Below are positions 1-64,000 of a DNA stretch of 64,000 nucleotides, piece by piece (the first letter of the stretch is position 1; each line of letters opens with the position of its first letter). The notes under the pieces are model-generated. The model ran no database searches, was not told where the DNA came from, and worked only from the letters and a program-made list of their open reading frames with translations. The stretch is taken from assembly GCA_001769805.1 (NCBI GenBank), contig MEPO01000032.1, positions 124,001 to 188,000 of the forward strand. The letters run 5' to 3'. Source of the DNA: Bdellovibrionales bacterium GWA1_52_35. GTDB taxonomy: Bacteria; Bdellovibrionota; UBA1018. A program made the translations under genes and the position numbers.

Positions 1-242
1 GGATGACAGAGCGGAATCCAATTGGAGGCATTCTTTGCAGCCATGATGCCGGCGACTTCAGCCAGCGCAAGCACATCCCCCTTGGGAAGTGTGTGCTCCC
101 GGATTCTTTGAAAGGCATCAGCGCCAACGAGGATTTTGCCACTCGCCACGGCCCGTCGGCGGGTCGTATGCTTTGCACCAACATCAATCATTTTGAAACG
201 GGAATCAGCCGCCAATGGAGGCAAGGTTCTGTGTGCTGCCAT
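1..242 (-). CDS. moaC: cyclic pyranopterin monophosphate synthase MoaC, N-terminal part (runs off left edge; not in ORF track)
   Basis: Reverse-strand translation from ATG at 242: [80 protein letters not shown]; the KGDVLA..AGIMAAK...IPLCH segment is the MoaC signature. Overlaps the moaA 3' end. Confidence 0.9.
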
Positions 243-1182
243 AATGACCCTCCAGCAAACGATGCGATTGTTGCTTGGCTCCGAGGAGATTAGTGACCGC
301 CAATTGCAACTCCGGCAATTGCTGCGCTGATTGCAGGAAAGGTCTGAGTGAATACTCCCCTTCTCCGAAAAGGCAAAGTCTCAGGGCTCCGCGGGCACTG
401 ACCCGCAGGCGATTGCAGGAAGCGCAGAAATTCTGGGAATAAGGCGTAATCAAGCCCACCGTGCCCACGAACTCCGGATGACTGAACACAGTTGCGGGAC
501 CCATGTTGAGACGGGTTCCGGGGGTGACCTGCTGCCAGCCTTGCGCCAGAATTTGCTTTCCGACGAGATCCGCCGGCAGATGCCGTTCCGCAAAGAATTC
601 CCTGTTATCCGAAGTCTGCATCAGTTCGATGAAGCGGATGCTGAGCCGTTTGTTCCGGACAAGTTCGAGATAGGCCGGAAGTTCTTCGCTGTTCAAGCCT
701 TTCAGAAGAACGACATTGATCTTCACGGATTCAAAATTCTGAACCAGCGCGCTCTCCACTGCTTTGAGAACATCCGCTGCACTTGATTTGCCCGTTATCG
801 CCTCGAACTGGTTGGGTTGCAGGCTGTCGACGCTGAAATTGATGGCAGTCAAACCGGCAGCTTTTAGAAAAGGAAGGAGCGGCAATATTTTATGTCCGTT
901 CGTCGTCAGCGCCACGGCTTCAATTCCCGGCACACTGGCAACGGCTTGGATGATACTGATAAGGTCCTTTCGCAATGTGGGCTCTCCGCCAGTCAGGCGG
1001 ACTTTGGAAACGCCCATTTCGGCGAAGCCGCGCACGAGATTGCGGATCTCATCAACGGAAAGGGGCTGCTGTTCGGGTTTGGCACAGCCCTCCGGCAGGC
1101 AGTAAAGGCAACGAAAATTGCAAAGCTCAGTAATGGAAAGTCTGAGATAGGAAAACTGCCGTTGAAAATTATCAGTCAACAC
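205..1182 (-). CDS. moaA: GTP 3',8-cyclase MoaA (radical SAM)
   Basis: CNFRCLYC radical SAM motif, [13 protein letters not shown]-terminal [20 protein letters not shown] and terminal GG. Likely start GTG/TTG near 1182; the longer ORF start at 1311 overlaps the upstream gene. Confidence 0.9.
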
Positions 1183-2177
1183 TTGGATTTCCTCTGCAAG
1201 GCAACCCGATCCAGGTACCTTTCGAGGGCGCAGGTGATCACAACCGCATAAAGCGAGCCGAGCAGGACGTCGAGAATATAGTGGTGATTCAGATAAACAG
1301 CCGCAAAGCACATTGTTACATAGAAAAATATGCTGAACGCGCGGAATCGTCCAAATTTAAAAGCAAAATAAACCGCTTGCAGAGGATACGCAACGTGCAG
1401 CGAGGGAATCGCGCCAAAGACATCGGCGGAACGGCCGTACCACTCAGTGAAAAACTTGGTTCCCAAAAGCTCGTCAAACCGCACGCAACCGGCGGCGTTG
1501 GCGAGCGTGTCCATCTTCGCCGGACCGAAACCATGCAATGCCACGTACCAGGGCGGAGCGGCTGCATACCAATAGTAAGTCGTATAGCCGATCAGATTCA
1601 CCCAGAAGAACGACCACATGTACCGGGGGGCGAGTTCCTGAATACGATCTGCACTGAGTTTCGGAGTGCCCGTTCGGCTCGCCCAGAAATAGAAATAAGC
1701 GCCGATTGCCGCGAAAATTGGAACAAAACTGATGTAAAAAAATCCAGTGATGAGATCCAGAATGGGATTTGTGTGAAGTTGAAACCACTCGTTCGGAGTC
1801 AGCCGTCCGGTGGCTGTTTCAATTCCAAACCATCGCAGGTCAAAGAAATAGGGTTCTTCCACATGGACCGGGCCGCGGATGTAGTCCCCATAGAATCGTT
1901 GGCTGTCATAAACAATTGCGGTGGCGAGTATCGGCAGCAGAAATTTATAAATATGGTTCAGACCTCGTCCGCCATAACTCCCGACAAGGATCACCAGTCC
2001 CCCACTGATGTGATCCGAACGAAAGCCGTTCAGCAGGAGCAGGAGCGACCAATAGACAAGAACAAAAACCAAAGGTGCAAATCTTTGGGTCTGCGTGCGC
2101 TCCGCCCACCACTTGGTCCATTCTTCTGGGTAACTTTTAAGGGTGACGGCAAGTGTGCGTGTGAGTTGAGTGATCAT
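1176..2177 (-). CDS. PAP2-superfamily membrane protein (inositolphosphotransferase/lipid phosphatase-like)
   Basis: Multiple hydrophobic segments; IPSLHVAYP and NHHYILDVLLGSLYA PAP2 motifs. Confidence 0.75.
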   Translation of the reverse strand: MITQLTRTLAVTLKSYPEEWTKWWAERTQTQRFAPLVFVLVYWSLLLLLNGFRSDHISGGLVILVGSYGGRGLNHIYKFLLPILATAIVYDSQRFYGDYIRGPVHVEEPYFFDLRWFGIETATGRLTPNEWFQLHTNPILDLITGFFYISFVPIFAAIGAYFYFWASRTGTPKLSADRIQELAPRYMWSFFWVNLIGYTTYYWYAAAPPWYVALHGFGPAKMDTLANAAGCVRFDELLGTKFFTEWYGRSADVFGAIPSLHVAYPLQAVYFAFKFGRFRAFSIFFYVTMCFAAVYLNHHYILDVLLGSLYAVVITCALERYLDRVALQRKSKC

Positions 2178-2188
2178 GTCAGATCCTG

Positions 2189-2968
2189 TCAGCGGGCAAA
2201 AACTTTTACAGGAAATCCTTTTTGGCGGATCTCTTCTGCAAAAGCCTCCAGCTCCTCTCTTTTGACCGGCTCGGCATCCGGAAAAGCCGGTTCGCGGTCC
2301 ACTGTTGTGATAAAAATCTGCTTGGGTGCGATTTTAACGTAGGCTCTCAGAACCGCTTGTCGGTTGGCTTCAGTCCAATTTGAAACTTCCGGGCTAGAAC
2401 TGCAGTTCCAGAAGAGTGACTGAATCATGGGTTTGGAAAGTCGTTGAATGCGTTCAATATGCGCCTCAATCGATCCCACTGACGCAGTTGGACGATTCAA
2501 GCGCCTGAACAGGTCATCAATTCCGCAGTCGAGCTTGATCCAGGCTTCGTCCAGCGCATTGCAGCCCTCAACGACGGTGGCCCGGTTGAGTTCCGAACCA
2601 TTGCTCAGGCAGTTGAAAATCCAGCGGCCGTTGACTTTTTTTCGTAGCGCCAGAATCGACCGGACAATTTCCAGGAAGTCAGGATGCGCTGTCGGCTCGG
2701 AATTTCCAGCCAGAGTGACAGAATCGAGATTGGGATGAAGGTTCAAGGCGCCAGCAAGTTCCTCTAAAACCTGGTTGACGGGAGGAAGTTTCTGACCTTC
2801 CACCGTTTCGGTGGATTCCTTGCGCGAACCAAAACCGCACTGACAGTAAATGCAACCCCAGGTGCAGATCTTGGCGTACGGATCCCCAAGATTAATCCCA
2901 AGGGAGAGTCCGTGACGACGACTCTGAACGGGTCCATAGATTGCCGGGCAATGTTTTCTCAAGTTCAT
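2189..2968 (-). CDS. radical SAM protein, COG0731-like
   Basis: YGPVQSRRHGLSLGINLGDP...CTWGCIYCQCG; LAGNSEPTAHPDF. Confidence 0.8.
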   Translation of the reverse strand: MNLRKHCPAIYGPVQSRRHGLSLGINLGDPYAKICTWGCIYCQCGFGSRKESTETVEGQKLPPVNQVLEELAGALNLHPNLDSVTLAGNSEPTAHPDFLEIVRSILALRKKVNGRWIFNCLSNGSELNRATVVEGCNALDEAWIKLDCGIDDLFRRLNRPTASVGSIEAHIERIQRLSKPMIQSLFWNCSSSPEVSNWTEANRQAVLRAYVKIAPKQIFITTVDREPAFPDAEPVKREELEAFAEEIRQKGFPVKVFAR

Positions 2969-3123
2969 ACTCAGGAACGGCCACTATATACAGGGTTTGC
3001 CTTGCGAATCAACCCTTCTGCCGCACCACGGCGGCACAGTCTCTTCAAACAATGCGGGTTGAGTTAGGATTTGAAGTACGGTATCGAATCTTACTCAGCG
3101 CTCACAAAGGGAGATCAGCCGGC

Positions 3124-4755
3124 ATGAATTCAACAGAACTGGGACACCAAATGCTTTTAGGTGACGAGGCCATTGCCCTTGGGGCGGTTCACGGTGGAGC
3201 TAGCTTGGCCTATGGTTATCCGGGAACGCCGTCGACTGAAATACTGGAGACATGCTTAGGATATGCGAAGGTATTTCCCAGATTCAAAGCCACCTGGTGT
3301 ACAAACGAAAAGACCGCCTACGAACAGGCTCTTGGGGCCTCTCTCGCCGGTCGCCGCGTCCTCGTCACTATGAAGCATGTTGGCTTGAACGTGGCTGCTG
3401 ACCCCTTCATGAGTTCCGCCCTGGTTTCGATTCATGGTGGACTTGTGCTCGCTGTGGCGGATGACCCTGGAATGCACAGTTCCCAGAATGAGCAGGACAG
3501 CCGCTACTTTGCTGATTTCGCCAAGATCATCTGTCTGGAACCTGCTGACCATCAACAGGCCTACGATATGACCAGAGAGGCCTTCGTTCTTTCTGAAAAA
3601 TACAAGATGCCTGTGGTCCTCCGGATTGTAACCCGTCTCGCCCATAGCCGAGGGGTAGTCCTCCCCCGCTCCGCCTCAGCGATCAATTCCGTGAATAAGG
3701 CGCAAGATCCTCAATCCTGGATTCTTTTGCCCAATAATGCCCGACGGCAATGGCATGAGCGCCTGACTTCCGAAGCCACTCTTAAGAATGAGATCGAAAC
3801 AGGCCCTCATAATCAGCTTTCGTTGGCACCCGGAGATGACGTTTTGGGAGTGATCACCACCGGCACTGCACGGAACTATTATCTGGAAGTCGCCAGCGAG
3901 CTGAAAACTCCAGTTTCTCATCTGCACATCGGAGCCTACCCCTTGCCTGAACAAAAAATTCAGCAGCTGCTCGCAGGGGTGAAGAAACTCGTGATTTTCG
4001 AAGAAGGCTATCCCTATCTGGAGCGCCTGATCCGGGGCGTGGGGAACTCAAGTCCAAAACCCATTTCAGGGCGGATGTCTGGAGAAGTTCCCGCAGACGG
4101 CGAACTCAATCCGGACATCGTTCGTGCGGCTCTGGGCTTATCTGTTCAAAAAGGGCTTTCTGCCCCGGCAAGCTTCACGATTCCAGGACGTCCTCCGCAA
4201 CTTTGCCCCGGCTGCCCGCATATCGACAGCTACGCCTCCATCAAAGAAGCACTCAGCGCATTCGGTGTGAGTCTGGTAACGGCTGATATCGGTTGCTACA
4301 CTCTCGGTGCGATGCCCGAGTACAAGGCCATCGAAAGCTGCGTCTGTATGGGCGCGTCCATTGGGATGGCCAAAGGGGCTTCCGAAGCGGGGCTGCAACC
4401 CGTGGTCGCCGTAATTGGGGACAGCACGTTCTTTCATTCCGGCATGACGGCTCTCGTTGATGCTATTTCCGCCAATTCCAATATCACGGTGATGATCCTG
4501 GATAACGAAACGGTCGGAATGACAGGAGGGCAGACGACGATTCTGCCTTCAAACGGGATGCAGACACGAATTAAAGACGTCGTACTGGGTCTGGGTGTCA
4601 ACCCCGAGCACGTCCACGTCCTGCACACTCATCGCACACAGGTTCACGTGAACTCCGCCATCATTCAAAAGGAGATCGAGTACCAGGGGCTTTCGGTGAT
4701 CATTGCCGTCCGTGAGTGCATTGAAACAGCGAAGCGGAAAAAGGTGACCTCATGA
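3124..4755 (+). CDS. iorA: indolepyruvate ferredoxin oxidoreductase, alpha subunit
   Basis: MNSTELGHQMLLGDEAIALGAVHGGASLAYGYPGTPSTEI; CPGCPH; TPP-binding GDSTFFHSGMTALVDAISANSNITVMILDN. Start trimmed from ORF start 2941. Confidence 0.9.
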   Translation: MNSTELGHQMLLGDEAIALGAVHGGASLAYGYPGTPSTEILETCLGYAKVFPRFKATWCTNEKTAYEQALGASLAGRRVLVTMKHVGLNVAADPFMSSALVSIHGGLVLAVADDPGMHSSQNEQDSRYFADFAKIICLEPADHQQAYDMTREAFVLSEKYKMPVVLRIVTRLAHSRGVVLPRSASAINSVNKAQDPQSWILLPNNARRQWHERLTSEATLKNEIETGPHNQLSLAPGDDVLGVITTGTARNYYLEVASELKTPVSHLHIGAYPLPEQKIQQLLAGVKKLVIFEEGYPYLERLIRGVGNSSPKPISGRMSGEVPADGELNPDIVRAALGLSVQKGLSAPASFTIPGRPPQLCPGCPHIDSYASIKEALSAFGVSLVTADIGCYTLGAMPEYKAIESCVCMGASIGMAKGASEAGLQPVVAVIGDSTFFHSGMTALVDAISANSNITVMILDNETVGMTGGQTTILPSNGMQTRIKDVVLGLGVNPEHVHVLHTHRTQVHVNSAIIQKEIEYQGLSVIIAVRECIETAKRKKVTS

Positions 4756-5324
4756 AATGCGATCTGATTTTTGCAGGTGTTGGAGGACAAGGCGTGCTGT
4801 CAGTTTCGGCGGCAATCGGGACCGCAGCACTGAGTGAGGGATTGCACATGAAGCAATCAGAAGTACACGGAATGTCCCAAAGAGGCGGGGCAGTGACTGC
4901 CGCTCTCCGGATTTCCGATGTTCCGGTTCACAGCCCGCTTGTTTCCAGCGGTTCGGCCCAGCTTCTGCTGAGCATGGAGCCTCTTGAGGCTCTCCGGTAT
5001 CTTCCTATGCTTTCTAAAGACGCAACTGTCATTTCCGCAATGGCTCCCGTCAAGAACATCGGCAATTATCCCGACCTCCAAGAGATCTATGCCCAGATCC
5101 GGAGCTTGCCCAAGGCTTTCCTGATTGATGCCGAGCAACTTGCCCGTGAAGCCGGCTCCGTCCGGACCTCGAACATTGTGCTGGTGGGAGCGGCCTCAAA
5201 ATTCCTTCCAGTTCAGGCGGATTCACTCGTTCAAGCGATCCGCAGCCTTTTTGAGCGTAAAGGCGAAAAGATTGTCGAAATGAATTTGAAGGCATTCCAG
5301 CTGGGTCGCGCGGCTGCCCATTGA
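4752..5324 (+). CDS. iorB: indolepyruvate ferredoxin oxidoreductase, beta subunit
   Basis: FAGVGGQGVLSVSAAIGTAALSEGLHMKQSEVHGMSQRGGAV; 4-bp ATGA overlap with iorA. Confidence 0.9.
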   Translation: MKCDLIFAGVGGQGVLSVSAAIGTAALSEGLHMKQSEVHGMSQRGGAVTAALRISDVPVHSPLVSSGSAQLLLSMEPLEALRYLPMLSKDATVISAMAPVKNIGNYPDLQEIYAQIRSLPKAFLIDAEQLAREAGSVRTSNIVLVGAASKFLPVQADSLVQAIRSLFERKGEKIVEMNLKAFQLGRAAAH

Positions 5325-5336
5325 GGTCGAGTACTT

Positions 5337-7601
5337 ATGAATTTTACGGCGATTGAGTCAATTCTGAATAAAGCCCGACAGCAGCAGCGAATGTCCCTTC
5401 TGGAAACAGAAGGAATGGAGATCCTCAAAGCGCTCGGAATACAGGTCCCTCATCGGATTTTGCTCCGAAATTCTTCCGAGCTGAATTCTGAGATTTTGTC
5501 CGGCCTGCAGGGCAAGCTGGCCGTCATCAAGGTTGTATCTCACGAGATACTCCACAAGAGCGATCTGGGCGGGGTCAAAATTGTTGAAAACCGGATGGAC
5601 ATGGTGCGGGACGCAATTCTGGACATGGAGCGGCGTTTTGCTGAAAAATTCAAAGTAACTGGATACTCCATCAGCGAATGCATTCCCTATGATTCGTCAC
5701 TGGGAAACGAACTTCTCCTGGGTATGCGCTGGACTGAGGATTTCGGCGCAGTAATCACGCTCAGCGCGGGTGGAATCTTTACAGAATTCCTGGCTTCCCA
5801 CTTCCGGGAAGGTCGCGATGCAGCCGTCCTCAGTCCGAGTGCCGGCTCTGAGAAAAGCCTGGCTCAGGCTCTTTCTCAAGTGGCCGTGGTTCAGCTGGCG
5901 ACCCGGACTCTTCGCGGGCAAAAGCCGCGAATCGCCCTCACTCAGATCACGGAAGTGGTTCAGCAGTTATTTCAGATTTCCGAACGCCTCATGCCTTCGG
6001 AAATAAAGGAATTCGAAATCAATCCCCTGGTCATCTCAGAAGGAAAACTGATTGCGCTCGATGCGCTGGTGACTCTGGCGCATGCCCCTGCTTCTGCAAC
6101 AGCCCTTTCGATCCGCCCCGCTGAAAAAATCCGTAACCTCCTGGAGCCCCGCACGATCGCGGTCATGGGGGTTTCAGAAAAAATGAATCCGGGACGTACG
6201 ATCGTTGAAAATATTTTGCACCAGGGTTTTGATCCATCCCGACTTTATATCATCAAACCCGGGATGCAGACCCTTGCCGGCTGTCCCTGCGTCCCTAGCA
6301 TTTCAGCGCTGCCCGGAAAAGTGGATCTTCTGGTGCTCGCGGTTTCCGCCAAGCAGATACCAGACGCGATCACCGAAGTGGCGGCCTTTGAGAAGGCCGA
6401 AAGCGTGATTGCGATTCCAGGAGGTCTGGAAGAAAAACAAGGAACTCAAGCCATCGTTAGCAGCATGAACCAGGCGCTTGAGAATTCCCGTCGCACGACC
6501 TGGAAGGGGCCTGTGATCAATGGTGGGAACTGCCTGGGCATCCGCTCGGTCCCGGGGAAATACAATACGCTCTTTATTCCACCCTACAAACTCCCGCTTC
6601 CGACCGGCCCCGCAGCACCGCTTGCGTTCCTCTCCCAGAGCGGAGCTTTTGCGGTTTCAAAATCAAGCAAGCTCGGAGCAATCAATCCAAAATACACGAT
6701 TTCAATCGGAAACCAGATGGATCTCACGGTCGGGGATTATCTGGATTATCTGAAAAGTGATTTGGAGATTCAGACCTACGCGGTTTACGTCGAGGGATTC
6801 AAGGCGCTGGATGGTCTCAAGTTCATCAGAGCCGCCCGTGAAATTGTCAAAAGCGGCCGCACGGTCATTCTGTATCGCGCGGGACGAACCCTCGAAGGTG
6901 CTCATGCTTCTGCCAGCCACACGGCTTCGATTGCTGGCAATTACGCAGTTACCCGTGGGCTCTGCCAGGAAGCCGGTGTCTTGCTTGCAGAAACCGTCGC
7001 TGACTTCGAAGACCTGACAAAGATGTTCGTGTTCCTCGGCCCCAACCGTCATTTGATCACAGGCCGGCAGCCCCGTCTCGGCGCGATTTCGAATGCCGGC
7101 TTCGAATGCGTTGCTTTTGCAGATAATCTGGGGAGTTTCACCCTGCCCGCTTTTGAAGGTACTGCTCAGAGGGCTCTTGAAGAGTCTTTGGATAAGGCAG
7201 GGCTTTCTTCCATCGTCGATGTTCACAATCCGGTGGACCTCACGCCCATGACGAACGATGCCGGTTATGACCGAGTGATCCGCACCGTACTGACGGATTC
7301 CGCGATGGATGCGGTGATCGTCGGAATCGTCCCGCTCACTCCCGCTACAATGACCCTCAGTATCTCACCCGCCGAACACTCCGAAGACCTCATGCATCCA
7401 GACGCGCTGGCGTTGAGACTTGCGCGGATCAAGAAAGAATTCACCGCAGCAGGAGCAGGCAAACCCTGGGTTGCGGTTGTGGATGCGGGGGAACTCTACG
7501 ACGCTTTTGCCTATCAACTCGAGCGTTTTCAGATTCCAACCTTCCGGACCGCTGACCGGGCTTTACGTATCCTGAATGCTTATTTCATGACTTCCCGGTA
7601 G
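5337..7601 (+). CDS. acyl/acetyl-CoA synthetase (ADP-forming), fused beta (ATP-grasp)-alpha (CoA-binding) order
   Basis: N-terminal ATP-grasp (KVVSHEILHKSDLGGVKI), then CoA-binding/succinyl-CoA-ligase-like (RTIAVMGVSEKMNPGR, FLSQSGAFAVS, SHTASIAG). Confidence 0.88.
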   Translation: MNFTAIESILNKARQQQRMSLLETEGMEILKALGIQVPHRILLRNSSELNSEILSGLQGKLAVIKVVSHEILHKSDLGGVKIVENRMDMVRDAILDMERRFAEKFKVTGYSISECIPYDSSLGNELLLGMRWTEDFGAVITLSAGGIFTEFLASHFREGRDAAVLSPSAGSEKSLAQALSQVAVVQLATRTLRGQKPRIALTQITEVVQQLFQISERLMPSEIKEFEINPLVISEGKLIALDALVTLAHAPASATALSIRPAEKIRNLLEPRTIAVMGVSEKMNPGRTIVENILHQGFDPSRLYIIKPGMQTLAGCPCVPSISALPGKVDLLVLAVSAKQIPDAITEVAAFEKAESVIAIPGGLEEKQGTQAIVSSMNQALENSRRTTWKGPVINGGNCLGIRSVPGKYNTLFIPPYKLPLPTGPAAPLAFLSQSGAFAVSKSSKLGAINPKYTISIGNQMDLTVGDYLDYLKSDLEIQTYAVYVEGFKALDGLKFIRAAREIVKSGRTVILYRAGRTLEGAHASASHTASIAGNYAVTRGLCQEAGVLLAETVADFEDLTKMFVFLGPNRHLITGRQPRLGAISNAGFECVAFADNLGSFTLPAFEGTAQRALEESLDKAGLSSIVDVHNPVDLTPMTNDAGYDRVIRTVLTDSAMDAVIVGIVPLTPATMTLSISPAEHSEDLMHPDALALRLARIKKEFTAAGAGKPWVAVVDAGELYDAFAYQLERFQIPTFRTADRALRILNAYFMTSR

Positions 7602-8773
7602 CATTTTTCAAAACGTTCCCACATGACTTTGTCGCTTCCCGTATAACCAATACTCAAGCGCAAAAGCCCCTGCGAAAGGTGCATCTTCTTCTGCGCATCT
7701 TCCGGAATTTCACTCGACGTACTCACGGCGGGGCAACTCATCAGAGTCCGGGAGAATCCGAGAGATACGGCATAAAGGCCAAATTTTTCTTCCTGAAGTC
7801 GTGAAGCGAGTTTGGCTGCACGCTCTTTAGTCCCGCAGTCCACCGTGACCATGCCACCAAAGCCATATTCCGGGTGCATGATGGATTTGATAAGCTCGTG
7901 ATGAGGATGACTCTTGAGCCCGGGATAAATCGTTTTGACGCCCGCCTCTTCCATCTTGATTGCAAGGTAACCCGCTGAACGGGAATGAGCAGCCATCCGG
8001 ATGGGCAGATGATCGAGCCGCAGATAGAGCTCGTGCGCCACCCTGGGATCCATGACCGGTCCCATTAGCATGACGACCCCGTGGTTCAGATCCACCAGGT
8101 CGTCGATGAATTTGCGGGAGCCAACAATCGCACCGGCGATCAAATCGCTCGAACCCGACAAGTACTTGGTACAGGAATAAACGACGACATCAGCACCGAA
8201 CTCGACCGGTGCAACCTGAACAGGCGTGAAGGTATTATCCACTACGAGTTTAATGTTCTTTTTTTTTGCCAAAGCACCGAGCGCTTTCAAATCGCTGATA
8301 CCGAGCAGCGGATTTGAAACAGTCTCGGTATAGATCACCTTGGTATCGGGCCGAATGGCTTTTTCAAACGCGGAGACATCATCCGGATCTACAAACGTGA
8401 CCTGGATTCCACGATTCGGGAAGATATTATTAAAGAGCGCATAGGTTCCGCCGTAAATGGTCTGGGAGGAAACCAGGTGCCCGCCTTGGGGCATGAGCTG
8501 CTCCACCGCCGAAGCAATGGCCGCTATTCCGCTTGCGACACCAAGCGCCGCTTCCATTCCCTCCATGGCCGCAAGCTTTCTGCCGAAGGCGTTGACGGTG
8601 GGATTGGCATGGCGGCTATAAAGATAGCGATCGGGAAGCTCGCCCCGGAATGCCCGCTCCATATCCGCCGGATCGAGAAAAGTCGAAGTCGCCGCCACAT
8701 CGATGACTGGAACTACCCCGCCTTCTTCGCCAAAGTGCTGAATATCCCGAATTGCCTGTCGTGACCGTTCCAT
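7580..8773 (-). CDS. Cys/Met metabolism PLP-dependent enzyme (cystathionine gamma-synthase / methionine gamma-lyase family)
   Basis: SSQTIYGGTYALF, VVDNTFTPVQVAPVEFGADVVVYSCTKYLSGSSDLIAG (PLP Lys). Confidence 0.88.
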   Translation of the reverse strand: MERSRQAIRDIQHFGEEGGVVPVIDVAATSTFLDPADMERAFRGELPDRYLYSRHANPTVNAFGRKLAAMEGMEAALGVASGIAAIASAVEQLMPQGGHLVSSQTIYGGTYALFNNIFPNRGIQVTFVDPDDVSAFEKAIRPDTKVIYTETVSNPLLGISDLKALGALAKKKNIKLVVDNTFTPVQVAPVEFGADVVVYSCTKYLSGSSDLIAGAIVGSRKFIDDLVDLNHGVVMLMGPVMDPRVAHELYLRLDHLPIRMAAHSRSAGYLAIKMEEAGVKTIYPGLKSHPHHELIKSIMHPEYGFGGMVTVDCGTKERAAKLASRLQEEKFGLYAVSLGFSRTLMSCPAVSTSSEIPEDAQKKMHLSQGLLRLSIGYTGSDKVMWERFEKCYREVMK

Positions 8774-8868
8774 AGCGCCTCCTGCTGTTGCCCTTGTTAA
8801 AACAAAAATACCACATCAAGGCCCCAGCGGAAGGTGCTAATTGCTGTTCGACATGCTGCAATAAAGAA

Positions 8869-9405
8869 TTAGGCTGCTTTTTCCTTCTTTTTATCGCTTT
8901 CGATCAGCATTTTTTCAAATGACTCACTTGCGCCCTCGGTGATCTGGATGGGCTTGGACTTGCTTTCTGCGGCTTTGGGCAGGGCGACTCTCAGGACACC
9001 GTCCTTGTAGTTGGCTTGTACTTTTTCAGCATCGACGGCAGAAGGGAGTGAGAATATCCGCTGAAAAGAACCATAGAATCTCTCGGTCGCATGTCTTGCG
9101 GATTTTTCGCGGGTTTCTTCCTCCTGTCTCTCTCCTGAAACAATGAGCTGGTTGTCTTTCACTTCAATCTTGACGTTATCCTTGGAAACGCCGGGCAGGT
9201 CGAAACTGAAGAGAAAATGCTTGTCTGTTTCCTCCAGATTGCAAGGAGGTGAAAAAACCAGCGGGTCTTCACCGAAAGACTGCTCGTAAGGACTCATGAA
9301 GTCCCCGAACATGCGGTCCAGCGTCCGCTGGAGTCTTGAGATTTCGCGAACCGGGTTCCAAGCTGCCTCCCGGCGCCAGATATCGGGCAGATGACGATTG
9401 GCCAT
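8869..9405 (-). CDS. Hsp20/alpha-crystallin small heat shock protein
   Basis: ACD domain: FDLPGVSKDNVKIEVKDNQLIVSGERQEEE...FYGSFQRIFSLPSAVD.EKVQANYKDGVLRVALPK; RBS AAAAGGAG before ATG. Confidence 0.92.
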   Translation of the reverse strand: MANRHLPDIWRREAAWNPVREISRLQRTLDRMFGDFMSPYEQSFGEDPLVFSPPCNLEETDKHFLFSFDLPGVSKDNVKIEVKDNQLIVSGERQEEETREKSARHATERFYGSFQRIFSLPSAVDAEKVQANYKDGVLRVALPKAAESKSKPIQITEGASESFEKMLIESDKKKEKAA

Positions 9406-9550
9406 AGAACACTCCTTTTCAATAATTCCAGATTTATGATGCATTTGAAATGCCTGAGGTGCCGGTCAGATTTGGTAGAATATCCCCGGTTGAATTCCCC
9501 AGCCGCTTGGGTTAGAACTCCCAAACATCTCAAGAGCGGCCTCACATGCG

Positions 9551-9625
9551 TCCCCATCGTCTAGAGGCCTAGGACGGCGCCTTCTCACGGCGTAAACCGG
9601 GGTTCGAATCCCCGTGGGGACGCCA
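9551..9625 (+). tRNA. tRNA-Glu (anticodon CTC), CCA encoded
   Basis: Cloverleaf: GTCCCCA/TGGGGAC acceptor, GCGCC-TTCTCAC-GGCGT anticodon arm, CGGGGTTCGAATCCCCG T-arm, 3' GCCA. Confidence 0.95.
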
Positions 9626-9750
9626 AACAAAAGAGTATCCGCCTCCTTTTTGATGCTTATCGCGTCATCGCTACTGATTGCCCGTTTAATATTCTCAGTA
9701 CATTGTTTTTGAAACACCTACAGCGAGCGGTGGGGATTCGACGTGCGTAA

Positions 9751-9804
9751 ACGCCTGCCTACAGCCCTGAGAGCAACGAGATCGCAGAGGCATTCGTGAA
9801 ATAA
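9751..9804 (+). pseudogene. remnant of IS3-family transposase (OrfB) C-terminal region
   Basis: Frame reads TPAYSPESNEIAEAFVK*, matching the conserved 'YSPESNGMAEAFVKT' block of IS3-type transposases; preceded immediately by an in-frame stop. Confidence 0.7.
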
Positions 9805-10080
9805 TGGTCCCGCTTTTTACTCTGTCCCGCCTTTAACTCGGCCTAGCTCAAAATTGCCTTACATTCAGCGAAAAACGCTGATGGAGCATTTGAGTAAAAA
9901 CATTATAAACAGAATCTTTTCACTTATATCAAAAGCAGTTTCTTGCAAAAATACTGCCCGTGTCTGCTTAATTTAAACACCGCGTAAATAAGAATTGCGT
10001 TATTACCAGACTTTTCAATCTACTTGATTGCGTGCTCTTATGCCCTTCCCTCGGGACCTCGATTGGCTTAGATTCGATAT

Positions 10081-11391
10081 GTGCCTATCGCCCGCGTAGC
10101 CCTGAAAACTGTCCTGCCCTACACGGTCTTCGCAAGCCTTTGGATTGTTTTTTCCGACAAAGCGCTCGAGAGACTCGGATTGGTTGCCGAGCAGATGACC
10201 ACGTTTTCCATCGTCAAAGGCCTATTTTTTGTTCTGGTGACATCGCTTCTTCTTCTCATCCTGATCAGAGGCCAATTGCGTGCGATCATTTACTCAGAGG
10301 AGCAGCTGAATTCAATTATTTCTCATTTGCCTGACGCCATTGTTCTCATCAGTAAAGCTCGAGAAGTCATTCATGTAAATGAAGCGGCGAAGACGCTTTT
10401 CGAAATTGATTCCACTGCAAATGCCAATTTAGAAATGACAAAATTCTTTTTCAACTATTGCACGTATTCCTTAACCCATCCGGAAGGGGGTCCAATTGAA
10501 TCAGCGGAACGCGCTTCCGAAAGAGCTTTAAATGGTGAAATCATCCGCAACATGCCTTCGGTTCTTCACCTCCCCTCGGGTAAAACAATTCACCTCAGCG
10601 TCTCCGCCGCACCTGCATCCATGCAGGAAAACCAGATCCAAACCGTCGCACTCGCCATCCGCGATGTCAGTGAGCTGCGCCGGCTCGAGGGACTCCGGGA
10701 CGAGTTTCTCTCCAACGCTGCCCATGATCTCAAAACGCCGCTGTCGGTGATCAAAACCAATACCCAGCTCTTTCATCGTCTGGGTGAAAAGTGGGACAGC
10801 ACAAAGCGAACCGCTCTTCTGGAATCCACAGACAGGCAATGCGACAAGCTGACCACCCTGATTGAGGAGCTGCTCGACTCCGCGGCTTCCTCAGAGGGAA
10901 TGCTCAGACTCAATCGTTCCTCATTCGATCTTGCACGGATGATCCGGGAGGTCAGCGCTAATCTCGGAGCAATTGCTTACCCGGTCAACATTTCAGTTGA
11001 GTCACCTGATCGGCTTGAGGTTTTCGCCGATCAGCAGAGAATCGAGCGAGTCCTGACAAATCTGCTTCAAAACGCGGTAAAGTATTCCAAAGATACGGGA
11101 GAAATCACGGTCTGTCTCAGAGCCGTGGCTTCACAGGCCCGCATCGAAGTGCGGGATACCGGAATCGGAATTTCAGAAACTGATAAGCACAGGGTTTTTG
11201 AGCGATACTTCCAGGGAAATGCACGGGCGCATCGGCAGCTGGGAGGAATGGGCCTGGGACTTCACCTGAGTCGGCAAATCATCGAAGCCCACGGCGGCAA
11301 GATGAACTACACCAGTCAATTGGGAGTGGGCTCGACCTTCTACTTCACGCTCCCTTTGGGAGGATCTCCGGATTATGACAATAACCGCTGA
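10081..11391 (+). CDS. membrane PAS-domain sensor histidine kinase
   Basis: N-terminal TM segments, PAS, HisKA (SNAAHDLKTPLSVI), HATPase (NLLQNAVKYSKD, DTGIGI, GMGLGLHLSRQI). GTG start. Confidence 0.9.
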   Translation: MPIARVALKTVLPYTVFASLWIVFSDKALERLGLVAEQMTTFSIVKGLFFVLVTSLLLLILIRGQLRAIIYSEEQLNSIISHLPDAIVLISKAREVIHVNEAAKTLFEIDSTANANLEMTKFFFNYCTYSLTHPEGGPIESAERASERALNGEIIRNMPSVLHLPSGKTIHLSVSAAPASMQENQIQTVALAIRDVSELRRLEGLRDEFLSNAAHDLKTPLSVIKTNTQLFHRLGEKWDSTKRTALLESTDRQCDKLTTLIEELLDSAASSEGMLRLNRSSFDLARMIREVSANLGAIAYPVNISVESPDRLEVFADQQRIERVLTNLLQNAVKYSKDTGEITVCLRAVASQARIEVRDTGIGISETDKHRVFERYFQGNARAHRQLGGMGLGLHLSRQIIEAHGGKMNYTSQLGVGSTFYFTLPLGGSPDYDNNR

Positions 11392-11752
11392 CATTGTACT
11401 CGTCATTGAAGACGATCCTTCTCTTGCAGCCTCCATGGAGATGCTCCTTCGGGCGGCTCAAGTCGAAGTACTGAGCGCGGGCAATGGTCTTGAAGCACTC
11501 CAGTTACTCGAGCACCATAAACCGGATCTGATTCTGCTCGATATGAAGATGCCGATCATGGATGGTTGGGAGTTCGCAAAGTTATTTTATCAGAAATATG
11601 GGCACACCATCCCGATCATTGTCCTGACTGCAGCCGAAAACGCCGGAAAGAGAGCGGAAGAAATTCAGGCGGATGATTTTGTGAGCAAGCCATTTCAAAT
11701 AGATGAACTTCTGAAGAAACTTTCCAGATTTGTGCGAGTAGAGATTTTTTAA
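11375..11752 (+). CDS. response regulator receiver (CheY-like)
   Basis: VIEDDPSL, LILLDMKMPIMDGWEF, KPFQIDEL; overlaps the kinase 3' end. Confidence 0.92.
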   Translation: MTITADIVLVIEDDPSLAASMEMLLRAAQVEVLSAGNGLEALQLLEHHKPDLILLDMKMPIMDGWEFAKLFYQKYGHTIPIIVLTAAENAGKRAEEIQADDFVSKPFQIDELLKKLSRFVRVEIF

Positions 11753-11772
11753 CTGATCTGCAACTGTGTTCC

Positions 11773-13335
11773 TCACCACTCGGTCGGAAAATAATCTTTC
11801 AGGAAATTTCCCCACGAGTGCTTGCCAGTCAAAAGACCTGAAAAGAAGGGATCACAAACGCGCGCCGCTCCGTCTACAATATCCAGCGGCGGCTGGAAGT
11901 CATGCTCTTCCTGCTTGCGCGCGGAGATCGCTGCCGGGTCTTCATCCGTCACCCAGCCGGTATCCACGGCATTCATGAAAATTCCGCTTTTCGCGTAATC
12001 ACGCGCCGAGGTCAGAGTCATCATGTTCAGCGCCGCTTTGGCCATGTTCGTGTGAGGATGTTTATCCGTCTTGGTGTGCCGCGCGAACTTCCCTTCCATC
12101 GCCGATACATTGACGATGTGCTTTTCGCCCGTAGGGTGCCGAAGCATCAGCGCTTTGAGCTTGCTGCAAAGAATAAACGGCGCCACGGAATTCACCAGCT
12201 GGACTTCGAGCATTTCAGCCGTCGGTACATCTCCCAGCGTCAGGCGCCAGGTATTGATTCCGCGTAAATCCACCTGCTGAAGATCGGCATCCAGCTTGCC
12301 GGCCGGAAATAAGGCTTCGGACGCTTCGGGATCATCACATTGATAGGGAATCTGTGAGAGCTCAGCTGAGGAAGTCAGCCCGAGTACTTTTGGATCTCGC
12401 CCATGCCAGCTCGAAAGCCAGGTCGTATCGCCACTCGAGGGATGATTCGCACTTGTACTACCGCTCGCGGCACTAGGCCCTGTCAGGGCAACCTTGCAGG
12501 CCTGATGATTCAGCAAAAGCGCTCGTGCATCCGCAGGAAGCTCCTCATGGGCCAGCTTTTCAGTACTCATCAGATGGGAATAGAATCCGGGTGGCCGTCT
12601 GACGGTTTGCGCAGCATTGTTGATGAGAATATCCAGGCGCTCATAAGTCTGATTGACGAACCGAGTGAAGGTCTCAACACTGGGCGAATGGCGGAGATCC
12701 AGGCCATGGATCTGAAGGCGTGCACCCCAGGCCGCAAAGTCCGGTTCACGAGCATAGCGGATGGCGGCATCCTGGGGGAACCTCGTGGTCACGATGACCC
12801 GTGCCCCGGCTCGAAGCATCATCAGTGCTGCCTGATAACCAATCTTCAGTCTGGCGCCGGTGATCAGGGCGACCCTGCCCTGCAAGGAGGCGGTTTGAAA
12901 TCTTTTCTCATAATTGAAAGGTGCGCATTTTGGGCACATGGAATCATAAAAAAAATGAAGCCGGGTGAATTCAGTTTTGCAGACGTAGCAGGCCCGAGGG
13001 TGCTCAAGCTCGCGCGCGGGAGCTTCATTTGTTTCGGATTCGAGGGCCAATACGCGAGGCGGTGGAACGAAAACCGAATCCAGTCTTGCGGTGCGAATCT
13101 CGGCGGAAGCGCGAACAAGCCGGTCCCGATTCTGCTTCTGCTTGCGCTTCTCACGCCGCAGAGCCTTCAGACGGCGGGTTACTTCCGTGCGTTCCGGATG
13201 AATGGTTCGTCCTGCTGAGACCAAGAGCCGGAGTCGATCTTCTTTTGACAAAGATGAGAGGATAATGGAGTCGCCGGCCAGGGCTTCCATCACGCGAATG
13301 CAGTGTTGCAGGTCTTCCTGGGTTATTTTCTCCAT
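11773..13335 (-). CDS. SDR-family oxidoreductase with N-terminal zinc-ribbon-like segment
   Basis: CYVCKTEFTRLHFFYDSMCPKCAPFN preceding GRVALITGARLKIGYQAALMM (Rossmann), LINNAAQTVRRPPGF, SAMEGKFARHTKTDKHPHTNMAKAALNM. Confidence 0.82.
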   Translation of the reverse strand: MEKITQEDLQHCIRVMEALAGDSIILSSLSKEDRLRLLVSAGRTIHPERTEVTRRLKALRREKRKQKQNRDRLVRASAEIRTARLDSVFVPPPRVLALESETNEAPARELEHPRACYVCKTEFTRLHFFYDSMCPKCAPFNYEKRFQTASLQGRVALITGARLKIGYQAALMMLRAGARVIVTTRFPQDAAIRYAREPDFAAWGARLQIHGLDLRHSPSVETFTRFVNQTYERLDILINNAAQTVRRPPGFYSHLMSTEKLAHEELPADARALLLNHQACKVALTGPSAASGSTSANHPSSGDTTWLSSWHGRDPKVLGLTSSAELSQIPYQCDDPEASEALFPAGKLDADLQQVDLRGINTWRLTLGDVPTAEMLEVQLVNSVAPFILCSKLKALMLRHPTGEKHIVNVSAMEGKFARHTKTDKHPHTNMAKAALNMMTLTSARDYAKSGIFMNAVDTGWVTDEDPAAISARKQEEHDFQPPLDIVDGAARVCDPFFSGLLTGKHSWGNFLKDYFPTEW

Positions 13336-13358
13336 TACGGGGACCCTATCAGAAATAT

Positions 13359-13580
13359 TCAGTGACCGCATTCCCGGAGATAAATGTCTTCCACTTCTTT
13401 CCGGGCCCAGGGGGTTCTGCGAAGGAAAGTCAGGCTCGATTTCATGCTCGGATTGTTCTTGAAACATTTGATCGGAACAACCTGGCCGAGCTTCTCCCAG
13501 CCGTACAACTCCACCAAGCGGGTGACAATCATTTCCAGGGTGACGTTATGCAACGGATTTTTGGGCTGGGGCTCGGTCAT
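13359..13580 (-). CDS. VF530/DUF2132-family small DNA-binding-like protein
   Basis: [61 protein letters not shown]. Confidence 0.85.
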
Positions 13581-13596
13581 TCTTGAATAATTATGA

Positions 13597-14244
13597 TTAT
13601 TGATTGCCTTTGACCGAAACCCAGTCACCAAAGAACCAGGAGTTCTTGATCAGATAACGGGTCTTTGTATCGAGCGCCCTGAGGGTATAGACGTCATCAC
13701 GGCCGTCCACAGTTTTCTGTGAACCGATGACTTCAAAGGTTTCTTCTTCGTTGGGACCGAGGCGGGAAGCTTTTTTAAAGGTCAGCTTGAAAGAAGCCTG
13801 CTTCTCTTTGTAGGCGACACCGGTTTCGGCGCAGTAAACCTGGGGATGGTAGCAGGAATTCATATATTCGTGGCACCGGTTATAGCACTCCTGCCCCCAT
13901 GCAACACAACCGCCATGACTGTTCCAAACCTGACAATAATTGCTGCAGACCAGATTGCATTCGGTGTAATAGCCGCAGGAGGAGTCGGGACCCCAGACCG
14001 TCCGGGTTTCGTAACGAGAGCAATAGGTACGTCCAAAGGGAATATTCATGTAAACTTTGATGGATCTTGGAGTGCTAGCGGTCCTGACCAGAATCGCTTT
14101 GTCTGTATCAATGGAGACCTTATTGCTGTCGAGAACCACGCGCTTGGCGACATCCCCTTCGGCAGCGAAAACCGCTCCTGAGCAGGACAGCATCAACCCC
14201 ATAAAGCCAAAAATACCGGCAACAAAAAACTTCATAAAGCTCAC
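13597..14244 (-). CDS. hypothetical secreted Cys-rich protein
   Basis: Signal peptide-like [30 protein letters not shown]; many Cys in residues ~70-145. Confidence 0.65.
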
Positions 14245-14262
14245 CCCTTTGTAGACTTCCTT

Positions 14263-15417
14263 CTAAACGCTGGGTGCAAGGAAAGCAAGCGCCTGAATGG
14301 ATTTTTTATGCTCTGCAACATTTCTCAGTTTCAGCCAGTACTCGCATTGCGCAAGCTTCGGCAGACTATCAATGAGCGGCACGAGAATCCTCATTGAATG
14401 ACCGAGCAGCTCGCCGGACAATGAGGCGAGGTAAGTTTCTAAAATTCCCTCTCTTTCGGACTGAGACAGGGAAAGCAGTGAAAATTCCAGTGGTTCATAA
14501 AGAAAGGTCCGAAACACTTCAAGCTTTTGAGCTTTTCCGAATTCGTGGAAGCCAGCAAGTTCCGCCCAGTTGTCTTTTTGCACCAGGAAATTGATCTTCA
14601 GTCCCAGACTGCTAAGCGACTTCTGGATGCGCCGACGGTCATACTGAACCAGAAGCTCAAGATTCTTCAGAACGACTTCCAAGCTGCCACCGCGAATCAG
14701 CGCATAGGTCTGGGGATTCAGGGAATCAAGACTGACGATCAAATTTTTTACAGGGATCTTGTCCAGAGCGGCCTCGATCCGCTGATTGAATTTCCAATGG
14801 CCGTTCGTCGTGATCGTCCACTGGCAGGCCGGATTGATCCGGCTGATGAGATCAATCAGCCGATAAGTGTCCTTCTGAACGAAGGGTTCTCCGGAAAGCA
14901 ACTCCACCTCCCTGACATGCGGAAGCAGGGCTTCGAGCTGCGACCAATAACGGGGCTCGCTATAAAGGCCATTGGGCTTTTTCCAGACATGGCACATTCG
15001 GCAGCGAAGATTACAATGGCCGTTCAGGTTCAAACCCAGGCGCAAAGGAGGAGCGGACTGCCATTCAGCCGGCGACACCAGGGGGAAAAGCGTGTTGTAG
15101 CGCGGACAGAGATGACAGGCACGATGCCGGGTTTCTGTTTTACAGGTCTGAACCTCACCTTTCAGAAATTCCCGGCGCCAGGAACGCAAGCCGGGTCCGT
15201 TCCAAATTTCGAGCAGCGAGCGTTCCATAATCGAGCCGACTGAAAAGTCGCTGCCCTTGTGCCGGCAGGAACCCACCTGACCATCCGGCTCGAGAATCAA
15301 GGTGGAAAAAGGCACAAGACAAAAATCATCTGGCAAACCGCGCAGGGCGAATTCTTTCTGGATTTCTTGGGGCGACAGTCCAGAAGCTGCCTCGTCTTTC
15401 ACCATTTGGAAAACCAT
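14263..15417 (-). CDS. radical SAM protein with N-terminal twitch/SPASM-like domain
   Basis: CLVPFSTLILEPDGQVGSCRHKG...LEIWNGP...CHLCP followed by LNLNGHCNLRCRMCHVW. Confidence 0.85.
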   Translation of the reverse strand: MVFQMVKDEAASGLSPQEIQKEFALRGLPDDFCLVPFSTLILEPDGQVGSCRHKGSDFSVGSIMERSLLEIWNGPGLRSWRREFLKGEVQTCKTETRHRACHLCPRYNTLFPLVSPAEWQSAPPLRLGLNLNGHCNLRCRMCHVWKKPNGLYSEPRYWSQLEALLPHVREVELLSGEPFVQKDTYRLIDLISRINPACQWTITTNGHWKFNQRIEAALDKIPVKNLIVSLDSLNPQTYALIRGGSLEVVLKNLELLVQYDRRRIQKSLSSLGLKINFLVQKDNWAELAGFHEFGKAQKLEVFRTFLYEPLEFSLLSLSQSEREGILETYLASLSGELLGHSMRILVPLIDSLPKLAQCEYWLKLRNVAEHKKSIQALAFLAPSV

Positions 15418-15462
15418 ACTCCGTATGCTAACTTCTGCGCAATCGACAAGATTTCTCGAATT

Positions 15463-16233
15463 ATGTTTAAAAAAGATTCAAATTTTCCCGTTCTTGCTGT
15501 CGAAATCGAAATCAATCCGGACTGCAACAAGAGCTGTTCCTATTGCCCGAACTCGATTCTAAAAAGAAAAGCCTCCCGCCCAATGGACGAGAGGCTTTTT
15601 CGAAACATCCTCGAGCAGCTCCGGGGAGCGGGATACAACGGGCGCATTTCTTTTCATTTTTACAATGAGCCCCTGCTCTGTGCCGAACTCGATCATTTTG
15701 CGGCGCTGACCCGGCAAGCACTTCCGAAGTGCTTCATTGAGCTTTATACAAACGGAACGCTGCTCACGCGGGAGCGTCTCGAAAGCCTGCTCCGTTCGGG
15801 CGTGAGCAAATTCACGGTTACGCGCCACCCCGGTTCCGGGGACTATCCGTTTGAGGCTTTGCTGGAGACGCTGGCACTCGAAGTACGGACGAAAATCCGG
15901 TACCAGATGAGCGAAACGCTGCTCTTCACCAATCGCGGTGGTCTGATGAAGGACGTCGGAGTTTGCTCGGAGAAGCCGCCACTTCCGCACCCCTGCTTCA
16001 TTCCCCATTCCGCGCTCGTCATCACGGCCGAGGGAAACGTGATTCCCTGCTTTGAAGATTATGAGGAGCAGAATGTCATGGGCCAGATCACCGGCCAGCC
16101 TCATGAACCCACTCTGGTTGAAATCTGGAATTCCGCCAGATACCGCAAGTTCAGGGACTCCCTCAAGAAAGCCGGAGGCCGACAGGGTCATCCTGTTTGC
16201 CGCGACTGCAACTCTCTGCTAATAATACCCTGA
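15463..16233 (+). CDS. radical SAM/SPASM domain protein
   Basis: INPDCNKSCSYCPNS; C-terminal PCFIPHSALVITAEGNVIPCFEDYEEQNVMG...EIWNS...CRDC. Start trimmed to ATG 15463. Confidence 0.85.
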   Translation: MFKKDSNFPVLAVEIEINPDCNKSCSYCPNSILKRKASRPMDERLFRNILEQLRGAGYNGRISFHFYNEPLLCAELDHFAALTRQALPKCFIELYTNGTLLTRERLESLLRSGVSKFTVTRHPGSGDYPFEALLETLALEVRTKIRYQMSETLLFTNRGGLMKDVGVCSEKPPLPHPCFIPHSALVITAEGNVIPCFEDYEEQNVMGQITGQPHEPTLVEIWNSARYRKFRDSLKKAGGRQGHPVCRDCNSLLIIP

Positions 16234-17384
16234 TGTATTTCATAGATGAAAAAGAACTCGACGCGATTCGGGCGGTTTTCGAACGCAAGCGGCTTTTTCG
16301 CTACCAGCCAGATGAAGGCGGCGAATGCGACCTTTTTGAGCGCGAATTTGAGCGCTACCTGCCGGTTCCTCATTCCCTCCTGGTCACGAGCGGGACCAAC
16401 GCCCTCATCGCAGCTTTGAAATCCGGAGGCATCGGTCCCGGTGATGAGGTCATCATCCCGGCTTATACCTTTGTGGCGACCGCTGCGGCCGTGGCCCAGG
16501 TCGGGGCGGTGCCGGTCATCGCGAATATCGATGAGACTTTGGGAATCTCCCCTTCCGATATCGAGGCGAAACTTTCTTCGCGCACCCGCGCGCTTCTCCC
16601 CGTGCACATGGACGGGCTGGCTGCGGATATGAATGCAATCACCCGGCTCGCTCAAAGCCGGCAGCTGCTCCTGATTGAAGATGTCGCCCAAGCCATCGGC
16701 GGCAGTTTCCAGGGGAGAAAGCTCGGAACCCTCGGGGACTTTGGCTGTTTCTCGCTCAACGAAAACAAAAATATCTCCTGCGGTGAGGGCGGGATCGTTA
16801 CGGCGACCAGTCGCGCCCGTTACGAGAACCTCTTCTGTCAGCACGACGTTTCGGCGCAGTATAATCCGGTCAAAAGCAGATTTTTCGTTGAAACCCGGCC
16901 TTTCCTGGGCAGCTCCATGCGGATTTCGGAAATTTCCGGAGCGATCATGCGCGTGCAGCTTTCACGACTGGACGAAATTCTCAGGCTCTTGCGCGAACGC
17001 AAAGCGATTTACCGCGAAGCGCTGGCCGGACTCAGGCAGGTCCGTTTGATTACCGGTAATTGTTCCGAAGGCGATTGTGGCTCTTCCATTCATCTTCTCT
17101 GCTCGGACCCCGGTTATGCCATTCAAGCCGGTCAGGCTTTAAGGAACGCTGGTTATCTTTTTGCGCCTGTTACCACGCGACCGGCGCATGCCGCCTGGAA
17201 ATGGCTGCCACTTCTGGACAAAGAACCGGCGCCGCGCGGGCAAGCGCCGAACCAGATGGCTCATTTCCTTCAATCGGTCGACGTCCTGACCCGCGTTTTG
17301 AGACTTGAGACCGATATTCATAAAAGCCTGGCGGCAACCCAGACGGACGCGCGGAGCGTTCGGCACATCTTGGAGAGCCTATAA
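16233..17384 (+). CDS. DegT/DnrJ/EryC1/StrS-family aminotransferase
   Basis: VTSGTNALIAALKSGGIGPGDEVIIPAYTFVATAAAVAQVGAVPV; EDVAQAIGGSFQGRKLGTLGDFGCFSLNENKNISCGEGGIV. Start overlaps the previous stop (TGATG). Confidence 0.92.
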   Translation: MYFIDEKELDAIRAVFERKRLFRYQPDEGGECDLFEREFERYLPVPHSLLVTSGTNALIAALKSGGIGPGDEVIIPAYTFVATAAAVAQVGAVPVIANIDETLGISPSDIEAKLSSRTRALLPVHMDGLAADMNAITRLAQSRQLLLIEDVAQAIGGSFQGRKLGTLGDFGCFSLNENKNISCGEGGIVTATSRARYENLFCQHDVSAQYNPVKSRFFVETRPFLGSSMRISEISGAIMRVQLSRLDEILRLLRERKAIYREALAGLRQVRLITGNCSEGDCGSSIHLLCSDPGYAIQAGQALRNAGYLFAPVTTRPAHAAWKWLPLLDKEPAPRGQAPNQMAHFLQSVDVLTRVLRLETDIHKSLAATQTDARSVRHILESL

Positions 17385-17387
17385 GCG

Positions 17388-19130
17388 ATGCAAAGCGATT
17401 CGGGCTCCTCGTTCATCGGGCTTGGCAAAACCCTCTTCAACTCCTCGGTCGCGCGCATCGTGGCGCCGGAAACAGACGCTCTCAACCGTGAACCCGAAAT
17501 CGACCTCATCCTGACAGAACGACTCAATCGCAAAAAAGCCTCTGGCGCCTGGCCTGAGCAGGCACTTTTGCGCCTGCTAGGAAATGCGCCGGAAGGCGCT
17601 CTTGATATTGCCGAAAATCGCGATGTCCTGCATCCCGCCGAGTGGGAAAGATTTCTCAATCAGCAATTTCCTTTTGCAGAATATTTGAAGAAGCGCGGCC
17701 TGGAACTGTTCAGCAGTTCAACCAATCCTTCGGTCGCCTTTGTCCCTCACCACCTTTGCCATGCCTCGGCAGCGCAGCTTTTTTCACCCTTTGATCGTTC
17801 GATCATCCTTGTGATGGACGGGGCCGGAACCCGTGCTGCGGATTTCCCCTCCGGACATCCCGAGATCCGGGAATTCGGACCACCGGGCGGGGCCGAATCA
17901 CTAGCCCACGAAGAATATTCCGTTTACCTGCACGACCTTAAATCGCTTCGCTGTGTTTACAAGAGCTGGCAGTTCTTCAAGCCAAGCCGAAGGCATCCCA
18001 GCCATCACTTCAGCGAGGGGCTCGGAACGCTGTATGAAAAATCCGCCGAGTATATTTTCAAGGACAAGCGCGCTTCCGGAAAAGTCATGGGGCTGGCATC
18101 TTTTGGAATCTCAACTCCCATTCACAACCGGCAGGAATTTCTGGATGTGCTGGACTGGAAACGGGCTTTTCAGGGCGGCGGAAAAGAACGCTGGGAAAAC
18201 TCCGGAGAGTTCAGCCATTACGCCGACCTCGCGGCCAGCATTCAGAATCATTATGAGGAAAGTCTCCAGCAGATCGCGTCCCAGCTCCGCGACCGGTACC
18301 CGGAATACCGGCAGCTGATCTTCACCGGGGGCTCGGCCCTCAACTGCACGAACAATATGAAGATGCTCGAGGCCGGGTATTTTGATGAAATTTACACGCC
18401 GCCGTTCCCCGGTGATGAATGCATTGGACTCGGTGCTGCCGCTCACCGATATTTCAAATCAAGCGCAACTGGCTGGCATGCCATGGGCCATAACCAGCAA
18501 CGCTCGTCTTTTGGTTCGCCGGCCTCCGTGCCAACCGAAAAAGAAATTCTGACAACCTTTGCAGACTTCCAGCTGGAACGTCCGTCGAATCTGGCTGACC
18601 AGTGCGCCGAGATGCTTGCAAATGGTAAAATTCTCGCCTGGTGCCAGGGACGAAGTGAGTGCGGCCCGCGGGCCCTGGGCCATCGGAGCATTCTCGCCCG
18701 ACCTGACCGCCCTGGAATCAAGGATTACCTGAACCGCTCCATTAAGTTTCGCGAAGCCTTCCGGCCGTATGGCGGGAGTTGTCTGCACGAGAAAGCACCG
18801 GAATACTTCAAGGTGCCCAACGGATTCAACAATCCCTTCATGTCCTTTGCGCCCGAGACCCGGCCTGAATACCGCAAAGCCCTCGCTGAGATCACACATC
18901 AGGACCTGCGGTCCCGCGTGCAGACCGTCCGGCGTCCGGCCAATCCGCTTTTTTATGATCTGATTGATTCCTTCGGTCAGAAAACAGGTCTCTTCTGCCT
19001 GCTCAATACGAGCTTGAACGTCATGGGCGAACCCATTGTCGAAACCGCTCAAGACGCTCTGCGGTTGCTGACCAGCACTCCGGTAGATGGTCTGATCATC
19101 GGAAATTTCCTGGTGCATAACAATGGCTGA
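17388..19130 (+). CDS. carbamoyltransferase, NodU/CmcH family
   Basis: VPHHLCHASAAQLFSPFDRSIILVMDGAG; FTGGSALNCTNNMKM; WCQGRSECGPRALGHRSILARP. Confidence 0.9.
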   Translation: MQSDSGSSFIGLGKTLFNSSVARIVAPETDALNREPEIDLILTERLNRKKASGAWPEQALLRLLGNAPEGALDIAENRDVLHPAEWERFLNQQFPFAEYLKKRGLELFSSSTNPSVAFVPHHLCHASAAQLFSPFDRSIILVMDGAGTRAADFPSGHPEIREFGPPGGAESLAHEEYSVYLHDLKSLRCVYKSWQFFKPSRRHPSHHFSEGLGTLYEKSAEYIFKDKRASGKVMGLASFGISTPIHNRQEFLDVLDWKRAFQGGGKERWENSGEFSHYADLAASIQNHYEESLQQIASQLRDRYPEYRQLIFTGGSALNCTNNMKMLEAGYFDEIYTPPFPGDECIGLGAAAHRYFKSSATGWHAMGHNQQRSSFGSPASVPTEKEILTTFADFQLERPSNLADQCAEMLANGKILAWCQGRSECGPRALGHRSILARPDRPGIKDYLNRSIKFREAFRPYGGSCLHEKAPEYFKVPNGFNNPFMSFAPETRPEYRKALAEITHQDLRSRVQTVRRPANPLFYDLIDSFGQKTGLFCLLNTSLNVMGEPIVETAQDALRLLTSTPVDGLIIGNFLVHNNG

Positions 19131-20550
19131 CAAAACTCCGGATTCGCTTCGGCATACCGTGGTCCTGACTTCTCGTGAGAATTTTGTCTGGCACAGCATG
19201 CAGGAGATCATCCCCGCACTCGAGCAGCTCTGGGTAGAAGCAGCGCGCCCTGAAAGGCACCGGGTCTCGGTTTTGAATGCAGACGAAGCGAGCTTTTCGA
19301 AAATCCTGCAGGCGTGCCTGAGCGCCGACCAGATCGTTTTCACCTGCTTTACCGTCAAGCTGGCCCGGATCGGTCAGCTGCTGCGCGAAAAATGCTCTCT
19401 GGATTGCCGCTACATTCTGTATCTCCATCAGCTGGCGACGATCGGCTGCTGGCCCCTTCATGAATGGGGTCTGGCGCAGGTTTTACGGAGCTCCGATCTT
19501 TTTCTGTCCAGTTGCCGCAAAGACGCCGACACCCTGAAACTCAGCTTCGCAAGCCCGGATGTCCGGGTACTCCCGTTCACGATCTTTGATTTTCCGGAGA
19601 CAAGAACTCGCGCGCGGGCCTCATTTGAGCCTGCCACGCCGGTTTCTCTGATTTATGCCGGGAGAATTTCGGCGCAGAAGAATCTGCACACGCTTCTTCA
19701 GGCGCTGAGTCTCCTGGCTCTTCGAAGGCCCGAACTCGAATTTAAATTGGATATTTACGGAAGCGAGGACAATCTGGGTAGCCCGAACATGGGGCTCGAA
19801 TCCCGCGGCTACGCGCTTTTTCTCACGGAGCTCAACCACCGGCTTGGGCTCGAGCACCAGGTCCGCTTCGGAGGAATGCTGCCACGCGAAGCACTTCACG
19901 AGCGACTCTGGAGCAAACCCTGTATTTTCATATCCCCCAGCCTCCACTCAGACGAGAATTTTGGAATGGCGGCTTTTCGCTCTCTGTGTCTCGGCAACCT
20001 TGCCGTTCTCAGTGACTGGGGTGGGCATGCTGATTTTGACCAGTGTTTTCCAGGACAGGTTTTCTACGCCCCGGTTCGAGAGTCCAGCGCAGGGCCATTT
20101 ATTCATCCCGAGGAACTCAGCGCTTTGATTTCCGAGGCTAGCAAAAAGGCTCGCACGGGTTCATTTCAACTGCCCGCAAACTACACCCCTTCTGCAATCA
20201 GCGAAGCACTTTTGAAAATCGCGCTCGAGCCGAAGGCCAAATCCGCCCCCTTGCAGGCGACTGATACCTCCCGGGCACTGCTGGCAAACCGGAAGCATTA
20301 CTTGAACGATTCCCCGAAAATGTCCAAAATCTTTGCCTCTTATGAGGACCCACTCGCGAAGCTCTTCTTCAGGGCCTATGGAATGATTCCAAAACCAGCT
20401 ACAACGGCCCCCTCCCCGCTCGCACTCGTTCCCTGGGCGCAACGAGAAAATGGTGAAATCACGATTGTCGATCCGCACCGCGGCAACTTCAGCTTCTCCA
20501 ATATTGACAAGGCGGCCGAATACGGGTTTGCTCACCACTCGTCATGCTGA
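19123..20550 (+). CDS. glycosyltransferase (GT4/group 1-like)
   Basis: SLIYAGRISAQKNLHTLLQAL; ISPSLHSDENFGMAAFRSLCLGNLAVLSDWGGHADF. Confidence 0.8.
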   Translation: MADKTPDSLRHTVVLTSRENFVWHSMQEIIPALEQLWVEAARPERHRVSVLNADEASFSKILQACLSADQIVFTCFTVKLARIGQLLREKCSLDCRYILYLHQLATIGCWPLHEWGLAQVLRSSDLFLSSCRKDADTLKLSFASPDVRVLPFTIFDFPETRTRARASFEPATPVSLIYAGRISAQKNLHTLLQALSLLALRRPELEFKLDIYGSEDNLGSPNMGLESRGYALFLTELNHRLGLEHQVRFGGMLPREALHERLWSKPCIFISPSLHSDENFGMAAFRSLCLGNLAVLSDWGGHADFDQCFPGQVFYAPVRESSAGPFIHPEELSALISEASKKARTGSFQLPANYTPSAISEALLKIALEPKAKSAPLQATDTSRALLANRKHYLNDSPKMSKIFASYEDPLAKLFFRAYGMIPKPATTAPSPLALVPWAQRENGEITIVDPHRGNFSFSNIDKAAEYGFAHHSSC

Positions 20551-22022
20551 AAATCCATCCCAACGATCTGGATAGCGATGTCTGTCAAACGAGCATCGAT
20601 GTCCTTCGCAATAAGGTTCAACTCTGGCTTGCCGCCCGCCACCCGGGCGAGCCCGTCTATTTCCCCGATGACCAGAGCGCCTTGCCGCTTCCGCAGAACG
20701 ATCAACCGCTGAATATTGTTTTTTTCGGCGGATTTCTGCGGCGTTTTCTGGAATCCGGGAACTGGCTGCATCCCGGTTTTCGCATCTGGGTTCTCAGCCG
20801 GGCGGTTCAAAACACCTTGGTCAAACTGCTGGGCTTCTCTCAAAACCAGATCGGGATCATTCCCCGCTATGAACTTTTCGGTCGACAACCTGAAACCGCC
20901 CCCTTCATCCTGCGTCGCCCCACTCAATGGGTCTTTGCCGGACGGCTGTCGGCAACGAAGAATTTGACCATGCTTCTCGCCACAGTCTCAGCACTGCAAA
21001 CCCGGCATCAGCTCCCGGTCGAACTCCATCTCTCAGGGGAATTTGACGAGGAGATCCACGAAGACCGGGGACGGCGCGAGCGGGGTGGCTATCACGAACA
21101 TCTGATCGCCTTCAGCACCCAACTTCCTTGGACCAAACCTCCCATTTTCCACGCCCCCGCAGCCCCCACTGAATGGATCCGGAAATTCCGGGAGAATCCC
21201 TGTTTTGTGAGTTTTTCCACCTCGATTACCGAAGATTTCGGAGTCGCACTGGCGCAGGCGCAAGAGGCCGGCTGGCCCTGCCTGGTCTCAGATTGGGGTG
21301 GGCACCGAGATGCGGAAGGAAATAATATTCTAAAACTTCCTGCACCCCTTATCGGCAATAGCCACGAACCTTCTGAGCTGATTCGCATCAAAGGCTCCGC
21401 GCTCGCAGCCTGGCTCGTGAGAGAACAGAACCTGACCGGAAGTTCAGAGCCTCAAACCCCGAACTATCCGTCCCCGCTAACGACTCCCCTCACTCAGGTT
21501 GATCTGCTCCGCAGAGCCTTCATTACGGCACAGGACGGAGCGCCCATCGAAATTCAACGCTCCGGACCCGCTGCTTTTGCGGATACGGAGCAAGGACGCG
21601 TGTTCTACAGCCGGCATCGGCTCGCGTTTTCCAGTTCACCCCCTGATTCCTATGTTTTGGTTTTCGTCAATGATCTGCACCCGACGGCCGACTCAGCGCA
21701 GGCGGACCTGATCGCCCTTTGCAGTCACGCCTGGGAGTATTATTCCACAGACCAGAACCAAGCCGTGATCTACCTTTCGCTCCGCGAAGCAAACACCCCC
21801 GAAGGAGAGCTTCTGCTTTTCAAAGCGAAGCAGCTCATTCTGCCCTGGTTTGGCGCAAATACCCAAAAGATCCTCCGCGCTTTTGCCTCGCAACTCTCCC
21901 TTTGGCCTCCGCTTCTGGCCTGCGTTCCCGAGGGCACAACTCTTCAAACTCAAGCGAGTCTTCTTGCTTACTCGCCAGCCCATTTGCAAATGGAGAATCC
22001 TTTTCATGCCCGGAAAATCTAA
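20544..22022 (+). CDS. glycosyltransferase (group 1-like) with C-terminal extension
   Basis: WVFAGRLSATKNLTMLLATV; SFSTSITEDFGVALAQAQEAGWPCLVSDWGGHRD. Confidence 0.78.
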   Translation: MLKIHPNDLDSDVCQTSIDVLRNKVQLWLAARHPGEPVYFPDDQSALPLPQNDQPLNIVFFGGFLRRFLESGNWLHPGFRIWVLSRAVQNTLVKLLGFSQNQIGIIPRYELFGRQPETAPFILRRPTQWVFAGRLSATKNLTMLLATVSALQTRHQLPVELHLSGEFDEEIHEDRGRRERGGYHEHLIAFSTQLPWTKPPIFHAPAAPTEWIRKFRENPCFVSFSTSITEDFGVALAQAQEAGWPCLVSDWGGHRDAEGNNILKLPAPLIGNSHEPSELIRIKGSALAAWLVREQNLTGSSEPQTPNYPSPLTTPLTQVDLLRRAFITAQDGAPIEIQRSGPAAFADTEQGRVFYSRHRLAFSSSPPDSYVLVFVNDLHPTADSAQADLIALCSHAWEYYSTDQNQAVIYLSLREANTPEGELLLFKAKQLILPWFGANTQKILRAFASQLSLWPPLLACVPEGTTLQTQASLLAYSPAHLQMENPFHARKI

Positions 22023-22362
22023 TCTCTCCGGCCTCAAGTGCCATATCGTGAGCGACTCCATGCATCCCGTACTCAAAGTCGGTGACTGGGTTACACTCGA
22101 GCCGGTCGGGTCGCAGGAGTCATTAAAACGTTTTGACCTGATCGTTTTCAAAAGAGCTGACCGCGTGGTTTGCCATTATTTATGGAGGATTAACCAGCAG
22201 CTGCTTCCGGGCACCCTCGTCACACGATCCTTGAGATCCCCGCACCACGATGAATTTCCCGTTTCTTTTGCGGATATTTTGGGGCGAGTCACGCAGAAAA
22301 GGATTCCGGCCTGGACGCGAGCGGTTCTGATCCTCAGAACCCTGCTCAGGGGCACGACCTGA
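22006..22362 (+). CDS. S24/S26 (signal peptidase-like) family protein, apparently without TM segment
   Basis: IVSDSMHPVLKVGDWVTLEPV...LKRFDLIVFKRADRVVCHYLWRI...ILGRVTQKRIP. ATG at 22006 within the upstream gene's tail. Confidence 0.7.
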   Translation: MPGKSNLSGLKCHIVSDSMHPVLKVGDWVTLEPVGSQESLKRFDLIVFKRADRVVCHYLWRINQQLLPGTLVTRSLRSPHHDEFPVSFADILGRVTQKRIPAWTRAVLILRTLLRGTT

Positions 22363-23434
22363 AAAGTTCCTGAGCCAAGTCATAGGCCAGGCTTTCAAAA
22401 GCGGGTGAACAGAATTTCTTTCCGCTTCTGAACGCGCCTTTGACGGGGTACGATAGTTCTTCCCGGGCGAGGACCGGATTATTCCGAAACGACGCGAGCG
22501 CCTCAGAAGTCCGAAGTCGTTTAAAGCTCTCCTCCTTCTGGTGGAACCCGATCTCAAATTCGTGCAGGAGAGAAACAGGAAGAACCACAGGGAGTGCCTC
22601 CGGGCGATCCCCAGCACTGCCGGTCACCGAGGAATAATTGAGAGCCCCTCTCCGCATCAATTCATGAACGATGAAACTGTCTGAGTAATAAAAATCCACT
22701 TCATTCACATCCAGGAAAATCGTTCTCTGCAGCCCCCTTTGTAGCAATTCCGGCAGCGTGACTGGAGTCACGGGACTCCCCAGCTCCGCCTGCAGTTTCG
22801 CGATCATCTCAAAAGCATAGGGGTAAGACTCGACAAAACATTCTTTCCGGACCTGGAATTCTCCCGAAAAATAGACCAGACATTTGAACGAGATTTTGCC
22901 TGGCTGCTGTCCGGACCACTTCCTGATATTCGCGAGTTGCGCCGCCAGCCACTTCGGGCTGGCTTGACGTTCATCGATCAAGGTCAGAATGAAAACAAAA
23001 TCCTCGATCCGCTCCGCATCCAGCAACTGGTCTCTTGTAGTCCGGGTGGTCCGGGGCAAATACCACGCACTCTGGCCAATCCATGCTTCCGGGACCAGGT
23101 TGCGAAGCTTCCCAGGAATCAGGAGCAGCTGTTCGGCAACGGAAGGTTCAGGATGATGATAAAAATAATGCAGAAGTGACAAGGCCCCGTCCCGAACGAT
23201 CAAGGGTGAAAAATGTGCAAGAACAGCGTTATTTCTAGCTAAAAGAACAAAGAGCGGCCGCATGGCATGAAAGTACTCGATGGAATGAGGCACGATGAAT
23301 TCAAGGAAGCGTTCTGCCGTACGGCCCTTTCGACTCCAGCTACGCTCCTCCCAGAAGCCACTCGTGGCGGCAATTCCTTCAGCACTGGCGCGAACAATCC
23401 GTTCACGAATGGAGGATTCAGAGATATTTTTCAT
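22346..23434 (-). CDS. hypothetical protein (no family recognised)
   Basis: Long ORF, starts inside the 3' end of the upstream GT gene (overlap ~17 bp); MKNISESSIRERIVRASAEGIAATSGFWEERSW... Confidence 0.65.
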   Translation of the reverse strand: MKNISESSIRERIVRASAEGIAATSGFWEERSWSRKGRTAERFLEFIVPHSIEYFHAMRPLFVLLARNNAVLAHFSPLIVRDGALSLLHYFYHHPEPSVAEQLLLIPGKLRNLVPEAWIGQSAWYLPRTTRTTRDQLLDAERIEDFVFILTLIDERQASPKWLAAQLANIRKWSGQQPGKISFKCLVYFSGEFQVRKECFVESYPYAFEMIAKLQAELGSPVTPVTLPELLQRGLQRTIFLDVNEVDFYYSDSFIVHELMRRGALNYSSVTGSAGDRPEALPVVLPVSLLHEFEIGFHQKEESFKRLRTSEALASFRNNPVLAREELSYPVKGAFRSGKKFCSPAFESLAYDLAQELFRSCP

Positions 23435-24716
23435 AAACCTTCCGGTACAGGGCGGAATAGCCGGTGCCACTCCGGAACGGGGAATCGGGATACGCTTCAA
23501 ATGCCTGAGCAACCTGTCGAAAAAGAGGACTGAATCCCGAAAAGCGCTGCTTCGTATCGCGCCGCCCCTGCTGCTCGCTCTTCAGAACCCCGGCTACCGA
23601 CGAGATCGACAGATACTCCGCCGCTCGCTTGGCCAGAGTCTCACGGGAAAAACCTTTTTCAGCTTGAGCAGCCATTCCGATCATGGCCTGAACACAGCCC
23701 TCAAAAGCTGGGCTCACGCGTTTTTCTTCAATTCGCACCGGTACCCGGGCGACCAGGCCCGCATCGGTACCCACACCGGAAAACGAAGAGTAGCCGCCCC
23801 AGTCACTCAGAATCAACGGAAGCCCGCAACAGGCCGCCTCAGCCGGCGCCATTCCAAAATCTTCATCGTTATGAGTGCTCAAGCTGATGAAAAAATCAGC
23901 GGCGCCGTAGATCTGAACCAGCATCTCCGTCTGGAGATCTCCAAAATAGCGAACCTGCCGGCTCGCTTCAGGAGGAATGGTCTTGCGGATGGCTTCAAGT
24001 AAATCACTCGAGAAAGTCCCGCTCAGGCAGCGCTTCCCCAGATAGGGAACCCCCAGGTCATCCATCGGCCCCGCCAACCAGAGCTGCGCCCTCGGATCAA
24101 TCTGCCGGAGGTAAGCTCCAAAACTCCTGATCAGGAGAATGAGGTTCTTCTGGAGACTGAGGCGCCCGGTATAGAGAAAGACCAAGTCGCCTGCTGGGAC
24201 GCCTGCTTGCTTCCTGAATCCCGCTCGTGCCTGACTGGAGGACGGCCGGAACTCCTGGGTGGAAACTGGAAAAGGAGCGATCCTGATCTGCGCAGCCCCC
24301 CCTTGCACAAATGACCCGATCAGTTGCCGCTGTTTCTCGGAGGCACAAAAGAATGTAACATCAAGCGCCTTTAAAACCTGCTCACAGCCGACCCACTGTA
24401 CTGCGTGCAAGGTGAAATCACCAAAAACATGGACGAAAATCCGGGGCGGTTTTGGAATGTTTTGAGAGAGGGCCTGCAGCAAGGTCCCGGGAAAGGGCGA
24501 ATGATCAATGAAGACCAGAAGGTCCGGAGCAAACTCTGAAACCGTCCGAGCCGTCTGGATCGCAACGTAGGGATTGACCTGTGCTTCACAGAAAATATCG
24601 CGAAACTCCGCCTTCGGGAACGCAAGCCGGTAGGCCTGCGCCAGGTTACGAGTGATGGAGCGACAGCTGGTCCAGTCCGAGAGATGAGATCTGTAAATCA
24701 AAGCGATTTTTTCCAT
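23418..24716 (-). CDS. glycosyltransferase (group 1-like)
   Basis: LVFLYTGRLSLQKNLILLIRSFGAYL; FISLSTHNDEDFGMAPAEAACCGLPLILSDWGGYSSF. Confidence 0.82.
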   Translation of the reverse strand: MEKIALIYRSHLSDWTSCRSITRNLAQAYRLAFPKAEFRDIFCEAQVNPYVAIQTARTVSEFAPDLLVFIDHSPFPGTLLQALSQNIPKPPRIFVHVFGDFTLHAVQWVGCEQVLKALDVTFFCASEKQRQLIGSFVQGGAAQIRIAPFPVSTQEFRPSSSQARAGFRKQAGVPAGDLVFLYTGRLSLQKNLILLIRSFGAYLRQIDPRAQLWLAGPMDDLGVPYLGKRCLSGTFSSDLLEAIRKTIPPEASRQVRYFGDLQTEMLVQIYGAADFFISLSTHNDEDFGMAPAEAACCGLPLILSDWGGYSSFSGVGTDAGLVARVPVRIEEKRVSPAFEGCVQAMIGMAAQAEKGFSRETLAKRAAEYLSISSVAGVLKSEQQGRRDTKQRFSGFSPLFRQVAQAFEAYPDSPFRSGTGYSALYRKVYEKYL

Positions 24717-24800
24717 ACGACTCGCCTTTTACTCTAGTTGCCATTTCTCGGTCCTTCTAGTAATTTGTTCGTAGTTTTTACACTTACGCACGGGGTCCCC

Positions 24801-25538
24801 ATGAATAAAGAGAATCAAGAGACCGGAAAAGTTATTACACAGGGTGTCGTATCGCGAAGAAATCAGGACGGGACAGTCATTCTCATGAAACTGGATGAGT
24901 CCAATCTCTTTTTCAAGATAGACGGAATTGCCGCGGCAACCTGGGGAGAATACGAGAATCCGGTCACGCTCAACGCCCTGATCGAGAAATACTCAGCTGT
25001 TTATACTGAAAACCAGGACCAACTCACCCGGGACCTGACCGCGTTTCACCAGGAGCTCAGCCGGAGGGGCCTCATTGTTTCGACAACCGGCGCTCAAACG
25101 CTCCAAAAGACGACCGGGACTCCAAGCCCCCTCAAGAAAGTCACTCCCTACTGCTTCGGCAGCATCAAGGAATTCAATCTGGAGCAGATTGAAACCGAAG
25201 TTCTGAGCGAAAGCCTGTATTTGGATGTTTTTGCCGGGTCCGACCTTCGTCTGAAAAAAGACATCACTCCGATCGCAAATGCACTTGATCAAGTGCTTCA
25301 GTTGGATGGAGTTCATTTTGAGTGGAAAAACGCGGATGCTCCCCAAGGCCTGCAGGCCGGCCTCATTGCCCAGCAAGTGGCCGCCGCGATGCCCGAATTG
25401 GTTCGCAAGGACTCTGAGTCTGGCATGCTCGCCGTCAATTATCCGAAGATGACTTCCTATCTGGTTGAAGCCATCAAGACGCTGAACACTCAAGTGCGTA
25501 CGCTGGAAGACCGGATCAAAGAACTGGAATGCAACTGA
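24801..25538 (+). CDS. PqqD-like (RiPP-recognition-element-like) domain fused to Peptidase_S74 intramolecular chaperone domain
   Basis: N-term VILMKLDESNLFFKIDGIAAATWGEYENPVTLNALIEKYSAVYTENQDQLTRDLTAFHQELSRRGLIV (PqqD-like); C-term GSDLRLKKDITPIANALDQVLQLDGVHFEWKN...GLIAQQVAAAMPELVRKD..GMLAVNYPKMTSYLVEAIKTLN (S74). Confidence 0.8.
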   Translation: MNKENQETGKVITQGVVSRRNQDGTVILMKLDESNLFFKIDGIAAATWGEYENPVTLNALIEKYSAVYTENQDQLTRDLTAFHQELSRRGLIVSTTGAQTLQKTTGTPSPLKKVTPYCFGSIKEFNLEQIETEVLSESLYLDVFAGSDLRLKKDITPIANALDQVLQLDGVHFEWKNADAPQGLQAGLIAQQVAAAMPELVRKDSESGMLAVNYPKMTSYLVEAIKTLNTQVRTLEDRIKELECN

Positions 25539-26293
25539 TCCGATCCTGGATCCAGATCCGTTCTCTCACCGCGGCCCAGATCCGGGCTCGTTACCGCAGA
25601 ACGATTGCCGGGTTTTTCTGGGTCGTCCTGAGTCCTCTTATCATGTATGCGGCCCAGGCGACTGTCTTCAAACACATCCTGAAGATCGGAATTCCTCATT
25701 ACGGAATTTTTCTTCTCAGCGGCCTTCTGCCCTGGCTTTTTGTCGTGAATACGCTCGAAATGGGAATCCCCGTTCTCCGTAGCTCCCGGGATCTCCTGGG
25801 CTCGTTCCGAATCCCGCCTCATTGGCTGGTTTTGAGTGTCGCGCTCGACAATGCTATCAACTTCGCTGCGGCCACGCTGATCGTACTGATCCCGATGATT
25901 GCTTTGCTTCGCCCGCCCATGGGAGGTCTCTGGACACTTCCCTTCAGCTTTCTTATCCTGGTGATCGGGACTGCGGCGCTAACCTCCTGGCTCGCGGTTC
26001 TGAACGTCTTCTTCCGGGACACCCGCTTTGTGGTTCATTTCCTGATCAGTGTGCTCTTTTTTTTGACGCCGGTTTTCTACCCTGCGGAGCTGATTCCGGA
26101 ACCCTGGAGGCAGGGAATTCTACTGAATCCGGTTTACATCCTTTTGGAGCCGCTGCGCCTGGGCATCTATGGTTACAGTTTCCCGAAGTTCCTGGCCTCA
26201 TTCGGGCGCTCACTCGTGGTCTGCGGTCTTTTCGTGTCCATTGCGGTATTTTCCTGGAGGAGGCAGAAGAATGAATTCTATCACTTCCTCTAA
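25529..26293 (+). CDS. ABC-2 type exporter permease (Wzm/TagG-like)
   Basis: RYRRTIAGFFWVVLSPLIMYAAQATVFKHIL; LFFLTPVFYPAELIPEPWRQGILLNPVY. Confidence 0.88.
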   Translation: MQLIRSWIQIRSLTAAQIRARYRRTIAGFFWVVLSPLIMYAAQATVFKHILKIGIPHYGIFLLSGLLPWLFVVNTLEMGIPVLRSSRDLLGSFRIPPHWLVLSVALDNAINFAAATLIVLIPMIALLRPPMGGLWTLPFSFLILVIGTAALTSWLAVLNVFFRDTRFVVHFLISVLFFLTPVFYPAELIPEPWRQGILLNPVYILLEPLRLGIYGYSFPKFLASFGRSLVVCGLFVSIAVFSWRRQKNEFYHFL

Positions 26294-27068
26294 GCCCATC
26301 CTGGAGATCGAAGATCTGCATCTGTTTTTCAAGATCCGGCATTTCCACAGCCCCACGCTTCGCGACGCTTTCGTCAATTTTTTGCGAGCCCCCCTGGAAA
26401 CACTTCTCGGCCCCTCAGAATCTCTCCCGGTTCTCCGGGGGATCCATTTGAAGTTGCATCGTGGAGAGCGCCTGGGTCTGATCGGAGTCAATGGTTCGGG
26501 CAAAACGAGTCTTTGCCGCTGCATAGCGGGAATGTTGACCCCCACTGCGGGGAACATCGTTCTGAACGGCCATTGCCGCGCCATTTTCAACCCTCAGATC
26601 GGGGTCATTCCCGAGCTCACCGGAAGGGAGAACGCCCATCTGCTCGCCCAGCTGATCTACCCTGAACTGGAGCACAAAGAACTTCAGGCGATCACCGCTG
26701 AATCGATGGAATTCTCGGAACTCGGGCATTTTCTGGACACGCCATTTGAAAACTACAGCCAAGGAATGCGCGCGCGCCTTTGCCTTTCGCTGATGACTGC
26801 CAGAAGTTGCGATCTTTTGATCCTCGATGAAGTCACCGACAATACTGATCAGTTCTTCCGGAAGAAGATGGAAGCCCGGCTGCAGAACTTCCTCTCAGGA
26901 GCAGGAGTGGTTCTCTTTGTCAGTCATTCAATGGATCATCTGGAAAAAGTCTGTGATCGGGCAGCGATTCTGCACGAAGGGAAGATCGCTTTTGAAGGTC
27001 CCCTCTCAAAAGCCATGGAGGCCTACTCGTTTTTGAACCAGACGCCTTTGGAAAGTTTCAATAAATGA
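26271..27068 (+). CDS. ABC exporter ATP-binding protein (Wzt/TagH-like)
   Basis: Walker A GVNGSGKTSL, signature YSQGMRARLCLSL, Walker B DLLILDEV. Confidence 0.9.
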   Translation: MNSITSSKPILEIEDLHLFFKIRHFHSPTLRDAFVNFLRAPLETLLGPSESLPVLRGIHLKLHRGERLGLIGVNGSGKTSLCRCIAGMLTPTAGNIVLNGHCRAIFNPQIGVIPELTGRENAHLLAQLIYPELEHKELQAITAESMEFSELGHFLDTPFENYSQGMRARLCLSLMTARSCDLLILDEVTDNTDQFFRKKMEARLQNFLSGAGVVLFVSHSMDHLEKVCDRAAILHEGKIAFEGPLSKAMEAYSFLNQTPLESFNK

Positions 27069-28411
27069 AGCCCCCTGCCCCCCCCCTCCCTGAAGCCTTC
27101 TGTGCGGCCAAATGGCTTCAGGTCACGATCGATCTGGCCAACGGCACCACCCATAGCTGCCATCATCCTGAGCGACATCGCATCCCTGAAGAGGAATTGA
27201 AAACGAATCCCTCCGCGCTTCACAACACCTCCTTCAAGAAATCAGTGCGACGACAGATGCTGGAGGGAATCCGTCCGAAGGAGTGCTCCTTTTGCTGGAA
27301 GCTTGAGGATGAGACGGCGACAGGAATTTCCGATCGCTTCATCAAATCTTCAGACCCGTGGGCGGCCCCTTACCTGGATAATCTTCTCAAAATGCCCTGG
27401 GACGCGGATGTGAATCCCACTTACCTCGAGGTCATGCTCGACGACCTCTGCAACTGTTCCTGTATTTACTGCCTCGGAAGCATCAGTACAAGTGTCGCCA
27501 GTGAGATGCACCGTCATGGACCGTACCCGGTCGCCGCCTGGCGCAATCGAATGCCCCTTCCAAACCCTCCTCGGGACCCGCAAGTTTATTCGGACGCTTT
27601 TTACCGCTGGTTGCCTGAGATCCTGCCCTCTCTCCACGTTCTGAGAATTACGGGAGGAGAGCCCCTGCTCAGCCCCAAATGGGCACAGCTCCAAGCGCTT
27701 CTCCGGGGGCAGAAAAGTCCGAAACTGACTCTCGCCCTGAACTCCCATCTCAGTCACCCTCCCGATCGTTTTGATGCTTTTCTGAAAGATTTCAGAGCAC
27801 TGAAAGATTCCGGGCACGTGGGTGCGCTCGAGCTTTTTACCAGTCTTGACGCCTGGGGCGGGGAAGCCGAGTACATCCGTCACGGGCTGGAGCTGGAGCT
27901 CTGGCAGAGAAATATCCGAGCTTTTGCTGAAGCCCTTCCGGGGACGCCGATCATTGTGATGTGCACTTTCAATCTGCTCTCTTTCTCTGGAATCCGAAAG
28001 CTTCTGGAAGAGATTCTGGAGATGAAAAAGATTCACTCCCAGCTCTGCATTGACGCCGCTCTCCTGAGGTATCCTGAGTATCTCTTCCCTGATCTAGCCA
28101 CTCCCGAGCTGAAGGCAAAGCTGACCAGCGCGCTGGATTTCATGAAAGCCGCCCGTCAGCCTGGGTTCACGACTCATGAAATCCAGAAATTTCAGAATAT
28201 CCATGAAGCTCTGGAATGCCCGATGGCGGAGGAGGAACTGGCGCGCCTGAGGGCCGATTTCTACCGCTTTATTCACGAGTTTGACCGTCGCAAAGGCTCT
28301 GTGTTTTTGACCCATTTTTCGGAATACCGGGACTTCCTGATCGAGTGCAAAAAAGCCTTTCTCGCAACTCTTGGGTCAAGCGGGAGCAGACCTGGGTCTT
28401 TAACCCCCTGA
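27065..28411 (+). CDS. radical SAM protein with N-terminal twitch/SPASM-like domain
   Basis: FCAAKWLQVTIDLANGTTHSCHH...CSFCWKLED; LEVMLDDLCNCSCIYCLGS; ITGGEPLLSPKW. ATGA overlap with the ABC ATPase gene. Confidence 0.82.
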   Translation: MKPPAPPLPEAFCAAKWLQVTIDLANGTTHSCHHPERHRIPEEELKTNPSALHNTSFKKSVRRQMLEGIRPKECSFCWKLEDETATGISDRFIKSSDPWAAPYLDNLLKMPWDADVNPTYLEVMLDDLCNCSCIYCLGSISTSVASEMHRHGPYPVAAWRNRMPLPNPPRDPQVYSDAFYRWLPEILPSLHVLRITGGEPLLSPKWAQLQALLRGQKSPKLTLALNSHLSHPPDRFDAFLKDFRALKDSGHVGALELFTSLDAWGGEAEYIRHGLELELWQRNIRAFAEALPGTPIIVMCTFNLLSFSGIRKLLEEILEMKKIHSQLCIDAALLRYPEYLFPDLATPELKAKLTSALDFMKAARQPGFTTHEIQKFQNIHEALECPMAEEELARLRADFYRFIHEFDRRKGSVFLTHFSEYRDFLIECKKAFLATLGSSGSRPGSLTP

Positions 28412-28415
28412 ATTC

Positions 28416-28437
28416 GAGGGCTTGGGCCCTCTTTTTT
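28416..28437 (+). terminator. Rho-independent terminator
   Basis: GAGGGC-TTGG-GCCCTC stem-loop followed by TTTTTT, 4 bp after the stop of the upstream rSAM gene. Confidence 0.85.
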
Positions 28438-28478
28438 CATTGGAGAGCCGGGCCGAATCGTAAGATAATAGAAGATAT

Positions 28479-29432
28479 ATGAAAAAGATTCACGGGGTAC
28501 GCCGGAAGTCCGTACTGGGTTTTACGTTGATTGAAACCATGGTTGTTTTGGGCATTCTCGCGGGCGCCTCTGCCATGGTTGCAGCCCTGATGCAGAATAT
28601 GAACCGGGGGCAAGTCCAGTTCATGCAATCAATGGCGTTGCAAGACATGATCACCGAAATCACTCAGTACTTGAGGGATCCTGGAGCCTGCAAACAAACG
28701 ATGACAGCGGCATCCATTCCTGGACCGGGGGGAAGCACGAACATCGCTGCAATAAAAAACAGCACAGGAACAAACGCAGTTCAAGTGAATCAAGAGTACG
28801 GAAGCGGGTTCGGCAAAATCAAACCGGTTTCATTTAAATTAAAAAATACCGGTCCTGCACCGGCAAATCAAAAGATTCTGACAACCTATCTGGAGGTCGG
28901 TTATCAAAAAATGAAAATGCCCACTGGCTGGCATCCCACTCAATATAAAAGTATCAACATCACCGTTCAATCATCCGGAGGCCCCGTAACCGTGATTGGC
29001 TGCGCAACCGATGCCAATATCATGAGTGAAGCCATGTGCACAGCTCTGGGAGGGGCTTACGATTTCAGCGATTCTCGGTGCAAGGAGCTGAACCTGATCG
29101 GACCCACGAGCCTCAGTGGCGCAACGAGCCTGAACGGTCCAGTCAATATCACTGGAGCCACCACCGTGAACGGGAATGCCACGGTTACAGGAAACATCGT
29201 CGCGAACAGCTCGTCAATCGGAACGCTGACGGTGGCGGCAAATGCGACGGTCAGTGGCTTAATGGCGGTCACTAATGCAAACCTGAACGGCACTCTCATC
29301 TTAAACGGAGCGGGAAGGCTTTGTGGTGCAACCGGCTGTATGACTCGATTTCCTCAGGGAGTTTGCACCGGAGCGAAGCAAGTCATGCTTGGGATTTCTG
29401 GAGGCAACGTGATCTGCGGAACGAAGTGGTAG
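28479..29432 (+). CDS. type IV pilin-like protein with repetitive beta-solenoid-like region
   Basis: Prepilin signature MKKIHGVRRKSVLGFTLIETMVVLGILAGASAMVAAL; repeats GPTSLSGATSLNGPVNITGATTVNGNATVTGN. Confidence 0.75.
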   Translation: MKKIHGVRRKSVLGFTLIETMVVLGILAGASAMVAALMQNMNRGQVQFMQSMALQDMITEITQYLRDPGACKQTMTAASIPGPGGSTNIAAIKNSTGTNAVQVNQEYGSGFGKIKPVSFKLKNTGPAPANQKILTTYLEVGYQKMKMPTGWHPTQYKSINITVQSSGGPVTVIGCATDANIMSEAMCTALGGAYDFSDSRCKELNLIGPTSLSGATSLNGPVNITGATTVNGNATVTGNIVANSSSIGTLTVAANATVSGLMAVTNANLNGTLILNGAGRLCGATGCMTRFPQGVCTGAKQVMLGISGGNVICGTKW

Positions 29433-31408
29433 CGAACTTGAAACTATGGCTGCGTAATAGCCGGGCCCTCGATTATGCCGGCTGGAAAAGTGATTTTGAC
29501 CTGACCCTCTGGTGCCAGAATATCGCTCCAGAAACGATCTCAATCCTGGCGCACTGGCACTCGAGACTTCGACAATTCTTCCCAATCCTGGGGGAAGCCG
29601 CATTCATCACTGACAGGAATATTGACCTCATTATCAAACATCAGAACCCCCTGGAGCTTCGCCGCGACCCGGTCCTCCTGCGTAGCCTGCGTAAAAGGAA
29701 TCTTGAACGTTGTACGCCCAGCACCGCTCAGAAATTTGTCTATTTCGCCAGAATGCTGGACGCTGATTTCGCGAATATCAGCACCGGCAACCTCGACAAC
29801 AGACGGAAGAAATGGTCGTTTCATTTTTCAGAATTACAGATCTCCCTCCCTTTTTCTGCGCTGAATATGAAATCTCTGCTTGAAGCTGCAAAACCTTTTC
29901 TGCCATTACATCAAGACGAGGCGACAGCAGCACTCGAGGCCCGCCGTTTGGGTGCGGAGGAACTCTCGCTTGGCTCGTTTCTGCTATTCACCCAGCGGTG
30001 GAATCGCCACGCCCATGCTTCTGGTTTCATAAAAAATATCAAAGCGCTTCCGGCTCTCACATCGGAACAGAAGGAGATAGTGTACGAGCAGGTTCGTTGG
30101 GAGCTCACCAATCTTTCAATGCAACCGGCTCAAAATCTGGAGGCACTCAAAGGTCATGTGCGCACGCTTGCGAACCTCCTTGAATTCACGAAAGATCCGA
30201 GACGCAACGAGCTGATTCACGAATTTTCGGCTTACTGGGGGCTAGATCCCGAGCCGCTACTCTCCCCGTTATTTGCGAGCACCGTCTCTCCCACTTTCTG
30301 CATCCTCCCGTGGTTCCGTCTCCACTTTGATTCAGACGGTTCGTACCTGCTTTGCGAGCACTCCCAGGCCCGTTTCCCGGGACTCAACTGGAATGAGCGA
30401 GATCTGTCTTCTCTCGCCGCTGAACCCGAACTTCTGCAGCTCTGGCGAAAGATGAAAGAAGGAGAACTCCCGCCGCAGTGCAAAAGTTGCAGTACCCCGC
30501 GGCTCGAGGCAAATCGCTTCTATGACGAAGAAATCAACCGGGGTCTGCCTCTTTTTGAACCGAGAGAACTCGTCCTGTCCTTGGGGCGCGACTGCGAACG
30601 TCAGTGCCTGAGCTGCAATCCCGGTCAATCTTCCCGCTGGGCGGAGTTTCTTAAACCGCAGGTTGAAGACCCTTCGTACAACTGGCATAGCAAGCCACTT
30701 TTTCAGAATGCCGCCCCAGGGCTTCTGGCCCAAGTCCAGAAAATCACTTTCTCTCATTGTGAAACACTCCAGGACCCCACTCATCCGCAGCTCCTGCAAG
30801 GCCTCATCGAGTCGGGCAAAGCCCGGGATATCGCGCTGATTTACTTTACCCGCGGCGACGTTGATTTATCAGAATGGTTCCCTCGCTGGGAGACCTTCAA
30901 AAGCGTGGAACTGCGAATCGACTTTGAAGGTGTAGGAGCCAGAAGCGACTACCTCTGCGCACCCAGCCGATTCTCGGACTTGGAGTCCAACCTGTCAAAA
31001 GTTCAGCAGAGCGCCCGAAGAGCAACGAATATCAACCTCGTGTTCCAGATCCAACTCTATTGCCTCAATGCCTATTACCTCTCAGAGTGCCTGGCCTGGC
31101 TTGAATCCCAAGGTACCGGATTTCATCCGGGTCTGTTCGTCACCAGTCATCCGGCGCCGAGCGGACTTTCCGCAATTCCTCCAGAACTCAAGAAGGCCCT
31201 GAGGGAAAGATGGCTCGCTCCTGAAACTTCCGAAGGGTCGCTGGCGAAATGGGTTCCAAGGCCGGTAATTCTGCAATTGCTCGGGAAAATGGAGGAAGCG
31301 GACTTGAGCCCCCTGCCGATGATCCGGCTCTTAGGCAAACTGGATCAGCTCCGAAATAAAAAATTTGCTGATCTTTTTCCGGAGATTGCGCCATATTGGA
31401 AATCATGA
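29426..31408 (+). CDS. radical SAM-like protein with N-terminal extension and twitch/SPASM-like domain
   Basis: FCILPWFRLHFDSDGSYLLCEHS...CKSCSTPRLEAN; LVLSLGRDCERQCLSCNPGQ. Start probably GTG 29426 or TTG 29436. Confidence 0.75.
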   Translation: MVANLKLWLRNSRALDYAGWKSDFDLTLWCQNIAPETISILAHWHSRLRQFFPILGEAAFITDRNIDLIIKHQNPLELRRDPVLLRSLRKRNLERCTPSTAQKFVYFARMLDADFANISTGNLDNRRKKWSFHFSELQISLPFSALNMKSLLEAAKPFLPLHQDEATAALEARRLGAEELSLGSFLLFTQRWNRHAHASGFIKNIKALPALTSEQKEIVYEQVRWELTNLSMQPAQNLEALKGHVRTLANLLEFTKDPRRNELIHEFSAYWGLDPEPLLSPLFASTVSPTFCILPWFRLHFDSDGSYLLCEHSQARFPGLNWNERDLSSLAAEPELLQLWRKMKEGELPPQCKSCSTPRLEANRFYDEEINRGLPLFEPRELVLSLGRDCERQCLSCNPGQSSRWAEFLKPQVEDPSYNWHSKPLFQNAAPGLLAQVQKITFSHCETLQDPTHPQLLQGLIESGKARDIALIYFTRGDVDLSEWFPRWETFKSVELRIDFEGVGARSDYLCAPSRFSDLESNLSKVQQSARRATNINLVFQIQLYCLNAYYLSECLAWLESQGTGFHPGLFVTSHPAPSGLSAIPPELKKALRERWLAPETSEGSLAKWVPRPVILQLLGKMEEADLSPLPMIRLLGKLDQLRNKKFADLFPEIAPYWKS

Positions 31409-32445
31409 GAGCGGCTCAGGTGATCCATTTCGTTTTTCATGAGATCCGGGTTCGAGTCAAGAGCGACTGCCCTGAACTTCTTGACCGCCTCAAGAGTGAT
31501 TTCAGCCAATATGCAGTTGGCGAATCACTGCTGCCAAAACTCACGGTGGAAGGATTTCTTTCTCAACCCTCTTCTGGGCTTCGTGATTCATTTCCCGTCC
31601 GGCCGATCCGGACCCGGAATGCCGATATCCGTGATGTCGGCCACAAACGCTTCTCAGACTACTCCGGCGCAGGCTGGTCGGTTTTTGATTTCGAAAAAGA
31701 ATCCGCCCATGTTTTCAGCCCCAGGCTGGATCGCCTGCATGAAATAACCTACCTCCTGATCTTATCGAGAGTGGGGAAACATCTCGACCGGGCAGGCCTG
31801 CACCGCATACATGCCATGTCCATTGCCGTCAGGCAGAAAGCCCTCATTCTTCTGCTCCCCATGAAGGGCGGGAAGACCACCCTTCTCTCATATCTGGCAG
31901 AGCAGGCACTCGCCTCCGGGGTGGGCGGATTATCCATTCTTTCAGACGATTCTCCTCTGGTGAGCCGGACAGGCCTGGTCCGCGCTCTTGCCCTGCGGGC
32001 GGGTACCCTGCAAAACCAGCTGACTCTGGGGGCTTTGTCCCTCAAGAAGCCGGCCTATGAGCTGGATCGAATGCGTTATGGAAGAAAGTATCTTTTTCCG
32101 ATCGAGAATTTCGGGTGCCCAGTATCCAAAGAAGAGCATGGCGAGATCGTCCTTGTCTTAGGAAGGCGGACAAGCCGGAGCGAACCGGAAGTCCGCCCTC
32201 TGAACGCGTTGTGGATTTTGCCCACCCTTTTTTCACAGATGGTCATCGGCGCAGGGCTTCCCATGATGCGCGAGTACTTTATCGAAAACCGTCCACGTGA
32301 CTATCTCCTTCTGGTCAGGATCGCTTGGTCACGCCTGATAGCTGCTTACCGGCTTCTGAGACGATCCACGATTCATGAGCTGCAGCTGAGCACCGACTCT
32401 TCCAAAAATGCAGCCCTGGTGACCCAAATCATGGAACGAGAATAG
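31396..32445 (+). CDS. HprK-like (HPr kinase/PEPCK-superfamily) protein
   Basis: ALILLLPMKGGKTTLLSYLAEQALASGVGGLSILSDDSPLV; RMRYGRKYLFPIE. Confidence 0.7.
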   Translation: MEIMRAAQVIHFVFHEIRVRVKSDCPELLDRLKSDFSQYAVGESLLPKLTVEGFLSQPSSGLRDSFPVRPIRTRNADIRDVGHKRFSDYSGAGWSVFDFEKESAHVFSPRLDRLHEITYLLILSRVGKHLDRAGLHRIHAMSIAVRQKALILLLPMKGGKTTLLSYLAEQALASGVGGLSILSDDSPLVSRTGLVRALALRAGTLQNQLTLGALSLKKPAYELDRMRYGRKYLFPIENFGCPVSKEEHGEIVLVLGRRTSRSEPEVRPLNALWILPTLFSQMVIGAGLPMMREYFIENRPRDYLLLVRIAWSRLIAAYRLLRRSTIHELQLSTDSSKNAALVTQIMERE

Positions 32446-32482
32446 ACAATTTTTTATACCTCGAATACGATCACAGGATCTG

Positions 32483-33937
32483 ATGAAGAACTCCAGCGTG
32501 TTTGCAGTCTTTCTGCTCATCGTATTTGTTCTCTATGGGTTTTCGCTCCCATTCCCTTTCTTCATCTTCGATGACCCCCAGCATATTTACGCCAATCCCA
32601 TTTTTCATCCCGTAAAGATGGAAAGCCTCCAATGGATTTTTTCCGAATCCATCATGAGCCTGCCCTATGCCCTCTGGGCAGCGCTGGCCAGTATCTTTGG
32701 GACCGCCAACCCCATTCCTTATCGCTCCCTGAACCTTCTACTGCATGGGGTAAACTCCGCGCTGGCATTCCTGGTTCTAAAACAGCTGCTTCCACTTTTC
32801 TGGGCTAAAAAGCCGGAATACCAGAAGTATACGACTGCGGCGGCTCTTCTCGGGGCGACCCTCTTCTGTGTTCATCCGGTGCAAGTCGAAACCGTGGTTT
32901 GGATATCCTGCCTGAAGGATTTGCTCGCAGGACTGTTTTCACTTTTGGCCCTCTGGCTCTTTCTCAAAACGATGAGTTCCCCGGATCTTTCCGTTCCGAA
33001 TCGCCGACTGGGTCTGGCCTGGAGTGCCATCATCCTGCTTATGGGAATGTTCGCCAAGATTTCAGCTGCGGGCTACGCCCTGGTCCTGATTTGGCTGCAT
33101 CAGCTATTTTTCAGGACCCATCAGCGCAAGGCCTTTGCACTCATAAGTCTGCTCCTGCTCGGCTTTGCGGCAGCCTTTTACACTGTCTATGTCCATCACG
33201 TGCCGGAAACACTCCTGCCTTTCATTCCCACCGCCGGGCAGCGACTTTTCATCGCGTCTGATGCTTTCCTCTTCAATCTCCGACAACTCTTCATCCCCTA
33301 CGAGTACTTTTTCCTTCATGGACGAACCCCTCTTCGGGTCTTGTTGACCTACTCGGAAGCCCCCCTCATCACGAGCGTTCTTCTGATTGGACTCTTGGGC
33401 GCATTGGCGGTTCTGGCCTGGGGGGCGAAGAATCCCCGCCTGCGAGCGGCTCATGGGGTGATCTTTCTAATCCTGCTTTCAACTTTGCCGACTCTGGGCG
33501 CGGTTCCATTTGCCCATCAGAATCTCTCCACTACGGCCGACCATTACCTCTATCTCGCGGTTCTGGGCGTAGCGCTGGCGGCGGGACTGGCCTTCCCCTT
33601 GGTTCTCAAGGCTAGAAAGCCGCTTTCCTGGATTTCCATTTTTGTGCTGGTCGCGGCTTTCACCACCAAGACCTGGGTACAGCAGAAAATCTGGAAAGAT
33701 TCCGAAAGCTGCATCCAGTACACTCTGGACGTCGCCCCTTTGAGCGATACTGCCCATGATGCCGCAGGATACCTTCGCGCGAAGGGGGGCCAGCTGAACG
33801 AAGCAGTTGAACACTTCGCCGCCGCTCAGAATATCCGCAATCAGATCAAAATCATCACAGCGGAATCGCTCGCACCCGCGGCTGCCGAGTCACCGCGCCC
33901 CAAGCTGTTGCCCGATTTCTGGAGCTCTTCACAATGA
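32483..33937 (+). CDS. polytopic membrane protein, TMTC/O-mannosyltransferase-like
   Basis: FPFFIFDDPQHIYANP; PYRSLNLLLHGVNSALAFLVLKQL; GATLFCVHPVQVETVVWISCLKDLLAGLFSLLALWLF. Confidence 0.75.
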   Translation: MKNSSVFAVFLLIVFVLYGFSLPFPFFIFDDPQHIYANPIFHPVKMESLQWIFSESIMSLPYALWAALASIFGTANPIPYRSLNLLLHGVNSALAFLVLKQLLPLFWAKKPEYQKYTTAAALLGATLFCVHPVQVETVVWISCLKDLLAGLFSLLALWLFLKTMSSPDLSVPNRRLGLAWSAIILLMGMFAKISAAGYALVLIWLHQLFFRTHQRKAFALISLLLLGFAAAFYTVYVHHVPETLLPFIPTAGQRLFIASDAFLFNLRQLFIPYEYFFLHGRTPLRVLLTYSEAPLITSVLLIGLLGALAVLAWGAKNPRLRAAHGVIFLILLSTLPTLGAVPFAHQNLSTTADHYLYLAVLGVALAAGLAFPLVLKARKPLSWISIFVLVAAFTTKTWVQQKIWKDSESCIQYTLDVAPLSDTAHDAAGYLRAKGGQLNEAVEHFAAAQNIRNQIKIITAESLAPAAAESPRPKLLPDFWSSSQ

Positions 33938-35142
33938 CGGCTTTCTGCATTCTTCCCTTTCTCCATGTGATGCTTCACCAGGATGGAAAGATTCAGACCT
34001 GCTGCCGGGGAGGTGAACTGGCGCATGCGTACGGGTCACTGCAAGCTGAACCTTTTGAGAAAATCTGGAACGGCCCCGCCGCTCGCTCGATGCGCTGCGC
34101 ACTCCTGGAGGGAAACGCCTTGCCCCAATGCGAGACCTGCTACCGCGAAGAGGCCCAAGGCAAGGCGAGCCTGAGAACAACGAGCCTCGAGCAATTCAAA
34201 GAGAGTCTGCATTTAAGTGCGACAACGGCTCCCGACGGAACTGTTCCCGGAGAGCAGCTCAGGTACCTGGGGCTTCGACTTTCGAACCACTGTAATCTCC
34301 GCTGCCGAACCTGCAGCCCGGGAAGCAGCTCGGCCTGGGCGCAGGATGGCCTGGCCCTGAGTGGCAAAAACGCGAACAATGAAACCACTTCGCTGGACGA
34401 AGGCAAACTCTGGCAAACGCTCACGCCACTTCTCCCTCAGCTGAAGCAGATCTATTTTGCCGGTGGGGAGCCACTTCTTCATAAAATGCATTACCGAATA
34501 TTGGAAGAGCTGCTGGCTTGCGGTCGGACGAATCTGAGCCTCGTTTACAACTCCAATCTGAGTGTTCTCAAATTTCAGAACTGGGATATCAGCGCGCTTT
34601 GGAGTCGGTTCCGGCAGGTCGAGGTGAATGTCAGCTTTGATGGAATCTTTGCGCAATCAGACCTTCTACGCAACAATTCGAGCTGGCTGCAGCTGGAAGC
34701 GAATTTTGAGACTCTCCGCAGGACTCTTCCCGGGCTGCACCTCAAGATCAATCCAACGGCCAGCGTGATGAATGCTTTCCATCTGATTCCAGCCCTTCAA
34801 TACTGGATTGAGCGAGGCTTCCTGAAAAACCCCGGTGATCTGACGCTCAATATTCTGGACTTCCCCCGCCATTTCAATCTGCAGATCCTCAATCTGACCG
34901 AACGCTCGCGATTGAAATCTGAGCTGACCCGTTTTCTGGACAAGCTTGCAGCAAAGCTGAACCCTGAATTCCATCAGTCACTCGTGGTGGAACTTAGACC
35001 CTTGCTGGCACTCTGTGATTCCCCCGTTTATTTCGAAGCGGAGAGACAGATTTTCCGGACAGTGACTTTCAAACTGGATCGCTTGCGCAAAGAAAAATTC
35101 GTAGATCATTTCCCCGAGCATTTCGGACTGCTCTATGAGTAA
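33934..35142 (+). CDS. radical SAM protein with N-terminal twitch/SPASM-like domain
   Basis: FCILPFLHVMLHQDGKIQTCCRGG...CETCYREE; LGLRLSNHCNLRCRTCSPGSSSAW; FAGGEPLLHKMHY. ATGA overlap with upstream gene. Confidence 0.88.
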   Translation: MTAFCILPFLHVMLHQDGKIQTCCRGGELAHAYGSLQAEPFEKIWNGPAARSMRCALLEGNALPQCETCYREEAQGKASLRTTSLEQFKESLHLSATTAPDGTVPGEQLRYLGLRLSNHCNLRCRTCSPGSSSAWAQDGLALSGKNANNETTSLDEGKLWQTLTPLLPQLKQIYFAGGEPLLHKMHYRILEELLACGRTNLSLVYNSNLSVLKFQNWDISALWSRFRQVEVNVSFDGIFAQSDLLRNNSSWLQLEANFETLRRTLPGLHLKINPTASVMNAFHLIPALQYWIERGFLKNPGDLTLNILDFPRHFNLQILNLTERSRLKSELTRFLDKLAAKLNPEFHQSLVVELRPLLALCDSPVYFEAERQIFRTVTFKLDRLRKEKFVDHFPEHFGLLYE

Positions 35143-36442
35143 AACAACTTTCCTTTGGATATTTCTCGTTTTCCTGAGTCTGCCTCATGCGCGGGCCGCT
35201 GCCCCCTGCATGATACTGACAGGCGCGCAGTTCCTGGAGCCGGCCACGGGAGAATTCATCCCGGGCTCCCAGATCCTGATCCGGGGGGAGCGCATTGCTT
35301 ACATTGGAGACCAGCCTCCCGGACCGCTTGCGAAATGTCGAAAAATCAAGCTCGCGTCGATGGTCATCATTCCGGGTTTGATTGACAGCCACACCCACCT
35401 GCTCACAACCGACCGCAGCTTCGGCAATGATTTCTCAACGCAGTTGTTACTTACAGTGGGAGAGACTTTCGCCCAGCGCAAAGCCCAAGCACGCAAATAT
35501 GCCCACTCTCTTCTTCTAGCCGGGATCACCAGCATTCGGGATCTCGGTAATTCCGGGCGTTTTCTGGATGTCGGGCTTCAGAAAGAATTTGCTTCAAAAA
35601 CGCCGGGTCCGCGCCTCTTCACCTCCGGTCCAGGGCTTGCCGCGCCAGAAGGCCAGTTCCCCGCGGGAACGCCGGATCATCTGTCTGGTAAAGAATATAC
35701 GCTTCTTCGTCCTGGAACCGACTTTCCGGGACTGCTCAAGGAGTATCTGAAACAAAAGACCGGCTGGCTGAAAATTTATGCAGACAATGACCCCAACCCG
35801 AGCGCCCTTTCGTATGAGTTGCTCGAGGCGGCCATTCAGGCGGCTCACGCAGCCCGATTGAAAGTCGCAGTTCATGCCACGTCTGAAACTACCGCCGAGC
35901 ATGCCGTCAAAGCTCTCGCCGACAGCATTGAACATGGCCCGCGTCTTTTGGATACGACCCTTCAGCAAATGGCTGAGCGCCGGATCTTCCTCGTGCCCAC
36001 TCACTTCAGCCGTGCCATTTGCAAAGTGATCGCCAGTAAAGCACCTCGCGGGGATTGCGGAAATTACGAAAACCACCTGAAGGCGGCTTCAGATCGCCTG
36101 CGCCGGGCGCTTGAAAAGAAGGTCCCCGTTGCTTTTGGTTCAGACATGTATCTGGAGCTCGAAAATGCAGGCTGGGACCGCGGACGCGCCTCAAAAGAAG
36201 GACTCTACGCCTACGTCGAAGCCGGAATGACACCCCTGCAAGCTCTGCAAACCGCTACGGTCAACGCCGCTGAACTTTTACAAATGCAAAATAAGCTCGG
36301 GACCCTCCAGGTGAATGCCTATGCCGATCTCCTTGGAGTTCAAGACGATCCCAGCAAGAATATCCGCAGTCTCAGTCATGTTCTCTTTGTCATGAAAAAT
36401 GGCAGGATTATCTACAACCCCAAAGTTCCTACGAGCCAATAA
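35135..36442 (+). CDS. secreted amidohydrolase (imidazolonepropionase-like)
   Basis: Signal peptide-like N-term; VIIPGLIDSHTHLLTTD; VHATSETTAEHAVKALADSIEHGP; VAFGSDMYLE. Confidence 0.85.
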   Translation: MSKTTFLWIFLVFLSLPHARAAAPCMILTGAQFLEPATGEFIPGSQILIRGERIAYIGDQPPGPLAKCRKIKLASMVIIPGLIDSHTHLLTTDRSFGNDFSTQLLLTVGETFAQRKAQARKYAHSLLLAGITSIRDLGNSGRFLDVGLQKEFASKTPGPRLFTSGPGLAAPEGQFPAGTPDHLSGKEYTLLRPGTDFPGLLKEYLKQKTGWLKIYADNDPNPSALSYELLEAAIQAAHAARLKVAVHATSETTAEHAVKALADSIEHGPRLLDTTLQQMAERRIFLVPTHFSRAICKVIASKAPRGDCGNYENHLKAASDRLRRALEKKVPVAFGSDMYLELENAGWDRGRASKEGLYAYVEAGMTPLQALQTATVNAAELLQMQNKLGTLQVNAYADLLGVQDDPSKNIRSLSHVLFVMKNGRIIYNPKVPTSQ

Positions 36443-37487
36443 GATCGCTCTTCACTGCAACTTGAAAGAGCTGCGTGAATTTATCACGAAATCCCGATGG
36501 CAGACTTTCGGCGAGGGCCCGAATCAGCCGGTGTGAGTACGGGAATTGTTGCGGGCTCAGATTTTTAAAACAATACTCCAGAACCCCGATCCGTTCTGCC
36601 TCAGACAGGGTCAGAACCGAGAATTCTTCAGGTCGATAAAGAACCTGGACAAAGGGCAGAATCCCCTTCTGCAAGGGAAATTCAATCAACGCTGGAAGTT
36701 CCCGCCAGTTCTCCCGGAAGATCGTACAATTGACGATCAGTTTGAAATCGCCCAGTCCTCTGCGGATCCGATCTTTCCGGTACTCGAGGAGCTCGTCCAC
36801 TGTTTTTAAGACCCGCTCCAGCCTGCCTTTGCGGATCGAGGCATACTTTTCAGCGGATAAAGAATCAATACTGATGGAAATAAAGCCAATCTGAATCCGG
36901 TCAAGCTGCGCCTGAATATACGGACTCAGGCGCCAATGGCCATTCGTCGTGAAACGCCATTCACAGCCGGGATTGAGTTCCGCCATCCGGTCAATCAGGC
37001 GATAGAGATCTTTCTGAATAAAGGGTTCGCCCGAAAGTGGGTCCATCTGCCGGAGCTGCGGAAAGATCTTCTCCTCCATCATGGGCCAGAGCTTCAGGCG
37101 GTCATAAAGTCCGTTCGGCTTTTCGCGCACATGACAGATTCCGCAACCCAGATTGCAGTGGCCATTGAAATCCGGCGAAAACCGCAAAAGCCGCCTGGGG
37201 GTCAGACTGATGTCGACCTCCGCCAGCAAATCCCGGTTGGACGCCAGGCAATGACAGGACTTCTGCCGCATGTCATCAGCACAGGTCCGGATATTTCCTT
37301 CCAGAAACTCCCGGCGCCAGTCCTGCATCCGGGGGCTGTTCCAGATCTCTTCCAGAGCCTGTTTTGTGATATCGCCAATGAAATGATCCGAGCCCTTCTC
37401 CCGGCAGACCCCGACCTTCCCATCCGGGTTGAAGATCAGGGTACTGAAAGGGACAGGGCAGAAGGTCTTGGAGTCTTTCGGCAGCAT
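36429..37487 (-). CDS. radical SAM protein with N-terminal twitch/SPASM-like domain (paralog of 14263-15417)
   Basis: CPVPFSTLIFNPDGKVGVCREKGSDHFIGDITKQALEEIWNSPRMQDWRREFLEGNIRTC; FNGHCNLGCGICHVREKPNGLYD. Confidence 0.85.
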   Translation of the reverse strand: MLPKDSKTFCPVPFSTLIFNPDGKVGVCREKGSDHFIGDITKQALEEIWNSPRMQDWRREFLEGNIRTCADDMRQKSCHCLASNRDLLAEVDISLTPRRLLRFSPDFNGHCNLGCGICHVREKPNGLYDRLKLWPMMEEKIFPQLRQMDPLSGEPFIQKDLYRLIDRMAELNPGCEWRFTTNGHWRLSPYIQAQLDRIQIGFISISIDSLSAEKYASIRKGRLERVLKTVDELLEYRKDRIRRGLGDFKLIVNCTIFRENWRELPALIEFPLQKGILPFVQVLYRPEEFSVLTLSEAERIGVLEYCFKNLSPQQFPYSHRLIRALAESLPSGFRDKFTQLFQVAVKSDLIGS

Positions 37488-37531
37488 TCAAAACCTATGT
37501 TATGTTAAGCTGAAAAAAAGAAAAGGGGCAT

Positions 37532-38650
37532 ATGAACCGGCTTCCGGATGATCTCCAAAAACTGAATGTCTATACGGAGTGGGGCAAGCTCAAAGAGATC
37601 ATTGTCGGCCATTGCATCGATACGGATCGAGTGAGTGTTGATACCTCCTTCCGCCTTTTTTACCATCAGCAGATCAAGGACGTCCTTCTCAAAAACAGCT
37701 ACGAACTTCAGAAGAAAATGGTCCAGGAACGCCAGGAGGACCTCGACGCTCTTCAAAAAACCCTCGAAAGCCTTGACGTTCGCGTACGGCGCCCCAAACG
37801 TCTGGAAGCCGTCACTCCGTTCGCTACCCCACATTTCCAGGGGCATTTGACTTCGGTTCAAAATCCCCGGGATCAGATCCTGATAGCGGGAGACGAAATC
37901 ATCGAGTCTTCGTGCGTGAACCGCAGCCGCTATTTTGAAACTGATCTTCTGAAAGAAATATTTTACGGGTACTTCCGGGCCGGTGCGCGCTGGACCTGCG
38001 CCCCCCGCCCGATGATGAGAGAAGAGTCTTTCGATTACAGCCAGGCTCAAAAAGTCCCTGGTAAGGGCGAGTCCTGGAAGGACCGGCAAAACCAGGACAG
38101 CTCATTTGAAATGATGTTTGATGCCGCGCAATGTCTGAAGTTCGGCAAAGACATCGTGATGAATGTCGCCAATGCCAATCATGCGTTGGGTGCTGATTGG
38201 TTGGAGCGGCACCTGCAAGACCGCTTCCGGGTCCATCGGGTTACGCTCACGGATCATCATATTGATGGCATGTTCATGCCCCTGCGCCCCGGAGTGCTTC
38301 TGATCAATCCGCTCACGATGCATGACAAACTGGACAGGCTTCCTGAGGCTTTGAAGAAATGGGACGTACTGACGGTTCCCGAGGCGGACAAGACTCGGTA
38401 TCCCGAAGGCTCCGTGCTTCTGGCCAGCAGCAATATCAGTGTCAATGTCCTTCCGGTGGACGGGAATAAAGTGATTGTTTTTGATCAGCACGGCTCGGAG
38501 CATCACGCGCTGATGAAGACGCTGGAGCGCAAGGGCTTCACGCCAGTCCCGGTCAGACTGCGGCACTCGCGAGTCTTTGATGGCGGAGTCCACTGCGCGA
38601 CTCTCGATACGGTGAGAGAAGATGCCCCGGAGGATTACTTCAGTGGCTGA
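37532..38650 (+). CDS. amidinotransferase (glycine/inosamine amidinotransferase-like)
   Basis: NVYTEWGKLKEIIVGHCID; DEIIESSCVNRSRYFE; active-site-like VFDGGVHCATLDTVRE. Confidence 0.82.
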   Translation: MNRLPDDLQKLNVYTEWGKLKEIIVGHCIDTDRVSVDTSFRLFYHQQIKDVLLKNSYELQKKMVQERQEDLDALQKTLESLDVRVRRPKRLEAVTPFATPHFQGHLTSVQNPRDQILIAGDEIIESSCVNRSRYFETDLLKEIFYGYFRAGARWTCAPRPMMREESFDYSQAQKVPGKGESWKDRQNQDSSFEMMFDAAQCLKFGKDIVMNVANANHALGADWLERHLQDRFRVHRVTLTDHHIDGMFMPLRPGVLLINPLTMHDKLDRLPEALKKWDVLTVPEADKTRYPEGSVLLASSNISVNVLPVDGNKVIVFDQHGSEHHALMKTLERKGFTPVPVRLRHSRVFDGGVHCATLDTVREDAPEDYFSG

Positions 38651-40016
38651 CCTTCTGCTGATCCAGCCTCCCGCCTATGACATCTACGCGCCCCCGCTCG
38701 GACTGGCCACTCTGGCGTCGGTTCTGAGACAGAACGAGGTCACGGTCAAATGTCTGGACTACAATATTCTTTTCTATCATCAAATCCATGACCACGCACC
38801 GGGCGCCTGGCAGTTCTCAACATCCCTGCAAATCTGGACTGACCCGCAGATTTACCGGAAGTTACTTCAACCGGCTTTCAAAATTTTCGGCCAGCGCCTT
38901 GTCCGGGATGTCCTGGAGTCCGGCGCAAAAACAGTCGGCATTTCCATCCTGCAAACCGGAATTCTTCCGGCAATTGACCTGATCGAAACACTGCGGGAGT
39001 TCTGCGGCGACATTCAGATTATTCTGGGCGGACCCAGCATGAATGAGCAGGAGGCCCGGCGTTTCCTGGACGACTACCGTGTTTTGACGGTGATTGAAGG
39101 CGAGGCGGAACGCGCGCTGCCCGAAGTCATGCGAAGACTCAAGGCCCCGTTCCCGCTGTCGCTTTCGGGTATTCCGGGGGCCATCTATAAAAGTGAAGGT
39201 CAGATCCTGAGCCAAGCCAAAGATCTGATCACCGATATCAATCCCCTGCCCTTTCCGGATTTCAGCGATTTCAATCTCGATCAGTATGCCTGGCGTGAAA
39301 GACTGCTTCCCATTGCAACTTCGCGCGGCTGTATTGCCCGTTGCCGGTTTTGCGGTGAAACGCAGGCCATGGGGAAATTTCGTGAGTTGAAACCCTCCCG
39401 GGTGGTCGATGAGCTTGCGCATCAGGCGACCAAGCATTCGGTGACCGCCTTCCGGATGAATGATTCCCTGATCAACGGAAATCTCGAGCATCTCGAAGCT
39501 TGGCTGGACGGCGTTATCGACCGCAAACTCGATATTATTTTTGGCGGTGCCCAGGCCCGCATCAACAACCGGATGAGTGATGAACTCCTCTGGAAGCTGA
39601 AGGAATGCGGTTGTCAGCTGATCATGTACGGCGTGGAATCCGGTTCGGATTCACTTCTGAAAATCATGCGAAAGGGCATCACCAGCCAGGACGCCCTCGA
39701 GGTGATCGGGAGAACCTCGCTCGCTGGGATTGCGATGCAAGTGAACATCATCGTAGGGCATTTCGAGGAAAGCCTGGTTGATTTCCTGAAATCGGTCTTG
39801 TTCGTTATTCGCATTCGAAAACAGATTCAGTACCTTCACGTGAATTGCTACGATTTTGCAGATCAATCCGAAGACTATCGTTTGGCTACGAATATCGTGA
39901 ACCGGAAAAGCCCCCGCTGGCGTACCCGCTCGGGTCTGAATAATTATTATACGCGGCAGGCCCGGCGCGGCATTTTGCTGGTCCTGATGAAACTATTTGG
40001 AATTCGTGAATCATGA
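38643..40016 (+). CDS. B12-binding-domain radical SAM protein
   Basis: LLLIQPPAYDIYAPPLGLATLASVLRQNEVTV; CIARCRFCGETQAMGKFRELKPSRVVDEL. GTG start overlapping upstream stop. Confidence 0.87.
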   Translation: MADLLLIQPPAYDIYAPPLGLATLASVLRQNEVTVKCLDYNILFYHQIHDHAPGAWQFSTSLQIWTDPQIYRKLLQPAFKIFGQRLVRDVLESGAKTVGISILQTGILPAIDLIETLREFCGDIQIILGGPSMNEQEARRFLDDYRVLTVIEGEAERALPEVMRRLKAPFPLSLSGIPGAIYKSEGQILSQAKDLITDINPLPFPDFSDFNLDQYAWRERLLPIATSRGCIARCRFCGETQAMGKFRELKPSRVVDELAHQATKHSVTAFRMNDSLINGNLEHLEAWLDGVIDRKLDIIFGGAQARINNRMSDELLWKLKECGCQLIMYGVESGSDSLLKIMRKGITSQDALEVIGRTSLAGIAMQVNIIVGHFEESLVDFLKSVLFVIRIRKQIQYLHVNCYDFADQSEDYRLATNIVNRKSPRWRTRSGLNNYYTRQARRGILLVLMKLFGIRES

Positions 40017-41227
40017 GCTTTGAAGCACCCTCTCTCACTTTTTGCGCGATCCCGTGGATGCACCTGGAGCTGCAAGGCGACGGTAAAGTGGTTTTCTGCC
40101 GGACGCATGGGCAAAAGGAAATCGGCAATTTCTGTCAGAACACCCTGCCTGAAATCTGGAATTCACCTGAGCAAAAATCGATCCGGGCGCGCATGATCGA
40201 TGGCGAAGGAGTCTCCGAATGCGGCAAGTGCCTGCGGAACGAGCATTTCGGTTCGCTGAGTACGCGATCACTTGCGAACCGTCTTTACGGCAGCAGAATT
40301 CAGCAAAGCGTGGCCGGTACTGAATCAGGGAAATCACCGGAATTCAAACCGCTTTATCTCAGTATAAAAACCTCGACTCATTGCAATTGCCGCTGCCGGA
40401 CCTGCGGGCCCTGGAACAGCACGGGTTGGCTCGGCGACTACACCAAGCTGACGGGCCTGGTTTTTGAGACTCCGCGTATTGAGGAAAAACAATTGCTTTC
40501 GGCTTTGGACTCCGTACTGGACAGCCTGGAGCTGCTGTATTTCGTCGGCGGTGAGCCGCTTTTGAGTGAGCTGCATTACAAAGCTCTGGATCAGGTCCTG
40601 GCCCACGGACGCGACGATCTTCATCTGAGCTACAGCACGAATCTGACAACGCTTAAATTCAAGAGCTGGTCGGCCCTGGATTACTGGAAACGGTTTGAAC
40701 ATGTAACCTTGTCCTTGAGCGTGGATGATATCGGCGAGCGCAATGAATACCTGAGGAAGGGTTCGGTCTGGCAGGAGCTTCTCGAAAATCGTGAGCTTCT
40801 CCGGCGACACGCGCCTCACGTCCGCGTAATAGTTCATCCGACCATCAGTGCCTTCAATGTGGCCGGCCTGCCGCACTACATGGAATGGATGATCAGTAGC
40901 GGGTTTATTGAACTGCAGAACGGCTCTTTCATCTTCAATCGACTGGAGGAGCCAGAACACCAGAGCATTCAGATCCTGCCACTCGAGATGAAAAATAAAA
41001 TCACCAGCGACATTCAAACTTATCTTCGAGACCAGCTCCTGAAGAACTATCCCCTGGAGCACTGCCTCACGACCTTGCGCGGGTTAAAGGGGGTCTTGGC
41101 CTACATGAATGAGGCAGATCAAAGCCATCGCCTTCCGACCTTCCTGAAAGAAACGCAGGCACTCGATCAGATTCGCGGGGAAGCTGTTCTCAGCGATTTT
41201 CCAGAGCTTGAAGGGCTGTTCGGCTAG
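40013..41227 (+). CDS. radical SAM protein with N-terminal twitch/SPASM-like domain
   Basis: FCAIPWMHLELQGDGKVVFCRTHGQKEIGNFCQNTLPEIWNSPEQKSIRARMIDGEGVSECGKCLRNE; IKTSTHCNCRCRTCGPWNS; VGGEPLLSELHY. Confidence 0.88.
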   Translation: MSFEAPSLTFCAIPWMHLELQGDGKVVFCRTHGQKEIGNFCQNTLPEIWNSPEQKSIRARMIDGEGVSECGKCLRNEHFGSLSTRSLANRLYGSRIQQSVAGTESGKSPEFKPLYLSIKTSTHCNCRCRTCGPWNSTGWLGDYTKLTGLVFETPRIEEKQLLSALDSVLDSLELLYFVGGEPLLSELHYKALDQVLAHGRDDLHLSYSTNLTTLKFKSWSALDYWKRFEHVTLSLSVDDIGERNEYLRKGSVWQELLENRELLRRHAPHVRVIVHPTISAFNVAGLPHYMEWMISSGFIELQNGSFIFNRLEEPEHQSIQILPLEMKNKITSDIQTYLRDQLLKNYPLEHCLTTLRGLKGVLAYMNEADQSHRLPTFLKETQALDQIRGEAVLSDFPELEGLFG

Positions 41228-44200
41228 CGCCTCGAAAACACGCTGTAAACGCAAGGCACGACGATCAACGTCAGCAGGGTCGAGACCAGGACTCCTCCGA
41301 TCACGGCCAGAGCCATGGGGATACGGCTCTCTGCTCCCGGGCCGATCGCAAGGGCGGGAGGGATCGCTGCAGCGACGGTTGCAAAAGAAGTCATGAGAAT
41401 CGGACGAAGCCGGACGGGACAGGCCTCCAGGAGTGATTCTCGAACCCCCAGTCCGCGACTCCTCACCTGGTTGGTGAAATCGACAAGCAGGATTGAGTTC
41501 TTTTTAACGATTCCCATGAGGAGAATCAAACCAATCATGCTGTAGATATTGAGCGACTGGCCGCCGAGATAAAGAGCGACCAAAGCTCCCGAAACACTGA
41601 AGGGTAGCGCCATCAGGACAGTTACCGGGTGAATAAAACTGTTGAACTGGGAGGCAAGCACCATATACGAAACCAGCAGACCCAGAAGCAGCGCGAAAAC
41701 CAGGCTATTCATGCTTTCCTTGAAAGTCTTGGCGCTCCCGCTGACGACCATATGATAGCCTGCGGGCAGGATTTTTTTGGCAAGGCCCTGCACTGTTTCC
41801 AGGGATTTGGCCTGCGAACTGGACTCGGAGACATTGGCGAATACCGTGATTGCACGCTCCCGGTCCTGGCGCGAAATAGCCTGAAGACTTTTGGTCTCTT
41901 TGAGATTGACGAGATCAGAGATGGTGATCAGCTCGCCGCGATTATTTCTCACCTTCAGCTTGTGGATGTCTCCGACCTGCCCACGCTCTTCAGGAAGCAG
42001 ACGAACGCGCACATCATAGCGATGCCCGTTTTTGGAAAATTTCCCAGCCACCACGCCGCCCATCAGCGCATTAATCGTGACTCCGATTTCGTTCACACTG
42101 ACGCCGCGTTCGCGGGCGCGCGCGCGGTCGGGCGTGACTCGGACTTCAGGCAGGCCGGCCAGATAATCCGAATCAATATCAGTCATCATGCCAGTCTCTT
42201 CCATTGCCTTCATGAGCTTCTCAGTGGAACTGACCAGCACACCCCAATCCGGGCCGCGAACGGCAAATTCAATCGGAAAGCCACGTTTAGCTGAAAAGCC
42301 CCTCAACGAAGGGTCCTGGATCACCACCCGCAGGCCTTTCACCTTTTTGAATTCAGCCCGCAGGACGCCTATCAGCTCCTGTTGCGTATAGGGCTTGTGC
42401 GTTTTTGGGTTGATTCGTCGCGCACGCTGCGGAACCAGATTGAGGGAAATCGCGCCGGAATTCACGTCACCGCCGCCCCCCATCCCCCCACCGATCGTCG
42501 TAAAGTACTCTTTGACTTCAGGTACATTCTTCAGGAGAGCTTCCACTTCGCTGATCTTGAAATCCGTCACATCCATCGACGTCCCGACGGGAGCCATGAG
42601 CCGCAGCGAAAGAAGACTCTGATCCTGCGCCGGAACGAATTCTTTTTTCAGGGCACTCACAAAGAACATCGTGCTTCCGAAAAAAAGCAAGGAGGTGAGA
42701 ATCGTCACTACCCGGTGCCTCAGAACCATCCCCAGAATCCTGCGATAAAGAGCTGCGCTTTTTGTAAACCCACTCTCTACCCATCTGCCGATGAAGGTAC
42801 GCCGCTTCTGCATTTCCAGAAATTGCGAACAGCGCATCGGAGTCAAAGTCAGGGCTTCGACAAGCGACAGAACGACGGCAACGGAAAGAGTCACCCCAAA
42901 CTGGAAGAAGAATTTACCGATGATTCCCTGCATGAAGGCAACGGGCAGAAAAATGGCGACGATCGCGATAGTCGCAGCCAGTGCGGCAAAGGTGATTTCC
43001 CGCGAACCGGTCAAAGCGGCATCCATCCGGTTCTTGCCGGACTCGAGGTGCCGTACGATATTTTCGAGGACCATGATCGCATCATCGACCACAATTCCGA
43101 TCGCCAGCGACAAAGCTAGGAGTGTGAAGGTGTTGAGCGTAAAGCCGAGCGCATAAAGAACAATGAAACTTCCGATGACTGAAGTCGGAATTGCCAGAAT
43201 GATATTGAGCGTGGCTGACCAGGATCCCAGGAAAAGCCAACAGATAGCGGCAGTCAAAATTGCGGAAAGAATGAGTGTGAAATTCAACTCGTCGACTGAT
43301 TCCTTGATAAACCTCGTCGCATCCGAGCGCACCCCGATCGTGACGCCCTCAGGGAGCATCGCCTGGACTTCCTGCACCCGTTCTTTCACCAGACGGGCGA
43401 CTTCCACAGCATTGGATCCCCGCTGTTTACGGATACCGAGACCGATTGCCGCACGACCATTGGAGCGACTCTTGCGGCGGATGTCCGAAAGCCCGTCCTC
43501 GACCTGCGCCACCGCGTTAAGCGTGAGAGGCGCAAAATTCGGCGCCCCGCCCCGCTTGTTAATCGCGAGCTTCCCGAATTCTTCAGCTGTCGGAGCTTCA
43601 CCCATCGTCCGGATATTCAGTTCCTTGTCAGGCGCTTCGATCCTTCCGGAGGGTTGCTCGGAATGCTCCTGCCGAATCGTATTCAGGATATCATCCACCG
43701 TCAGCTCATACTGATTTAGCTTTCTGGCCGAGAGCCAGACCCGTAAAGCCGGATCAACATAGCCTCCGAGATGCACCTCGCCCACACCCGAAACCGTGGA
43801 GAAGCGGTCCTTGACCCGGTCCCGAACCAGATTCATGAGTTCGCGATTGTTCATGCTCTCTGCGGTAATCGCGAGCCAGAGAATCGGCTGGTCTTCAGGG
43901 TTTGTCTTCCGGATGGAGGGAGGATTCAGCTCTTTCGGAAGGTGCCGGGCCACTTGCCCCAGAATCGTCTGAACTTCCTGAACGGCGACATCGATGTTCT
44001 TGTCCAGGCCAAACTCAAGTGTAATCGTGGCCGATCCGGTGCGCGAGGAGGAAGACAGAGACGTAATCCCCTGCAACGACATCAATGATTCTTCAATCTG
44101 GTCGACCACGTCGACTTCCATCACCTCCGGAGCGGCGCCTTCCAGGGTCAGCCCGATGCTCACGACCGGGAAGTCCACATCCGGTAGCTGACTCACACCC

Positions 44201-44295
44201 ATCCGCTCAAAACAAATGCCCCCGAAGATGATCAGGCCAGCCATCAGCATCCAGGCGAAAACAGGTCTTTTGATTGAAAGTTCGGATAGACTCAT
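41224..44295 (-). CDS. RND efflux transporter permease (HAE1/AcrB-like)
   Basis: 1023 aa; MSLSELSIKRPVFAWMLMAGLIIFGGICFERMGVSQLPDVDFPVVSI; typical RND motifs throughout. Confidence 0.93.
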   Translation of the reverse strand: MSLSELSIKRPVFAWMLMAGLIIFGGICFERMGVSQLPDVDFPVVSIGLTLEGAAPEVMEVDVVDQIEESLMSLQGITSLSSSSRTGSATITLEFGLDKNIDVAVQEVQTILGQVARHLPKELNPPSIRKTNPEDQPILWLAITAESMNNRELMNLVRDRVKDRFSTVSGVGEVHLGGYVDPALRVWLSARKLNQYELTVDDILNTIRQEHSEQPSGRIEAPDKELNIRTMGEAPTAEEFGKLAINKRGGAPNFAPLTLNAVAQVEDGLSDIRRKSRSNGRAAIGLGIRKQRGSNAVEVARLVKERVQEVQAMLPEGVTIGVRSDATRFIKESVDELNFTLILSAILTAAICWLFLGSWSATLNIILAIPTSVIGSFIVLYALGFTLNTFTLLALSLAIGIVVDDAIMVLENIVRHLESGKNRMDAALTGSREITFAALAATIAIVAIFLPVAFMQGIIGKFFFQFGVTLSVAVVLSLVEALTLTPMRCSQFLEMQKRRTFIGRWVESGFTKSAALYRRILGMVLRHRVVTILTSLLFFGSTMFFVSALKKEFVPAQDQSLLSLRLMAPVGTSMDVTDFKISEVEALLKNVPEVKEYFTTIGGGMGGGGDVNSGAISLNLVPQRARRINPKTHKPYTQQELIGVLRAEFKKVKGLRVVIQDPSLRGFSAKRGFPIEFAVRGPDWGVLVSSTEKLMKAMEETGMMTDIDSDYLAGLPEVRVTPDRARARERGVSVNEIGVTINALMGGVVAGKFSKNGHRYDVRVRLLPEERGQVGDIHKLKVRNNRGELITISDLVNLKETKSLQAISRQDRERAITVFANVSESSSQAKSLETVQGLAKKILPAGYHMVVSGSAKTFKESMNSLVFALLLGLLVSYMVLASQFNSFIHPVTVLMALPFSVSGALVALYLGGQSLNIYSMIGLILLMGIVKKNSILLVDFTNQVRSRGLGVRESLLEACPVRLRPILMTSFATVAAAIPPALAIGPGAESRIPMALAVIGGVLVSTLLTLIVVPCVYSVFSRR

Positions 44296-44379
44296 AATCC
44301 TTGCTCAAGAGTACAACGCGCGGGCAGCCACGGCAATACTACAGTGTTTACTGGTCTCGGCTTTGCACCCGGTCACGTT

Positions 44380-44829
44380 ATGAGAACACTAATCGCAATT
44401 TGTATCGTTCTTTTGGCAGCCGGGTGTACATCCGGGCCGCTCAGCACGGGGAAAACGGACAAGGACATCGCTGTTGTCGGACCGACAATTATGGACGCCA
44501 GAAGTAGTCCCTCGACAATAGAACTCAACCGAAACTATGCTCTGAAGAGTGCGGAAGTCCTGGCGGAAGTGAAGGACTTCAAATCGGAAGTGAAGGATGT
44601 CCGTTTGAACTTCACCCACGTCCCGCTTCAAATCAAGATGATCCACATCCGGGGGACCACTTGGCGGGCAGACCTTGGGCCCTATTTGAAGCAACTGGCA
44701 GTGGGCGGGAAAACCATGAAATACGACGCGGAGATTGTGGCAGAAAACAAGGCCGGACAGGTTTCTACAAGCACGCAACCCGTAACCATAAATATCAAGT
44801 CGCCCGATCTTTCCAGGAACGTGGGCTGA
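44380..44829 (+). CDS. small predicted lipoprotein
   Basis: Lipobox MRTLIAICIVLLAAGCTSG; no further family recognised. Confidence 0.65.
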   Translation: MRTLIAICIVLLAAGCTSGPLSTGKTDKDIAVVGPTIMDARSSPSTIELNRNYALKSAEVLAEVKDFKSEVKDVRLNFTHVPLQIKMIHIRGTTWRADLGPYLKQLAVGGKTMKYDAEIVAENKAGQVSTSTQPVTINIKSPDLSRNVG

Positions 44830-44889
44830 GAACGTCGGCTGATTCAGTATTCGAGTTAGAATGTCTCATTCTTGCATTCAGAATTTTAA

Positions 44890-46503
44890 GTGGAACACGA
44901 GTTGATCGAGGACAGCAAAGAAACGGAACGCCTGAAGCACGAACTGTCAGTAATCAAAGGACGCCTCAAACAGCTTGAACATGTCGCTCACATAGGAAGC
45001 TGGCAATGGGATATTCGCTGCAACAAAGTCATTTGGTCAGAGGGAACCCATGCCATTTTTGGGACCTGCCCCGGTGGAACTTACGAAGATTATCTCAAGC
45101 GCGTCCACCCTGAAGACCTAAAGATGGTCACCGACGCCATCACTGCAGCACTTGAGAAAAACACACCTTACAACATTGATCATCGCATCATCCGTACCGA
45201 CGGAACAACGATCACTGTTCACTGCGACGGGGAAGTCATTCGAGACAAGAAAACCGGCACTCCGCGTACGATGTTCGGAACGACGCAGAATATCACGTTG
45301 CGCAAACGTCTGGAAATCTACCAGAGTTTTCTGGCGGACTTCGGAAAGCAGCTTTCGGAATCGATCGACTTTTCAGCCACTCTTCAGCAAGTTGGATCTG
45401 CGGCAATACCCGCCTTTGCGAATTGGTCTGCAGTATACCTTTTGGAAAAGAATAGCGTTCGAATTGCGCTTCTGCGGCATTCGGACAAGCAAAAACTGCT
45501 GCAGATGAAGCGTTGCATCGGCAGCGAAGTTCCTGCGCTTTGTAAAAAGCTCATTTATAGATCGATGGCAAGAGGAAGGGCGATACTTCTTCCAATGCTC
45601 TCCAATTACGGACTCGAACCGCAGCAGTTCGTGATGGCTCCGATGATCGCGCACGGACGTCGGGTTGGAGCAATCGCATTTGGCCTGACCCCTTCCCAGG
45701 AATTCGACAAAATTGCGCGAAATCTGTATTCCGAATACGCTTTCAGGTCGGCTCTCGCTCTGGATAACTCGCTCCATTTTCAGGACGCGCAAAAGGCGAC
45801 ACGCTCACGCGAGGAAATTGTCGCAATCGTTTCCCATGATCTTCAAAACCCTGTTTCGGCAATCCAGCTCAATGTTGATTTTCTAAAAAAAACAATCCGG
45901 GAGCTGGGAATCCAGAATAAGAATATCTCGCGCGTCATCAGTGCGGTCGAGGAATCGCTCAGACAGATGAAAACGCTGATATCGGACCTGCTCGATTTTG
46001 CACGCAATAGAGCCGGAAACCTTCAGTTTGAAATGGAAGCGGTCGATCCCACCTGGCTGATCACGCAATACCTGGAAATAATCAAGCCTCTTGCGGACAA
46101 GAAAGAAGTCGAGCTGACACTCACAGTCCCCTCTCACCTGCCCGAACTCCGGTGCAATCCTGACCGTGTGAAACAGGTCCTTTCGAACCTGGTTGGGAAC
46201 GCGATTAAATTCACTCCGAAAGGCGGCAGAATCAGTATACTCCTTGAAGAACTGGATCGTTTTGTCCGATTCGTGATTTCGGATACAGGCCCTGGAATTC
46301 CTCCTGAAGACATGGAACGAATATTTGAAATGTACTCTGAGCCCAAGCGTCGCGCGAGCGGCGCAGGATTGGGCTTGACCATCGCCAAAGCGATTGTTGA
46401 AGCTCAGTCTGGATCGATCGGAGTCGAAAGTCAGGAGGGGAAAGGCAGCCGGTTCTGGTTTACGATTCCAAAACTGTCGTTGCAGTCTGGGCACGATTAT
46501 TGA
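44890..46503 (+). CDS. PAS/GAF sensor histidine kinase
   Basis: PAS_3-like IGSWQWDIRCNKVIWSEGTHAIFG; HisKA AIVSHDLQNPVSAIQ; HATPase NLVGNAIKFTPKGG, DTGPGIP, GAGLGLTIAKAIVEAQSG. Confidence 0.9.
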   Translation: MEHELIEDSKETERLKHELSVIKGRLKQLEHVAHIGSWQWDIRCNKVIWSEGTHAIFGTCPGGTYEDYLKRVHPEDLKMVTDAITAALEKNTPYNIDHRIIRTDGTTITVHCDGEVIRDKKTGTPRTMFGTTQNITLRKRLEIYQSFLADFGKQLSESIDFSATLQQVGSAAIPAFANWSAVYLLEKNSVRIALLRHSDKQKLLQMKRCIGSEVPALCKKLIYRSMARGRAILLPMLSNYGLEPQQFVMAPMIAHGRRVGAIAFGLTPSQEFDKIARNLYSEYAFRSALALDNSLHFQDAQKATRSREEIVAIVSHDLQNPVSAIQLNVDFLKKTIRELGIQNKNISRVISAVEESLRQMKTLISDLLDFARNRAGNLQFEMEAVDPTWLITQYLEIIKPLADKKEVELTLTVPSHLPELRCNPDRVKQVLSNLVGNAIKFTPKGGRISILLEELDRFVRFVISDTGPGIPPEDMERIFEMYSEPKRRASGAGLGLTIAKAIVEAQSGSIGVESQEGKGSRFWFTIPKLSLQSGHDY

Positions 46504-47506
46504 GCATCTTCACCTGACTATTTGCATTAACCTCCCCAGACTGGGGGGGCAGTTTTCGACAAAATGCCGCCAGAACCAAGCCCCAGACCAACCCGACCCC
46601 GTACCAGTAATGACAAAGGAAAAATAAAAAAGGCAATCTTAAAAGCTCCAGCGGAGCCCGCTCTGATCTGGCACTGATCGCGGAAGCGACAGCGGTGAAA
46701 CCCAAATAAAGATAAAAAGGGGACCAAACCAGAGGCACCACAATCCAGCCATTCAAAGTGGCAAGAGCAATCGCGAACAGGAGGCCCGTGACATAAAGAG
46801 CAAAAACCAGCGGAATAAAAAAGATCCCGTCCAGAAAAGTTGTCCTGAGCAGCGAGGCTTTGACCCTTCCTTTTCCATAGCGGAGCATCTGCGCGATGAA
46901 TTCGCCCAACGTGCCCCGCTGCTGCCGGTAAACAACCGCTCGAGGATGATGAATCATTTCGTACCGGTCACGCAGGCGGTTCAGGAACTCATTCTCTTCA
47001 TTGGGATAAAGATTTTCGTTAAAACCTTTCTCCGCGATGAACACTTTCTTCTTCACACAAAGATTACAGAGGATCAGATCGCGCTCCGTCGCTTTTCTCA
47101 GATCTCCCAGCGATTGATAACGGGAGCGGAACGGGCCCAAACCGAACCATGAAGAGAAAACCAAATGAATGCCGTTGGAGAGCGGATTAGCCGTTTTTTT
47201 CAAACAACTCGGCCCCCCTACAACGGCAACCTGAGGTGACACTTCCATTCCCTGGAGATAGTACTTCAACAGTAATGGATGCACTTCTGAATCGTTATCG
47301 AGGAATACCAGGAACTCCCCTTGGGCCACCTTCGCAGCGCGATTCCTCTGCATCGAAGGACAATTACCGGTCGACAAAATAACTTCGTAGCCGCCGTTTC
47401 CAGATTCAAGACTCTGAAGTGAAGCCAGCACCCCCTGCACTTCCGTTTCAGAGCGGGCCACCATGATGATCGAGAATTTCAGTGGAGTCGCTTCAGTCTG
47501 AACCAC
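46460..47506 (-). CDS. family 2 glycosyltransferase with C-terminal membrane segments
   Basis: FSIIMVARSETEVQGVLASLQSL; FLVFLDNDSEVHP; hydrophobic C-terminus. Confidence 0.85.
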   Translation of the reverse strand: MVQTEATPLKFSIIMVARSETEVQGVLASLQSLESGNGGYEVILSTGNCPSMQRNRAAKVAQGEFLVFLDNDSEVHPLLLKYYLQGMEVSPQVAVVGGPSCLKKTANPLSNGIHLVFSSWFGLGPFRSRYQSLGDLRKATERDLILCNLCVKKKVFIAEKGFNENLYPNEENEFLNRLRDRYEMIHHPRAVVYRQQRGTLGEFIAQMLRYGKGRVKASLLRTTFLDGIFFIPLVFALYVTGLLFAIALATLNGWIVVPLVWSPFYLYLGFTAVASAISARSERAPLELLRLPFLFFLCHYWYGVGLVWGLVLAAFCRKLPPQSGEVNANSQVKMLNNRAQTATTVLES

Positions 47507-47918
47507 GAGGCGACCTTCTCAGCAGCTTCTTTTCGGAATGCCGGCCTTTCGCTTCTTTCAACCTGCGTTGACTGGATTTGGAAGGCTTCACCTTCTTGCG
47601 TAGTTTCGGAACTTCGGCGGCGGCCAGGAGCAGCTCGCTCAATTTCTGGAAGCAGTCTTCGCGATTCCGGAGCTGGTCCCGAAACCGGTCACTGGTGATA
47701 ATCAGATACCCCTCCGCACTCAACCGGGGGCCCAGCCGGGCAAGCAGACGAGTCCGGGCCCCGATTGGCAGACTGGGGCTTTTCAGGAGATTCCAGCGGA
47801 GAACCGCCTTGCTGTTGACCTTGTTTACGTTCTGCCCCCCCGGGCCGGAGCTTCGCACGTACGAAAGCTCAAACTCGCTCAAGGGAATGCGAATTTCCGG
47901 TGAAAGGGTCCAGAACAC
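47493..47918 (-). CDS. arfB: peptide chain release factor-like peptidyl-tRNA hydrolase (ArfB/YaeJ-like)
   Basis: ELSYVRSSGPGGQNVNKVNSKAVLRWNL (GGQ motif) with basic C-terminal tail. Confidence 0.85.
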   Translation of the reverse strand: MFWTLSPEIRIPLSEFELSYVRSSGPGGQNVNKVNSKAVLRWNLLKSPSLPIGARTRLLARLGPRLSAEGYLIITSDRFRDQLRNREDCFQKLSELLLAAAEVPKLRKKVKPSKSSQRRLKEAKGRHSEKKLLRRSPRGSD

Positions 47919-47933
47919 GAATGACGCCCGATT

Positions 47934-48047
47934 CTATTCGCGCGGATAGCAATTATGGCAGTCACCGCATTCGATGCAAACCCAGCGTTTGCAGATCTCG
48001 CACTGCCGTTCCGCATGTTCCTTCTTACAGAAATAACAAAATTGCAT
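47934..48047 (-). CDS. 37-aa Cys-rich (8 Cys) zinc-finger-like microprotein (below ORF-track size cutoff)
   Basis: MQFCYFCKKEHAERQCEICKRWVCIECGDCHNCYPRE*; RBS-like GGAGGAAGAAA immediately upstream of ATG; fits the gap between two co-directional genes. Confidence 0.6.
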   Translation of the reverse strand: MQFCYFCKKEHAERQCEICKRWVCIECGDCHNCYPRE

Positions 48048-48067
48048 TTTCTTCCTCCAGGCTCAGG

Positions 48068-48529
48068 TTACGTTTTACAGCACCGGTCTTTAAGTGTGGT
48101 CAGATCCAGATCATCCAGGAAATCTTCAAACTGATCAATCAAAGTCAGCATCCGGTTACTCCCCAGTTCATCATCCGGCAAATCACGGATCTCCTTCAAA
48201 GTCTGGAAAACTCTCATACGATAATCAGCCAGATCCTGGCAGATTCGCGGTCCCAAGCTTCCGGGAAGAAAATAACGATCAAGCCGGGTCAACGCCTTCT
48301 GGCTTTCCTGGTCCAGCTGATTGCAGATCTCCGCGTGTTTTGAATTCAGAAAACAGGCATTGGCCACTTCGTGCATTTTCCTGAACTGGGCCAGAACTTC
48401 ACTGGTCTGCTCATGAACCCTCGTAAGACATTGTTCGCGGGTTTCGGTTCTTACCGTCAGGCGATAAACCACTCCGGAAGTCGCCGTGAGCACCGCCAGA
48501 CTGAGCAAGATCCATTTTCTTGGGTTCAC
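48068..48529 (-). CDS. hypothetical protein with N-terminal membrane anchor
   Basis: MNPRKWILLSLAVLTATSGVVYRLTV then helical, Cys-containing region; overlaps the start of the operon neighbour. Confidence 0.6.
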   Translation of the reverse strand: MNPRKWILLSLAVLTATSGVVYRLTVRTETREQCLTRVHEQTSEVLAQFRKMHEVANACFLNSKHAEICNQLDQESQKALTRLDRYFLPGSLGPRICQDLADYRMRVFQTLKEIRDLPDDELGSNRMLTLIDQFEDFLDDLDLTTLKDRCCKT

Positions 48530-49989
48530 AGGGCGGGCTTCTCTGGAAGGATTTCGGCGCGTTCTATTTCAGCAATAAACGCCCGATCCCCGCGCAGGGT
48601 GATTGTTTTCAATAGATTCCCGGTCAGCCGTGCTTTGGCTGCGGAGGGCTCGCCCAGAATACTATAAACCTTCAATTTCCAGGCTGAACCCGTGAGGGGC
48701 AACTGCACCGAAATTTTCTCGGTGCGAAGGTCCCGGGATCTTCCGGTCTTGTCCTTGACTTCCATCGGCAGCGAACTTCTGAGCCAACCAGTCAGAATGA
48801 AATTACCATTCTTCTTTTCGAAAGCATGCACCACACTCTGGGAGGCTGCAGGGCGATTGACTTTCAGCTGTGAAACCGGCCTTACGGGCTGGTCAAAAAG
48901 ACGATTGTAGAGTTTCAGCGCGGAGAAAGCAGGTTTCTTTTGACCTTTCGTATCGAGCAGGCCGAGAAAGCGGTTATTCGCGTCTCCGATCACCACCTCA
49001 TTCGTCGGCAGATCACGCGTCCGATACCAGGTCGTGAGCGAAACGTTATCCGCTGCACGCGCCAGCACATGATGCTTCCAGAGGGAGACTGCCTGGTAAA
49101 TCGGTGTGTGCTCGTAATCATAGACGGCTTCGACCCACTCCGAAACTTTCCGGTCTGACAGTCTGAAATTACTGTAACCGAACTCCGCAAGCCAGAGATC
49201 ACTGGAAGCGCGCGTGTCTTTCATCAGATCACGAACATCCTGAAGCCTCTGAGGATAACTTTCCGCAGGAGTCCCGTCCCAGGTTTCAAGATAACCGTGA
49301 ACGCTGACCACATCAAAAAAAGAACCGAGCGCGAATTTGTCCAGAAGCTCTTCGAGAAACGGGCCTCTCGCCTGAGCCATCCCCCCGATCACGAGACGGG
49401 CTGCAGGATCAGCCCGCATCACCGCAAAAGCGCCTTCCCGGATCATCTGAGCAAAAAGTGAAACATCACCTAACCAGTAGTATTCGTTATCCGGTTCATT
49501 CCAGAGTTCCCACGAAGGAACCTTTCCTTTGTAACGCTTGGCGATTGCGAACATGAAATCGGCAAACCGTCGGAGATCCTTCGGCGGATTGCGCCAGTGG
49601 TCGTCGGGGTTTTCAGGATCAGAATTCAGCCACGCCGGCGTGTAGCAGACGTACGGCAGAATCGTCACACCATACTGGGGTGCCAGGCGAATCAGGTCAT
49701 CCCAGTGTCCCCAATTGTATTTTCCAGGCACCTGCTCGATATCCGTCCAGGCAATGCCTACACGCAGGAACTGCACGCCCATTTCTGACAAGAGTTTCAA
49801 ATCTTCACGAATCCGCCCGGGCGGCGTCGATCTTTGCGGGTAATCTTCGGCAACACCGGCAGGTTGAAAATAAAATCCCTGCGAATCCTGCTGCAGCGTC
49901 CTGGAAGGGAGAACCCAAGCAGCTGAAACGAGGACCGAGTTCAAGCCGAGCGCGGCCAAAATAAAGACGCGAAATAGTGGATTAATCAA
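48526..49989 (-). CDS. secreted glycoside hydrolase-like protein (GH39/GH5-type TIM barrel, canonical order)
   Basis: LRVGIAWTDIEQVPGKYNW...WELWNEPDNEYYWLGD...VVSVHGYLETWDG...DLWLAEFGYSNF. Confidence 0.78.
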   Translation of the reverse strand: MINPLFRVFILAALGLNSVLVSAAWVLPSRTLQQDSQGFYFQPAGVAEDYPQRSTPPGRIREDLKLLSEMGVQFLRVGIAWTDIEQVPGKYNWGHWDDLIRLAPQYGVTILPYVCYTPAWLNSDPENPDDHWRNPPKDLRRFADFMFAIAKRYKGKVPSWELWNEPDNEYYWLGDVSLFAQMIREGAFAVMRADPAARLVIGGMAQARGPFLEELLDKFALGSFFDVVSVHGYLETWDGTPAESYPQRLQDVRDLMKDTRASSDLWLAEFGYSNFRLSDRKVSEWVEAVYDYEHTPIYQAVSLWKHHVLARAADNVSLTTWYRTRDLPTNEVVIGDANNRFLGLLDTKGQKKPAFSALKLYNRLFDQPVRPVSQLKVNRPAASQSVVHAFEKKNGNFILTGWLRSSLPMEVKDKTGRSRDLRTEKISVQLPLTGSAWKLKVYSILGEPSAAKARLTGNLLKTITLRGDRAFIAEIERAEILPEKPAL

Positions 49990-50131
49990 GCCCCTACCTT
50001 AACCAACGCTACCGCTCCGCGCAAGAGCTGAAGCCGCAGTTCGACGGCCGACTGGCCTGTTTCATGAACGAGCTTTAACGAAAGGAACGAGACATGCCGC
50101 AACGCAAAAAACCACCTGCCGAGAAACAGGC

Positions 50132-50941
50132 TTGAGCTTTCTCAAACACATTTCCAAAGTACTTGTCGTTGCCGCCCACCCCGATGACGAAACCATCGGA
50201 GCCGGGGCACTTCTGCGCGGAATCAGCAGTAATGTCCGCATCATCCATATGACAGATGGCGCCCCGCGCAACGGTCTCGATGCGACGGCCTTGGGCTTCG
50301 CAACCGTCGCGGCTTACGCTCGAAGGCGGCGATCGGAATTGGAACGAGCCGTGGGCGAAGCAGGCATCCGCCCCAGGCAACTCACTCATTTTGGAATTCC
50401 GGATCAGGAACTCACGCATTGCCTTCCCGAGGCCATTCAAAAATTGCGAACTCTCATCGAGGAATTTGCTCCCGCGGTGATCCTGACCCATCCCTATGAG
50501 GGAGGCCATCCTGATCACGATTCAACCGCTCTTGCGGTCTTCATCGCAACCGCTCTCGTTGCCCAAACTTGTCAGCGGCCCCCTATGGTCGTTGAGTTCA
50601 CGTCTTATCATGCAAAAATAGCGAATGCGGCAAGCAAGCACCGCGAAATGGAAACAGCAACCTTCCTTCCTGTTACAACATCTCCGGAATTCACCCTCAC
50701 GCTAAGCACCGAAGAACAGGTCCAGAAATGCCTGATGTTTGCGCATTTCGAAACCCAACGCGAAGTCCTGAAAAATTTTCAGGTATCGGTGGAGAAGTTC
50801 CGGCGCGCCCCGAGCTATGATTTCACCCAGGCTCCGCATCCAGGTCCGCTTTTCTATGAGAATCATCCCAGGGCCTGGACTTGGGGAATGACTGGAAAAA
50901 AATGGCGCCAGAAAGCCGCGGAAGTTCTCCCATGTCTCTGA
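50132..50941 (+). CDS. PIG-L/LmbE family deacetylase
   Basis: KVLVVAAHPDDETIGAGALLRGI; THPYEGGHPDHDSTA. TTG start. Confidence 0.9.
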   Translation: MSFLKHISKVLVVAAHPDDETIGAGALLRGISSNVRIIHMTDGAPRNGLDATALGFATVAAYARRRRSELERAVGEAGIRPRQLTHFGIPDQELTHCLPEAIQKLRTLIEEFAPAVILTHPYEGGHPDHDSTALAVFIATALVAQTCQRPPMVVEFTSYHAKIANAASKHREMETATFLPVTTSPEFTLTLSTEEQVQKCLMFAHFETQREVLKNFQVSVEKFRRAPSYDFTQAPHPGPLFYENHPRAWTWGMTGKKWRQKAAEVLPCL

Positions 50942-51996
50942 CCATTCTGAGTGTAGCGTATCCCTTTTCGCCCGTCAGCCGCCACTCCGTCGGAGGTGCG
51001 GAACAGATTCTGGCGCAGCTGGATGAGTTTCTCGTGAAAAACCAGCACCGCTCCCTCGTGCTTGCCGAAGAAAGCTCTGAGATAGCGGGCACACTTCTGC
51101 CGCTGAAAAAATGTCCGGGACAAATCACCGGAGCCGCTCGGGAAGAAATATATTCAGAAACCCGGTTGAAAATCAAATGGGCTCTCGAGAACTGCTCCGT
51201 CGATCTCCTTCACTTTCACGGTATTGATTTTCACCAGTATCTTCCTGTTTCCGGGCCGGGCTCCCAGGTTCCCGTGCTGGTGACCTTGCACCTGCCACTG
51301 AGCTGGTATCCCAAAGACGTATTCCAAACGAGCAGAGCCAATGTATTCTTCCAATGTGTTTCAAGTTCGCAGCTGGCCACCGCGCCAAAAATGCCCGGAC
51401 TCGTGGGCTTCATTGAAAACGGGGTTTCGCTTCCGCTACGGAGATCCCGGCACCATGCTTTTGTTCTGAGCATGGGGCGCATCTGCCCTGAAAAAGGTTT
51501 TCATCTCTCCCTGGATGCCGCGCGCAAAAGCGCTGCCCCCATGCTGCTGGCGGGCAAAGTTTTCCCTTACGTTGCGCATCAGGAATATTTTCGTACCGAG
51601 ATTCTGCCCCGACTGGATCAGCAACGACGCTTCATCGGCCCGGCAGAAAACGACCGCAAACAGACTCTGCTTTCCTGGGCGCAGTGCCTTTTGATTCCCA
51701 GCCTGGCGCAGGAAACTAGTTCCCTGGTGGCGATGGAAGCGCTTGCTGCGGGCACGCCGGTCATCGCCTTTCCGAATGGCGCACTGCCGGAGGTGATTGA
51801 GGATGGTCGAACGGGCTTTCTCGTCAAGAACACCGATGAGATGGCCCGTGCAATTGATCAGTGCCGAGGGCTTGACCCCGAGGTCTGCCGAAGAGTGGCT
51901 CGTGAACGCTTCTCTTCGGAGCGCATGGCACGGAGTTATCTCGAACTTTATGAAAAGGTGACAAATGCAGATCCGGGTGATCTCCAGCTGCAGTGA
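50932..51996 (+). CDS. glycosyltransferase (GT4-like)
   Basis: VLSMGRICPEKGFHLSLDAARKS; LIPSLAQETSSLVAMEALAAGTPVIAFPNGALPEVIEDGRTGFLV. Confidence 0.9.
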   Translation: MSLTILSVAYPFSPVSRHSVGGAEQILAQLDEFLVKNQHRSLVLAEESSEIAGTLLPLKKCPGQITGAAREEIYSETRLKIKWALENCSVDLLHFHGIDFHQYLPVSGPGSQVPVLVTLHLPLSWYPKDVFQTSRANVFFQCVSSSQLATAPKMPGLVGFIENGVSLPLRRSRHHAFVLSMGRICPEKGFHLSLDAARKSAAPMLLAGKVFPYVAHQEYFRTEILPRLDQQRRFIGPAENDRKQTLLSWAQCLLIPSLAQETSSLVAMEALAAGTPVIAFPNGALPEVIEDGRTGFLVKNTDEMARAIDQCRGLDPEVCRRVARERFSSERMARSYLELYEKVTNADPGDLQLQ

Positions 51997-52963
51997 ACTC
52001 GAGGCGATGACTGAGCCGTGGTTCGAACTTCTGCAGCGAAGCCGTCGGGCCACGCCCTTCCAGGCCCCTGAGTGGCTGCTCCCCTGGTGGCATCATTTTG
52101 GATCAGGTAAGCTGAATGTGCTGGTCTTCGAAGACAGAGGGGTCCTCGTGGGACTCGCCCCGCTCTGCCTCGCTGAAACCCCGGATGGTCCGACCGTCAC
52201 TCGCTTCATCGGCACGGGAAATACCGATTATCTCGACCTGCTGGCTAAAGCGGGTCACGAAGAAGTAGTGCTTGCGGAGTTTTCAAAATATATAGCAGAA
52301 ATGCGCCGCCATTCGCGGGCCGGTTTTGATTTTCAGGAACTTCGAGAAGAGGCGCTCGCCACCTCCCTTGGTCCGAAGGCAGTTCAGGAAGTCTGTCCGG
52401 TCGTACCTCTTCAGAACACCTCGACATGGGAGGACCTGAGAGATGTCTGGAGCGCTGGGCTTTTCACAAAACTTCAGAAATACCGGCGGCGTCTGGAACG
52501 GGAAGGCACGGTTCAGTATGAAGCTGTTTCTGAAAAAAACTTCAGCATTCTTTTTGAGACGATCGTCACTTTGCATCAGAGGCAATGGGGACAATGGAAG
52601 GAAGGCGTGCGCACGGATGTCGGGGTATTTGGAAATGAAAAATCAATTCTCTTTCACCGGGAGGCGGCTCAGGGGTATTTGAAGAAAGACTTGCTTCGTC
52701 TTTACTGTCTCAGCCTGAACGGCGTTCGAATCGCAGCAATATATGGATTCGTGCATCACCGAAGGGCGTACTATTACATCAGTGGCTTTGATCCACTTTA
52801 TGCACAGTTCAGCCCGGGCAGTCTGATCATAGCTTATGCAATGGAACAGGCCGTGAAAGGAAAAATCCAGGAATTCGACTTCCTGCGTGGTGCTGAGCCT
52901 TACAAGTATCGCTGGGGGGCAGTGGACCGGCGGAACTACCGGATCCTCATGCCACCTTTCTAG
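51965..52963 (+). CDS. CelD/BcsL-like GNAT acetyltransferase
   Basis: SRRATPFQAPEWLLPWWHHFG; RIAAIYGFVHHRRAYYYISGFDPLYAQFSPGSLIIAYAMEQAVKGKIQEFDFLRGAEPYKYRWG. Confidence 0.85.
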   Translation: MQIRVISSCSELEAMTEPWFELLQRSRRATPFQAPEWLLPWWHHFGSGKLNVLVFEDRGVLVGLAPLCLAETPDGPTVTRFIGTGNTDYLDLLAKAGHEEVVLAEFSKYIAEMRRHSRAGFDFQELREEALATSLGPKAVQEVCPVVPLQNTSTWEDLRDVWSAGLFTKLQKYRRRLEREGTVQYEAVSEKNFSILFETIVTLHQRQWGQWKEGVRTDVGVFGNEKSILFHREAAQGYLKKDLLRLYCLSLNGVRIAAIYGFVHHRRAYYYISGFDPLYAQFSPGSLIIAYAMEQAVKGKIQEFDFLRGAEPYKYRWGAVDRRNYRILMPPF

Positions 52964-53004
52964 GCTTCTGGAGAATTAGCATTCCAATTGCAAACTGTTC
53001 GGCC

Positions 53005-54864
53005 ATGAAGCTGGTGATTTTTGGGCTCTCGATCAGCTCGTCGTGGGGCAATGGTCACGCGACGCTCTGGCGCGGGCTTTGTCGGGCGCTGGCCCGCCAG
53101 GGTCACACGGTCGTGTTTTTTGAAAAAGACGTTCCGTACTATGCCTCCCATCGCGACAAAACCGAGCCTGACGGCGTGCGCCTGGTGCTCTATCGCGACT
53201 GGAATGAGATCCAGCCACTCGCTCGCCGGGAGCTCGATTCGGCAGAGGTTTCGATCATCACTTCGTACTGCCCGGATGCGCTTGCCGCGACCCAGCTCCT
53301 GCTTGATTCAAAAGTACGGCTCCGGGTTTTCTATGATCTTGACACTCCGGTCACCTTGGAGCGCCTCGCCCAGGGTTTACCCGTCGAGTACCTTGGCGAA
53401 GACGGATTAAAAAATTTCAATCTGGTCCTCAGTTACACGGGAGGGCGGGCCCTGACTGAATTGAAAGAAAAACTCGGGGCAAAAAGGGTCGCACCTCTCT
53501 ACGGCAGCGTGGATCCGGAGATCCATTTTCCGGTACAACTCCAAGATAGTTTCAGGGCGGATCTTTCCTACCTGGGAACTTACGCGGCAAACCGTCAGAA
53601 GGCTGTCGAGCTACTTCTGCTGGAACCCGCGCAGCGGCTTGCGCACCGGCAATTCCTGATCGGTGGCTCCATGTACCCCCAGGATTTCCCTTGGAAACAG
53701 AATATTTTTTATCGTTCCCATGTTCCACCTCCGGAGCACGCGGCCTTTTACTGCTCCTCCCGTCTGACTTTGAACATCACCCGCTCCGCAATGGCTCTCA
53801 TGGGCTACTGTCCTTCAGGACGACTTTTTGAATCGGCCGCCTGCGGAGTGCCGGTACTCAGTGACACCTGGGAAGGCTTGGACCAGTTCTTTGTTCCCGG
53901 TAAAGAAATCATTCTCGCGGAAACTGCTGATCAGGCTGTGAATGCCATAGAACTCTCAGACCGCGAGCTGCAGCAAATTTCCAAAGCCGCCCGCGCGCGG
54001 ACGCTCACCCACCATACGGCCGAGATTCGCGCGCAGGAACTGGAGCGGATTCTGGATGCCGCAACCCGGCCTTGCGTGCCGTCCATATCCAAAGCCGCCT
54101 CTGCTCGAGACATCGAACTCCGCAATGAGCGGACCGTCTGGGGAATCATTCCCGCTGCCGGTGCGGGTACGCGCATCCAGCCACTGGCCTTTTCCAAAGA
54201 GCTACTGCCCATCGGCAGTTATCAGGACTGCGAAACGGAACGACCCCGCGCGGTCAGCGAATTTCTGATCGAACGAATGGTGTTGGGAGGTGCGACCCGG
54301 CTCTGCTTCGTCATCTCACCCGGTAAAAACGATATTATCTCCTACTACGGAGGATCTTACGGACCGGCTCAGATCTGCTACACAGTCCAGCCGAAACCCG
54401 CCGGCCTCTGCGACGCGCTTTTCCGGGCCGCGCCCTTCGTTCGGGCAGATGACCTCGTTTTGGTAGGCCTCCCCGATACAATCTGGTTTCCTGAAGAGGG
54501 CTTTCATCTTCTGCATAATCGGATGCTATCTTTTCTGCTCTTCCCCGTGGAACACCCGGAGTACTTCGATGCCGTCGTTCACGACGAGAAATCACGCGTG
54601 ACAGAAATCCAGGTGAAGAAAAAAGACGCAAGCTCCACGTGGGTTTGGGGCGCGTTCAAATTGCCGGGAGAGGTCTTTCATCGCCTTTATCACCTCTGGT
54701 GCGAACGCGGCAAAAATGACGAATACCTCGGAACCCTCGTGAACGCTTATATCGCCGAAGGGGGAGAAGTTGTTGCCTCACGATTCGGAACAACTTATTC
54801 CGATGTCGGAACCCTGCACGGGTACCGCGAGGCGGTAACGGTCCTGCAGAAGCGGGCCGGCTAG
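53005..54864 (+). CDS. CgeB-like glycosyltransferase fused to a sugar nucleotidyltransferase (RmlA-like) domain
   Basis: N-term MKLVIFGLSISSSWGNGHATLWRGLCRALARQGHTV...ESAACGVPVLSDTWEGLDQFF; C-term WGIIPAAGAGTRIQPLAFSKELLPIG. Confidence 0.88.
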   Translation: MKLVIFGLSISSSWGNGHATLWRGLCRALARQGHTVVFFEKDVPYYASHRDKTEPDGVRLVLYRDWNEIQPLARRELDSAEVSIITSYCPDALAATQLLLDSKVRLRVFYDLDTPVTLERLAQGLPVEYLGEDGLKNFNLVLSYTGGRALTELKEKLGAKRVAPLYGSVDPEIHFPVQLQDSFRADLSYLGTYAANRQKAVELLLLEPAQRLAHRQFLIGGSMYPQDFPWKQNIFYRSHVPPPEHAAFYCSSRLTLNITRSAMALMGYCPSGRLFESAACGVPVLSDTWEGLDQFFVPGKEIILAETADQAVNAIELSDRELQQISKAARARTLTHHTAEIRAQELERILDAATRPCVPSISKAASARDIELRNERTVWGIIPAAGAGTRIQPLAFSKELLPIGSYQDCETERPRAVSEFLIERMVLGGATRLCFVISPGKNDIISYYGGSYGPAQICYTVQPKPAGLCDALFRAAPFVRADDLVLVGLPDTIWFPEEGFHLLHNRMLSFLLFPVEHPEYFDAVVHDEKSRVTEIQVKKKDASSTWVWGAFKLPGEVFHRLYHLWCERGKNDEYLGTLVNAYIAEGGEVVASRFGTTYSDVGTLHGYREAVTVLQKRAG

Positions 54865-54869
54865 CCTGA

Positions 54870-55400
54870 ATGCGGCGGAATTGGAACTGGATCGGCCCCT
54901 TGCTTGCGATCGGCGGACGAATTCCAGAAGAACTGAATTGCAGATGGGAATTGCTGGGTGAAGGTATCAGCCGCGTCATTGATCTTCGCGATCTTCGCGC
55001 TGAAACGCAGCCCGAATGGCTGCCTGGCGTCGAACTGCTGCACCTTCCCACTCCGGACCACCAGCCGATTTCGCAGTCGATGATTTGGCAAGGCGTCCAG
55101 TGGACGCGCAAGGCGTGGGAAGCGAATCTGCGCGTCTTGATTCATTGCGAACATGGAATCGGGCGCTGCGCCCTGCTCGCAGCCTGTGTCCTGGTCAGCG
55201 AAGGCGCCTCGCCCACGGAGGCGATCCGCGAACTCAAGCAGGTGCGCTCCTGCATCGCCCCCTCTCCGGTGCAACTTCATGCACTGCTTGCCTGGGCTGC
55301 CTCCTGGAATCAGTCGCAGGGAAAACCGCCATCTACCGACACCTGGGCGGCTCTTTCCCGAATTGCCTACCTCGGCATCACATCTGTGAACAGACCTTGA
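54870..55400 (+). CDS. dual-specificity/tyrosine phosphatase-like protein
   Basis: CX5R motif in LIHCEHGIGRCALLAACVLV; VIDLRDL upstream; Asp-containing loop. Confidence 0.75.
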   Translation: MRRNWNWIGPLLAIGGRIPEELNCRWELLGEGISRVIDLRDLRAETQPEWLPGVELLHLPTPDHQPISQSMIWQGVQWTRKAWEANLRVLIHCEHGIGRCALLAACVLVSEGASPTEAIRELKQVRSCIAPSPVQLHALLAWAASWNQSQGKPPSTDTWAALSRIAYLGITSVNRP

Positions 55401-55460
55401 AGACAGCCGCAGCTGGTCTTTCTTTTGCACCCCGCCCCTCGTCCTTCTGGAGGGAATTTC

Positions 55461-56411
55461 ATGAAAGCTTCCGTTTTGACCGGTCCGAGACAGATGCGTG
55501 TGGAAAATGTCAGTTTACCGGAGCCTGGGCCCGGAGAAGTCCGCTTGAAACTGGAAGGCTGCGGCGTTTGCGGCTCCAATCTGGCGTCGTGGGTGGGAAT
55601 GCCGTGGACCCAATATCCCCTGGCCCCCGGCGCGCTGGGACATGAGGGCTGGGGCCGGGTTGACGCAATTGGCTCGGGTGTCACAGGAATCAAAAAAGGT
55701 GACCGTGTTTCGGCGCTTTCCGATCATGCGTTTGCAGAATATGACATCACGCGAGCCGATCGCGTCGTGCCCCTTCCACTCGACATGAAGGATTTTCCGG
55801 GTGAAGCCGTGGGATGCGCGATGAATATCTTCCGCCGCAGCAAAATCAGCAAAGGTCAGACGGTTGCAATCGTAGGCATCGGCTTTCTCGGAGCGGTGCT
55901 GACCCGCCTGGCAGAAAGAGAAGGCGCGCGCGTAATCGCGATTTCCCGCCGTTCCTTCTCTCTGGAAGTTGCCCGCAAAATGGGAGCGGCAGAAGTCATT
56001 CCCATGGATGATCATTACAAAATCATCAACCGCGTCAAAGAGCTCACGGACGGTCTCTTCTGTGACCGCGTAATCGAAGCCATTGGCCAGCAATGGCCTT
56101 TGGACTTGAGTGCGGAATTGACCCGGGAACGCGGCAGACTCATGATTGCAGGCTACCATCAGGATGGCCCCCGGCAGATCAATATGCAACTCTGGAACTG
56201 GCGTGGCCTCGATGTTGTCAATGCCCACGAGCGCGATCCAGAAGTCTATATTCAGGGGATACGGGACGCCCTGCAGGCGATCCAGACGGGACGCATTGAC
56301 CCGACTCTCTTATACACGCATCGCTATCCGCTTGAGCATCTGGACGAAGCGTTGAATGCCAATCTCGAAAGGCCCGAAGGCTTTCTAAAGGCGCTGGTGA
56401 CTTATGATTAA
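55461..56411 (+). CDS. MDR-family zinc-binding alcohol dehydrogenase-like
   Basis: GEVRLKLEGCGVCGSNLASW; GALGHEGWGRVDAIGSGVTGIKKGDRV; VAIVGIGFLGAVLTRLA. Confidence 0.88.
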   Translation: MKASVLTGPRQMRVENVSLPEPGPGEVRLKLEGCGVCGSNLASWVGMPWTQYPLAPGALGHEGWGRVDAIGSGVTGIKKGDRVSALSDHAFAEYDITRADRVVPLPLDMKDFPGEAVGCAMNIFRRSKISKGQTVAIVGIGFLGAVLTRLAEREGARVIAISRRSFSLEVARKMGAAEVIPMDDHYKIINRVKELTDGLFCDRVIEAIGQQWPLDLSAELTRERGRLMIAGYHQDGPRQINMQLWNWRGLDVVNAHERDPEVYIQGIRDALQAIQTGRIDPTLLYTHRYPLEHLDEALNANLERPEGFLKALVTYD

Positions 56412-57420
56412 ATCAAAACCAAGATTGGGCTTTCTCGGAACGGGTTGGATCGGTCGCCATCGCATGAAGAAAATCATCGAAAGTGGCGCGGCGGAAGCAG
56501 CGCTGATCTATGATCCGCACTCGGAGAGTCTTGCGGAGGCGTTAAAAGAGGTCCCCACAGCCAGCCCTGCGGACAGCTATGATGATTTCCTCAGCTCGGA
56601 CCTGGACGGGATCGTGATTGCCACACCCAGTGCACAGCATGCCGAGCAATCGATCCAGGCGCTGCAAGCCGGTTACGCCGTTTTTTGTCAGAAGCCCCTC
56701 GGCCGGACGGCCACGGAAGTGAAGAACGTGGTGGCCGCCGCGAAAAGTACGGACACTTTCCTCGGAGTGGATTTTTCTTATCGTTATACGGAAGGCATGA
56801 AGCGAATTCATTCGTTAATCAACGAAGGCGAGATCGGTGAGATCCACGCAGTGGATCTGGTCTTTCACAATGCCTACGGCCCGGATAAGACCTGGTTTTA
56901 CGACCCCAAGCAGTCGGGTGGCGGTTGTGTGATGGATCTGGGCGTTCACCTCGTGGATCTGGCGCTCTGGTGCCTGAATTTTCCAAAAATTCTCGAATCC
57001 TCCAGTCGCCTGTTCACAGGCGGAAAGCCCCTCGTGAACGAAACCGAACAGGTCGAGGACTTTGCGCTGGCTCAACTCGACTGCGCCGGCGGAACCACCT
57101 TCCGCCTTGCCTGCTCCTGGCGACTCCCCGCTGGTTGCGACTGCGTGATCTCCGCGGATTTTTACGGTTCAAAGGGCGGCTTGAGCTTCCGAAGCCTGAA
57201 TGGATCATTTTACGACTTCATTGCGGAACGCTTCCGTGGCACCGCCCGAGAGGTGCTCTTTCAGGCGGCTCCTCCGGGAATGGATCCCCCAGCAGAAGAC
57301 TGGGGCGGTCGCGCTGCCGTCGCTTGGGCGAAACGCCTGGCCGAGGGAACACGTTTTGACCCCAGCTGCGAAAACTTGATCACGGTTGCCGGAGTACTCG
57401 ATCGGATCTACCGGCGCTGA
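56404..57420 (+). CDS. Gfo/Idh/MocA-family oxidoreductase
   Basis: RLGFLGTGWIGRHRMKKI; VIATPSAQHAEQSIQALQAGYAVFCQKPLGRT; GGGCVMDLGVHLVDLALW. Confidence 0.92.
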   Translation: MIKSKPRLGFLGTGWIGRHRMKKIIESGAAEAALIYDPHSESLAEALKEVPTASPADSYDDFLSSDLDGIVIATPSAQHAEQSIQALQAGYAVFCQKPLGRTATEVKNVVAAAKSTDTFLGVDFSYRYTEGMKRIHSLINEGEIGEIHAVDLVFHNAYGPDKTWFYDPKQSGGGCVMDLGVHLVDLALWCLNFPKILESSSRLFTGGKPLVNETEQVEDFALAQLDCAGGTTFRLACSWRLPAGCDCVISADFYGSKGGLSFRSLNGSFYDFIAERFRGTAREVLFQAAPPGMDPPAEDWGGRAAVAWAKRLAEGTRFDPSCENLITVAGVLDRIYRR

Positions 57421-58004
57421 GCGATAGTACCGAACTGAGGCCCCCTCTCACTCAAATACAGGGTCGTGATCGAAATCGGCGGGATCTCGATGCGCAGGAG
57501 ATTTTCGAGCGGTGCACCCAAGAAATGCATGATCGTCGAGCGTAGAATATCGGAGTGACTGAAAACCACAATCACCTGTCCCAGTCGAGACAGCCGCAGT
57601 TTTTCCAGCTCCGCCACGGCACGCAGCTGCACACCAAGCAGAAATTCCCCGCCAGGGATCTGGATGCTGCTGCGAAAGCCATGAAAGTTTCGCCATTCCG
57701 GAACCGCAATCAGTTCCTCTATGCTTCGTCCGGTCCAGTCTCCGTAATCCACTTCCGTGAAGGCTTCCGAAATTTGAATCGGAAGATTCCGTGCTCTCGC
57801 TAAAGGGCCGGCGGTCTCCCGGGTCCGCTCCAGGGGGCTTGAATAAATGGCATCCATCTTTTGCCCTTGTAGAACTGAGACGAGTTCTTCCGCCTGCACT
57901 CGTCCCTCTTGGTTCAAATGAATTCCGGGGCGTCGCCCTGCCAGTTTTATTCCCACATGGTCGCAGATGCCATGCCTGATCAGCAAAAACGTGGTGGTAA
58001 CCAT
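57408..58004 (-). CDS. histidine phosphatase family (phosphoglycerate mutase-like)
   Basis: MVTTTFLLIRHGICDHVG; SSPLERTRETAGPLA; VIVVFSHSDILRSTI. Confidence 0.88.
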   Translation of the reverse strand: MVTTTFLLIRHGICDHVGIKLAGRRPGIHLNQEGRVQAEELVSVLQGQKMDAIYSSPLERTRETAGPLARARNLPIQISEAFTEVDYGDWTGRSIEELIAVPEWRNFHGFRSSIQIPGGEFLLGVQLRAVAELEKLRLSRLGQVIVVFSHSDILRSTIMHFLGAPLENLLRIEIPPISITTLYLSERGPQFGTIAQRR

Positions 58005-58885
58005 TAGTTGGGAACGTAGCGTTCCAGAACCGCTCTCGCGAACCCGGCAAAATCCGACGCCTCCAAGGGAGGACTCGTATGGTCCGGCCGTTTCCCTCGG
58101 GAAGGAGGCGTGAAACAAAGAGTGATCGTCAGATCAAAATCAGCGAGCGCCTGCATCTGCCGATCAAACCAGTCGAGCGCATTCGGCCGATGCCAGTCCG
58201 CCCAGCTGATGCCAGTTCTGAGCTTCTTCACGCCCAGGCGTTTGAGCCAGTCCACCGCAAAATCCAGGCGGGGATCCTCGTAATGAAACCACTGGCAGAT
58301 TCCCATCTCAGGATCGAAGACTTCAACCGCGGGCTTGGGCGTGCCATCATGACGAATCAAACCCATATAAAAATGCCGGTAATAGGAACTTCCTTCGTTT
58401 TCCTTATGCCGGGTTGTGGCACCCCAGGCCGGGGGCAGATCCAAAAGACTGTACCAGAAAATTCGCTCGGATTTTCCTGCAAGAAGCTCGAAGGTCTTCT
58501 TCAAACCAAACGTCTGAACCTCATCGGCGCCAAAACTCGAGACACCCACCTCGGTGATCCAGACAGGCTTGCCGGAGACCTTCTGAATACCTTCGAGTTT
58601 TTCGGGCCATTCTTCCAGGCGCCAATGATTCCAGTCCAGAGGAAAACCGTGAATCGCGACGATATCCACGGCGTCCAAAACGCCCTGTCGCTGCATCCGG
58701 TGGACAAAGGCCGGATCAATCGGAGACATTCCCCCGAGGACAATTGGCATATGAGGTCTGACTTTGCGGATTTCCCGGGCACCGAGGATGGTCATCTCGG
58801 AGAAATCCTTCCACTCCGGATCCAGCTCAAAATCCCAGTGTGAAAGGTTGTTCGGCTCGTTCCAGATCTTGATCGCTTCGATCAT
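58004..58885 (-). CDS. glycoside hydrolase-like protein with apparently permuted TIM-barrel order
   Basis: Starts MIEAIKIWNEPNNLSHWDF, ...WITEVGVSSFG..., then LGVKKLRTGISWADWHRPNALDWFDRQMQALADFDLTITLCFTPPS and ends FARAVLERYVPN. ATGA overlap with upstream methyltransferase. Confidence 0.72.
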   Translation of the reverse strand: MIEAIKIWNEPNNLSHWDFELDPEWKDFSEMTILGAREIRKVRPHMPIVLGGMSPIDPAFVHRMQRQGVLDAVDIVAIHGFPLDWNHWRLEEWPEKLEGIQKVSGKPVWITEVGVSSFGADEVQTFGLKKTFELLAGKSERIFWYSLLDLPPAWGATTRHKENEGSSYYRHFYMGLIRHDGTPKPAVEVFDPEMGICQWFHYEDPRLDFAVDWLKRLGVKKLRTGISWADWHRPNALDWFDRQMQALADFDLTITLCFTPPSRGKRPDHTSPPLEASDFAGFARAVLERYVPN

Positions 58886-59694
58886 AGGCGCTCCTGTCGG
58901 GATTCTCCGGTTGCACTCGCCCACTCTTCCTCTTCCCAGATGCGCCGCTTCCGGACACCTTGCGCAGGCGGTTCGCAAAAATAAACTTCGTGGGTGATTC
59001 GTTTTATTTTTTCAAAACCTGTAGAACGGAGCTGGGCCTCCACTGCCGCATGATTCGGAACCCACCAGTTGGTTGCATCGTTGGAATAGGACTTTTCAAT
59101 GAAAGCCATCTTCGGCCAGCCCCGTTCATTGAAGATCTTCCGCTCGGTGATCGGGTAATCATCTTTGGTCGGAAAGTTCGGGAGTTCTTGCGCCGGGTCT
59201 TCTGTCGTGAGGGTTTGAAAAACCATGAGCTTGTTCACTTTTTCGGCCACGGTATCCAGCGCCAGGGTGGGATAGCGCAGATGGTAAAAAACTCCCATGA
59301 ACAAGACGAGATCAAATTTCTCCGAAGTGCGCGCGAGATCATGAATCTGCATCTGGCGGAATTCCGGCTGATGCCGGAGGTTTCCTCCGAGCTGTCCGGC
59401 AATCCAGCGGGCCTGCGAAAGGTAAAGGGGCTCCGAATCGATGCCCAGGACCCGCCCGCCCCTTTTTGCCAACTCAAAGCTGTAGAAACCGGCGTTGCAA
59501 CCGATGTCCAGGCAACGCCAACCGGTAAGATCCTGCGGAATCGCGTCCGCGATTTCCACCCATTTTCGCAACGGAAAATCTCCCAGGAAATGTTCGGGTG
59601 CGGTCTGCACTCCTTCGCTGAGATGGAAATTATGAAACCAGGGACCGAGTCGCTCTATCGCCTGACGTAATTGTCTGCTTGTTTCAGTTTCCAC
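58882..59694 (-). CDS. SAM-dependent methyltransferase (CmoB/DUF1698-like)
   Basis: WRCLDIGCNAGFYSFELAKRGGRVLGIDSEPLYLSQARW; DLVLFMGVFYHLRYPTLALD. Confidence 0.85.
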   Translation of the reverse strand: METETSRQLRQAIERLGPWFHNFHLSEGVQTAPEHFLGDFPLRKWVEIADAIPQDLTGWRCLDIGCNAGFYSFELAKRGGRVLGIDSEPLYLSQARWIAGQLGGNLRHQPEFRQMQIHDLARTSEKFDLVLFMGVFYHLRYPTLALDTVAEKVNKLMVFQTLTTEDPAQELPNFPTKDDYPITERKIFNERGWPKMAFIEKSYSNDATNWWVPNHAAVEAQLRSTGFEKIKRITHEVYFCEPPAQGVRKRRIWEEEEWASATGESRQERL

Positions 59695-60797
59695 GATTTG
59701 TTCCTCGCTGAGTCATTGACGCTCTTTCGATTCAGGGCGTCGCGGAAATGCTGCTGCAACTCACACGCGCGATGAGCCGCAGTATGGGAATTCAGAATCC
59801 TTTTTCGGGCCCGCTCACCTATTGCAAGGCGCTCCTCTTCGGAGATTCTGCGAAGCATCCGGTTCACATCGTCTGTATGCCGCGCGATCAGGATTTCCAG
59901 ACCGGGCTTGAAGAGCAGTTCTAGTCCAGACCAGTAATCAGATATAATCGGCGTCCCGCAAGCCGCGGCTTCGAAAAGTCGGACGCTCGGAGAGTGGCCG
60001 GCCCGAATCATGTTTTTACGGGTGACATTCAGGGTGAACCTGAGTGCATTGTAAAAATCGCGATGCGCCGAAGGAGGCAGATGCTCCACATGCTTTACGT
60101 TTTTTCCCCAGTCCAAGGCTCCTGGAAACTGCGCCCCTGCCACGATAAAGTGCCCCTCGGGCCAATTTCGCGCAGGCTCGAGCAGCAGAGTTTCGAGCGT
60201 CGGCTGGCGGTCAGGACTGTACGTCCCAAGGTATCCGAGATCCCAGCTGCTCTCGCCTTTTTGCGGATAATAGTGCAGTGGATCCACCGAACAAAAGAGA
60301 GGACGGGCCATGGGCGATCCGAATTCTTTTTCAAGGCGCTGGAGGGTGGGTCCTCCCGTGAAGGAGAGATAGAGCTGATATCTGGCGACAAGTTCCCGGG
60401 TCAGGTATTCACAGGAACCGAGACCAATATGAGCCAGGGTCTCAGGGGTATCGATGTCGTAGAAAACGGAAAGTCCCCGCGTGTTTTTGGTGACCCAATC
60501 GCCAAGTTCAATCCCCTCCGGAACAAAAGAGCCGACAATCACGGCATCGGCTTCCCGGATACTCCCGGTAAACCGGTCCTTGAATTCCTCCAGCGTCGAA
60601 TAGAGTTCCGTTCGCCCATAGGGAGGAGCTGGAAGGTCCCGGTGCGCGGAGTACCAGGGACGGTCACGTTCGAGGAATAAAACTTCATTACCATTGGCCA
60701 CCAGCTCCTTGACCAATCCCCGATAAGTGGTTGCATGACCATTCCCCCAGGAGGAGGTGATGGACAGACCGCAGATCACGATTCGGAGTGGTTTCAT
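59655..60797 (-). CDS. CgeB-like glycosyltransferase
   Basis: LRIVICGLSITSSWGNGHATTYRGLVKELVANGNEVLFLERDRPWYSAHRDL; RLFEAAACGTPIISDYWSGLELLF. Confidence 0.85.
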   Translation of the reverse strand: MKPLRIVICGLSITSSWGNGHATTYRGLVKELVANGNEVLFLERDRPWYSAHRDLPAPPYGRTELYSTLEEFKDRFTGSIREADAVIVGSFVPEGIELGDWVTKNTRGLSVFYDIDTPETLAHIGLGSCEYLTRELVARYQLYLSFTGGPTLQRLEKEFGSPMARPLFCSVDPLHYYPQKGESSWDLGYLGTYSPDRQPTLETLLLEPARNWPEGHFIVAGAQFPGALDWGKNVKHVEHLPPSAHRDFYNALRFTLNVTRKNMIRAGHSPSVRLFEAAACGTPIISDYWSGLELLFKPGLEILIARHTDDVNRMLRRISEEERLAIGERARKRILNSHTAAHRACELQQHFRDALNRKSVNDSARNKSWKLKQADNYVRR

Positions 60798-61858
60798 GTT
60801 TTCCTCAGCAGATTGTCCACTAAGGCGGCACGATGGTCATAGGTATGCTTGGCAATGACCTTTCGATAGGCCGCAGCACCGATTCGTCGCGCGCGATCCG
60901 GAGTGAGTGCTTCAAGATGAGCGATCAATTCATCACCGCTGCCCGCGACCAGGACTTCCTTACCCGGTTCGAAAAAGTAATCGACACCTTTCCAACGATC
61001 GGTAATGAGACAGGCCTCCGCACCCGCCGCTTCAAATACCCGGGTGGGCGGCGAATACCCGTAACTCACCATGCTCTCCCGATTCAAATTGAGAACCGTC
61101 CGAAGGCTGGAATTAAAGGCGTTGTGTTCATGAGTGTAAATATGTCCGAGATATTTCAGATTGGATGGGAGTTCTTTATCGGCCCACCCGTTTCCCCCGA
61201 GCAGAAAATCTGAGTTGGGCATCTGGCGGACTGCATGAAAAAAAAAGTCGTCCACCCGCTTTTCGCGGTCCGGCATGCGATTTCCGAGAAACCCCAGCAT
61301 TCCTTCAAACCGGGAGTCAGCGGCGACGCGGTAATGAGTGGAGCAATCCAGCGCGTTGTACACCGGAACACAGGCACTGGCTCCGAGTTCCTCGTACTCC
61401 CGGACAACGGGATCACCACCGCCGTAAGTGAAGATCAGATCGTATTGCGGAATGAGCGAACGAAAAGGATCTCTTGGATTCAGATTCATGCGATCCAGCG
61501 TAGCCGGCGCATCCACATCCCAGAAAACAACACGGCGGCCCTCTTTCTTAAAATCAAGAACACGGGCCTCCAGTTCTTCGTCATAGACGCCGACCCCACT
61601 GGCTTTGACAATCAGGTCAGCATCCCTGGCACTTTCCAGGGCGCGTTCCAGCCCCAGGCGGTCTGCCGGCCAGACATGCACTTTCGCCCACTCCGGATCA
61701 GTAATATCCCGGTTCTTCTGCCGCTCATAGGCATCTGGTTCATAGAAGGTAATCTCATGTCCTCGCGCCGCCATCGCCCGGAGCAAGCCGCGATAATAGG
61801 TGGCAGCCCCGTTCCAGTAAGCAGAAACCAGACTCGAGCCAAAAAACGCCCATTTCAT
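60794..61858 (-). CDS. CgeB-like glycosyltransferase
   Basis: MKWAFFGSSLVSAYWNGAATYYRGLLRAMAARGHEITFYEPD; RVFEAAGAEACLITDRWKGVDYFFEPGKEVL. Confidence 0.85.
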   Translation of the reverse strand: MKWAFFGSSLVSAYWNGAATYYRGLLRAMAARGHEITFYEPDAYERQKNRDITDPEWAKVHVWPADRLGLERALESARDADLIVKASGVGVYDEELEARVLDFKKEGRRVVFWDVDAPATLDRMNLNPRDPFRSLIPQYDLIFTYGGGDPVVREYEELGASACVPVYNALDCSTHYRVAADSRFEGMLGFLGNRMPDREKRVDDFFFHAVRQMPNSDFLLGGNGWADKELPSNLKYLGHIYTHEHNAFNSSLRTVLNLNRESMVSYGYSPPTRVFEAAGAEACLITDRWKGVDYFFEPGKEVLVAGSGDELIAHLEALTPDRARRIGAAAYRKVIAKHTYDHRAALVDNLLRKT

Positions 61859-62949
61859 AAAATAAATTCCCCGAATTCCTGCTCCGCAACCACCTGGGTC
61901 CGCGACTTTTCGTTCTGAAGTGATCGCACCCAGTGCTCCAGGCTCTGAATTCCCTGTTCAAGCGAAGTGACGGGCCGCCAGCCGGTCATCCGGGTGAATT
62001 TGCCGTGATTGGAAACATAGTACCGCTGGTCTGAAGGTCTCCATTTTTCGTACTGGATACTCAGCCGAACACCTTGGAGCTTTTCCAGAAGCGATACGAG
62101 TTCAAGCAAGCTCGTCGTGTTTCCGGGACCTCCGCCGATCGTAAAGGCGTGGCCGCGAATCTTCGCGCTGTTCTGACGCGCCATCAGAAAGGCTTCGACC
62201 AGATCCTCGACAAAAAGTGCATCACGAACCTGCTTGCCGTCACCGTAGAAGCTCAGCGTTCTGCGGGCCATGGCTTTTCTGACGAAGTGTGCGACCCAGC
62301 CCTGGTCCTCATTCCCATACTGATGAGGACCATAAATACAGCTCATCCGGAAAACGACCGCGGGTATATTGAAGTTTCTCGCGTAATCCAGAACGTACTG
62401 GTCAGCAGCACCTTTGGAGCAACCATAGGGACTGCAGAATTCGATACTGCGGTCCTCACCGATTCCCTCGAGCATACCGAGATTTTCTTCAGCCGGCTCG
62501 TATCGGGTCGCCCGCTCCACCAGCTTGACGTCTTCGAGTCCACCGAGAACTTTATTCGTGGAGGTGTAGAGCAGAAAGGGCTTCTCGGATCTTTCATCTG
62601 TAAGCTTTCGCCTCCGGATGGCTTCCAGAAGATTCAGAGTGCCGCGAGCATTGATTTCAAAATCCGTGATGGGATCCTCAAGGCTTGTGGTGACCGCAAC
62701 CTGCGCCGCCAGGTGATAGATGGCAGTGGCGCCTTCGACGGCGTCCTGGAGCTGCTCCATATCCCGAACATCGCCTTGCACAAAACTCACTTGCCCGGGA
62801 TGGTGATTCAGAAGATAAAAAAGATTCTTCTCCACGCCAGCGCGGGATAGGTTATCGAAGACCAGAACTTTATGTCCCTCCTCGGCCAGGCGTTTGGCCA
62901 GATTAGTTCCGATAAATCCCGCCCCCCCGGTGATCAATACGTAGCTCAT
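61855..62949 (-). CDS. NAD-dependent epimerase/dehydratase (extended SDR)
   Basis: VLITGGAGFIGTNLAKRLAEEGHKVLVFDNLSR; YGCSKGAADQYVLDYARNFNIPAVVFRMSCIYGPHQYG. Confidence 0.92.
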   Translation of the reverse strand: MSYVLITGGAGFIGTNLAKRLAEEGHKVLVFDNLSRAGVEKNLFYLLNHHPGQVSFVQGDVRDMEQLQDAVEGATAIYHLAAQVAVTTSLEDPITDFEINARGTLNLLEAIRRRKLTDERSEKPFLLYTSTNKVLGGLEDVKLVERATRYEPAEENLGMLEGIGEDRSIEFCSPYGCSKGAADQYVLDYARNFNIPAVVFRMSCIYGPHQYGNEDQGWVAHFVRKAMARRTLSFYGDGKQVRDALFVEDLVEAFLMARQNSAKIRGHAFTIGGGPGNTTSLLELVSLLEKLQGVRLSIQYEKWRPSDQRYYVSNHGKFTRMTGWRPVTSLEQGIQSLEHWVRSLQNEKSRTQVVAEQEFGEFIL

Positions 62950-63998
62950 ACCGCAAGTCCTTTCACTGCGAGCTCTTCACGGGCTTCCTGGGTGCGATCC
63001 ACGGCTCTTTGTCCGGCGAGCCACTCGATGAGCTCCCGCATTCCGCTCTCCATGGAGACACGTGGTCGATAGCCCAAAAGCGTTCGGGCCAGACTGATAT
63101 CCGCGAAGCAGTGCCGGATATCCCCGACTCGGTACTGTCCGGTAATTTCCGGAACGAGGTGCGGCTTGCCCATCGCTTCGGCCATGCGCAGCGCGACCTC
63201 TTGAATGGTGATCTGCTCACCACTTCCGATATTGAAGGCGTGATCAACAGCCTGCGGTCCTTCAAGCGCAAGACGGCAGGCCTGCACTACATCAGAGACG
63301 TGAACGAAATCCCGCATCTGCTTGCCATCCTCAAAAATGCTCGGCGTCTTCCCGTTCAAAAGCCGCGAGGCAAAAATGGCCATCACACCGGTATAGGGAT
63401 TCGAAAGCGACTGCCCGGTCCCATACACGTTAAAAAACCGCAGGGCAACCGTAGGAATCCGGTAAGTTCTGCCCATGAGCAGGCACATCATTTCCTGATC
63501 GTATTTCGAAAGCGCATAGATGGAGGCAAGGTCGGGCCTTTTGCTTTCGGGCGTGGGGAGAGCCGATAAACTTTCACCTTCGGCGCCCAAAGGTTCCCAT
63601 TCTTTTTTCTTAAGTCTCTCCAGCGGGCGCCGCGTCTCAAAATGCACCCGGCCATCAGCGCTCTTGTAAAGCCCCTCACCATAGAGACTCATACTGGAAG
63701 CCACGACCAGACGTTCCACCGGATTTTCAATCAGAAGCTGCAGGAGATTCGCCGTACCGAGCGTGTTGTTTTCCACGTAAGAGTGGACTTCGTACATGCT
63801 CTGGCCGACGCCCACGGAGGCAGCGAGATGATAAACAGCGTCAACATCCCGCAGCGCATGCTTCAGATGGGCTCGCGTTCGCACATCACCTTCGATGACT
63901 TCAATATTCTCAAACTGATCGGGGATTCGACTCGATTTGCCATGTACCTGGGCCGAAAAATTGTCCAGAACCCGCACAGTGTATCCGCTCCGTACCAA
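62946..63998 (-). CDS. NAD-dependent epimerase/dehydratase (extended SDR), N-terminus beyond right edge
   Basis: LVRSGYTVRVLDNFSAQVHG...VYHLAASVGVGQSM...YALSKYDQEMMCLL; the GxxGxxG start is missing, so the gene continues past 64000. Confidence 0.9.
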   Translation of the reverse strand: MVRSGYTVRVLDNFSAQVHGKSSRIPDQFENIEVIEGDVRTRAHLKHALRDVDAVYHLAASVGVGQSMYEVHSYVENNTLGTANLLQLLIENPVERLVVASSMSLYGEGLYKSADGRVHFETRRPLERLKKKEWEPLGAEGESLSALPTPESKRPDLASIYALSKYDQEMMCLLMGRTYRIPTVALRFFNVYGTGQSLSNPYTGVMAIFASRLLNGKTPSIFEDGKQMRDFVHVSDVVQACRLALEGPQAVDHAFNIGSGEQITIQEVALRMAEAMGKPHLVPEITGQYRVGDIRHCFADISLARTLLGYRPRVSMESGMRELIEWLAGQRAVDRTQEAREELAVKGLAV

Positions 63999-64000
63999 TT

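Follow-up and report, generated by a model that had tools for sequence, protein, structure and literature searches.

We suggest that a family of small proteins in Bdellovibrionota, here referred to as LS74, are RiPP-type precursors that carry a self-cleaving, trimerising Peptidase_S74 (S74) domain as a C-terminal follower, and that a PqqD protein serves as their RRE. In the window, i.e. the whole stretch of 64,000 nucleotides analysed here, the RRE and its putative precursor are fused into one polypeptide. We give this model a probability of about two in three. LS74, PqqD and the genes of the surrounding cluster point to an undescribed way to make and release a modified peptide in predatory-type Bdellovibrionota.

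Results

A PqqD domain, a leader-like motif and an S74 domain in one polypeptide

An earlier note, made from the DNA sequence, had read the fusion protein (Table 1) as a PqqD domain joined to an S74 chaperone domain, and both domains were recovered by Pfam as well as by comparison of structures. PF05402 (PqqD) matched residues 33-92 of the fusion protein with 28.8 bits (cut-off 23.4), while PF13884 (Peptidase_S74) matched residues 147-202 with 64 bits (cut-off 22). The junction serine named in the note was also borne out: Ser147 is encoded by the codon TCC at 25239-25241, lies inside GSDLRLKKDI and is followed at +5 by Lys152. This spacing is the same as in the Ser/Lys dyads S587/K592 of MyRF and S911/K916 of endoNF, and cleavage of MyRF falls just before the dyad serine (PMC8326128). 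Trimerisation and self-cleavage are predicted functions of the S74 domain in the fusion protein. The PqqD domain of the fusion is the sole PqqD match in this genome at E <= 0.001, and three further S74 matches lie elsewhere in the genome within open frames of 514-557 aa. Because the stop codon of the fusion gene overlaps the start (25529) of the ABC-2 transporter gene, the two genes are probably co-translated.

In the AlphaFold2 model of the fusion protein (mean pLDDT 86.5; about 90 for the PqqD half), the PqqD fold is followed by a strand (residues 122-126, IKEFN) and a helix (127-137); residues 141-144 are loosely structured, and the S74 domain carries a long helix at its C-terminus (residues 214-244). 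The strand at 122-126 has a pLDDT of about 90 in the presence of S74 and is kept at pLDDT 83 in a model of residues 1-146. In the shorter model, the PqqD strands are the only possible partners, and the strand at 122-126 therefore probably pairs with the PqqD sheet, a pairing that derives from the secondary-structure assignment of monomer models and not from coordinates. The models are consistent with the YxFGGIxEF leader adding a beta strand to PqqD in the way that leaders dock on lasso RREs. In Foldseek, the top solved structures were those of the lasso RRE TbiB1 crystallised with a leader (5v1u, 5v1v; E 4e-4, TM 0.84 by target length), followed by the radical-SAM enzyme TigE and then by the intramolecular chaperones 3gud and 3gw6. 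At the level of sequence profiles, the PqqD half matched TbiB1, PbaB1 and LppB, and the S74 half the tail fibre 6f45 and MyRF (7dc3).

Table 1. Features of the window and of other PqqD loci of the phylum
Feature	Locus	Positions	Strand	Remarks
SPASM/radical-SAM protein	window	14263..15417	-	homologue immediately downstream of S74 gene in L036, L037
DegT-type aminotransferase	window	16197..17384	+	PF01041
Carbamoyltransferase	window	17388..19130	+	PF16861, PF02543
Two glycosyltransferases	window	19123-20550 and 20544-22022	+	PF00534
Archaeal-type signal peptidase I-like protein, candidate leader peptidase	window	21850..22362	+	weak PF10502; true start uncertain
X388, conserved protein	window	22346..23512	-	homologues in LS74 clusters
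Glycosyltransferase, divergent from fusion gene	window	23418..24716	-	PF00534
PqqD-leader-S74 fusion protein	window	24801..25538	+	245 aa by translation
PqqD/RRE winged-helix domain	window	24828..25085	+	residues 10-95; PF05402 above cut-off
Leader-like motif TPYCFGSIKEFN	window	25140..25178	+	residues 114-126; YxFGGIxEF kept in 31 homologues
Candidate core LEQIETEVLSESLYLDVFAG	window	25179..25238	+	residues 127-146; most conserved part of family
Peptidase_S74 domain	window	25239..25535	+	Ser147/Lys152 dyad; C-terminal helix 214-244
ABC-2 type exporter membrane protein	window	25529..26293	+	PF01061; homologues in LS74 clusters
ABC exporter ATPase	window	26271..27068	+	PF00005
Twitch radical-SAM protein	window	27065..28411	+	NF033640 262 bits, cut-off 170
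Pilin-like protein	window	28479-29432	+	prepilin N-terminus, bactofilin-like repeats
Nucleotidyltransferase-like N-terminus, twitch radical-SAM C-terminus	window	29321..31408	+	true start uncertain
HprK-like kinase candidate	window	31396..32445	+	GxxxGKT-like and DDSP motifs
Twitch radical-SAM protein	window	33934..35142	+	NF033640 346 bits
SPASM/radical-SAM protein	window	36429..37487	-	PF13186, PF04055
Sixth radical-SAM protein, probable	window	40013-41227		used only as homology-table reference
Short precursor-like peptide	L137	8300-8563	-	YFFGELKKIELSEDDT and Pro-rich tail
Short precursor-like peptide	L138	10698-10955	+	YFFGELKKIELSEDDT and Pro-rich tail
Two precursor-like ORFs	L140	3603-3767 and 3787-3963	-	e.g. 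KYYFGGLKKKKIILPVYASPTGGT
Precursor-like peptide	L141	1829-1999	+	NFKFGQIKKIAST...HGGSGTCTS
PqqD fused to precursor-like tail	L142, G085	2739-3236	-	FGGIKKENI...CGGCGGATLFCT; without S74
PqqD, divergent to leader-S74 gene	L135, G042	9425-9778	-	
Leader-S74 protein	L135, G042	9801-10373	+	190 aa; leader FQFGDLKKI, Gly/Ser-rich core

The conserved unit comprises leader, linker and S74 domain

A profile of the part of the fusion protein that follows PqqD (linker-S74) was used to search 369 Bdellovibrionota genomes. The profile was matched throughout by 31 small proteins from 17 genera and three families of this one phylum; these are the LS74 proteins, and all of them also match PF13884. Hundreds of ordinary S74 proteins matched the profile from about position 40 onward only. 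The ordinary S74 proteins of the phylum are pilin-like or secreted and align from the S74 domain on only, and the possibility that LS74 is an ordinary bacterial S74 surface protein was rejected for this reason. The consensus of the 31 proteins reads YxFGGIxEFNLExIExEVLNDSxYLDVFAG/SDxxFK, with the slash before the dyad serine. The 19 residues in front of this serine (ExIExEVLNDSxYLDVFAG) are near-invariant, with a mean column entropy of 0.62 bits versus 1.76 bits in the first 60 S74 residues and with invariant Tyr, Asp, Val, Phe, Ala and Gly. Such strict conservation suggests that this segment either gives a conserved product or has a structural role. The dyad lysine is present in 31/31 proteins and the serine in 30/31. 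The remaining protein (L092, 9675-10100, minus strand, genome G148) is a natural variant with Cys in place of Ser (GCDPLFK) and retains the Lys. Another LS74 protein (L081, 9540-10049, plus strand, genome G121) has a tandem double leader motif (YYFGGIE ... YDFGGIEEYNL).

The PqqD profile was run over the same 369 genomes, with a strong match defined as E <= 3e-15 in LS74 genomes and with a similar threshold (E <= 4e-14) in the other 338. PqqD is present in 30/31 LS74 genomes versus 5/338 others (Fisher p = 8.6e-38, the counts being genomes and not independent evolutionary events). The LS74 genome in which the profile search detected no PqqD is G080. In two of the five genomes with PqqD and no LS74 (G090 and G106), the cluster reaches the end of the contig, so the LS74 gene may be located beyond it. 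The two genes are on the same contig in 25 genomes, 1 bp to 17 kb apart, and on different contigs in two. In L036 and L037, which are from the same class, they are adjacent and encode a PqqD protein of 93-107 aa and a linker-S74 protein of 151-158 aa, with a radical-SAM gene directly after the latter. Fusions are present in three genomes, i.e. in the window, L008 and L068, and because the three fused proteins group together in the LS74 tree (SH-aLRT 91), one fusion event suffices to explain them. Thus, the PqqD-S74 combination described in the earlier note is real and recurs outside the window, either as a fusion or as neighbouring genes, but the conserved unit is leader, linker and S74, to which the partner gene PqqD became joined on a single occasion.

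LS74 genes lie in clusters with radical-SAM, exporter and polysaccharide genes

In the window, the gene set extends from about 14.2 to 37.5 kb and encodes five radical-SAM proteins, among which are the neighbouring twitch enzymes that had been noticed before and that match NF033640. The protein with a nucleotidyltransferase-like N-terminus matches this family with 158 bits, slightly under the cut-off, and shares an SDxDLT motif with standalone homologues. The HprK-like candidate had no match in Pfam or NCBIfam, and X388 had none in Pfam. Among 30 LS74 neighbourhoods, twitch/SPASM radical-SAM proteins are encoded in 29, glycosyltransferases in 26, nucleotidyltransferase-like proteins in 20 (at motif level), X388, the ABC exporter and carbamoyltransferases in 19 each, DegT proteins in 18, archaeal-type signal peptidase-like proteins in 16, PMT-like proteins in 12 and HprK-like proteins in three. 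None of these gene types is present in a small control of five neighbourhoods of ordinary S74 genes. In the signal peptidase-like proteins of LS74 clusters, Ser, His and Asp are conserved in homologues, and for the homologue in L069, TIGR02228 (archaeal signal peptidase I) gave an E-value of 5e-8, a match that falls short of the curated cut-off. From the glycosyltransferases, carbamoyltransferase and aminotransferase, one would rather expect a glycan in which the peptide is possibly a minor part, a point against the precursor model. Genes comparable to the pilin-like gene of the window are present in some other LS74 clusters.

The leader motif recurs on short ORFs near other PqqD genes

PqqD loci of the phylum that lack LS74 contain short ORFs with a YxFGGIxEF-type leader motif (Table 1). 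Like LS74, the peptides of L137, L138, L140, L141 and L142 have an FG[GEQR][IL]KK/KE leader that is beside PqqD or fused to it; unlike LS74, they are without S74 and have variable Pro-rich or Gly/Cys-rich cores. The short peptides of L137, L138, L140 and L141, with their FGx[IL]KK leader, are apparently undescribed RiPP candidates, and the S74 protein of L135 is a candidate for a second kind of S74-tailed precursor. In L142, the RRE-precursor fusion without S74, the tail is also given as FGGIKKENI...SCGGCGGATLFCT. In the non-LS74 proteins from these loci (302,684 aa in total), the strict leader motif occurs four times, a count that is descriptive because the motif was defined after viewing these sequences. 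The four ORFs (L135, with S74, and the S74-less L137, L138 and L141) are all small and near PqqD genes. Thus, the resemblance of the linker to RiPP leaders, which the earlier note had pointed out, is supported in that no other part of the 31 homologues is as conserved as the linker and its motif recurs in S74-less peptides next to PqqD.

Discussion

Based on these data, we suggest a model in which the LS74 precursor consists of the N-terminal leader YxFGGIxEF, the core LExIExEVLNDSxYLDVFAG and the C-terminal S74 follower. PqqD would take up the leader as a further strand of its beta sheet and present the precursor to the twitch radical-SAM proteins, to the nucleotidyltransferase-like protein and possibly to the HprK-like kinase, as well as to the archaeal-type signal peptidase-like leader protease, which would set the N-terminus of the product. 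The S74 domain would trimerise and cut before Ser147 to leave the C-terminus ...YLDVFAG. The released core of ~20 residues would then be exported via the ABC exporter, and the glycosyltransferases would complete a product that is perhaps glycosylated. In the window genome, where RRE and precursor are one polypeptide, recognition would occur in cis. To our knowledge, the C-terminus of known RiPP precursors is set by the stop codon or a dedicated protease. A precursor role, which had been offered as a guess from the sequence, is strengthened by the conservation of the linker, the co-occurrence of S74 and PqqD, the shared leader motif and the modelled docking. As to the further proposal that these proteins represent a new Bdellovibrionota RiPP class, with an RRE-bound precursor, a self-cleaving trimeric follower, release of the core by two cuts, presentation on a trimer and fusion to the RRE in one lineage, we find the case for and against evenly balanced.

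Of the described systems, LS74 clusters come closest to that of the linear polyphosphorylated peptides (LPPs), RiPPs of Bacillota with LppA/LppB/LppS clusters (Popov et al. 2026, PMC13381572). LPP sets comprise the RRE LppB, an HprK-like kinase, an NTP transferase and an exporter and lie in capsule loci; LppS is a signal peptidase-like leader protease that cuts only with the RRE, and the precursors have up to 200 aa and a conserved N-terminal leader (PMC13381572). LPPs are described as restricted to Bacillota, and radical SAM, tail-fibre domains and Bdellovibrio are not mentioned there (PMC13381572). LS74 clusters share with LPP clusters the RRE, an archaeal-type signal peptidase-like protease (in the window itself with a weak PF10502 match), the ABC exporter and sugar/polysaccharide genes; for the nucleotidyltransferase and, in the window, the HprK-like kinase, there are candidates at motif level without family matches. 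By contrast, the LS74 precursor ends in S74 and has an invariant core, there are several twitch radical-SAM enzymes, and the phylum is a different one. The LPP leader YxxPxVLxHQxIxFETxxS is replaced by YxFGGIxEFNL in LS74, in which the canonical [Y/W]xxP motif is absent, and because of this difference in the leader we do not file the LS74 system as LPP.

The likeness to the lasso RRE TbiB1 and its TbiA leader (5v1u, 5v1v) lies in the fold and sequence of the PqqD half and in the modelled beta strand of the leader; however, the LS74 precursor is unrelated to TbiA, and neither a lasso macrolactam synthetase nor a B2 protease was present among the window cluster ORFs scanned with Pfam, i.e. most of them. 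Overall, the LS74 pathway resembles LPP or lasso-type RRE pathways, and by this analogy may work like them. As in endosialidase tailspikes and MyRF (3gw6, 3gud, 7dc3), the S74 domain has the +5 Ser-Lys dyad and the C-terminal helix and sits C-terminal to the part to be released. However, what lies upstream is a short leader and core (plus RRE) instead of a beta-helical fibre or DNA-binding domain, and LS74 is without a signal peptide or pilin N-terminus. The long fibrous part before S74 and the phage context that mark phage tail spikes and fibres were absent. In the open-access literature, we found no paper that combines S74 with PqqD or a precursor peptide and no report of an RRE fused to its precursor.

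Because the core is conserved beyond what is seen in diversifying RiPP cores, it could instead be structural. In this case, LS74 might be a trimeric adaptor or scaffold that is recruited by PqqD for the assembly of a surface glycan; the segment before Ser147 would be structural or dock on the exporter or a glycosyltransferase, and any self-cleavage would merely mature the scaffold. Such a role would fit not only the almost invariant core but also a cluster rich in glycosyltransferases with a carbamoyltransferase, DegT and a polysaccharide-type ABC exporter. It does not, however, account for the recurrence of the leader motif next to PqqD genes on short peptides with no other similarity, among them the PqqD-peptide fusion of L142, or on the S74 precursor of L135 with its wholly different Gly-rich core, and RiPP clusters typically encode signal peptidase I-like proteases and radical-SAM enzymes. 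We, therefore, regard a scaffold as unlikely, while giving it serious consideration.

PQQ and mycofactocin also arise from precursors, and mycofactocin loci likewise combine PqqD, radical SAM and glycosyltransferase. The invariant Tyr, Asp, Val, Phe, Ala and Gly of the core would suit a small conserved molecule of this kind, with S74 only making the required C-terminus; but no PQQ or mycofactocin equivalog reached its cut-off among the radical-SAM proteins scanned, and the cluster is large and polysaccharide-like, which makes a cofactor-like product improbable. It is hardly credible that the fusion arose by chance or from a phage, or reflects an assembly error, and has no function of its own. 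Phage tail fibres often carry S74 domains, but the leader-S74 unit has thirty further homologues in which the linker is conserved, and PqqD is fused to it in two more genomes. Conservation across 17 genera contradicts a chance fusion, which was rejected. An origin from a phage or plasmid was also rejected, because, among the matches listed for phages and plasmids (IMG/VR scan, tblastn), the S74 domains were all of the ordinary tail-fibre kind.

If the precursor model is correct, a self-cleaving, trimerising chaperone as the follower of a precursor would represent a new maturation logic, and S74 domains, known from fibres and transcription factors, would gain a place in peptide biosynthesis. 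The RRE-precursor fusion found in nature offers a single-chain system, ready for the study of recognition in cis. The strict core across 17 genera suggests that the product is conserved and not diversifying, and, under the precursor model, LPP-like pathways would extend to Bdellovibrionota.

Follow-up and report, generated by a model that had tools for sequence, protein, structure and literature searches.

A circularly permuted, clan GH-A-like glycosidase encoded in a widespread glycoside gene cluster, and its unpermuted SDR-fused counterpart

The gene at 58004–58885 on the minus strand of the window (the whole 64,000-nucleotide stretch of Bdellovibrionales DNA analysed here) encodes a clan GH-A-like glycosidase of 293 amino acids, starting with ATG at 58885, in which the order of the barrel strands is circularly permuted; very probably, its product is a complete and catalytic barrel. 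Translation of the minus strand yields a protein that opens with MIEAIKIWNEPNN, containing Glu10, and proceeds through DIVAIHGF and VWITEVGVSSFG, containing Glu112, to GVKKLRTGISWADW and LTITLCFTPPS, before ending in FARAVLERYVPN, which reproduces exactly the order of motifs described in an earlier, sequence-only reading of this DNA. Residues 1–188 (58322–58885, minus strand) span β4 to β8 and a short α8, which in a canonical barrel make up the C-terminal two thirds, and residues 189–293 (58007–58321, minus strand) comprise β1-α1-β2-α2-β3-α3, which is the canonical N-terminal third, now placed at the C terminus. The window also offers an unpermuted comparison in a separate minus-strand gene at 48526–49989, coding for a GH39-like protein with a hydrophobic, signal-like N terminus, whose sequence confirms the canonical motif order ascribed to it. 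This gene lies 8 kb from the permuted one, and its family occurs also in Bacteroidota.

Both ends of the permuted gene are interlocked with its neighbors. The stop codon of the upstream methyltransferase gene overlaps the start codon as ATGA (58882–58885, minus strand), and the TAA stop overlaps the ATG of a histidine phosphatase gene (58004–58002) as TAATG. The start codon keeps its position in 82 of 86 related loci (ATG in 71, GTG in 11); in three of the other four the match begins one residue later, and the fourth had been read in the wrong orientation. Where the methyltransferase gene is the upstream neighbor, the overlap measures exactly 4 nt in 33 of 54 loci. Since the start position and the overlaps are shared across related loci, the permuted N terminus is a conserved feature; from the ATGA overlap, the earlier reading had judged that it looks genuine.

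The sequence-only reading had proposed a circular permutation and named alignment of the rotated against the native sequence, structure prediction and a search for homologues with the same order as ways to check it. A profile of unpermuted relatives was compared with all 293 rotations of the protein. The native order scored 125.8 bits over model positions 117–300, versus 202.5 bits over positions 12–297, as a single domain, for the best rotation, which starts at residue 187 (approximately 187–191). Shuffled sequences scored below zero or gave no match, and unpermuted members that had been withheld from the model peaked at their native start or a few residues away. All 54 homologues examined peak at rotation 186–192, with gains of 54.8–86.6 bits against the profile of unpermuted relatives and 25.5 to 53.8 bits against a model of canonical GH domains; for the fused (see below) and canonical unpermuted controls, any rotation adds at most about 1.6 bits. 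Profile–profile comparison with hhalign gave a corresponding result: the native profile aligns with the canonical GH profile in two pieces of swapped order, with 208 columns (score 192.6) and 111 columns (score 85.9), whereas the rotated profile forms one alignment of 277 columns (score 261.3, E = 4e-37). On the fused GH model, the native profile occupies the swapped segments 121–325 and 15–120, and the rotated one a single piece at 15–301 (E = 3e-62), with 277–279 columns aligned across both comparisons and every motif staying in register. The two swapped segments thus jointly cover one homologue with its termini joined, which is what defines a circular permutation.

It is very improbable that the protein instead belongs to another barrel family, in which NEP- and TE-like motifs come in a different order by coincidence. 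In Pfam, the protein reaches no family cut-off, even when rotated, as would suit such an origin, but coincidence would account neither for a rotated profile that aligns in one piece, with its motifs in register, to canonical and fused GH domains alike, nor for a bit gain that every homologue shows at one rotation point only.

An AlphaFold2 model calculated from the alignment of the 54 homologues (pLDDT 86.3, pTM 0.88) predicts a single, complete barrel of eight strands in permuted order, barrel closure being judged from the strand count and the confidence of the model. The strands are located at residues 4–7, 48–53, 75–80, 108–113, 142–145, about 196–197, 221–227 and 251–257, each followed by a helix, which gives eight predicted strand–helix units; the loop at residues 155–167 has low confidence. 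Mapped onto a canonical barrel, the strands run β4 to β8 and then β1 to β3, and the model excludes a complete non-permuted barrel. Because of this order, in place of the canonical β1–β8, we describe the protein as a permuted, GH-A-like variant rather than as an ordinary clan GH-A member. The chain ends would thus have been shifted from before β1 and after β8 to a point between α3 and β4, with the old ends bridged by a short linker at about residues 185–196; the chain would open a few residues ahead of β4, which carries the candidate acid/base Glu10, the candidate nucleophile Glu112 would lie on β7, and β1–β3 would complete the barrel at the C terminus. A Foldseek search of the PDB matched GH10, GH53 and GH2 enzymes over part of the chain (approximately 160–225 columns of sequential alignment), in line with expectation for a permuted barrel, and also returned weak matches over the whole barrel to designed barrels and to unrelated ones. 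In a viral library, one GH5-like phage protein was matched.

An assembly artefact, or a recent local rearrangement that displaced the 3′ portion of an ordinary glycosidase gene, has a practically negligible probability. The sole point for it is that the order of motifs is unusual within the superfamily. In species genomes, a pattern search detected at least 541 encoded relatives, and the best 80 of these match across nearly the whole length at 62–75% identity and come from Bdellovibrionota, Myxococcota, Pseudomonadota, Chloroflexota, Verrucomicrobiota, Planctomycetota, Fibrobacterota, Acidobacteriota, Gemmatimonadota, Nitrospirota and others. The gene is present on complete plasmids of Sinorhizobium, Azospirillum, Paracoccus and Roseomonas, so that the same order recurs in independent finished assemblies. 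We therefore exclude an artefact, since hundreds of homologues and complete plasmids share the order and, besides, the start codon and the gene overlaps are conserved across related loci. On pSymB of Sinorhizobium meliloti 1021, a laboratory model strain in which they would be readily accessible to genetics, the permuted gene and its cluster are found at about 257 kb. Among phage records, none was found to carry the permuted gene.

The predicted active site has the layout of clan GH-A enzymes. Glu10 is situated in an NEP-like motif (WNEPNN) at the end of β4 (codon at 58856–58858, minus strand) and Glu112 in WITEVG at the end of β7 (codon at 58550–58552, minus strand), where they would serve as general acid/base and nucleophile, respectively. 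The two align with positions 139 and 250 in the chain of PslG, the Pseudomonas aeruginosa GH39 endo-β-glucanase of Psl biosynthesis, which by a constant offset of 26 correspond to Glu165 and Glu276, the acid/base and the nucleophile of that enzyme (PMC11912335). Glu10, Glu112, His79, Trp144, Tyr145 and Arg223 are invariant among the 54 homologues, and the two candidate catalytic residues put forward in the sequence-only reading are thereby corroborated. PslG is the best match by sequence in the PDB (2.6e-6, with the family profile). It resembles the permuted protein in the aligned glutamate pair and in being encoded in a biosynthetic locus, and is itself a retaining glycosidase; it differs in its canonical strand order and in belonging to another cluster, and the match is limited to about β4–β7. 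Neither the native nor the rotated sequence has a match above cut-off to any family in Pfam and NCBIfam scans, and neither matches the GH39 model PF01229; the similarity to PslG is thus a lead rather than a family assignment. Public annotations call the protein a beta-xylosidase, a glycosyl hydrolase or hypothetical; the name β-xylosidase is a putative one that derives from annotation alone.

The catalytic pair points to a retaining, double-displacement activity, and since the chain opens directly with a core strand and carries no signal peptide, the protein is probably cytoplasmic. We read it as a probable retaining β-glycosidase or transglycosidase, active in the cytoplasm, which might trim or remodel an intermediate of an oligosaccharide or glycoside pathway. 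A non-catalytic sugar-binding or scaffold protein would fit a gene that resides within a biosynthetic cluster, and the catalytic role is so far putative; we nevertheless consider this reading improbable, because Glu10, Glu112, His79, Trp144 and Arg223 have been kept invariant in 54 homologues across many phyla, unlike the decayed domains of the same superfamily that are present in the same clusters.

The cluster around the permuted gene is of a recurrent type. The upstream operon partner (58882–59694) is a methyltransferase of the TIGR04290 family (319.8 bits, cut-off 300), which is present in 54 of 63 long related loci. Further upstream on the same, minus strand follow two CgeB-like glycosyltransferases (59655–60797 and 60794–61858) and two SDR epimerase/dehydratases, SDR2 (61855–62949) and SDR1 (62946–63998). 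SDR2 is a stand-alone protein here, and has homologues elsewhere with an N-terminal unpermuted GH domain. Downstream, the minus-strand histidine phosphatase gene (57408–58004) has been listed as an open reading frame at 57408–58118, with a TTG within the permuted gene as its first codon; the ATG at 58004 is the likelier start. Genes for a Zn alcohol dehydrogenase and a Gfo/Idh oxidoreductase (55425–57420, plus strand) are recurrent cluster members, and the pathway genes also include a mycothiol-type inositol-3-phosphate synthase and sometimes a TIGR04295 radical SAM protein. At 53005–54864, a single gene joins a CgeB-like glycosyltransferase to a sugar nucleotidyltransferase; two adjacent matches are frequent at related loci, as if each part had a gene of its own. 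A widespread glycoside cluster, represented by the window at 50132–63998 and by a long series of related loci (L008–L090), contains the TIGR04290 methyltransferase, a TIGR04295 B12-radical SAM protein, the mycothiol-type inositol-3-phosphate synthase, LmbE and FemAB proteins and CgeB glycosyltransferases. A literature search on the NCBIfam names TIGR04290 and TIGR04295 found no relevant paper, nor did one on S. meliloti locus tags estimated from map position.

An unpermuted counterpart is encoded in the same type of cluster. In the plasmid search, proteins from Rhizobium and Geminicoccaceae matched the permuted protein in two pieces; they are fusions of about 680 amino acids, in which an N-terminal GH domain of canonical order is followed by a C-terminal SDR homologous to the stand-alone SDR2 of the window. 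An example is WP_012760324.1 of Rhizobium leguminosarum WSM1325, annotated as NAD-dependent epimerase/dehydratase, with approximately 33% identity over the two swapped pieces. Clusters with the fusion and clusters with the permuted gene both carry SDR1, SDR2, a GT4 glycosyltransferase and CgeB-like ones, and many of them also share the TIGR04290 methyltransferase, the Zn alcohol dehydrogenase and the Gfo/Idh oxidoreductase. The fusion thus has in common with the permuted gene its catalytic pair and its setting among the methyltransferase, SDR and CgeB genes, but differs in its β1–β8 order, in the attached SDR2 and in being often catalytically decayed where a permuted gene also occurs. Most clusters with the permuted gene, the window included, have an SDR2 without GH domain. 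With this counterpart, the proposed permutation is supported by four lines of evidence, i.e., the rotation scan, the profile comparison, the AlphaFold2 model and an unpermuted relative in the same cluster type.

In a tree rooted on canonical GH domains, the permuted proteins form one clade (support 100/99), sister to the clade of the fused domains (support 98/94). The canonical order of the outgroups implies that the permuted order is derived, and a single origin is the simplest reading of the sequences. Permutations of this kind are usually explained by tandem duplication followed by fusion and trimming, and the permuted form probably arose in this way, once, from an ancestor of canonical order. 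As permuted and fused domains are sisters, a descent from the fused domain itself would be conjectural.

The fused domain has frequently lost its catalytic residues, and neither this nor the unpermuted fusion had been foreseen in the sequence-only reading. In nine of the ten genomes that have both forms, the fused domain lacks the acid/base or the nucleophile glutamate; in the tenth (G289), both are kept. Of the genomes in which only the fused form was found, 8 of 11 keep an intact pair; in the other three, all Myxococcota, the fused domain is decayed and no permuted copy was found. In three cases (L044, G595 and G604), one cluster contains both the permuted gene and the decayed fusion, and decayed fusions were recorded at nine loci in genomes with the permuted gene. 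The nucleophile is replaced by Ala or Ser, and the acid/base by Pro, Ser, Asp or Ala. Loss of the fused glutamates is associated with the permuted gene (Fisher p = 0.0075) in rows that are phylogenetically related; on the tree, three changes suffice under parsimony, and a test of independent pairs gave two pairs in the same direction, none in the opposite one and three undecided, with significance out of reach at this size. The variety of the lesions does suggest more loss events than parsimony counts. A strict dependence of decay on the permuted gene was not upheld after correction for the tree.

Given an association that is not significant after tree correction, our data are suggestive of a replacement, with less certainty than attaches to the permuted catalytic barrel: the permuted enzyme would have taken over catalysis from the GH domain fused to SDR2, and the fused domain would then have decayed or been lost. 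A division of labor, with the fused domain recruited for binding or for regulation of the SDR as a partner of the permuted enzyme, is a less probable though still sizeable alternative. It is favored by the decayed fused domains that are still full-length in Myxococcota, Bacteroidota and Planctomycetota, and is opposed by the different lesions and long branches of several decayed copies, as under relaxed constraint, and by the absence of a fused GH domain from SDR2 in most clusters having the permuted gene, including that of the window. On balance we lean slightly toward the full account, in which a GH-A-like barrel was permuted once, spread over at least ten phyla and displaced the catalysis of its unpermuted homologue in the same pathway, leaving an SDR-fused, decaying pseudoenzyme. 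If true, living genomes would hold all stages of the process, from an active fused domain, via a decayed fused domain next to the permuted enzyme, to the permuted enzyme with the SDR alone.

Few reports exist of natural circular permutation in TIM-barrel enzymes. Among glycosidases, the cases found belong to clan GH-H: permutation is established in GH70, where the glucansucrases and GtfB-type glucanotransferases are naturally permuted TIM-barrel enzymes with unpermuted family relatives, and has recently been reported in GH13 (PMC11299179). The GH70 and GtfB-type enzymes are large, multidomain, extracellular members of the α-amylase-type clan, whereas the protein described here is compact, single-domain, GH-A-like and lacks a signal peptide; a literature search, outside CAZy and subscription journals, found no report of a permuted clan GH-A-type enzyme. 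Curated family models miss such proteins, as illustrated here by Pfam and NCBIfam, and searches aware of motif order could reveal further permuted enzymes. Since permuted and unpermuted forms occur in one pathway context, they allow a direct test of how the permutation affects folding, activity and fusion to a partner.
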